Below are positions 1 through 33,082 of a DNA stretch of 33,082 nucleotides, piece by piece (the stretch's first letter is position 1; every line of letters begins with the position of its first letter). Where the stretch lies: NCBI RefSeq assembly GCF_009881055.1, contig NZ_WXFG01000001.1, positions 1 through 33,082 on the forward strand, in the 5' to 3' direction. The notes beneath the pieces were generated by a model. It was not told where the DNA came from. It worked only from the letters and a program-made list of their open reading frames with translations, and did no database searches. The position numbers were made by a program, and so were the translations under genes. Source of the DNA: Peptoclostridium sp. (GTDB taxonomy: Bacteria; Bacillota; Clostridia; Peptostreptococcales; Peptostreptococcaceae).

Positions 1-10
1 AAAGGACAAT

Positions 11-124
11 CTGGTTGCAATAGCGAGGAGGCTACACCTGTTCCCATGCCGAACACAGAAGTTAAGCTCCTCAGCGCCGATGGTACTTGGATCGAAGGGT
101 CCCGGGAGAGTAGGTCGCAGCCAG
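11..124 (+). rRNA. rrf: 5S ribosomal RNA
   Basis: The ends pair (CTGGTTGC with GCAGCCAG) and the interior holds the usual 5S segments, including CCCATGCCGAACACAG and GAAGTTAAGC. The length of about 114 nt is normal. The window therefore begins at the tail of an rRNA operon whose 16S and 23S genes lie upstream of position 1. Ends are set by helix I pairing and may be off by one or two bases. Confidence 0.96.
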
Positions 125-131
125 TTTTCAA

Positions 132-206
132 GGCCCTATGGTCAAGCGGTTAAGACACCGCCCTTTCACGGCGGTAACCCGGGTTCGAACCCCGGTAGGG
201 TCACCA
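132..206 (+). tRNA. tRNA-Glu (UUC)
   Basis: Full cloverleaf with acceptor arm GGCCCTA/TAGGGTC, anticodon TTC in the loop CTTTCAC, T-arm GGTTCGAACCC and an encoded CCA. It starts 7 nt after the 5S gene, so it is probably co-transcribed with the rRNA operon. Confidence 0.96.
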
Positions 207-213
207 TTAGAGT

Positions 214-289
214 GGGAGCATAGCTCAGCTGGGAGAGCATCTGCCTTACAAGCAGGGGGTCACAGGTTCGAGCCCTGTTGCTCCCACCA
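214..289 (+). tRNA. tRNA-Val (UAC)
   Basis: Acceptor GGGAGCA pairs with TGCTCCC; the anticodon loop CTTACAA gives TAC; T-loop GTTCGAGC; CCA is encoded. Second gene of the tRNA string. Confidence 0.96.
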
Positions 290-296
290 TATATTT

Positions 297-373
297 GGTC
301 CGGTAGTTCAGTTGGTTAGAATGCCAGCCTGTCACGCTGGAGGTCGAGGGTTCGAGCCCCTTCCGGATCGCCA
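297..373 (+). tRNA. tRNA-Asp (GUC)
   Basis: Acceptor GGTCCGG pairs with CCGGATC (one G-T pair); anticodon loop CTGTCAC gives GTC; discriminator G, expected for tRNA-Asp; CCA is encoded. Confidence 0.96.
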
Positions 374-379
374 TAATGA

Positions 380-455
380 GCTGGTGTAGCTCAATTGGCA
401 GAGCAACTGACTTGTAATCAGTAGGTTGCGGGTTCAAGTCCCATCACCAGCTCCA
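380..455 (+). tRNA. tRNA-Thr (UGU)
   Basis: Acceptor GCTGGTG pairs with CACCAGC; anticodon loop CTTGTAA gives TGT; T-arm GGGTTCAAGTCCC; discriminator T and encoded CCA. Confidence 0.95.
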
Positions 456-467
456 TTAATTTTATCA

Positions 468-552
468 GGAGGAATTCCCGAGCGGCCAAAGGGGGCAGAC
501 TGTAAATCTGTTGTCACCGACTTCGCTGGTTCGAATCCAGCTTCCTCCACCA
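468..552 (+). tRNA. tRNA-Tyr (GUA)
   Basis: Class II tRNA of 85 nt with a long variable arm. Acceptor GGAGGAA pairs with TTCCTCC, the anticodon loop CTGTAAA gives GTA, discriminator A, encoded CCA. Confidence 0.95.
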
Positions 553-559
553 AAAAAAC

Positions 560-588
560 TTGACAAGCAAGTTAAAAAGTTGTAAAAT
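560..588 (+). promoter_or_regulatory. Sigma-A type promoter inside the tRNA cluster
   Basis: TTGACA at 560-565 and TAAAAT at 583-588 are separated by exactly 17 bp. It lies in the 79-nt gap between tRNA-Tyr and tRNA-Leu, the widest gap in the cluster, so it should drive the Leu-Gly-Gly tRNAs independently of the rRNA operon. Confidence 0.75.
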
Positions 589-631
589 GTTTAATGTAAA
601 AGCAACAAATACAGTATGCAGTATTCAATAT

Positions 632-715
632 GCGGGTGTGGCGGAATTGGCAGACGCGCTAGACTTAGGATCTAGTGTCCAGTACGTGGGGGTTCAAGTC
701 CCTCCACCCGCACCA
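632..715 (+). tRNA. tRNA-Leu (UAG)
   Basis: Class II tRNA of 84 nt. Acceptor GCGGGTG pairs with CACCCGC, anticodon TAG lies in CTTAGGA, a variable arm is present, T-arm GGGTTCAAGTCCC, discriminator A and encoded CCA. Confidence 0.95.
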
Positions 716-740
716 CAAAAAACTTAAAATTTTGGAAAAT

Positions 741-815
741 GCGGAAGTGGCTCAGTGGTAGAGCATCGCCTTGCCAAGGCGAGGGTCGCGGGTTCAAATC
801 CCGTCTTCCGCTCCA
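741..815 (+). tRNA. tRNA-Gly (GCC)
   Basis: Acceptor GCGGAAG pairs with CTTCCGC; anticodon loop TTGCCAA gives GCC; T-arm GGGTTCAAATCCC; discriminator T; encoded CCA. Confidence 0.95.
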
Positions 816-820
816 AACAC

Positions 821-894
821 GCGGGTGTAGCTCAGTGGTAGAGCCCCGGCCTTCCAAGCCGGTTGCGAGGGTTCGATCCCCTTCACCCGCTCCA
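821..894 (+). tRNA. tRNA-Gly (UCC)
   Basis: Acceptor GCGGGTG pairs with CACCCGC; anticodon loop CTTCCAA gives TCC; encoded CCA. Last gene of the string, 5 nt after the other glycine tRNA. Together the two can read all four glycine codons. Confidence 0.95.
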
Positions 895-900
895 TTAACA

Positions 901-938
901 AAGAAGAGAGTTCTATTTTAGATAGTGCTCTTTTTTTT
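901..938 (+). terminator. Terminator of the rRNA/tRNA operon
   Basis: An imperfect hairpin (AAGAGAG side with CTCTTT, plus inner CTAT/ATAG around the loop TTTAG) runs into eight T residues. It begins right after the last tRNA. Confidence 0.8.
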
Positions 939-1009
939 ATTTCCTCCATATTTCCCTGAGTTGTTTACAAATTTGAATACAACAATTAATATAATAAGTG
1001 TGGATAATA

Positions 1010-1069
1010 ATAAGCCAGAGGGACGGTTCTCTTGGCTAAAAAGCCAAGAGAACCGTCCCTCTGGCTTAT
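1010..1069. repeat. Perfect 28-bp inverted repeat, MITE/REP-like palindrome
   Basis: Two 28-nt arms (1010-1037 and 1042-1069) are exact reverse complements around an AAAA loop. There is no T tract and it sits well past the tRNA terminator, so it is unlikely to be a terminator. The core GGGACGGTTCTC resembles palindromes I recall as dispersed in other clostridial genomes, often linked to REP-type transposases. That identification is from memory. It lies about 60 bp before the cdaA start and extends the cdaA frame upstream with non-homologous codons, which argues for a late insertion. Confidence 0.7.
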
Positions 1070-1127
1070 GGCGATTAGAGCTTTTGAAAGGGAGAAGATT
1101 GCTTTGTGGGAACTTAAGGACATAATA

Positions 1128-1955
1128 ATGAACATTGGTTTTTTGGATATTTTAGATATATTGATAGTGGCCTATATTTCATATAGGCTCTACATGCTTA
1201 TAAAGGAGACCAGGGCTGAGCAGCTGATAAAGGGCATACTAGTGCTTGTGGTTGCGACAAAGCTGAGCGAACTGCTGCAGTTGCATGTGCTAAGCTGGAT
1301 ATTAAAGAACACTATGACAGTGGGAGTAATCGCTCTGCTTATAGTTTTCCAACCCGAGCTCAGACGCGCCCTTGAATACATAGGAAGGACCAAGTTCATA
1401 GACAAGTCCTTCATTGGGCTCGAAAATGAACAGGACGTGGGTGCTGCCATAGAAGAAATCGGGGAGGCCGCATTCTCGCTCTCCAGGCAGAAGATAGGAG
1501 CCCTTATCGTAATAGAAAGAGAGACTGGTCTCAATGAAATAATACAGACTGGAACCAGAATAGACTCGGTAATCTCAAGGCAGCTGCTAATCAACATATT
1601 CATACCCAACACACCGCTTCACGACGGTGCGCTTGTCATAAGGGGCAGCAGAATAACGGCTGCCGGATGCTTCCTGCCTCTTTCGGACAACAAGAACATA
1701 AGCAAGGAGCTGGGTACAAGACACAGAGCCGGCATGGGCATAAGCGAGATGTCAGATGCTATAGCTGTGATTGTGTCAGAAGAAAATGGAGCCGTGTCGG
1801 TGGCAAGGGAAGGCAAGCTTAGAAGAAATCTCAATATGGATCAGCTTGTTAATATTCTTGAAAAAGACTTGAAACCCGAGACCGAGGCAAAAAAAATATT
1901 TAAAAAAGGAGAATCTGGCATAGAAAAGATTCTGAACAAAGGAAGGTCCTTGTAA
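1128..1955 (+). CDS. cdaA: Diadenylate cyclase CdaA (c-di-AMP synthase)
   Basis: Membrane enzyme that condenses two ATP into cyclic di-AMP, a second messenger for potassium, osmotic and cell-wall control. The 275-aa product has hydrophobic helices within residues 1-75, then a DisA_N-type domain carrying DGA (166-168, after PLH) and RHR (198-200, in GTRHRAGMG), the two catalytic signatures. The frame stays open upstream to 1032, but that part is the right arm of the inverted repeat. The ATG at 1128 has AAGGA 9 nt upstream and gives the family-typical N-terminus MNIGFLDILDILIV. It overlaps cdaR by one base (TAATG), so the two are translationally coupled. Family function is well established. Confidence 0.95.
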   Translation: MNIGFLDILDILIVAYISYRLYMLIKETRAEQLIKGILVLVVATKLSELLQLHVLSWILKNTMTVGVIALLIVFQPELRRALEYIGRTKFIDKSFIGLENEQDVGAAIEEIGEAAFSLSRQKIGALIVIERETGLNEIIQTGTRIDSVISRQLLINIFIPNTPLHDGALVIRGSRITAAGCFLPLSDNKNISKELGTRHRAGMGISEMSDAIAVIVSEENGAVSVAREGKLRRNLNMDQLVNILEKDLKPETEAKKIFKKGESGIEKILNKGRSL

Positions 1956-3157
1956 TGATGGATTTGCTGCGGAGCAACATGAAGATAAAGCTGGTTTCAC
2001 TGGCTTTTGCATTTTTGATGTGGATCTATGTAATGGCGGAGGTTGATCCTATAATCACTCGCGATTTTTCTGACGTGACGCCTGCCATATCGAATGCACA
2101 GGACATAAAAAAACAGGAACTGATAATTTCCCCGGAGAGCAGTCTTGATATGAAACTGGTGTTAAGAGGAAGGAGATCTCTGCTAAAGGATATAGATAAT
2201 GGGGATGTATATGTTTTGGGGTATGTGAAGAGCCCGCATGTGGGTAAGAATGTGGTTGAAATAAGCGCGCAGCTTCCAAGTGGTGTTACGGCAACTATAA
2301 TACCGGACAAACTAGTTGTAGACATGGAAGAGCTCAGTGTTCAAAAGAAAAATGTCGAGATAATAATAGACAAGGGTGCTGAAGACGGCGTAGTTGTTTC
2401 CGAAATGCAGGTAGATCCGGGATATACTTTTGTAGAGGGGCCGAAATCGCTAGTTTCAAAAGTCAAACGCGTGGTCTGCAATGTTGATATAAAGGGCAAA
2501 AAGACTAATTTCAGCTCGAAATACACACTTGTGCCTGTGGACAGCCAGGGCAGGGAGGTTGAGCATGTTCAGCTTGCCAACAAGACGGCATATGTGAGTT
2601 TGGGGATAAAGGCCGAGAAAAAGGTACCAATAGAAATAGTGACAAAAGGAGAAGCCCCGGAGAGCTACAGGATAAAAAGCCTCAATTCGGAACCTGAATT
2701 TGTGACGATATCGGGAGAAAGTGAGGCTGTGGGTAAAATCAATAAGATACTAACAAAGCCTGTAAGCTTATCGGACGTATATGCGGACAAGAATATCGAA
2801 GTTGAGCTTGCGCTGCCTGAAAATATTAATTCAGACATTCAAAAAATTAAAATCGGTATAGATATTTCGAAAGTCGTTGTCGAAAATTTGTATATTTCCA
2901 AAGAAAGAATCAGCTTCCTGAACAACATACAAAATTTAGACATTTCCAAAAATAATATTCCTGAAAAGGTGAAAGTGAAAGTATTGTATTTAGAGGAGTA
3001 CAAAAAAAATTTCAAACAAGAAGACATAAAGCTCTTTGTGAATTTGCAGGATTACAATCAGAAACTTGCAAAGATGGAAATACAAGCAGAGGCTCCTGAG
3101 GGGGTTGAAATACTTGAAATAGAGCCAAAAAATGCAATATTGGGCTCCGGGAATTAA
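1955..3157 (+). CDS. cdaR: CdaR/YbbR-domain regulator of CdaA
   Basis: Partner of CdaA: a membrane-anchored, mostly extracytoplasmic protein known in Firmicutes to modulate the cyclase. The 400-aa product has one N-terminal hydrophobic segment at about residues 9-28 (KLVSLAFAFLMWIYVMAE), then successive beta-rich YbbR-like repeats to the end, without enzyme motifs. The start overlaps the cdaA stop. In many Firmicutes glmM follows directly; here it lies about 8 kb away. The last codons form the left arm of a terminator, so the mini-operon is cdaA-cdaR only. Confidence 0.9.
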   Translation: MMDLLRSNMKIKLVSLAFAFLMWIYVMAEVDPIITRDFSDVTPAISNAQDIKKQELIISPESSLDMKLVLRGRRSLLKDIDNGDVYVLGYVKSPHVGKNVVEISAQLPSGVTATIIPDKLVVDMEELSVQKKNVEIIIDKGAEDGVVVSEMQVDPGYTFVEGPKSLVSKVKRVVCNVDIKGKKTNFSSKYTLVPVDSQGREVEHVQLANKTAYVSLGIKAEKKVPIEIVTKGEAPESYRIKSLNSEPEFVTISGESEAVGKINKILTKPVSLSDVYADKNIEVELALPENINSDIQKIKIGIDISKVVVENLYISKERISFLNNIQNLDISKNNIPEKVKVKVLYLEEYKKNFKQEDIKLFVNLQDYNQKLAKMEIQAEAPEGVEILEIEPKNAILGSGN

Positions 3158-3186
3158 TGTTCCGGAATCCCAATATTGCATTTTTT
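3127..3186 (+). terminator. Terminator overlapping the 3' end of cdaR
   Basis: An 18-nt inverted repeat (3127-3144 with 3169-3186) has an inner CCGG(G)AA/TTCCGG stem and ends in a T tract. The left arm codes for the last residues of cdaR, so coding and termination share the same bases. Confidence 0.88.
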
Positions 3187-3267
3187 TCTTTTTCAATATA
3201 TCATGTTAGTATATCAAAAAACCACAATCAAATTCATACGAGCTTTTGATTTTTTTATATCAGATTT

Positions 3268-3282
3268 TTGAAAACGTTTTTT
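3268..3282 (+). promoter_or_regulatory. Possible cre (CcpA) site upstream of buk
   Basis: TTGAAAACGTTTTTT fits the catabolite-responsive element pattern WTGNAANCGNWNNCW with one mismatch. It lies about 120 bp before the first butyrate kinase gene in a 244-bp AT-rich gap. AT-rich DNA yields chance matches, so this is tentative. Confidence 0.35.
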
Positions 3283-3401
3283 CTGGAATAGACCGTAAAA
3301 ATTCTAAATATTTGCACATTGTTAAAAAACGTTATAAAGTTATTGTTTAAGGTATAAAGATTAATAAAGGCAGCTAAAACTTAATTATATGGGGTGGTTT
3401 T

Positions 3402-4484
3402 GTGGCGAGAGAATATATTTTGGCTATTAATCCTGGTTCTACTTCAACTAAGGTTGCACTTTTCAAAGGAGAAGAAAATGTTGTTCAGAAGAATCTGGAC
3501 CATGCTCCTGGTGAGATTGAAAAGTATGAACACATAGCGGACCAGTTTGAAATGAGAAAAGAAATAATACTCTCATGGCTTGAGAGCGAAGGCTATTCTA
3601 CCGGCGATTTGGTTGCCGTGGTAGGAAGAGGCGGCTTGCTGGCTCCGATTACAGGAGGCACATATAAGGTGACTGAAGCTATGCTCAAGGACCTTCGAGC
3701 GGGAAAAAGGGGCGAGCACGCGTCTAATCTCGGAGGAATAATAGCCAAGGCCATAGCTGACATGGAGAATATACAAAGCTTCATTGTAGACCCTGTATCT
3801 GTAGATGAATTTGACGATGTGGCTAGAATATCGGGAATTCCAGAGATAGAAAGAATATCTTTGGGACATGCGCTTAACATAAAGGCCGTAGGCAGAAAGG
3901 TTGCCGAGAGCCTTGGAAAAGAATTTGACGAGGTTAATCTTGTTGTGGCCCACCTGGGGGGCGGCATAAGCGTGGCGCCTGTACGAAAAGGCAATAATAT
4001 AGATTACAACAACGCTAATGAGATGGGACCTTTTTCTCCAGAAAGAACAGGCGGATTGCCTGTGGGCGATCTTGTGAAGATGTGCTTTTCGGGAAAGTAT
4101 ACCGAAAAAGAGATGAAGGCCAAAATCAAGGGGAAGGGCGGCTTGGTGGCCTACCTTGGAACTAATGATGCAAGAGATGTAATAAAGATGATAGAAGCCG
4201 GAGACGATAAGGCCAAGCTTATATTCGAGGCTATGGGTTATCAGATAGGCAAGGAAATCGGCGCCATGGCGACGGCTCTTATGGGTGATGTTCAGGCTAT
4301 AGTGATAACGGGAGGCCTTGCATACTCGAATCTTCTAGTGGATTATATAAAAGATATGGTGAGTTTTATAGCCCCTGTTGTTGTGGTTCCCGGCGAGGAC
4401 GAAATGGGTGCTCTCAACGGAGGAGCTCTCAGAGTTGTAAATGGAAGCGAACAAGCTAAAATATACGAAGATGAGGTGAAGTAA
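3402..4484 (+). CDS. buk: Butyrate (branched-chain fatty acid) kinase, copy 1
   Basis: ASKHA-fold kinase that converts an acyl phosphate plus ADP to the free acid plus ATP, the energy-yielding last step of fermentation. The 360-aa product is full length, with the N-terminal phosphate loop NPGSTSTK, the central [11 protein letters not shown] and NNANEMGPFSPERTGGLP, and the C-terminal VITGGLAYS. Translation starts at GTG 3402 after a GGGGTGG ribosome site. It abuts ptb with no gap. It is clearly paralogous to the copy at 5496. The neighbouring vor genes suggest isobutyryl, isovaleryl or 2-methylbutyryl phosphate as substrates rather than butyryl only (inference). Confidence 0.93.
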   Translation: MAREYILAINPGSTSTKVALFKGEENVVQKNLDHAPGEIEKYEHIADQFEMRKEIILSWLESEGYSTGDLVAVVGRGGLLAPITGGTYKVTEAMLKDLRAGKRGEHASNLGGIIAKAIADMENIQSFIVDPVSVDEFDDVARISGIPEIERISLGHALNIKAVGRKVAESLGKEFDEVNLVVAHLGGGISVAPVRKGNNIDYNNANEMGPFSPERTGGLPVGDLVKMCFSGKYTEKEMKAKIKGKGGLVAYLGTNDARDVIKMIEAGDDKAKLIFEAMGYQIGKEIGAMATALMGDVQAIVITGGLAYSNLLVDYIKDMVSFIAPVVVVPGEDEMGALNGGALRVVNGSEQAKIYEDEVK

Positions 4485-5384
4485 GTGAAAGATTTCAAAG
4501 AAATGCTAGAGCTTGCAAAACAAAAAGGACCAAAGATAATATCTGTAGCGTGCGCTCAGGACAAGGAGGTTCTTGTTGCTGTTGAGGGAGCAAGGAAACT
4601 AGGCATAGCAAACGCCATACTTGTTGGAGACGCCGAAAAGATTGAGCAGATTGCAAAGGCTGAGGGAATAGACACTGCAAACTACGAAATAATAGACATA
4701 AAAGATCTTGCTGAAGCTTCGCTGAAGGCTGTTGAAATGGTTTCAAGCGGCAAGGCTCACATAGTTATGAAAGGCCTTGTTGATACCTCGATAGTTCTAA
4801 AGGCTGTGCTCAACAAGGAGATCGGACTTAGAACAGGCAGCGTGCTAAGCCACGTGGCACTGTTTGCAATACCGGGTTATGACAGAATGTTCATAGTTAC
4901 GGACGCGGCGATGAACATAGCTCCCGATGTTGCCACCAAGAAGCAGATAATAGAAAATGCGGTATCTGTTGCACATTCCATGGGAATAGAAGTGCCTAAG
5001 GTCGCAGCTCTTTGCGCCAAGGAAAAAGCAGATCCTAAGATGCCAGCTACTATGGAGGCAAAAGAGCTCGAGGATATGTACAATGCAGGAGAGTTTGAAG
5101 GCTGCATGGTGGGCGGACCGTTCGCCCTTGACAACGCTGTTTCTGAAGAGGCTGCAAAGCACAAGGGAATGGATCACCCGATGGCTGGCAAGGCTGACAT
5201 ACTGCTTGTGCCTGACATAGAGGCTGGAAATGTCCTCTACAAATCAATGGTGTTCTTTGCAAGATCTGAAAATGCAGGTCTTATAGTAGGAGCGAAGGCT
5301 CCAATAGTTCTTACTTCAAGAGCTGACAGCGATATCACAAAACTAAATTCGATAGCGCTTGCAGTGCTTGCGGCTTCGAAATAA
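4485..5384 (+). CDS. ptb: Phosphate butyryltransferase (phosphate acyltransferase)
   Basis: Exchanges CoA for phosphate on butyryl-CoA or branched acyl-CoA and feeds the kinases on either side. The 299-aa product is typical of the PTA_PTB family: IISVACAQDKEVL near the N-terminus, VMKGLVDTSIVLKAVLN near 95 and the conserved C-terminal PIVLTSRADS. The start is GTG at 4485, immediately after the buk1 stop, with GAGGTGAAG as ribosome site inside the buk1 end. No terminator is visible after it, only 111 bp before buk2. Confidence 0.93.
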   Translation: MKDFKEMLELAKQKGPKIISVACAQDKEVLVAVEGARKLGIANAILVGDAEKIEQIAKAEGIDTANYEIIDIKDLAEASLKAVEMVSSGKAHIVMKGLVDTSIVLKAVLNKEIGLRTGSVLSHVALFAIPGYDRMFIVTDAAMNIAPDVATKKQIIENAVSVAHSMGIEVPKVAALCAKEKADPKMPATMEAKELEDMYNAGEFEGCMVGGPFALDNAVSEEAAKHKGMDHPMAGKADILLVPDIEAGNVLYKSMVFFARSENAGLIVGAKAPIVLTSRADSDITKLNSIALAVLAASK

Positions 5385-5392
5385 TATTGCGA

Positions 5393-5406
5393 CACATTGT
5401 TAAAAA
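5393..5406 (+). promoter_or_regulatory. 14-nt motif shared by both buk leaders (Rex-like half site)
   Basis: CACATTGTTAAAAA occurs here, 90 bp before buk2, and again at 3315-3328, 74 bp before buk1. The inner TTGTTAA equals one half of the known Rex operator TTGTTAANNNNTTAACAA, but no good second half is visible at either place. It may be a shared operator or a leftover of the duplication that produced two buk genes. Confidence 0.35.
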
Positions 5407-5495
5407 CACGAAAAAATTTTCAACTTCAAACAAACATGAAGATACTCATTTTAAAATAAACTGTCAAATTGGGCATTATAAACGGGAGGAAGCGT

Positions 5496-6566
5496 ATGGA
5501 AAAATTAAGAGTTTTAGCGATAAATCCAGGTTCTACATCTACTAAGATAGCCGTATTCGACAATGAAGAGCAGATATTCGAAAAGACGCTCAGACACTCT
5601 ACTGATGAGATATGCAAATACGAAAAGATTGCAGACCAGTTCGAGTTCAGAAAGGCGGTAATAGAGGAGGCTCTTGCTGAGGGCGGCATAGAGATTAAAT
5701 CTCTAAGCGCTGTTGTAGGAAGAGGCGGACTTCTAAAGCCTATAGCAGGAGGAACTTACAAGGTATCTCCTGAGATGATGGAAGACCTTAGAGTCGGAGT
5801 GCTGGGAGAGCACGCATCAAATCTTGGCGGTCTCATAGCCAATGAAATAGCAGCGGCAGCAGGCGTTGAAGCTTTCATAGTAGACCCTGTAGTTGTTGAC
5901 GAGATGAACGACGTTGCAAGAATATCAGGAATGCCTGAGATAGACAGAAAATCCATATTCCACGCCCTCAACCAAAAGGCGGTTGCTAGAAGAGCGGCTG
6001 CTGAAATGGGCAAGAAATACGACGAAGTAAATGTTGTAGTTGCCCACCTTGGAGGAGGAGTTTCTGTAGGAGCCCATGAAAAGGGAAGAGTAATAGACGT
6101 AAACAATGCCCTTGATGGAGAAGGACCATTCTCGCCGGAAAGAGCGGGCGGTCTGCCAGTTGGAGACGTTGTAAAGCTTTGCTTCTCTGGCAAGGTGACG
6201 CTGGATGAGATGAAAAAGAAGATAAAGGGCAACGGCGGCCTCGTGGCTTACCTTGGAACTAATGACGCCAGAGACGTTGAAAAGATGATAGAAGAAGGCA
6301 ATGAAAAAGCGAAGGTTATATATGAAGCAATGGCATACCAGACTGCCAAGGAAATAGGCGCCTGCGCGGCAGTTCTAAAGGGCGATGTTGATGCCGTAGT
6401 CCTTACTGGCGGGATAGCATACTCAAAGTTCATAACCAGCTATATATCTGAAAGAGTCTCTTTCATATCTCCTGTAAAGATTTATCCTGGAGAAGATGAA
6501 ATGATAGCTCTTGCAGAAGGCGGCCTGAGGGTCCTCAGAGGCGAAGAGGCTGCGAAGACTTACTAA
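5496..6566 (+). CDS. buk: Butyrate (branched-chain fatty acid) kinase, copy 2
   Basis: Second acyl kinase, 356 aa, with the same motifs as copy 1 ([45 protein letters not shown]). The ATG at 5496 has GGGAGGA 7 nt upstream and lines up with copy 1; the frame is open to 5469 but without a ribosome site. The two copies flank ptb (buk-ptb-buk), consistent with local duplication followed by divergence. Two kinases with one transferase may cover different acyl chains, for example straight and branched. That is inference; both keep all visible active-site motifs. Confidence 0.92.
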
Positions 6567-6593
6567 AACAGCGAGAGAGATGGTGGGCTGAAA

Positions 6594-7271
6594 GTGATAA
6601 AAGAAGACAAGAGAGTCAGAATAATAACAGGGCATTATGGAAGCGGCAAAACCGAGTGTGCTGTAAACTATGTCATTAAGCTCAGAGAAATGATAGAAGG
6701 ACCAATCGCTATAGGAGATCTTGACGTTGTGAATCCCTATTTCCGAACCAGGGAAAAAAAGGAGCTGCTTGAGGCTAGGGGCATACAGGTAATAGACAGC
6801 TCTATCAATGGAAGATGCGTAGACGTGCCTGCACTTTCGCCGGCAATAGTGGCGCCTCTTAAGAACTCTGACTACAACTATGTTGTGGATCTTGGCGGAG
6901 ACCATGTGGGCTCAAGGGCGTTTGCAAGATTTATAGGCGATCTTGACAAGGACGACTACGACATGTTTTTCGTTATAAATGCGAACAGGGAAGAGACGAC
7001 TACTGCAGAAGGTGTAATAGAGCACATAGGCAAGATAGAATATACCACAGGAATAAAGGTTACAGGGCTTATAAACAACACTCACATGGTAAGAGAGACT
7101 ACTGTTGAAGACGTGCTAAAGGGCCAGGAGATTGCAAAAGAGGTATCGAGGGTGAAGGGCATACCTATAAGATATATAGCCTGTACTGGGGACATAGCCG
7201 GGAGGCTTCCGGAGGGTCTTGACGGAGAAGTGCTGGAAATAGAAATGATAATGAGAGAAGACTGGATGTAA
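6594..7271 (+). CDS. P-loop ATPase associated with the 2-oxoacid oxidoreductase genes
   Basis: 225-aa soluble protein with a Walker A-like loop GHYGSGKTE near residue 13, followed by DLDVVNPYFRTRE, an arrangement recalling the MinD/CobQ type of P-loop ATPases. VVDLGGDHVGSRA near 100 could be the Walker B region. No transmembrane segment or metal-binding cluster is seen. The start is GTG 6594 with a weak upstream GGTGGG. It lies 28 bp after buk2 and before vorD. From memory such ATPases recur beside VOR/KOR clusters, but I know of no assigned function; a maturation or regulatory role is a guess. Confidence 0.75.
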   Translation: MIKEDKRVRIITGHYGSGKTECAVNYVIKLREMIEGPIAIGDLDVVNPYFRTREKKELLEARGIQVIDSSINGRCVDVPALSPAIVAPLKNSDYNYVVDLGGDHVGSRAFARFIGDLDKDDYDMFFVINANREETTTAEGVIEHIGKIEYTTGIKVTGLINNTHMVRETTVEDVLKGQEIAKEVSRVKGIPIRYIACTGDIAGRLPEGLDGEVLEIEMIMREDWM

Positions 7272-7294
7272 TCAAATCAGCTGAGGAAGTTTGG

Positions 7295-7319
7295 TCCGCC
7301 CACAGGCTGGCCGGATTTT
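7295..7319 (+). terminator. Weak terminator after the ATPase gene
   Basis: TCCG-C-CCA pairs with TGG-C-CGGA around the loop CAGGC (one C-C mismatch), followed by TTTT. It would partly separate buk-ptb-buk-ATPase transcription from vorDBAC. Confidence 0.55.
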
Positions 7320-7376
7320 ATAATAAATATATTTAAAATTTTCCAAAGAAATTTTCATAATATAAGGAGGGTCCAA

Positions 7377-7592
7377 ATGGCTAAGGGTAAAGTTACTTTT
7401 GATGTAGACCGCTGCAAGGGATGTGCGCTGTGCACAACAGTTTGTCCGGTAAATATCGTGGCTATTGACAAGACAAAGATTAATGCAAAAGGATACAACC
7501 CGGCTTCGGTTACTGAGCCGGAAAAATGCATAGGCTGCGCTAACTGTGCTACTATGTGTCCAGACTGTGTTATTACTGTTGAAAGAGACTAA
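7377..7592 (+). CDS. vorD: 2-oxoacid:ferredoxin oxidoreductase, delta subunit (2[4Fe-4S] ferredoxin)
   Basis: Electron-transfer subunit of the VOR/KOR complex. The 71-aa product carries two ferredoxin motifs, CKGCALCTTVCP and CIGCANCATMCP, able to hold two [4Fe-4S] clusters that pass electrons from the thiamine site to free ferredoxin. AAGGAGG sits 7 nt before the ATG. It leads a tight operon with the alpha, beta and gamma subunits. Confidence 0.93.
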   Translation: MAKGKVTFDVDRCKGCALCTTVCPVNIVAIDKTKINAKGYNPASVTEPEKCIGCANCATMCPDCVITVERD

Positions 7593-7616
7593 TAAAAAAA
7601 AGGAGGAAACCGGAAC

Positions 7617-8675
7617 ATGGCTAAGATTTTGATGAAAGGCAACGAGGCTGTAGCTAAAGCGGCTATAGAGGCGGGCTGCAGATATTTCTTCGGATATCCA
7701 ATAACTCCGCAAAACGAAATACCAGAATACATGTCAAAAGAGCTTCCTAAGATAGGTGGAGTTTATCTTCAGGCTGAGTCGGAAGTTTCTGCAATAAACA
7801 TGATATACGGTGGAGCAGGTACAGGAACAAGAGTAATGACATCTTCTTCATCTCCAGGAATCGCTCTTAAGCAGGAAGGTATAACTTATATAGCGGGAGC
7901 TGAGCTTCCTTGCGTTATAGTTAACATGATGAGAGGCGGCCCAGGACTAGGCGGAATACAGCCATCACAAGCAGACTACTTCATGTCTACTAGAGGAGGC
8001 GGAAACGGAGACTACAGAACTCCAGTATTCGCTCCGGCTTCTATACAAGAGGCTGTTGATATGACTATGGAAGCTTTCGATGTAGCTGATTACTACAGAA
8101 CTCCTGTCATGGTAGTTGCAGACGGTATGATAGGTCAGATGATGGAGCCGGTTGAATTCAAAGCTCCTAAAAAGAGAGAGCTTCCTGCCAAGGATTGGGC
8201 TACAACAGGAACTAAGGGCGAAAGAAAGCCTAACATAATAAACTCGCTATTCCTTGACCCTCAAGAGCTGGAAGACCACAACTTCAAACTTGCAGAAAAA
8301 TATGCCAAAATAGAGGCAAATGAAGTTCAATACGAAATGTACAAGACTGAGGATGCTGAGCTTGTATTCGTAGCTTATGGAACTACTTCAAGAATAGTTA
8401 AAAACGTCGTTGAAGAGCTAAGAGCAGAAGGCGTTAAGGCTGGACTTATAAGGCCTAAGACTATATGGCCGTTCCCGTTCAAAGCATTCGACGAAATACC
8501 TGCAGCGAAGAACCTGCTTACAGTTGAAATGTCTATGGGACAAATGCTAGAAGACGTTCAGATGGCTTCTAACGGAAGATGGCCAGTGTCATTCTATGGA
8601 AGAGTGGGCGGCATGATACCTACTCCTCAGGGAATCAAAGGCAAAGCGCTTGAAGTAATAGGAGGTGCGAAATAA
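7617..8675 (+). CDS. vorB: 2-oxoacid:ferredoxin oxidoreductase, alpha subunit (VorB type)
   Basis: Large subunit of the four-subunit enzyme that oxidatively decarboxylates branched-chain 2-oxoacids to acyl-CoA and reduces ferredoxin. The 352-aa product shows the family signature [15 protein letters not shown] at about residue 25 and [18 protein letters not shown] after it, which belong to the pyrimidine-binding domain; the C-terminal transketolase-like domain follows from about 240. Size and motifs fit 3-methyl-2-oxobutanoate (VOR) or 2-oxoglutarate (KOR) enzymes. The buk-ptb context favours VOR. GGAGGAAAC precedes the ATG, and its stop overlaps the next start (TAATG). Confidence 0.9.
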
Positions 8676-9430
8676 TGGCAGTTGTATTCAAAAAAACACA
8701 GGGACTTACTGATGCTCAAACTCACTACTGTCCTGGATGTACTCACGGCATAATACACAGAATAACAGCTGAAGTGCTTGAAGAGCTAGGAGTGCTTGGA
8801 GAAACTATAGGTGTTGCTCCTGTTGGCTGCGCAGTTCTTGCATATAACTACTTCAACTGTGATATGCACGAGGCGGCTCACGGTAGAGCCCCTGCCGTTG
8901 CTACAGGCGTTAAGAGAATATTCCCTGACAAGGTAGTATTCACATATCAGGGAGACGGAGACCTTGCATCGATTGGTGCGGCTGAAATAGTTCATGCTGC
9001 TGCAAGGGGCGAGAAGATAACTACAATATTCGTAAACAACGCAATATACGGAATGACTGGCGGACAGATGGCTCCGACTACTCTTCCGGGACAAAAGGCC
9101 ACGACTGCTCCTTACGGAAGAGATGTTGACCACTGCGGTTACCCGATAAGAGTTTCTGAAATGCTTTCAACTCTTACAGGTGCTGCTTTTGTTGAGAGGG
9201 TTTCAGTAAACACTCCGGCTAACGTAAGAAAAGCCAAGGCTGCCATAAAGAAAGCTTTCCAAACTCAGCTTGAAGGAAAAGGCTTCAGCATAGTAGAAGT
9301 TCTTTCTACTTGTCCAACTAACTGGGGACTTCATCCGTTAGACTCTCTAAAGTGGCTTGAAGAAAACATGATGCCATATTATCCACTTGGGAACTTTAGA
9401 GATCCAGCTAAAGAAGGGGAGGTAAAATAA
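8675..9430 (+). CDS. vorA: 2-oxoacid:ferredoxin oxidoreductase, beta (TPP-binding) subunit
   Basis: Thiamine pyrophosphate subunit, 251 aa. [12 protein letters not shown] near residue 18 is the CPGC motif of the family. The TPP/magnesium motif runs from GDGDLASIG at about 93 to [11 protein letters not shown] at about 122. Start overlaps the vorB stop by one base. Its product acts as a heteromer with VorB, VorD and the gamma subunit in the cytoplasm. Confidence 0.92.
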
Positions 9431-9431
9431 T

Positions 9432-9974
9432 ATGGCTACAGAAAAAATAATATCTGCAGGATTCGGCGGACAGGGCGTAATGTCACTTGGAATGCTTATA
9501 ACTTATGCGGGAATGCTTGAAAACAAAGAGGTTTCATGGCTTCCTTCATACGGACCAGAAATGCGTGGAGGTACAGCAAACTGCTCGGTTGTAGTTTCAG
9601 ACCAGCCGGTTGGCTCTCCTATAATAAATGACGATGCCACTAGCGCAATAATAATGAACCTTCCTTCGCTAGTGAAATTCGAAAACAGTGTAGTTCCTGG
9701 AGGAAAGCTGTTCATAAACTCTTCTCTAATAACTAAGAAGATAGAAAGAGACGATGTTCAGGTATACTACGTGCCTTGCAACGACCTGGCACTTGAGCTT
9801 GGAAACCCTAAGGTTGCCAACATGGTTATGCTTGGAGCGTTCCTTGAGGCTACAGGGCTTGTTGAAATGGAATCTGTAATAGAAGCCTTCAAGAAGGTTT
9901 TCGGACCAAGCAAAGAAAAGCTTATACCTCTTAACACAGAGGCGATCAAAAAAGGTCAGGAAGCTATAAAATAA
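9432..9974 (+). CDS. vorC: 2-oxoacid:ferredoxin oxidoreductase, gamma subunit
   Basis: 180-aa gamma subunit. N-terminal GFGGQGVMSLGMLITYAGM is the glycine-rich, CoA-domain signature of the POR_gamma family, and SYGPEMRGGTANCSV is the second conserved stretch. It starts 2 nt after vorA and ends the operon at a strong terminator. Gene letters for VOR subunits vary between databases; the subunit type is certain, the letter is not. Confidence 0.92.
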   Translation: MATEKIISAGFGGQGVMSLGMLITYAGMLENKEVSWLPSYGPEMRGGTANCSVVVSDQPVGSPIINDDATSAIIMNLPSLVKFENSVVPGGKLFINSSLITKKIERDDVQVYYVPCNDLALELGNPKVANMVMLGAFLEATGLVEMESVIEAFKKVFGPSKEKLIPLNTEAIKKGQEAIK

Positions 9975-9989
9975 TCCTCTATAAAATAT

Positions 9990-10037
9990 AAAAAAAGAAA
10001 GGCAGTCTGAAAGAAAGTGGGCTGCCTTTCTTTTTTT
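9990..10037 (+). terminator. Terminator of the vor operon
   Basis: A 16-nt arm (9990-10005, ending GGCAG) pairs with 10022-10037 (starting CTGCC) and the right arm is itself a T tract. Strong intrinsic terminator; the A-rich left arm would also serve the other strand. Confidence 0.92.
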
Positions 10038-10223
10038 ATTTCATGTCCTGAAGCAATTGCTTAAAAATATTTCATTTTTCTGAATCATATATATTTATTC
10101 AGCTGTAGTGTTGTTCTTACAACACTAAGGTAGGAAGTAGATGAGTTTGATTATGATATAACTATTAAAAATAATTCATGGGATGAACGGAGAATAAAAA
10201 AATTGTCATTGATGAAATAAAAG
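10038..10223. other. Gene-free stretch with a 9-bp hairpin and a degraded reading frame
   Basis: From 9975 to 10407 there is no convincing gene. TAGTGTTGT (10106-10114) and ACAACACTA (10119-10127) form a perfect 9-bp hairpin with loop TCTT and no T tract. Just after it, a start-less frame at about 10132-10221 translates to DEFDYDITIKNNSWDERRIK, which looks like ordinary protein and may be the remnant of a lost gene. I recognise no family. Confidence 0.4.
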
Positions 10224-10253
10224 TTGCATATCAACATGTGAAGGGTATATAAT
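10224..10253 (+). promoter_or_regulatory. Sigma-A type promoter for the yitT-family gene
   Basis: TTGCAT at 10224-10229 and TATAAT at 10248-10253 are separated by 18 bp. The implied leader is about 145 nt before the ATG at 10408. No known riboswitch fold was recognised in that leader. Confidence 0.65.
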
Positions 10254-10407
10254 CAATATGTGAAATACATAGTATTTGCAACACACAAAAAGTGTGCCAT
10301 GCGACACGGCAGAAAACACCCAAAACAATGTACTTTTATAAATACACCAAAATGCAGGAAAATTTGCAATTGCATGCTTTGTCTTATATCAAAAGGAGAT
10401 GAATCTA

Positions 10408-11247
10408 ATGGTATCCCCCATGAGGATATTAGGAATGATACTCGGAAACATTTTTTGCGCGCTGGCCATTAACGGTTTTCTGGCGCCGCACAAGCTTCTC
10501 AGTGGAGGAGTAGGTGGTATAGCCATACTTCTCAACGCCACAACAGGAATCCAAATTGGTCTTACGGTATTCTTAATGAACCTTCCACTATTTCTAGTCT
10601 CATACAGGAAGCTCGACAGAGAATTCACGCTCTACAGCTTTATAAATATGATGCTGTTCTCATTTACTCTGCTATTCACATCAAACCTATTCAGACAATT
10701 TACCGTAGATGATATATTGTTAAGTGCTGTATTTGGAGGAATATTCAATGGTCTAGGGATGGGCTTGACATTTAAAAGCAGATCCTCCCAGGGAGGAACC
10801 GACATAATAGCCGCTTTTATAAAGAAAAAGTGGAACATAAAGATAACCAATGTGCTTATGGGAGCTAATCTTATTATAGTATCCATAGGAGGAGCCGCAT
10901 TTGGAGCGGAAAGGGCAATGTATACGCTCATAGCCATGTATGTCGCATATCAGGTGGTTGACAAGGTGCAGCTCATGTTCAACAACAAGCTTTCAGTAAT
11001 GATAATTTCTCAAAAATCAGAGGAGCTCTCAAGCGAGATAATGGACGAAATAGGGCGCGGGGTTACATTCTTCAAGGCAGAAGGCGCATATTCAGGAAGC
11101 GACCAGAAGGTGGTATACAGCATAGTAAACTCAAGTGAGCTGCAAAAACTAAGAACCATAGTTAGCAGGGTAGACCCGAATGCGTTCATGAGTGTCAACG
11201 AGGCAACTGAAGTGAGAGGCAGAGGCTTCAAAGAGAGTCTCATATAG
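10408..11247 (+). CDS. YitT family membrane protein (DUF161/DUF2179)
   Basis: Integral membrane protein of unknown function, about 279 aa. Several hydrophobic segments lie between residues 5 and 170, interspersed with glycine-rich turns (NGFLAPHKLLSGGVGGIAIL, RSSQGGTDIIAAF) that are typical of the family, followed by a soluble C-terminal DUF2179 domain of about 90 residues (VTFFKAEGAYSG onward). An ATG at 10399 is also in frame but lies directly on AAGGAG; ATG 10408 has proper spacing. It stands alone between two terminators, with its own promoter. Confidence 0.88.
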   Translation: MVSPMRILGMILGNIFCALAINGFLAPHKLLSGGVGGIAILLNATTGIQIGLTVFLMNLPLFLVSYRKLDREFTLYSFINMMLFSFTLLFTSNLFRQFTVDDILLSAVFGGIFNGLGMGLTFKSRSSQGGTDIIAAFIKKKWNIKITNVLMGANLIIVSIGGAAFGAERAMYTLIAMYVAYQVVDKVQLMFNNKLSVMIISQKSEELSSEIMDEIGRGVTFFKAEGAYSGSDQKVVYSIVNSSELQKLRTIVSRVDPNAFMSVNEATEVRGRGFKESLI

Positions 11248-11351
11248 TGTGCAAGTCCATAAAACGTGAATCGTGAATTCATCGTTAAAATAAAGTCTAA
11301 AAATGATATTATAATCAGTGCTTGATGTGGAAATAAAAGTGGATATATGCT

Positions 11352-11393
11352 AAAATAAATAAAGGGATTTGATTCCCTTTATTTATTTTTTGT
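11352..11393 (+). terminator. Terminator between the yitT-family gene and glmM
   Basis: A perfect 16-bp stem (11352-11367 with 11374-11389) and 6-nt loop are followed by more T residues. It ends yitT transcription. A possible promoter (TTGATG about 11321, TATGCT about 11345) lies upstream of it, so it could also act as an attenuator for glmM. Confidence 0.88.
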
Positions 11394-11420
11394 AGTTAGT
11401 TTTGAAGGGAGAAGTTCAAA

Positions 11421-12767
11421 ATGAGAAAGTATTTTGGGACTGACGGAGTAAGGGGAATAGCCAACAAGGAGCTTACCTGCGAGCTGGCATACAGCCTTGG
11501 CAAGGCTGGCGCATATGTGCTTGGCAAAGGCAAGGAAAAGCTAAAGGTGCTTGTTGGAAAGGACACTAGAATATCAGGAGACATGCTCGAGTCTGCGCTC
11601 TGTGCAGGGCTTATGTCTGCAGGCGCCGAGGTGGTATGCCTTGGAGTTGTCCCAACACCCGCGGTTGCATATCTTAACAGGAAATACTCTGCTGATTGCG
11701 GCGTTGTGATATCTGCATCGCACAATCCCATGGAATATAACGGCATTAAATTTTTCAACAGCGAAGGCTACAAGCTTTCTGACGAAATAGAGCATGAAAT
11801 AGAAGCGCTTATGGAAAAAATGGAGGATATAGAGTTTGTTCCGCTTGGTGAAAAGATAGGCTATAGGACCATAGAGGACAATTCTATAAGGGATTACGCG
11901 AGCTATCTTGAATCAATAGCTGAAAGCAGACTGGACGGCCTAAAGGTCGTGCTTGACTGTGCCAACGGCGCGGCATACCAGGTGGCTCCGCTTGTATTCA
12001 AGGAGCTTGGAGCCAGCGTTGAGCTGATTAACGCGAGCCCTGACGGCACTAACATTAATGTGGAGTGTGGTTCTACTCATCCCTTTGGCCTTTCAAAGCG
12101 AGTTGTGGAAACCGGCGCCGATATGGGTTTTGCATATGACGGTGATGCAGACAGGCTTATAGCGGTTGACAGCTGTGGAAACATAGTAAACGGAGACCAT
12201 ATAATGGCTATATGTGGCAGGCATCTCAAGGAAGAGGGCAAGCTTAAGGGCGATACGATTGTAGTTACAGTTATGAGCAACATAGGTCTTCATAAGGCGG
12301 CAAAAAATTCTGAAATAAAACTTGTCCAGACAAACGTCGGAGACAGGTATGTGCTTGAAGAAATGCTCAGAAGCGGTTATAATCTAGGTGGAGAGCAGTC
12401 TGGTCATCTTATATTCCTTGATTACAATACAACAGGTGACGGAGTGTTAAGCTCATTGCTCCTCGCGTCAATAGTAAAGCAGGAAGGCAAATCTATTTCG
12501 GAGCTTGCGTCTGCAATGACTGTGTATCCGCAAGTGCTTGTGAATGCGAAGGTTAAGAATGAAAACAAGTCAAGTTTTATGGAAGATGACGTGATTAAAG
12601 GTGAAATTCAAAAAATTGAAAACTTGATGAGCGGAAATGGAAGGGTGCTTATAAGGCCTTCCGGAACAGAGCCGCTTGTGAGGGTAATGCTTGAAGGAAG
12701 TGAAGAAGGTCAGCTTATGGATTTGGCTAAGGGGCTTGCAAGTATAATAGAGTCCAGAATGGCATAG
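11421..12767 (+). CDS. glmM: Phosphoglucosamine mutase
   Basis: Converts glucosamine-6-phosphate to glucosamine-1-phosphate on the way to UDP-GlcNAc and peptidoglycan. The 448-aa product has the phosphoserine loop [15 protein letters not shown] (active Ser100), the magnesium loop DGDADR near 240 and the phosphate loop [12 protein letters not shown] near 415, and is full length. GGGAGAAG precedes the ATG. It is followed by the ribozyme-controlled glmS, so consecutive steps of the pathway are adjacent. In other Firmicutes GlmM binds CdaA; here the genes are separated. Confidence 0.96.
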
Positions 12768-12784
12768 TCCAAATATATAAAATG

Positions 12785-12950
12785 CAGCCTTACGGCTGCA
12801 TAGCGCCTGGACTTGGCTATGCCAAGTTGACGAGGATCGGGATTATCGAATTATCGGCGGATGTCCCGGCGGCTTTTCACGGCCGAAAAAGGTCCAGCAA
12901 ATAGCCAGAGTGATCTGGCGGACAAAACGGACTGGGTGATGCTGACTTTC
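12785..12950 (+). ncRNA. glmS ribozyme (glucosamine-6-phosphate-activated self-cleaving RNA)
   Basis: Upstream of glmS the conserved core is plain: AGCGCCTGGACTTGGC, GTTGACGAGGATCGGGATTA, TCGAATTATCGGCGGATG and TCCCGGCGGC. Self-cleavage is expected between A12802 and G12803. GlcN6P acts as cofactor, so cleavage lowers glmS expression when product is abundant (established for this class). A separate hairpin (GCAGCC/GGCTGC) lies just 5' of the cleavage site. The 3' limit is approximate. Confidence 0.93.
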
Positions 12951-12999
12951 TCCTTAAATATATTAACCATAATATCTAAATTTTAAGGAGGAGTTTTTT

Positions 13000-14826
13000 A
13001 TGTGTGGAATAGTAGGTTATGTTGGAAGCAAGAAGGCGACGGATGTAATACTCAGCGGGCTTAGCAAGCTTGAGTATAGAGGCTATGACTCAGCAGGCGT
13101 TGCCATAAACACAGGATCAGAGCTTGTTATAAGAAAATATGCGGGAAGGCTTTCGGTGCTTGAGCAGGAGCTTGAGAAAGAGCCCGTTGAAGGCAGCCTT
13201 GGTATAGGCCATATAAGGTGGGCTACTCACGGCGTGCCAACAGTTGTCAACTCGCACCCCCATACAAACATGAATGACACTATAGCCGTAGTACACAACG
13301 GCATAATAGAAAACTACATGCAGCTTAAAGATGATTTAATAGAAAAAGGCTATGTGTTCAAGTCTGAAACAGATACAGAAGTGCTTGCGCATCTGATAGA
13401 CTACTACTACAAGGGCGACCTTTTTGATGCGGTCCACAAGGTCCTTGGAGTTGTCAGAGGATCATATGCAATAGGTGCAATCATAAAGGATGAGCCAGGA
13501 AAGCTTGTCGCTGCAAGGAAGGACAGCCCTCTCATAGTAGGGCTGGGAGATGGAGAAAACTTCATAGCGTCAGACATACCTGCGCTGCTAAACTATACAA
13601 GAGACGTGTACCTCATAGCTGATGGCGAGATGGTGGAGCTTACAAAGGAAGGCGTCAAGGTTTACGATTCGGCCAAAAACTTGGTAGCCAAAGAGGTTAT
13701 GCACGTTGAGTGGGATGTAGAGGCGGCTTCAAAAGGCGGCTACGAGCACTTCATGCTAAAGGAGATACACGAGCAGCCAAAGAGCATAACAGAGACACTC
13801 ACTAAGAGGCTGGACGACAAAGGCTTTATAAAGCTGGACGACATTCGCCTTACAAGAGAGCAGCTTGAAGACATAAGCAAGATATATATAGTGGCTTGCG
13901 GCACAGCATATCATGCAGGCCTTGTGGGAAGATACGCGATTGAAAAGTTCGTCAAGATACCAGTCGAGGTGGACATAGCATCGGAATTCAGATACAGAGA
14001 TCCTTTTGTTGACGACAAGACTCTGGTTATAATAGTAAGCCAGTCAGGGGAGACTCTAGACACGCTAGCGGCTCTAAAGCACGCAAAGAAGAAGGGCGCG
14101 AGGATACTTTCAATAACAAACGTGCTTGGCTCTTCAATTGCAAGGGAGTCTGACGATGTGTTCTACACATGGGCTGGTCCTGAAATAGCAGTTGCCTCTA
14201 CAAAGGCGTACATTACACAGCTTGTTTCGTTCTACATGATAGCTCTTGATATGGCGTTAAAGCTTGGAAGAATGGACGAGAAGGAATACAAGAGGATAAT
14301 AGAAGAGATAAAGCTGACATCAGGCAAGGTGCAGCAGATAATAGAGCAGGATTCAAAGCTGGAAGAGATAGCAAAGGCAATAATGGACAAGCAGCACGGA
14401 TTTTTCCTTGGAAGAGGTCTTGACTACAATACTGCAATGGAAGGCTCGCTAAAGATGAAAGAGGTTTCCTACATGCATACTGAGGCTTTCGCGGGAGGCG
14501 AACTCAAGCACGGCTCAATAGCGCTTATAGAGGAGGGAACTCCTGTAATAGGGATAGCAAGCCAGGAGAATCTGTTCGAAAAGATAGTATCCAACATGAA
14601 GGAAGTAAAGGCAAGAGGAGCGTTCGTAGTGGCAATAGTTCAGGAAGGCAACACAGAGGTTGAAAAGGTTGCTGACATGACATTCTACATCCCTAAGGTG
14701 GACAGCTTGCTTGCAAGCATACTCACAGTAGTGCCGCTTCAGCTTATAGCATACCATGTGTCAGTGCTAAGAGGCTGCGATGTAGATAAGCCAAGGAACT
14801 TGGCCAAATCAGTTACAGTTGAATAA
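13000..14826 (+). CDS. glmS: Glutamine--fructose-6-phosphate aminotransferase (isomerizing)
   Basis: Makes glucosamine-6-phosphate from fructose-6-phosphate and glutamine, the first committed step of amino sugar synthesis. The 608-aa product has the N-terminal glutaminase domain with nucleophile Cys2 (MCGIVGYVGS) and GHIRWATHG near 74, then two SIS domains (CGTAYHAG, SQSGETLDT) and the conserved C-terminus PRNLAKSVTVE. AAGGAGGAG precedes the ATG. It is regulated by the ribozyme in its leader and ended by a strong terminator. Confidence 0.97.
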   Translation: MCGIVGYVGSKKATDVILSGLSKLEYRGYDSAGVAINTGSELVIRKYAGRLSVLEQELEKEPVEGSLGIGHIRWATHGVPTVVNSHPHTNMNDTIAVVHNGIIENYMQLKDDLIEKGYVFKSETDTEVLAHLIDYYYKGDLFDAVHKVLGVVRGSYAIGAIIKDEPGKLVAARKDSPLIVGLGDGENFIASDIPALLNYTRDVYLIADGEMVELTKEGVKVYDSAKNLVAKEVMHVEWDVEAASKGGYEHFMLKEIHEQPKSITETLTKRLDDKGFIKLDDIRLTREQLEDISKIYIVACGTAYHAGLVGRYAIEKFVKIPVEVDIASEFRYRDPFVDDKTLVIIVSQSGETLDTLAALKHAKKKGARILSITNVLGSSIARESDDVFYTWAGPEIAVASTKAYITQLVSFYMIALDMALKLGRMDEKEYKRIIEEIKLTSGKVQQIIEQDSKLEEIAKAIMDKQHGFFLGRGLDYNTAMEGSLKMKEVSYMHTEAFAGGELKHGSIALIEEGTPVIGIASQENLFEKIVSNMKEVKARGAFVVAIVQEGNTEVEKVADMTFYIPKVDSLLASILTVVPLQLIAYHVSVLRGCDVDKPRNLAKSVTVE

Positions 14827-14836
14827 TTTAAATCCC

Positions 14837-14868
14837 AAGAACCAGGCATATTCGCCTGGTTCTTTTTT
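14837..14868 (+). terminator. Terminator of glmS
   Basis: AAGAACCAGGC pairs perfectly with GCCTGGTTCTT around the loop ATATTC, followed by a T run. Confidence 0.93.
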
Positions 14869-14978
14869 GTTTTCAGGCGAAAATGGGTATAGGTGTATTG
14901 TTGAAGTTGCATAATATACTGCAGCATGTAAGTTTTCGACTAGCTTATGAAATAATGTGGATATGGAGGGAGAGGCAT

Positions 14979-15554
14979 ATGGAGACTATGAAAAGAAATC
15001 TAGGGCCTGTAATCGGGCTCTATCCAACACCCGTGACAGTTGTTGGCACTGAAAGCGGAGGCAGGGCCAACTGGATGGTAATTGCACACATAGGACTCAT
15101 AGGGCGCGACAGCATAATGCTCAGCGTCAGAAAGACACACTATTCCAACGAAGCTATAATGGAGAACAAGGCGGCATCCGTAAATCTCATAAGGAGTGAC
15201 ATGATAAAGGCGGCTGATTATGCAGGTATGGTTTCGGGAAAAGATGAGGACAAGTCGGATATTTTCGAATATTATCATGGGACACTAAAGGGCGCGCCGC
15301 TTATAAACAACTCTCCTCTTTCAATGGAGTGTGAGGTAATCGACATATACGACACAGATACTCACAGCAATTATGTTCTCAGGGTGGTCAACACTTATGC
15401 CGATGAGGATGTGCTTGACGAGGCGGGAAACATAGATTATGAGAAGGTGGCTCCGGTGCTTTTTGAAATGCCGCAGGGAACTTACATGTCGTCAGGCAGA
15501 AGCATAGGCAAATGCTGGGATGAGGGCAAGGGATACGAGATTAAAAACAGATAG
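14979..15554 (+). CDS. Flavin reductase-like / flavoredoxin family protein
   Basis: 191-aa protein of the FMN-binding split-barrel type. MKRNLGPVIGLYPTPVTVVG and the following RANWMVIAHIGLIGRDSIML fit the N-terminal FMN-binding strands of flavin reductase-like domain proteins, and DYAGMVSGKDEDKSD and PLSMECEVIDI fit the middle. ATG 14979 has GGAGGG 8 nt upstream; the longer open frame to 14883 lacks one. It probably transfers electrons through FMN, but the partner cannot be told. It is monocistronic, with its own terminator. Confidence 0.82.
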   Translation: METMKRNLGPVIGLYPTPVTVVGTESGGRANWMVIAHIGLIGRDSIMLSVRKTHYSNEAIMENKAASVNLIRSDMIKAADYAGMVSGKDEDKSDIFEYYHGTLKGAPLINNSPLSMECEVIDIYDTDTHSNYVLRVVNTYADEDVLDEAGNIDYEKVAPVLFEMPQGTYMSSGRSIGKCWDEGKGYEIKNR

Positions 15555-15565
15555 CAGATAAAGCG

Positions 15566-15606
15566 AAATGTCCAGAAAATAGGCGATTTATTTTCCGGGC
15601 ATTTTT
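15566..15606 (+). terminator. Terminator after the flavin reductase-like gene
   Basis: AAATGTCC pairs with GGGCATTT and, inside, GAAAATA with TATTTTC around GGCGATT; T residues follow. Confidence 0.82.
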
Positions 15607-15681
15607 GATTTTATTCATTATTTGCAAGCATTTCATCCGGGAATGTACTATAATATGAGATGATGGAGGTGGTTGTGCCAA

Positions 15682-16773
15682 ATGTTTTCGAATAGTACAA
15701 TGACAATTGTCATGCTTAGCATATACGCTTTGCTGACACTGAATGCGGCGATTTTCTTCGCTACAATAGCCTTGGCCATTAAAGACAAGTTTGCCAGGAA
15801 AAAGTATGAGCATGCATGTGCAAGACTAAAAGCCCATTTAGAGGCGTACATAGAAGATGAGGGCCGCGCTGAAGAGCTCATATGTCAAATGGACGGAGTT
15901 CACAGCAGACGCGTAGTGCTGGATATGCTGCTTGAGCATGCACGAAATTCAAATAGCTCACAAAGCGACAAGTTTGAAAGGCTAGGGTATGTTGATGCCG
16001 CTATAGACCATGCAAAAAAAAGCCTGAATTTTGACATCATAAAGCAAATATGCATAATGAAATCTCCAAAGGCATTCGATGTGCTTATGGAAGGTTCGAA
16101 CTCCGAAGATTTTGAGCTGAAATACATGTGCTATTATGCACTGTCGCTTATTCCGCTTTCGCAGGCACAGACGGACATGTTTGTCCAAAAGCTTGTGGCT
16201 TCAAGCATATTAAGGGACAGGATAATTGAGATGATAGACAATCTTGACCTGGACATGGAGAGGTATTTGAATCTGCTGGAGATGCAATCCTCCGAAATCG
16301 GCAAGACTGTTTTCATAAGAGTTCTGAAAGGCAAGCAGGGGATGGAGAATGAGTCAAATTCAGACAGGCTCCTTAAATATCTAGGCGATACGAAAGAAGT
16401 CAGGCTTGCTGCCGTACTTGCACTTGCGGCTACGGGAAGTGCCAAATATTTCGACAATCTTATGGAACTGTACAGGAGAGAAGGCGAATGGGAGGTGAGA
16501 GCAGCCATTGCCAAATCCATGCACGACTTTTCAAGATGCGGAGCAGATGTCGTTGAGGCGCTGAAGGTTATGACTTACGACGAGGCATGGTGGGTCAGAT
16601 ACAATGCAGTCGATGTGCTTGCAAAGCTTGGAGTCGATGGCATAAGTGCTCTTGTGGACATATCTCTGAGCAAGCGCGATGCTGCTGTATCGGCTCTGGC
16701 GTACGGAGCTCTCAATTCAAACCAGGCAGTTTATTATACTGTAAAGGAATACGGGGTGGTAAGCGATGACTGA
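15682..16773 (+). CDS. Membrane-anchored HEAT-repeat protein
   Basis: About 363 aa. One N-terminal transmembrane segment (roughly residues 8-30, IVMLSIYALLTLNAAIFFAT), then an all-helical body whose C-terminal half shows HEAT-like repeats (VRLAAVLALAATGSAKYFDN, VRAAIAKSMHDFSRCGADVV, VRYNAVDVLAKLGVDGISAL). It probably works as a scaffold. It overlaps the next gene, a glycosyltransferase, by 8 bp, so the two products likely act together in export or assembly of a surface polysaccharide (inference). TTG 15673, nearer GGAGGTGG, is an alternative start. A TATAAT box lies at 15649-15654. Confidence 0.78.
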   Translation: MFSNSTMTIVMLSIYALLTLNAAIFFATIALAIKDKFARKKYEHACARLKAHLEAYIEDEGRAEELICQMDGVHSRRVVLDMLLEHARNSNSSQSDKFERLGYVDAAIDHAKKSLNFDIIKQICIMKSPKAFDVLMEGSNSEDFELKYMCYYALSLIPLSQAQTDMFVQKLVASSILRDRIIEMIDNLDLDMERYLNLLEMQSSEIGKTVFIRVLKGKQGMENESNSDRLLKYLGDTKEVRLAAVLALAATGSAKYFDNLMELYRREGEWEVRAAIAKSMHDFSRCGADVVEALKVMTYDEAWWVRYNAVDVLAKLGVDGISALVDISLSKRDAAVSALAYGALNSNQAVYYTVKEYGVVSDD

Positions 16774-18160
16774 TGCGATTAAAGCTTTAATAGACGGCTT
16801 TAGCAGTTTGATATTCGCCTATTTCATAATAGTCAATCTGTTCTATATGATATTAATTGCGATATCATGGGACCGACTCATGGAATTTATAAGGATTGTA
16901 AATTCCGACATAACTCTAACGAGCAGCTACACAAAGCCAATATCCATAATAGTTCCGGCATACAACGAGCAGGAGACAATAATTGACAATATCAAATCAT
17001 TGCTTGAGCTTGATTACCCACTGCTGGAGGTCATAGTAGTCAATGACGGCTCCTGCGATGAAACGCTGAGCAGGATGCTCTCACATTTCAAGCTCAGGAA
17101 GATAGATTTGGAGCTCAACATGCAGATATACTGCAATGAGATAAGAGGTGTCTACTCGTCATTTGAAATGCCTAATCTAGTGGTTGTGGACAAGGTGAAC
17201 GGCGGCAAGGCGGATGCGCTGAATGCAGGAATAAACGTGTCTAAATATCCGCTTGTGTGCGCCATAGATGCCGATTGTGTAATAGAAAAAGACGCGCTGC
17301 TGAGGATAGTTAAGCCTTTCCTCAAATATGACGAGACAATAGCTGTCGGAGGAATAGTCAGGATTGCAAACGGCTGCGAGATAAGGGAGGGGAAGCTTAT
17401 CAGGGCGAAAATCCCCAAAAGATCGATAGAAATATTCCAGATAGTAGAATATTTCAGGGCATTCCTTACAAGTCGCGTTGGGTGGGAGGCGATGAACGCG
17501 CTTCTCATAATATCAGGGGCTTTCGGGCTTTTCAAAAAATCGGCGGTGGTGGCTGTAGGCGGCTATCAAAAGACAATAGGTGAGGACATGGAACTCACTC
17601 TCAGGATGCATGAGCACTACAGAAAAAACGACATACCCTACAAGATCGAATTTGCATCTGATGCCGTATGCTGGACCCAGGCTCCTGATACGCTCAAGGG
17701 ACTCAAGAGTCAGCGGATAAGATGGCACAGGGGTCTTGCAGACGGTTTGCTCAAACACAAGAAGATGCTCTTTAATCTGGACTACGGCAAGGTGGGGATG
17801 CTTTCGATGCCTTACTTCTTTTTTGTCGAGCTTCTTGGACCTGTCATTGAAGCACTGGGCTATATAATGCTTGTCATATCGCTTTACATGGGATTTTTGT
17901 CAGAAAAATTCATATACATATTTCTTATGGCGTTCCTCTTCGGGATTTTATTTTCTTTTTCAGCCATATTCTTTGAACAGATATCATACAAGAGGTACAA
18001 TGGAGTAAGAGAGATTCTAATGCTGTTTGCATTCAGCCTGCTTGAGCAGTTTATATACAGACAACTCACGGTATGGTGGAGAGTAAAGGCATTCTGGAAT
18101 TACAGAAAAGGTAGAAAGCAGTGGGGTACAATACAGAGAAAATCATTTGAACAGGGGTGA
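16766..18160 (+). CDS. Processive-type family 2 glycosyltransferase, membrane-bound
   Basis: 464 aa. N-terminal transmembrane segment (about 13-35), GT-A domain starting ISIIVPAYNEQE at 59, nucleotide-sugar/metal residues DAD 168-170, catalytic ED 273-274 and QRIRW 316-320, then three or so membrane helices (about 345-435). The D,D,D,QxxRW set is that of polymerising GT2 enzymes such as cellulose, hyaluronan or poly-GlcNAc synthases. No PilZ domain is present. Substrate is unknown. Co-expression with the HEAT-repeat protein is indicated by the overlap. Confidence 0.88.
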   Translation: MTDAIKALIDGFSSLIFAYFIIVNLFYMILIAISWDRLMEFIRIVNSDITLTSSYTKPISIIVPAYNEQETIIDNIKSLLELDYPLLEVIVVNDGSCDETLSRMLSHFKLRKIDLELNMQIYCNEIRGVYSSFEMPNLVVVDKVNGGKADALNAGINVSKYPLVCAIDADCVIEKDALLRIVKPFLKYDETIAVGGIVRIANGCEIREGKLIRAKIPKRSIEIFQIVEYFRAFLTSRVGWEAMNALLIISGAFGLFKKSAVVAVGGYQKTIGEDMELTLRMHEHYRKNDIPYKIEFASDAVCWTQAPDTLKGLKSQRIRWHRGLADGLLKHKKMLFNLDYGKVGMLSMPYFFFVELLGPVIEALGYIMLVISLYMGFLSEKFIYIFLMAFLFGILFSFSAIFFEQISYKRYNGVREILMLFAFSLLEQFIYRQLTVWWRVKAFWNYRKGRKQWGTIQRKSFEQG

Positions 18161-18164
18161 TGAG

Positions 18165-18608
18165 ATGAATCTTTATGAATGGTTGCAGACTGCTATAGGC
18201 AATGAAGAGGGTGCCGCAGAGGTATATGAGAGGATAGCTCAAAAAAGCGCCCCTGACATAGCGAGCATAGCCAGGGTTTTCAAGGCGGAGGAGCTGAGCC
18301 ATGCCGAGAGGATATCGGTGATTGTAAACGGCATAAAAGAGTCTGACTTGGCGCTTTCGACTGATATGCCTAATGAGGCGGCTATTAAGACCAAGAATGA
18401 GAGGTTAAGCGACGATGAGCTCAATTTCATGAACAGGAAAGAACTTTTCCTATTTGCACTCAAGGGAGAAAAGGAGTCAATAGAGCTCTACAGCGAGCTG
18501 GAAAAGCTTTTTGGTAAGGGTTCAAAAGAGCGGGAACTGTTTGGAAAGCTGGCGGCCGAGGAGAAAAACCACATGTTTTTTGTGCTTCAGCAACTGCATG
18601 AGCTATAG
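18165..18608 (+). CDS. Ferritin-like (rubrerythrin-type) diiron protein
   Basis: 147-aa helical protein. Glu residues of EEGAAEVYERIA and the E/H pairs in KAEELSHAERI and AAEEKNHMFFVLQQL fit the four-helix bundle diiron site of rubrerythrin-like proteins; the rubredoxin domain is absent. Such proteins usually scavenge peroxide or handle iron in anaerobes. ATG 18165 follows AGGGGTGATG and lies 4 nt after the glycosyltransferase stop, so it belongs to the same transcript, an unusual partner for a polysaccharide synthase. Confidence 0.8.
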   Translation: MNLYEWLQTAIGNEEGAAEVYERIAQKSAPDIASIARVFKAEELSHAERISVIVNGIKESDLALSTDMPNEAAIKTKNERLSDDELNFMNRKELFLFALKGEKESIELYSELEKLFGKGSKERELFGKLAAEEKNHMFFVLQQLHEL

Positions 18609-18625
18609 AAAAAGGAGAAAATAAT

Positions 18626-19468
18626 ATGGTCATGACCAGGTTCAGGCTGGAATGCCGCGACGGAGAGTGTCTAGAGGCTTCAAAATGGCATGATGAGACG
18701 GCGGCTCCGATAGGGACGGTTGTAATTGTTCACGGTTTGGGCGAACACTTCGGCAGATTTGAGCATTTAGCTCTTGAGTTTGTAAAAAAGGGATTTTGTG
18801 TATATTCATTTGATCAAAGGGGGCATGGTCGGAATTCCGGAAAATACGGCCATGTGCAGGATTATTCCCTGCTGATGGATGATATTGGCAGTATGCTGGA
18901 GACTGCGCGATTGGAAAGCGGGGGTATGCCCTGCATATTATACGGTCACAGCCTTGGGGGAAACGAAGTCTTGAATTATCTGCTGGACCATCCGGACTGT
19001 GTAAGCGCAGCGATAGTATCGAGTCCCTGGATAAGGCTTTATGTACAGCCTTCAGAGAGGCTTACAAGAATCATTAGAATAATCGAAAGACTAAAGCCTG
19101 ATTTCACGTTCTCAAACGGCATAAAACTCAAATTGACCACAAACAACAACAAGATAATCATAAAGACGGAAACAGACAAGCTTTTCCACAAAAGAATAAG
19201 CGCAAGACTGGCTATACAGGCATTCGAGGCTGGAGAGCGCGCGCTTGAGCATGCAGAGGACATAAGGATACCTGTGCTGCTGATGCATGGAACTGACGAC
19301 AAGATTACATCCTTCGACGCAAGCAGGGAGCTGAGTATTCGGGCGAATGACAATATACACTTCAAGTCATGGAAGGGCATGTATCACGAACTACACAACG
19401 ATACAGACTCGGAAACAGTAATCAACTACATGTGTGAATGGGCAATAGGTATATTGGGAAACAGGTAG
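18626..19468 (+). CDS. Alpha/beta hydrolase, monoacylglycerol lipase/lysophospholipase type
   Basis: 280 aa. Oxyanion-region motif VHGLGEH at 35-41, FDQRGHGRNSG at 62-72, nucleophile elbow GHSLGG with Ser109, an acid residue in HGTDDKI (224/225) and His254 in KGMYHE complete the catalytic triad. No signal peptide, so cytoplasmic. It ends the four-gene run that starts with the HEAT protein; AAAAAGGAG gives a good ribosome site. Substrate probably an acylglycerol or lysophospholipid (family inference). Confidence 0.87.
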   Translation: MVMTRFRLECRDGECLEASKWHDETAAPIGTVVIVHGLGEHFGRFEHLALEFVKKGFCVYSFDQRGHGRNSGKYGHVQDYSLLMDDIGSMLETARLESGGMPCILYGHSLGGNEVLNYLLDHPDCVSAAIVSSPWIRLYVQPSERLTRIIRIIERLKPDFTFSNGIKLKLTTNNNKIIIKTETDKLFHKRISARLAIQAFEAGERALEHAEDIRIPVLLMHGTDDKITSFDASRELSIRANDNIHFKSWKGMYHELHNDTDSETVINYMCEWAIGILGNR

Positions 19469-19551
19469 TCAAAATATTTGCAGCTGAACGTTGTTTGTGC
19501 GAGATTTTGGGGTATAAATGAGCTGACTATTCAAATCGAACGGCGGAGAAT

Positions 19552-21714
19552 ATGATGCTAAAAAAACTCGAAGTATTTACTGCAAAAATAAACACAGTTA
19601 ACATAAAAGCATGGGGCAGCGATAAAAAATCAATAAAAAAACTGATGGGTTCCAGAGATTCTGTGAGCCCTATTTTTGATGCTGCAAAGATTGCGCTTAT
19701 TTATGGAGTTTTGGGCGGACTATGGATTTCCTTCTCAGACAGGATTCTGTCTTCAGCAATTGAAGATACTCAAAAATATGCCATGATGCAGACCTACAAG
19801 GGTTGGATTTTTGTTGGCATAACTATGGTAATTCTTTTCCTGCTGATTGGAAAGAGGATGTGCCTTTTCAAATATGCACTGGACATGGCAGCCGAAGAAA
19901 ACATGAAGCTGGCCGAAACAAACAAAAAACTTGGAAATGCGGAAGAAGAGCTTAGGGTGAAGATGGAAAAGCTCCGAACAAAAAGGCAGGCTCTTGTAGA
20001 GATTATTGATATGTATCGCAAGGAGAGGCAGCTGGCGGACAACATAATCAACAATGTCGCTGTGCTTGTGGCAATCTGGGATAAGAATGGAAGGGTAAAG
20101 CGTATCAATCCATACGCTGAAAAGCTGCTGGGCTATACGCAGGATGAGATTGCAGGCAGGAATTGGGTCGACGTAGTGGTTTCAAGCGAAGACCAGGAGT
20201 TTATGAGGGGAGTTTTTGAAAAGGTAAGGAGCGGGCAAACTCTCAAAAATCACGAGAGCCGCATTATGGACAGAAACGGAAATTACGTGGATATTCTGTG
20301 GAACAGCAGCGTACTTCACAACAATGATGGAGCACCGACCGAGATAATTTCTCTTGGAACAGATATTACACAGAGAAAGGCCCTCGAAAAAAAACTGCAT
20401 TCGCTTGCCTACTACGACGAGCTCACAGGACTCTCAAACAGGGTAATGTTTGAAAACTACATGAGAGACCTGCTTGAGATAAATGGGGATTCCAAGGAAA
20501 GCTTTGCACTTGTGTACATGGATACAGACAATTTCAAGCATATAAATGATACATACGGTCATTTTGCTGGAGACATACTCCTAAAGCACATAGCGGGCGT
20601 GCTGAAGGAGCAGGTAGTATCCCCCGACCGGGCGGTACGCCTTGGCGGAGATGAGTTTGCAATAATTTTAACTGGAATATCAAGCAAGGTTCAGATACAG
20701 GCCAAGCTGGACTCGCTTGTCAGCAGCCTTAGAAAACCCTGGATAATAGGCGAGCACGAGTTCCTTATATCTTTTAGCATGGGTATTGCCGTATACCCCG
20801 AGCATGGAGAGGATATGACGACCCTGCTTAAAAATGCGGATACGGCGATGTTCAGCGTAAAGGAAAAGGGCAAGGACAGCTATGCCTTCTATTCGCAGCA
20901 GATGCAGGAAAAGAATCTAAAGCACATAGACATGATAAATCAGCTCAGGCGTGCGATTGAAAACGAGGAATTCCTGCTGCACTATCAGCCGAAAATACAT
21001 CTGGAAAGCGGCAGAATTATAGGGGCTGAGGCCCTAATAAGATGGCTTCATCCCGAAAAAGGCTTCATACCGCCGAACGAATTTATACCTCTAGCAGAGC
21101 AAACCGGCCAGATAAAAGAGATTGGAGCCTGGGTGCTAAAAAATGCATTGGAGCAGAAAAAAGTTTGGAATAAAATGGGGTATGAAAACTTGAAGCTGTC
21201 GATAAATCTTTCTGGCAGGCAGCTTTCCGAGGAGAGTATGGCGGAGGATATAGGGGAGCTGCTCAAGGGCATTGATATGGACTGCAATGGAGTGGAGCTC
21301 GAGATTACGGAAACAGCTGTAATGACGGACCTGGAAGCGGCCGTTGAAACTCTGGGCAAGCTCAGGGAGCTTGGATTCAGGATTGCGCTTGATGATTTCG
21401 GAACAGGCTATTCCTCGCTTACCTACCTCAAGAAGCTACCGATGGACACTGTAAAGATGGACAGGAGATTCATCAAAAACATTGAAAGTGACGATGCAGA
21501 CAAGGCTATAATAGAGGCTGTAATTCAAATGGCCAATTCGCTTAAGAAACATGTGGTGGCCGAGGGCATTGAAACAATATCGCAGCTTGAATTCCTAAGA
21601 AAAGTAGGCTGCGGATTTGGACAAGGCTTCCTTTTCAGCAAGCCTGTGACAGCTCGGGAGTTTGAAGGAATGATGCTCAGAGTTGAAGAAAATATGAAAC
21701 TCGTCAATATGTAA
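19552..21714 (+). CDS. Membrane PAS-GGDEF-EAL cyclic di-GMP turnover protein
   Basis: 720 aa. Two hydrophobic segments (about 44-64 and 84-102), a coiled coil (about 112-160), a PAS domain (about 161-275), GGDEF domain with intact GGDEF at 365-369, and EAL domain with intact EAL at 493-495 (GAEALIRW) and DDFGTGYSS at 614-622. All signature residues for cyclase and phosphodiesterase activity are present; no RxxD inhibitory site is seen five residues before GGDEF. The loop between the membrane segments is short (about 20 residues), so sensing is more likely by PAS or membrane. ATG 19555 is an equal alternative start. Confidence 0.93.
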   Translation: MMLKKLEVFTAKINTVNIKAWGSDKKSIKKLMGSRDSVSPIFDAAKIALIYGVLGGLWISFSDRILSSAIEDTQKYAMMQTYKGWIFVGITMVILFLLIGKRMCLFKYALDMAAEENMKLAETNKKLGNAEEELRVKMEKLRTKRQALVEIIDMYRKERQLADNIINNVAVLVAIWDKNGRVKRINPYAEKLLGYTQDEIAGRNWVDVVVSSEDQEFMRGVFEKVRSGQTLKNHESRIMDRNGNYVDILWNSSVLHNNDGAPTEIISLGTDITQRKALEKKLHSLAYYDELTGLSNRVMFENYMRDLLEINGDSKESFALVYMDTDNFKHINDTYGHFAGDILLKHIAGVLKEQVVSPDRAVRLGGDEFAIILTGISSKVQIQAKLDSLVSSLRKPWIIGEHEFLISFSMGIAVYPEHGEDMTTLLKNADTAMFSVKEKGKDSYAFYSQQMQEKNLKHIDMINQLRRAIENEEFLLHYQPKIHLESGRIIGAEALIRWLHPEKGFIPPNEFIPLAEQTGQIKEIGAWVLKNALEQKKVWNKMGYENLKLSINLSGRQLSEESMAEDIGELLKGIDMDCNGVELEITETAVMTDLEAAVETLGKLRELGFRIALDDFGTGYSSLTYLKKLPMDTVKMDRRFIKNIESDDADKAIIEAVIQMANSLKKHVVAEGIETISQLEFLRKVGCGFGQGFLFSKPVTAREFEGMMLRVEENMKLVNM

Positions 21715-21806
21715 CATTAGTTACATGAATTGATGTCTTCTCCTGATATACTCGTAGTATAGCAAATCAGAGAAAATAAATATCAAATATACAGGAGGGA
21801 TTTATA

Positions 21807-22148
21807 ATGAGTCAGCATTTCATAAAAAACATGGATTTTTCAAAGGTAATCGAAATGAAATCTTTGGTTGAATACCAGGAGGGACAGGTTGTAAGCAGGA
21901 CTCTCGCGCAGGGCAAGCCGCTCAGCCTTACACTTTTTGCATTCGACAAGGGTGAAGAGATAAGCTCACATTCGTCGGGTGGAGATGCGCTTGTCTACAT
22001 TCTCGATGGTCAGGCAGAAATAACAGTGGGTGACGAGGTATTCAGCCTCAAGGAAGGCGAAACAATAGTAATGCCAGCCGGTATACCACACGCGCTGCTG
22101 GCTCAGGAAAAATTCAAGATGCTGCTTGTAGTCGTGTTCAGCCTTTAA
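21807..22148 (+). CDS. Small cupin-domain protein
   Basis: 113-aa single cupin. Motif 1 is partly kept (GEEISSHSSGGDALVYILDG) and motif 2 is EGETIVMPAGIPHALLA; with His and Glu/Asp residues present a metal site is possible. Similar small cupins bind sugars or metals or act as isomerases; no specific role can be given. AGGAGGG precedes the ATG and a terminator follows, so it is a single gene. Confidence 0.82.
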   Translation: MSQHFIKNMDFSKVIEMKSLVEYQEGQVVSRTLAQGKPLSLTLFAFDKGEEISSHSSGGDALVYILDGQAEITVGDEVFSLKEGETIVMPAGIPHALLAQEKFKMLLVVVFSL

Positions 22149-22181
22149 GCCAAGCTTAACATACGCCTAAAGGCAATTTAG

Positions 22182-22212
22182 AGCTGCTTCATTTTATTGA
22201 GGCGGCTTTTTA
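22182..22212 (+). terminator. Terminator after the cupin gene
   Basis: AGCTGCTTCA pairs with TGAGGCGGCT (10 bp, with G-T pairs) around TTTTAT, followed by five T. Confidence 0.88.
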
Positions 22213-22348
22213 TTTGAGAATTTGCTGGTGAATTTCAAAAAAAATGCTATAGATTATGAAATATTGAGGATTAGTAGTATAATTATTACATTGAAAAATA
22301 ATTTTCCATATAATATATTTCCATATGAATGAAAGGGATGAGATTCAG

Positions 22349-24127
22349 ATGAAAGCTTACGAAAAGATAAGCCGCATAAGAGAGCAGATGAAAAAAAGGG
22401 GATTGGACGCATACATAATCCCAAGCTCCGATCCTCATGCCAGCGAATATGTGGCTCCAAGATGGAGGTCAAGGGCATGGGCATCAGGATTTACCGGATC
22501 GGCCGGAACGCTCGTTGTAACAGCAGGTGAGAGCGGATTATGGACTGACGGAAGATATTTCATACAGGCGGAAAAGGAGCTTGAAGGAAGCGGCATTAAA
22601 CTTTTCAGGATGAGGCAGCCGGGGGTGCCATCCTACGAGGGCTGGCTCTTTGAAAAGCTGGGTGAAGGCATGTGCGTAGGATTTGACGGCAGCGTTATAT
22701 CAGCTCTGGAGGCAGGGTCGCTAGAAAAGTCATTTTCAAAAAAAGGCATCAGGATAAGTGGAGAATACGACATAATAGAGCAGCTTTGGAAGGACAGGCC
22801 ACAGGCGCCTTCAGGCAAGGTTTATGTCCATGAACTCAAGTATGCTGGCAAAAGCAGCCTTCAAAAACAGGAACTAGTCAGGGAAAGGCTCAGAGAGGAA
22901 GGGGCCAAGTACTACATAATAAGCACGCTCGACGATATTGCATGGCTGTTCAATCTCAGAGGGTCGGACGTGAAAAACAACCCTGTTTTCATGGCCTATG
23001 CAATCGTATCACTAAATGAAAGCTTGATATTTGTCGACAGAAAGAAGCTCACCAAAGAGGCCAGGGAAAGCCTTGAGAAAAGCGGCGTTCAAATAAAGCC
23101 TTATAATGCGGTAGGGAAGGCCATCAAAAGATTTGAAAAAAAATCGAGCGTATACCTGGATCCGTCAAAGCTCAGCTACAGCCTTTCTAGACTCATTCAC
23201 AAAAGCTGCACCAGGATTGAAAAGGCAGACATAGTTGAAAGGCTAAAGGCCGTGAAGAACAAAACCGAGATAGAAAATATCAGAGTATGCCAGGTAAGAG
23301 ATGGAATAGCCATGGCAAGATTCCTGTGCTGGCTCGACAAGAATATTGGAAAAATCTACATCGACGAGATGTCTGCCGCCAATATGCTAGAAAGCCTCAG
23401 GAGAGAGCAGCCGGGCTATGCGGGGCCAAGCTTCGACACTATATGCGCATATATGGCCAATGCCGCGATGATGCACTACAGCGCATCTGATGAGAGCTGC
23501 AGCAAGCTTGAACCTAAGGGATTTTTGCTTGTCGATTCGGGAGGGCAGTATCCAGACGGCACTACTGACATAACAAGGACAATAGTGCTCGGCGGGCTCA
23601 CGAAAGAGCAAAAGAGGGATTTTACTCTTGTGCTCAAGGGACACATTGCGCTTGCCAGGCTGAAATTCCTGCATGGGGCGACAGGAACGAACCTTGACAT
23701 CATAGCAAGACAACCTATGTGGAATGAAGGCATAGACTACAAGTGCGGAACGGGGCACGGGCTTGGCTACTTTCTGAGCGTGCACGAGGGGCCGCAAAGG
23801 ATCAGCCAGAATCCAAATTCTACAGTGCTTGAAGAGGGCATGCTGCTGACAAATGAGCCCGGCATATACAGAGAGGGCGAGCATGGCATAAGGATTGAAA
23901 ACACACTGCTCGTAAAAAAGGCGCAGCATACGGAGTTCGGGCAATTCATGGATTTTGAGACAATATCCTACTGCCCCATCGACATAAGGGGAGTAGAGAC
24001 TTCCATGCTTGACGAGGGAGAGAGGAACTGGCTCAACTACTACCATGGCAGGGTATGTAAATATATAGCGCCGCATTTAAGCGAGGAAGAAAGAAGCTGG
24101 CTTCAGGATATGACAAGGAGCATATAG
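22349..24127 (+). CDS. Xaa-Pro aminopeptidase (aminopeptidase P, M24B family)
   Basis: Cytoplasmic dinuclear-metal peptidase that removes N-terminal residues before proline; useful to a peptide- and amino-acid-fermenting cell. 592 aa, the long form with two N-terminal creatinase-like domains and a C-terminal pita-bread domain. Metal ligands visible: Asp in LLVDSGG (about 396), Asp in TTDITRT (about 407), His in GTGHGLG (about 470), Glu in TNEPGIY (about 502) and Glu in IRIENT (about 517). The ATG at 22349 is preferred because AAAGGGATGAG lies just upstream; the frame is open to 22325. Confidence 0.93.
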   Translation: MKAYEKISRIREQMKKRGLDAYIIPSSDPHASEYVAPRWRSRAWASGFTGSAGTLVVTAGESGLWTDGRYFIQAEKELEGSGIKLFRMRQPGVPSYEGWLFEKLGEGMCVGFDGSVISALEAGSLEKSFSKKGIRISGEYDIIEQLWKDRPQAPSGKVYVHELKYAGKSSLQKQELVRERLREEGAKYYIISTLDDIAWLFNLRGSDVKNNPVFMAYAIVSLNESLIFVDRKKLTKEARESLEKSGVQIKPYNAVGKAIKRFEKKSSVYLDPSKLSYSLSRLIHKSCTRIEKADIVERLKAVKNKTEIENIRVCQVRDGIAMARFLCWLDKNIGKIYIDEMSAANMLESLRREQPGYAGPSFDTICAYMANAAMMHYSASDESCSKLEPKGFLLVDSGGQYPDGTTDITRTIVLGGLTKEQKRDFTLVLKGHIALARLKFLHGATGTNLDIIARQPMWNEGIDYKCGTGHGLGYFLSVHEGPQRISQNPNSTVLEEGMLLTNEPGIYREGEHGIRIENTLLVKKAQHTEFGQFMDFETISYCPIDIRGVETSMLDEGERNWLNYYHGRVCKYIAPHLSEEERSWLQDMTRSI

Positions 24128-24145
24128 CCGCGAAAGGAACATATT

Positions 24146-25090
24146 ATGATTAGCGCATTTGAAAGCATAGGGAGCATATTCATAATAATAGCAATCGGGT
24201 ATGGTCTCATTAAATACAAGCTGCTGCCCGAGAATGCATCAGGAGTATTAAACAGGATTGTATTTGACGTTTCCATACCAATGCTAATGGTTACGAGCGT
24301 ATATGAAAAGTTCACACGCGAGATGATTATAGACTCGCTCGGCGGTGTGCTGACAAGCATAATTTCGGTTGCGGCGTGCTATGCTCTTGCAAGGGTCATA
24401 TTCGGATTCTTGGATAAAGGAGAAGGCGGAAGCAGCGTTTTTGCTGTGCTGTTTTCATTTTCGAATACAATATTCATGGGACTGCCTATATGTGTTGCAA
24501 TACTAGGGCAGGAGGCTGCAACGTATGCGCTCATTTACTATTTTGCCAACACAACTTTGTTTTGGACAATGGGGCTTTATTTCATAAAGAAAGAGGCGAA
24601 AGCCAGCGTGGGCGGGTATTCGTTCTTTGGAGGACTTGCGAATCTGTTTTCAGCTCCGTTTATAGGCTTCATGGCAGGCCTGGTGCTTGTATTTGCGGAT
24701 GCGAGACTGCCTGAATTCATATTCAGCACACTAAAGAGCGTTGGCGGCATGGCTACGCCAATGTCGCTTATAATAATAGGAATGATGATAAGCCGCGTGG
24801 AGTTTTCAAAGGGGCTAATAGACAGCAAAAGTGTAATAGCGCTCTCGGGCAAATTTATTGTGCTTCCACTTCTGACAGCGCTGCTTTTGAATTACAGCAG
24901 CGTGCCGCTTCTTATGAAGAAGACATTCATACTGCAAGCCGCAATGCCGATAATGGCTCAAAGCGCAATAACTGCAAAGAAATTCGGATTGCAGGAGGAG
25001 AAGGCTTCATTCCTGGTTGGAATGAGCACAGTGCTTAGCATATTCGTAATACCGGTTTATGTGGTTTTGATACAGCTTTTTTACGTATAA
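24146..25090 (+). CDS. AEC family (auxin efflux carrier-like) transporter
   Basis: 314-aa integral membrane protein with about ten hydrophobic helices along its length. Family-typical positions include NRIVFDVSIPMLM near 37, FSNTIFMGLPIC near 107 and the C-terminal AMPIMAQSAITAKKFG near 272. Bacterial members carry malate or other small organic acids or amino acids. It starts 18 bp after the aminopeptidase stop and may be co-transcribed. Substrate unknown. Confidence 0.88.
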   Translation: MISAFESIGSIFIIIAIGYGLIKYKLLPENASGVLNRIVFDVSIPMLMVTSVYEKFTREMIIDSLGGVLTSIISVAACYALARVIFGFLDKGEGGSSVFAVLFSFSNTIFMGLPICVAILGQEAATYALIYYFANTTLFWTMGLYFIKKEAKASVGGYSFFGGLANLFSAPFIGFMAGLVLVFADARLPEFIFSTLKSVGGMATPMSLIIIGMMISRVEFSKGLIDSKSVIALSGKFIVLPLLTALLLNYSSVPLLMKKTFILQAAMPIMAQSAITAKKFGLQEEKASFLVGMSTVLSIFVIPVYVVLIQLFYV

Positions 25091-25100
25091 TTATTTTTGT

Positions 25101-25129
25101 TTGACACTTGCAATTGTAATAGGTACAAT
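25101..25129 (+). promoter_or_regulatory. Sigma-A type promoter for the chemoreceptor gene
   Basis: TTGACA (25101-25106) and TACAAT (25124-25129) are 17 bp apart, close to consensus. The leader of about 125 nt before the ATG shows no riboswitch that I recognise. Confidence 0.72.
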
Positions 25130-25261
25130 TAATTTTACAGGAAACCTCAAAAAAAATGAATAATTATTTATTTTTATATCGAAATTATGAATGAGATAAT
25201 TAATTTTGGGTAGACATACCTTTGTGGGTTTTCGGAACAATATACGCAGGAGGAGATTAAC

Positions 25262-27316
25262 ATGTCAGGCAGAAACGTCCAAGAAAAAAAGGCAGATGAG
25301 AAAAAGAAATTTTCGCTCAACAGACACGATATCAGAACGAGGCTAATAGTGCTCATTATGATTTCAATAATAACGCCGCTGGCGGTGTTCGGTTTCTTTT
25401 CGTACAAGAAATCATACGAGCTGCTTGAAAACAAGCTCCTTGTGACATCCCAGCAGACGATTGACGCAACTCAGTATTATGTAAATCAGTTTATAAATGC
25501 AATGGAAAGCCAGCTTTTGGCTATTGGCGACAACAAAAACATAAAATCTGCGTTATCATCTGATCTTGCAGTAGAAGGCAATGCCAGGGAAGTGCTCGAT
25601 GCTACGCAAAAGAGCAATCCTGACGCGCTCGGAGTATACATTGGGCTTGCAGACGGCAGGACCTACCTGTATCCGCAGCAAGAGCTCCCTGATGGATACG
25701 ATCCAAGGGAGAGGCAGTGGTACAAGGCTGCGCTTGAGAATTCAGGAGAGGTTGTAGTCTCGGAGCCATACATAGATGCATTTACACAGAAGATGGTAAT
25801 AACAATTTCAAAGACGGTTAGTGACGCTGCAGGTAATCTTACGGGCGTAGTAGCCATGGACATAGACACTTCGAGCATAGCGGCGAAGGTTGCAAAGCTG
25901 TCGATAGGCAAGAACGGCTATGTGTCGCTTGTGTCGAATGACGGAATTACAATAGTTCATCCGGATGAGTCTATAATAGGAACAGAAAAGGTTAAAGAGC
26001 TCGGCTTCTGGCAGGCTGTAAGTTCGAGCGAAAAAGGCACTCAAAAATATGAGTACGAAGGCAAACAAAGATTCATGGCTTTCTCTACGGACGCTGACAC
26101 AGGCTGGAAGATTATAGCGTCGATGGACGTGGACGAACTGCTTGCCGACACTAATGTGATCAAAAAATTTGCTGTAGGAGCTGTCATATTCGGTCTTGTT
26201 GCTGCAGTTGCAATAGCGCTGCTTATTGCAAATAATGTAGCTAAGCCTCTGGCAGAAGGCGTTGCGTATCTTAGAAGGATGGCAGACGGTGATTTTACAT
26301 CTGAAATATCAAGAGAAAGCCTGGAAAGACAAGACGAGCTGGGCGAGATTGCAAAGGCTATAGACAAGCTTCAGGAGGATCTCAAGTCGCTCCTTGGAAA
26401 TATAATTCAATCGACATACACAGTTGGTGATTCTGCAGCTGCGCTTGCGGATATTTCAAATCAGTCAACTCGTGCCGCAGAGGAAGTGGCAAGGACTGTT
26501 GAAGAGATTTCAAGAGGAGCGGAGGAGCAGGCCGGCGATACAGAGCGGGGATCTACAAAGATGCTCCACATTTCGCACATGATGGAGGAGATATCGAGCA
26601 AGGCTGCTGAAATGACCCAGATTTCGAGATCGACAGGAGAACTTGCTGAAAAGGGTATAGAGATAGTAAAAGACCTTACAGACAAAAATGAGCAAAGCAG
26701 CAAGGCTTCAGGTGAGGTTGACAGCATAGTAAACAGGGTGGCAAAGGATGTTGCAGGAATTGGTGCAATACTTGAAACAATAGTGTCGATAGCAGAGCAG
26801 ACAAATCTGCTTGCCCTGAATGCCAACATAGAAGCTGCAAGAGCAGGTGAGCACGGAAAAGGCTTTGCGGTAGTTGCCGAAGAGGTAAGAAAGCTCTCGG
26901 AAGAATCATCCAAGTCAGCTGAAGAGATAAGGGGCATAATACAGCAGATACAGGGCAGCACTGCCGAGGCTATAGTTGCCATGGAAAAAGCAGACAGCGC
27001 ATCTAAGCAGCAGAGCTCGTCGGTTGGCCAGACTAATGAAGTTTTCGCGACTATTTCGAAGGCTCTTGGAAATCTGGCGGGTTATATAAATGAGATGCAA
27101 AAGGACATTGCGGGTATGAACGTACAAAAGGAAGAGATGGAAGGCCTTATGCAGAACATAGCTTCTTCTGCGCAGCAGTCTTCTGCAGCCACCGAAGAAG
27201 TTTCGGCGGCCATGGAGGAGCAGCTTGCTTCAATGGAGGAGCTTTCCAGCAATGCCCAGAATCTTGAAGCACTTTCAGACGATTTGAAGACACAGGTTCA
27301 GCGATTCAGAATATAA
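25262..27316 (+). CDS. Methyl-accepting chemotaxis protein with dCache sensor
   Basis: 684-aa transmembrane receptor. TM1 about 28-50, an extracellular dCache domain about 50-300 (with [39 protein letters not shown] and [14 protein letters not shown]), TM2 about 303-325, HAMP about 326-380, then the signalling domain with the conserved tip [19 protein letters not shown] near 510. DPRxRxWYxxA in the Cache domain is typical of sensors for amino acids or organic acids. There is no C-terminal CheR-binding pentapeptide. GGAGGAG precedes the ATG. Confidence 0.95.
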
Positions 27317-27345
27317 GACAATTTGATTGAAAATACTAATAATGA

Positions 27346-27376
27346 AAAAGGATCAGCCTTAGCGGCTGGTCCTTTT
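27346..27376 (+). terminator. Terminator after the chemoreceptor gene
   Basis: AAAAGGATCAGCC pairs with GGCTGGTCCTTTT (one T-G pair) around a short loop. Confidence 0.88.
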
Positions 27377-27656
27377 GTTGTTTCATAATACCCTCTCTGC
27401 ATTTCATAATACCCATACCGTCCATGGGATTAGGCTTGAATGGAATTGGAATGGAACGGATGAGGAGAACTAACTTAATCGGATTAAATTTACATATTTT
27501 TCATATAAAAACAGTAAATCAAGGAACGGATATTGATTAAAAAAATCAATTTTACTTCAAACGTCTTACATTATAGAATTTAATATGCAAAACATTGCTG
27601 ATTAAAATGTTTGAAAGTGGATACCATAAATAAAATTAAGCGGAGGCGGAGAAAAT
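27377..27656. other. Gene-free stretch before the selenoprotein transport operon
   Basis: No open frame of note. It holds a direct repeat, TTTCATAATACCC at 27381-27393 and 27402-27414 (21-nt period), and an inverted repeat ATTGATT/AATCAAT at 27532-27538 and 27544-27550 with loop AAAAA. A plausible -10 (TATAGA, about 27574) is present without a clear -35. These could be operator sites for the downstream operon. Confidence 0.4.
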
Positions 27657-28781
27657 ATGAAATTTATTGATTTGACTAAAAAGCTCAAAAAAGCTGCTGT
27701 ACTCACTCTTGTAGCAACCGTGCTTGTTACTTCTGTTGTGGGATGCGCTCCTAAGGAGAAGGCTGCAACTGAGTCGGCTGAGAAGGTTGACGATTATACT
27801 GTCAAGCTTGGCTACTATAACTGCGACCACATGGTGGCAGCCTGTGTTGGTGAAGCCGCGGGAATATACAAGGAGCTTGGACTTAACGTTGAAATAACAG
27901 GAAACGGAAAAGTGCCTGAAGCAATGGCTGCAGGACAAATGGACGTTGGCTACATAGGAGCAACGGGACTTTCAGAGGCTTCTACAAAGGGTGCTCCTAT
28001 AATGATAGCGGCGACTAACCACCTTGGAGGCTCGATGTATCTTGTTGTTGCAAACGACATCAAAAAGCCTGAAGATCTTTACGGACAGCCTGTTGCACTG
28101 AGCTCAGACCTTTCAACAGACGAAGCCTGGCTGCTTGCATACGGCCCTCAGACTGGACTCCCTGCTGATTCCAGCAAGTTCCAGTGCCTTGAGTTCGGTT
28201 CACAGGCAGACAAGTATCTTGCTTTAAAGACAGGACAGATAAAGGCTTTCACTTGCTGTGACCCTTGGGGCTCTATGGCTGAATTCGAAGGTACAGGCAA
28301 GATAATGGGTACATATCTTGAAATGGACGGACAGCTTGGAGTTTGCTGCGTATACGCAATGAACAAGAATTTCCAAAAGGAGCATCCGGAGCTAGCTAAG
28401 AAGATGGTTCTGGCGCATACAAAATCAATGGAGTACATATATACACACCCTTTAGAAGCCGCCAAGATATTTGCTGAATACTACAAGGTTCCAGTAGAGG
28501 TTGCTGAAATGACAATATACAAAAAGACAGTAGGCGAAGGAAGAACCCTTAGCTGGAAGATGGACGAACAGGCTCATAAGCATGCGCTTGAAGTTTACAA
28601 GAAGTTCAACATAATGGAAAATGTTCCGAACTATGACGATATAGCAATGAAGGACATACTCAAGGAATCAGGAGCTGATGACTTTGACCAATTCATAAAG
28701 GAGAAGGTAGACCCTGTATTCCCAATGGGAATGAGCTTCGAGGATTGGAAAGCCAAGGCTTTAGAAATAGACCCTCAATAA
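27657..28781 (+). CDS. saoB: Cys-rich ABC transporter substrate-binding lipoprotein (SaoB-like)
   Basis: 374-aa periplasmic-type binding protein of the NMT1/SsuA/TauA class. Signal peptide 1-29 with lipobox SVVG-Cys30, so it is anchored outside the membrane. The mature part has seven cysteines: C56, C63, C177, the pair C200-C201 and the pair C230-C231. In the NMT1 fold the YNCDHMVAAC stretch borders the ligand cleft. Cysteine pairs are rare in exported binding proteins and suggest capture of a thiophilic ligand, such as a mercury-like metal or organometal (inference). GGAGGCGGAG precedes the ATG. The family name is from memory. Confidence 0.82.
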   Translation: MKFIDLTKKLKKAAVLTLVATVLVTSVVGCAPKEKAATESAEKVDDYTVKLGYYNCDHMVAACVGEAAGIYKELGLNVEITGNGKVPEAMAAGQMDVGYIGATGLSEASTKGAPIMIAATNHLGGSMYLVVANDIKKPEDLYGQPVALSSDLSTDEAWLLAYGPQTGLPADSSKFQCLEFGSQADKYLALKTGQIKAFTCCDPWGSMAEFEGTGKIMGTYLEMDGQLGVCCVYAMNKNFQKEHPELAKKMVLAHTKSMEYIYTHPLEAAKIFAEYYKVPVEVAEMTIYKKTVGEGRTLSWKMDEQAHKHALEVYKKFNIMENVPNYDDIAMKDILKESGADDFDQFIKEKVDPVFPMGMSFEDWKAKALEIDPQ

Positions 28782-28798
28782 TCGGCATAAGCAGGCTA

Positions 28799-28838
28799 AT
28801 AAAATCTTAGAGGTGTCCTTGTGGCACCTCTGGTTTTA
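28799..28838 (+). terminator. Terminator or attenuator between the binding protein and permease genes
   Basis: TAAAATC-TT-AGAGGTG-T-CC pairs with GG-CACCTCT-G-GTTTTA around TTGT; the T run is short. Such partial terminators often make the binding protein more abundant than the membrane parts. Confidence 0.65.
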
Positions 28839-28901
28839 TGTTGGATTATATGCTTCCACTGATTATCTTCTATGTATTTTCTACGTAAGGAGAGTGACGA
28901 T

Positions 28902-29714
28902 ATGGAGAACAATAGAGCTGTCGTTTATAACGGTAGTTTCAAATATGCGGAGATAAAAAAACAGAACATAGTCGAAATGCTCTACAAGCTGATTATGGCA
29001 GCGCTCCTGTTTGGAATATGGCAGATAGCGGCCATGAGAATAGACAGCCAGCTGCTGTTGCCTTATCCTGCAGTTACAATGAAGGCGCTTCTTGAGTGTG
29101 TTACAGATCCAGAGACTGTCAAAAACATATTGATAACTCTTGGCAGGGTAATGAAAGGTTTTGTTTTTGCCATGCTTTTCGGACTTCCGCTCGGATTTCT
29201 TATGGGTTTTTCAAAGCTTGCGGACAAGCTACTCGGAGGCTTTATAGACTCTATAAGACAGGTTCCCATAATGGCGTGGGTTCCTCTTACGATTGTATGG
29301 TTTGGGATAGGCGATGGGCCGACAATATTCCTTATAGCCTTTTCGGGAATATTCCCTGTAATACTCAACACAATACAGGGGGTAAAAGGCATATCTAAGG
29401 ACTACTACAATGCGGCCAGGAGCATGGGCGCAGGAAGAATCAGCGTATTTTTCAACATAATACTGCCAGCTTCACTGCCTGACATACTAACTGCTGCAAG
29501 GATTGCTATAGGCGCCGGATGGATGAGCGTTATCTGAGCGGAGTTCATTGCTACGAGTGCCGGTCTCGGCTACTCCATGGTTGAAGCGCAAACGAGAATG
29601 CAGACTGAAAGGCTGGTTGCGCTGATGTTTTTTGCGGCTATAGTAGGTTTCTTGATAGACAGGGTAATACAGTATCTCAACAAGGCTATCACCAAATGGA
29701 GGTATGCTGAATAA
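28902..29714 (+). CDS. saoP: ABC transporter permease, selenoprotein with Sec212 (SaoP-like)
   Basis: 270-aa BPD_transp_1 permease of the SsuC/TauC type, if TGA at 29535-29537 is read as selenocysteine. Residues 1-211 carry the membrane helices and the ATPase-contact loop (NAARSMGAGRISVFFNIILP). After the TGA the same frame continues 58 residues (AEFIATSAGLGYSMVEAQTR, then a last helix) that complete a normal permease C-terminus and stop with TAA overlapping the ATPase start. Sec lies in the helix just after that loop. A SECIS-like hairpin follows at 29555. ATG 28902 has AAGGAG at the right distance; an in-frame ATG at 28872 does not. A nonsense mutation is the alternative, less likely given the second Sec gene nearby. 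Confidence 0.82.
29555..29575 (+). promoter_or_regulatory. SECIS-like hairpin of the permease gene
   Basis: GAG-T-GCC pairs with GGC-TA-CTC around the loop GGTCTC; the loop starts 24 nt after the UGA. A U (29558) sits three pairs below the loop and the loop reads GGUCU, the same two features that SelB recognises in E. coli fdhF (bulged U17 and loop GGUCU). Pairing below the GAG/CTC step is poor. Confidence 0.7.
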
Positions 29715-30469
29715 TGAATCTTGAAATTCGCGACATAAATAAGACTTTCAAAAATGAAAAAACATTCAATCACGTGCTCGAAGACATAAGCCTCACGGTT
29801 GAAAAGGGACAGTTCGTATCGCTGCTTGGGCCATCAGGCTGCGGCAAGACGACTCTGCTTACAATTATTGCAGGCTTTCAGCAGGCGGACTCGGGGGATA
29901 TTCTTGTAGAGGGTAAAAGGGTCACAAAGCCCGGCCCTGACAGAGGCTTTGTATTCCAAAACTACGCACTCTTCCCATGGATGAACGTAAGAGACAACAT
30001 AATGTTTCCTATGAAGCAGCAGGGCATGAAAAAAGAAGAAAGGGAAAAAAAGCTTGCGGAGTTACTTAAGCTTGCTCACCTTGAAGGCAATGAAAAGCTG
30101 TTTCCGCACCAGATATCGGGCGGAATGAAGCAAAGGACTGCTGTGGTTAGGGCGCTTGCATGCCAGCCTGAGCTGCTCCTTATGGACGAGCCGCTAGGGG
30201 CAGTGGACTTCCAGATGAGGCAGCTGCTCCAGGAGGAGCTGGAGGACCTGGTGATAAACGCCAAGACAACGGCTGTAATGGTAACTCACGATGTCGAGGA
30301 AGCCATATACATGAGCGACAGGGTAATAGTCATGTCGAGAGACAAGGGCAAAATACTCGAGGACATGAGCATAGACATGGAAAGGCCCAGGGACAGAAAG
30401 AGCGAACGCTACAATGAATACAAGGAAATGCTAACAGACGCTCTAAAAGAGGCCCTCGCAGGCAAATAG
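29714..30469 (+). CDS. saoA: ABC transporter ATP-binding protein (SaoA-like)
   Basis: 251-aa ATPase of the SsuB/TauB type that energises the permease. Walker A GPSGCGKTT near 40, Q-loop FQNYALFPWM near 82, signature ISGGMKQR near 134, Walker B LLLMDEPLGAVD near 155 and switch His in VTHDVEEA. Its ATG overlaps the permease stop, which itself supports translation of the permease through the internal UGA. Family name from memory; the general ATPase call is certain. Confidence 0.88.
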   Translation: MNLEIRDINKTFKNEKTFNHVLEDISLTVEKGQFVSLLGPSGCGKTTLLTIIAGFQQADSGDILVEGKRVTKPGPDRGFVFQNYALFPWMNVRDNIMFPMKQQGMKKEEREKKLAELLKLAHLEGNEKLFPHQISGGMKQRTAVVRALACQPELLLMDEPLGAVDFQMRQLLQEELEDLVINAKTTAVMVTHDVEEAIYMSDRVIVMSRDKGKILEDMSIDMERPRDRKSERYNEYKEMLTDALKEALAGK

Positions 30470-30507
30470 AAAATTCACCAATTAAAAAACTATAAGGGGA
30501 GATTTAA

Positions 30508-30840
30508 ATGAAGGTGGCATACGTAATAAGCTCGGACAACTCAAGAAAAATACTTAGGGACATGATAATACCTCAGCTTGAGCAGGGAATACACGGAGCT
30601 GAAGTTGTGGGAATGTTTTTTGTATTTGACAACACATTCATGTTGCTAGAGGGCACTGAAATAGGAGAAAGACTGTCGGCGCTTCACGAAAAGACTGGTA
30701 TGGTGCTGCTGGCATGCGATCAGTGCGCAATTGAAAGGGAAATACAGGACAGACTAGTGCCTGGAGCTGCTATAGGATGTTTCCCTATACTTTATCCGAC
30801 CCTGGGATCGGCGGGAGCTGAACAAATTATAACGCTATAG
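30508..30840 (+). CDS. saoD: Small DsrE-like protein (SaoD-like)
   Basis: 110-aa cytoplasmic protein resembling DsrE/DsrF-like sulfur-handling proteins: a beta-alpha start (MKVAYVISSDNSRKILRDMI), a hydrophobic strand (VVGMFFVFDNTFMLLEG) and a cysteine pair in LLACDQCAIERE, plus a Cys in AAIGCFPILYPTLGSAGAEQ. DsrE-like proteins carry sulfur or reduced chalcogen on a Cys; here it could carry a metal-thiolate or selenium/sulfur species between transporter and lyase (inference). GGGGAG precedes the ATG. It is 38 bp after the ATPase gene. Confidence 0.75.
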   Translation: MKVAYVISSDNSRKILRDMIIPQLEQGIHGAEVVGMFFVFDNTFMLLEGTEIGERLSALHEKTGMVLLACDQCAIEREIQDRLVPGAAIGCFPILYPTLGSAGAEQIITL

Positions 30841-30860
30841 GCAAGAGTGCATATGAAAAT

Positions 30861-30935
30861 GGGCGGCTCGAAGGCAAAAAAAAGGAAACTGTTGGGGCAG
30901 TTTCCTGAATCGCCCTATAAACTTTTCGTTTATAG
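30861..30935 (+). ncRNA. Structured leader between the DsrE-like and MerB-like genes
   Basis: Three perfect helices in 75 nt: GGGCG (30861-30865) with CGCCC (30911-30915) enclosing AGGAAACTG (30883-30891) with CAGTTTCCT (30898-30906), then CTATAAAC (30915-30922) with GTTTATAG (30928-30935). No T tract follows either hairpin, so it is not a plain terminator. I do not recognise a known riboswitch. Confidence 0.5.
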
Positions 30936-30990
30936 AGTTCTCCATAAACAATTATACCTATAAATTTTATAAATGGGAAGTGGTTTTTGC

Positions 30991-31704
30991 ATGGAGAGTT
31001 TCAATATCAAAGGCAATGATGCCATAAAGCGGCATGTAAGCGAAATGGAGTTCAAGTATCATAAGGCTGAAAGGCTGCTTATAGACAGTATGGATTCAAG
31101 GCTTGAAGCAGACGAGAGAAAAGTGAGAATGCACATTATAAACAGCATGATAGAGAGCGCTGCTCCTTATAACTTCAGATACATTCAGGCAGATGCCCAG
31201 GAAAAGCTTGGAATGAGCGAAGAAAATATAAAGGCCGCAATCGGAAGAATAATAGAGAAAAAAGCTGCAGTTGCTGACGAAGAAGAGAACATAAATTTTA
31301 TATACCCTGTCTCCGGCTTTCCTACAAATCACCAGATAACTCTTGAGGACGGTAGGAGCTTTAGTGCGATGTGCGCAGTGGACGGTATGGGCTGCGCCTT
31401 TACTTTCAAACAGAACATAAAGGTCAATTCAAAATGCAGCGAGTGCGGAGCTGACGTGGCTGTGGAGATAAGGGACGGCAAGATAGTAAGCCTTTCGCCT
31501 GAAGCGGCGCACGTGCTTCACGTGGATCTCAACAGCAGCCAGAACTGGTCTGGCAGCTGCTGAAATATAATGAACTTCTTCTGTACGAAGGAGCATTATG
31601 ATTCATGGGTCAAGAGCATGGAGCTTCCGGAAAATGAGATATTCTGCCTTGAGACTAAAGAAGCCATATGGGTTTCCAAGATGCTTTTCAGCTTGGAAGA
31701 CTAG
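30991..31704 (+). CDS. saoL: MerB-like organometal lyase, selenoprotein with Sec191 (SaoL-like)
   Basis: 237 aa when TGA 31561-31563 is read as selenocysteine. About 95 residues of helical N-terminus precede an alkylmercury-lyase core: CAVD (Cys128, Asp131) matches MerB C96/D99, IKVNSKCSECG (Cys149) matches the structural C117 region, and SGSC-U-NIMNFF places Sec191 exactly where MerB has catalytic Cys159 before its HVHFF stretch. The frame continues 46 residues past the UGA with MerB-like sequence. MerB breaks carbon-mercury bonds; a selenolate would bind soft metals still more strongly. ATG 30991 has GGAAGTGG 8 nt upstream, unlike ATG 30973. A truncated 190-aa protein is the alternative but would lack a catalytic residue. 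Confidence 0.85.
31575..31593 (+). promoter_or_regulatory. SECIS-like hairpin of the MerB-like gene
   Basis: CTTCTTC (31575-31581) pairs with GAAGGAG (31587-31593), seven pairs with one U-G, around the loop TGTAC. The loop starts 18 nt after the UGA, the same distance as in E. coli fdhF, and has GU at its second and third positions. Confidence 0.72.
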
Positions 31705-31736
31705 TCAAATCAACTAATTTATGAGGAGGAAAGCTT

Positions 31737-32891
31737 TTGAAAGAGTTGCCGGAAATATTCGAAGACTTCAGTGAAGCCAGAAAGGAAGGCTTCTTGAAAA
31801 TGAAAGACATAAAAGAAAGCGGCAGGAAGGTTGTTGGCATATTCTGCACATACACCCCGAAGGAGATAATAATGGCAGCTGATGCCGTTGCCGTAGGTCT
31901 TTGCGGCACGAGCGAGGAACCTATACCTGATGCGGAAAAAGATCTGCCAAGGAACCTGTGTCCACTCATAAAGTCAAGCTACGGCTTTGCTGTGACGGAC
32001 AAGTGTCCGTACTTTTATTTCTCAGATCTGCTGGTAGGCGAGACTACATGCGACGGCAAAAAGAAGATGTTTGAATTGCTTGGCGATATAAAGCCTGTGC
32101 ATGTTATGCAACTTCCGCAGACATATGACTGCAGCGAGGCTCTTAAACTTTGGAAAAACGAGATTATAAAGCTGAAGGAAAGGCTTGAGAAGGATCTTGG
32201 CGTTGAAATAACTGATGAAAAACTTAAGGCGGCAATAAAGCTCAGAAATCAGGAAAGAAGAGTTCTAAGAGAGTTCTACAATCTGTCGATGGCGTGTCCT
32301 CCGCCTATGAGCGGCTATGAAATGCACCAGCTGCTGTATGGTTCTGAGTTCAAGTTCGACAGGCTGGAGTTTATTGAGAACATGAAGGGCATAATCGACA
32401 AGATAAGGTCGGACTACGAAGCCGGCAGCAGGCCTATTTCAGACAAGGCCCCAAGGATAATGGTTACAGGCTGCCCAACAGGAGGCGTTGCCGACAAGGT
32501 CATAAAGGCCATAGAAGACAGCGGTGGGGTTGTCGTATGCTATGAAAACTGCGGCGGTGCCAAGGAGAAGGAGACGCTTGTGGACGAAAGCAAGGACTGT
32601 TACGATGCGCTTGCTGAAAAGTACCTTAACATTGCATGCTCAGTAATGTCTCCGAACCAGGCAAGATACGAGTTGCTGTCGGAGCTGGCAGACAGATTCA
32701 AGGTCGATGGAGTCGTGGAAATAGTCCTTCAGGCCTGTCACACATATAACGTCGAATCTTTCCAGGTCAAAAAGCACGTTACCGGAAAGCTGGGACTTCC
32801 ATATCTGTATCTTGAAACAGATTATTCGAAATCGGATTCTGGCCAGATACTGACTCGTGTTGGGGCGTTCCTTGAGATGATAGACAAATAA
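31737..32891 (+). CDS. Double-cubane-cluster-type anaerobic reductase (2-hydroxyacyl-CoA dehydratase D-like family)
   Basis: 384-aa member of the HgdB/FldB/BcrC-like family. Conserved cysteines lie in GIFCTYTPKEIIMAADAV, VGLCGTSEEP, NLCPLIKSSYGF and DKCPYFYFSD in the first third, GCPTGG, CYENCGGAKE and QACHTYNVESFQVK later, and it lacks the partner subunit needed for a dehydratase, so the stand-alone double-cubane reductase type fits best. Such proteins catalyse ATP-driven low-potential reductions with an activase not seen in this window. The start is TTG 31737 after GAGGAGGA, 32 bp after the MerB-like gene without a terminator, so a shared transcript is likely. Link to organometal chemistry is inference. 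Confidence 0.85.
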   Translation: MKELPEIFEDFSEARKEGFLKMKDIKESGRKVVGIFCTYTPKEIIMAADAVAVGLCGTSEEPIPDAEKDLPRNLCPLIKSSYGFAVTDKCPYFYFSDLLVGETTCDGKKKMFELLGDIKPVHVMQLPQTYDCSEALKLWKNEIIKLKERLEKDLGVEITDEKLKAAIKLRNQERRVLREFYNLSMACPPPMSGYEMHQLLYGSEFKFDRLEFIENMKGIIDKIRSDYEAGSRPISDKAPRIMVTGCPTGGVADKVIKAIEDSGGVVVCYENCGGAKEKETLVDESKDCYDALAEKYLNIACSVMSPNQARYELLSELADRFKVDGVVEIVLQACHTYNVESFQVKKHVTGKLGLPYLYLETDYSKSDSGQILTRVGAFLEMIDK

Positions 32892-33019
32892 TAAACGCAA
32901 CAAGCAGATGAATTATATGTTGAAAAAGAAAAGAGCCTTGAGTACCTCATTCTTATGGAGTCTGTCAATAATTATGTGTATGATTCCTTAAAAAAGATAT
33001 ATTGTTCTATTGGATGCTT

Positions 33020-33058
33020 GCCTGGAAAGCTTTTAAACATGAGCCTTCCAGGCTTTTT
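33020..33058 (+). terminator. Terminator at the end of the selenoprotein operon
   Basis: GCCTGGAA (33020-33027) pairs with TTCCAGGC (33046-33053), with TTTTT after it. The 128 bp between the reductase stop and this hairpin contain only a start-less open frame. Confidence 0.85.
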
Positions 33059-33082
33059 ATTACTTAAATTAAATATTTTGCC

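What the first reader, a model, noticed from the sequence alone, without database searches (positions are those of the whole stretch)
27657..32891. Selenocysteine-dependent organometal (SAO-like) transport and cleavage operon
Seen: a Cys-rich binding lipoprotein, a permease and a MerB homologue each interrupted by one in-frame TGA, an ATPase, a DsrE-like protein and a double-cubane-type reductase, all on one strand with short gaps. Known: MerB enzymes cleave carbon-mercury bonds with two Cys and an Asp; SsuABC-type systems import small organosulfur-like ligands. Inferred: the cell imports a soft organometal or metal-thiolate and cleaves it with a selenolate. There are no merA, merR or merT genes in the window, so this is not a standard mercury resistance locus. 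The gene set fits my unverified recollection of the SAO families SaoB, SaoP, SaoA, SaoD and SaoL.
Basis: partly seen in the sequence, partly recalled or inferred. Interest (0 to 1): 0.95.

Follow-up and report, generated by a model that had tools for sequence, protein, structure and literature searches.

The report
Selenocysteine organometal import and cleavage operon
This six-gene bacterial operon belongs to the published SAO system, which likely imports a soft-metal compound and would cut its carbon-metal bond with a predicted selenocysteine; the substrate is unknown, and the operon ends with an iron-sulfur reductase gene whose relatives recur beside SAO genes in other genomes.

The parts
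27657..28781 (+). saoX: substrate-binding lipoprotein (lipobox C30), Cys at 56, 201, 230, 231 near-invariant; no TGA
   Evidence: NF040735 530.5 bits, cut-off 300; Cys conservation in 121 rows; model fold like nitrate/sulfonate-type binding proteins
28807..28833 (+). terminator-like hairpin between saoX and saoP (possible partial attenuator)
   Evidence: pattern scan; fold of 28781-28830 z -1.99
28902..29714 (+). saoP: ABC permease, predicted selenocysteine 212 in GWMSVI-U-AEF
   Evidence: NF040733 425.6 bits, cut-off 295; column 212 is TGA or Cys in loci read and Cys, end or Trp in database relatives
29535..29537 (+). in-frame TGA, codon 212 of saoP
29714..30469 (+). saoA: ABC ATPase
   Evidence: NF040729 447.3 bits, cut-off 360
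30508..30840 (+). saoD: DsrE-related small protein
   Evidence: NF040732 191.7 bits, cut-off 169
30991..31704 (+). saoL: MerB-like lyase, predicted selenocysteine 191; C128 and D131 align to MerB C96 and D99
31561..31605 (+). in-frame TGA (31561-31563, codon 191 of saoL) and SECIS-like hairpin starting at it
   Evidence: fold -13.7 kcal/mol, z -4.7, 0 of 200 shuffles as stable
31737..32891 (+). double-cubane-cluster reductase (HGD-D family), TTG start, 32 bases after saoL
   Evidence: NF040772 546.3 bits, cut-off 350; PDB 7yyl and 6eno, E about 1e-76
33020..33053 (+). terminator-like hairpin after the reductase gene
   Evidence: fold of 33010-33075 z -3.55; T-rich tail seen in the sequence

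Best explanation
The operon is the SaoX-P-A-D-L half of an SAO (Sec-assisted organometallic) system with a double-cubane reductase gene at its end; it likely imports a soft-metal compound through SaoXPA and would break its carbon-metal bond on SaoL with a Cys, an Asp and a predicted selenocysteine that likely correspond to the catalytic residues of MerB. Shown here: family membership, gene order, TGA or Cys at fixed columns, MerB-like fold of the SaoL model, four near-invariant SaoX cysteines, and the other four SAO genes on another contig of the genome. Inferred: the SaoX (and SaoB) cysteines hold the metal outside the cell; the SaoP selenolate passes it on; SaoL protonates off the organic group and keeps the metal on its thiolate and selenolate; SaoD and SaoT take the metal; the ArsP-type permease SaoE, with SaoC, expels it. 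The double-cubane reductase, charged by an ATP-driven activase, is inferred to perform a low-potential reduction of the released metal, of the enzyme's metal-selenolate, or of the organic product.
Against: I saw no substrate, activity or expression data in what I could read. One of three HMMER alignments (wild-type MerB) pairs Cys190-Sec191 with Cys159-Cys160 through a gap, so Sec191 = C159 is favoured but not certain. The SaoP SECIS-like fold is not significant (z -0.93). Two of 8 SAO loci (L049, L020) have no DCC gene nearby, so the reductase is not obligatory. SaoL stays under the cut-offs of both MerB models (54 against 193, 51.4 against 200).
Confidence: 0.62

Rival explanations
1. SAO handles an inorganic soft metal or a metal-thiolate complex. 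SaoL is a MerB-derived metal-binding or ligand-exchange protein, not a carbon-metal lyase, and the system is a detoxification and efflux route.
For: SaoE belongs with the SO_0444 Cu/Zn efflux and ArsP_1 families; the SaoX, SaoB, SaoC and SaoT Cys motifs suit metal handling. HgcB, the mercury-methylation ferredoxin, is over cut-off in only 2 of 10 SaoL-bearing genomes, so the cells do not generally make methylmercury themselves.
Against: C128 and D131, which align with the MerB thiol and acid/base residues, are kept in 104 of 104 rows, which a mere binder would not need. A binding-protein-dependent importer is an odd tool for detoxification alone.
Confidence: 0.22
2. The substrate is an organoselenium compound (or selenium bound to a metal), and SAO serves selenium supply rather than metal chemistry.
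For: A preprint places Sao genes and the dicubane protein in or near mlp clusters linked to methyl-selenium metabolism (PMC10418091, passages and a figure legend).
Against: MerB chemistry, as recalled, needs a metal that two thiolates can hold. G182 has Cys, not TGA, at the SaoP, SaoL, SaoT and SaoB sites, so selenium is exchangeable for sulfur in the machine. I recognised no mlp genes among the window translations, by eye only.
Confidence: 0.1
3. The TGAs are true stops or sequence errors in a decaying SsuABC-type importer and a broken merB.
For: NCBI holds the close Peptoclostridium acidaminophilum relative as a 190-residue hypothetical protein that ends at the TGA column.
Against: The same column is TGA or Cys in distant genomes, the frame and conserved residues go on past the TGA, and the genome has SelB and tRNA-Sec.
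Confidence: 0.01

Closest known systems
SAO (Sec-assisted organometallic) system, Haft and Gwadz 2023 (known here through passages of the review PMC13188914 and the NCBIfam models; the paper itself is not held)
   Same: SaoX, P, A, D and L in the window and SaoT, E, C and B elsewhere in the genome, all over curated cut-offs; predicted Sec in SaoP, SaoL, SaoB and SaoT
   Different: Split over two contigs of one genome, at least 17 kb apart; a double-cubane reductase gene is joined to the operon; SaoX and SaoC have no Sec codon; in SaoT the TGA lies two codons further on (NTCAUC) than in G383 and G469 (NTUPGC, NTUPSC)
MerB organomercurial lyase (mer operons)
   Same: Pfam MerB domain, fold, C96 and D99 equivalents, and a predicted selenocysteine at or next to the C159 position
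   Different: Under both MerB model cut-offs; predicted selenocysteine; neighbours are SAO genes and a DCC reductase, not mer genes; likely fed by an ABC importer
SsuABC/TauABC organosulfonate importers
   Same: SaoX, P and A are homologous to these subunits
   Different: Under their cut-offs; conserved Cys in the binding protein and Cys or predicted Sec in the permease
Double-cubane cluster protein (PDB 6eno, 7yyl; the source organism, Carboxydothermus, is recalled)
   Same: Window product matches at E about 1e-76, Cys positions line up by eye, and it is over the NF040772 cut-off
   Different: Operon partner of SAO genes; the best-scoring activase found is not adjacent but on contig 31 beside a paralogue

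Membership tests
SAO system | SaoX, SaoP, SaoA, SaoD, SaoL by curated equivalog models | tested here: met
   530.5/300, 425.6/295, 447.3/360, 191.7/169, 224.2/140 bits against cut-off
SAO system | SaoB, SaoC, SaoE, SaoT in the same genome | tested here: met
   contig 25: SaoB 234.1/140, SaoC 193.1/80, SaoE 550.1/325, SaoT 116.6/65
SAO system | in-frame TGA read as Sec in several members, with Sec machinery in the genome | tested here: met
   TGA in SaoP, SaoL, SaoB, SaoT; tRNA-Sec 73.8 bits against 47; SelB 388.6 bits against 242.25; the recoding itself is not shown; selA and selD were not searched
SAO system | organometal substrate | not testable with these tools
   no assay possible; none seen in the papers I could read
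MerB organomercurial lyase | curated MerB model over cut-off | tested here: not met
   NF009710 54 of 193 bits, NF033555 51.4 of 200 bits
MerB organomercurial lyase | MerB fold and Pfam domain | tested here: met
MerB organomercurial lyase | catalytic C96, D99, C159 (residue roles recalled) | tested here: inconclusive
   C128 and D131 align to C96 and D99; Sec191 aligns to C159 (or its MerB2 equivalent) in two of three alignments and to C160 in the third
Double-cubane-cluster reductase | curated model and homology to solved protein | tested here: met
   546.3/350 bits; 7yyl E 2.3e-76
Double-cubane-cluster reductase | partner activase in the genome | tested here: met
   contig 31, 262 of 125.4 bits; not adjacent to the window gene
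SsuABC/TauABC importers | curated models over cut-off | tested here: not met
   SsuA family 91.2/163.5, SsuC 144/347, TauC 142.8/342, taurine ATPase 223.7/357
mer resistance operon | merA/merT/merR beside merB | tested here: not met
   the neighbours in the operon are SaoX, P, A, D and the DCC reductase and upstream an MCP gene; the other window genes were only read by eye, and the genome was not searched for merA

The most novel reading that the evidence does not exclude
SAO is an anaerobic organometal metabolism, not just resistance: a chain of thiolates and selenolates (SaoX/SaoB, SaoP, SaoL, SaoT) hands an organometal from outside the cell to a selenium version of MerB, and the double-cubane reductase with its ATP-driven activase takes the place of MerA by stripping the metal from the very stable metal-selenolate or by reducing the released group. 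Different double-cubane lineages would have been recruited to SAO loci repeatedly for this step.
Probability: 0.22. Interest if true: 0.87.

Novelty: new member of a known kind. Interest (0 to 1): 0.55.

Why it matters
The review PMC13188914 names SAO among the larger selenoprotein operons (six selenoprotein genes), yet I saw no substrate for it in the papers I could read. This genome has all nine Sao proteins that I know from the models: four predicted selenoproteins, a likely metal-binding importer, a MerB-like lyase and an efflux permease, plus a reductase. Its closest named SaoL match is Peptoclostridium acidaminophilum (86% identity over 80% of the protein), which could serve for tests. 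The recurrent double-cubane link gives a concrete second enzyme to test beside the lyase. If true, it would point to a little-known anaerobic route for breaking down organometals, relevant to mercury, tin or arsenic cycling.

Tried and rejected
SaoB as the name of the lipoprotein: rejected. TGA as true stops: rejected. SAO as a partner of mercury methylation in the same cell: HgcB is over cut-off in only 2 of 10 SaoL-bearing genomes (G399, G400), and in 0 of the 7 of the window's phylum, so not a general link. One dedicated double-cubane subfamily for SAO: rejected for the six nearest copies, one per locus (AU p 2.4e-62). For that test the first tree had already been seen; one long-branch row and one truncated duplicate of the G309 gene were dropped (22 of 24 rows kept); and three further copies over the DCC cut-off within 10 kb of SAO genes (two in L031, one in L048) were not in the tested set. 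A SECIS hairpin after the SaoP TGA: not significant. Cys-Cys distances in the SaoX model could not be measured, because coordinates are not given. L027, L028, L044 and L051 (weak SaoL matches) were not taken further. L032 and L033 also have TGA at the SaoL column, but are under the SaoL cut-off and are left out of the 9-locus count; L019 was not read at the codon.

The chance estimate (product 4e-10 for six genomes) treats genomes as independent, leaves out the two loci without a neighbour and assumes random gene placement, so it is only a rough guide; G383 and G469 are one genus.

Full report
What is there. Six plus-strand genes fill 27657-32891 with gaps of -1 to 150 bases, followed by a terminator-like hairpin just before the end of the contig. 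Each matches a curated NCBIfam equivalog over cut-off: SaoX, SaoP, SaoA, SaoD, SaoL and the double-cubane-cluster reductase. Only SaoP and SaoL contain a TGA, one each.

Why the TGAs are taken as selenocysteine codons. At the SaoL column, 7 of 9 loci read have TGA (window, L018, L020, L029, L048, L049, L050) and 2 have Cys (L030, L031). At the SaoP column 7 of 8 have TGA and 1 (L030) has Cys. In the protein database 102 of 103 SaoL relatives end in the Cys just before the column. That search favours query-like relatives, and the Cys forms in L030 and L031 exist, so it is not a Sec/Cys ratio. Among the 120 SaoP relatives listed (of 1035 found), 77 have Cys, 36 stop at the column and 7 show Trp, which I take, without proof, as TGA read by another code. 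The genome has tRNA-Sec and SelB over cut-off, and selB is over cut-off in 9 of 9 genomes tested; G469, G522 and G533 were not tested. A hairpin starting at the SaoL TGA is more stable than all 200 shuffles (z -4.7); the one at SaoP is not significant (z -0.93).

The rest of the system. The genome carries SaoB (one TGA, motif DCU), SaoC, SaoE and SaoT (one TGA, motif TCAUC) together on contig 25 at about 17.3-20.0 kb. The window's operon lies at the end of its own contig, so the two places are at least 17 kb apart. In L029, L030, L031, L048 and L050 all nine Sao genes lie in one cluster. The published system is described as an operon with six selenoprotein genes (review PMC13188914, passages). 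The primary paper (PMC9879109) and a 2025 follow-up (PMC12013261) are not held.

The double-cubane link. The window's last gene is a relative of the solved double-cubane protein (7yyl, 6eno). Of eight loci with SaoX, P and A that I read, six have a double-cubane gene within 2.5 kb of a sao gene (window, L029, L030, L031, L048, L050). L049 (contig of 9.3 kb, genome 74% complete, no match at E 1e-40 in the genome) and L020 (two copies, both megabases away) do not. An activase is adjacent in 5 of the 6; in the window's genome the best one lies on contig 31 beside a DCC paralogue. The gene order differs between lineages, and the six nearest copies do not form one clade (limits of the test under Tried and rejected). 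Recurrent association of different lineages speaks for a functional tie, but clustering with selenium genes in general is an alternative: the mlp preprint PMC10418091 already links the dicubane protein and Sao genes to selenium clusters (passages and a figure legend). Whether the direct SAO link is in print I cannot say: in the listings of searches (some listing only part of their hits) I recognised nothing on SAO beyond that preprint, the review and papers that cite the 2023 study.

Distribution. SaoL over cut-off occurs in 4 of 398 genomes of the phylum sample, own genome included, 4 of 113 in the order of G383 and 1 of 63 in that of G309. The system is rare and patchy in these samples. HgcB is over cut-off in 2 of 10 SaoL-bearing genomes, G399 and G400, so a link to self-made methylmercury is not general.

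Verdict. A confirmed and, by the models, complete SAO system: a new member of a known kind, with the substrate still unknown and the double-cubane reductase as the most useful new lead.

Noticed in passing
L032 (G090:C47), 230-6414: A second kind of locus: a MerB-like protein with TGA at the SaoL Sec column (under both SaoL and MerB cut-offs), an SsuC-type permease, a CopZ-type [2Fe-2S] protein with a TGA, a ferredoxin and two nitrogenase-like subunits, the second cut by the contig end. Here too a MerB-like protein with a TGA sits beside an ATP-driven low-potential reductase type; one case only.
   Followed up: partly
L033 (G116:C1), 8226-9400: A MerB-like protein with TGA at the same column, next to a CopZ-type zinc-binding protein; no SaoX, P or A match in the 18 kb held.
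   Followed up: partly
L042 11231-11485 (G000:C25): Own SaoT has its TGA two codons further on (NTCAUC) than SaoT of G383 and G469 (NTUPGC, NTUPSC); the other five SaoT read have NTCxCC.
   Followed up: no
L042 9635-10111 (G000:C25): Own SaoC ends Cys-Cys-Asp, not in the Cys-Cys carboxyl end for which the family is named.
   Followed up: no
window 28807-28833: A terminator-like hairpin between saoX and saoP may let the binding protein be made in excess.
   Followed up: no
window 25262-27316: A dCache chemoreceptor gene directly upstream of the operon, with its own terminator-like hairpin after it.
   Followed up: no
protein database hits of SaoP, column 212: 7 of 120 relatives show Trp at the Sec column, probably TGA read by a code in which it means Trp; their DNA was not checked.
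   Followed up: no
L018 (Geobacteraceae MAG), 9896-10630: A SaoL with TGA but no SaoX, P or A match within the 20 kb held.
   Followed up: no
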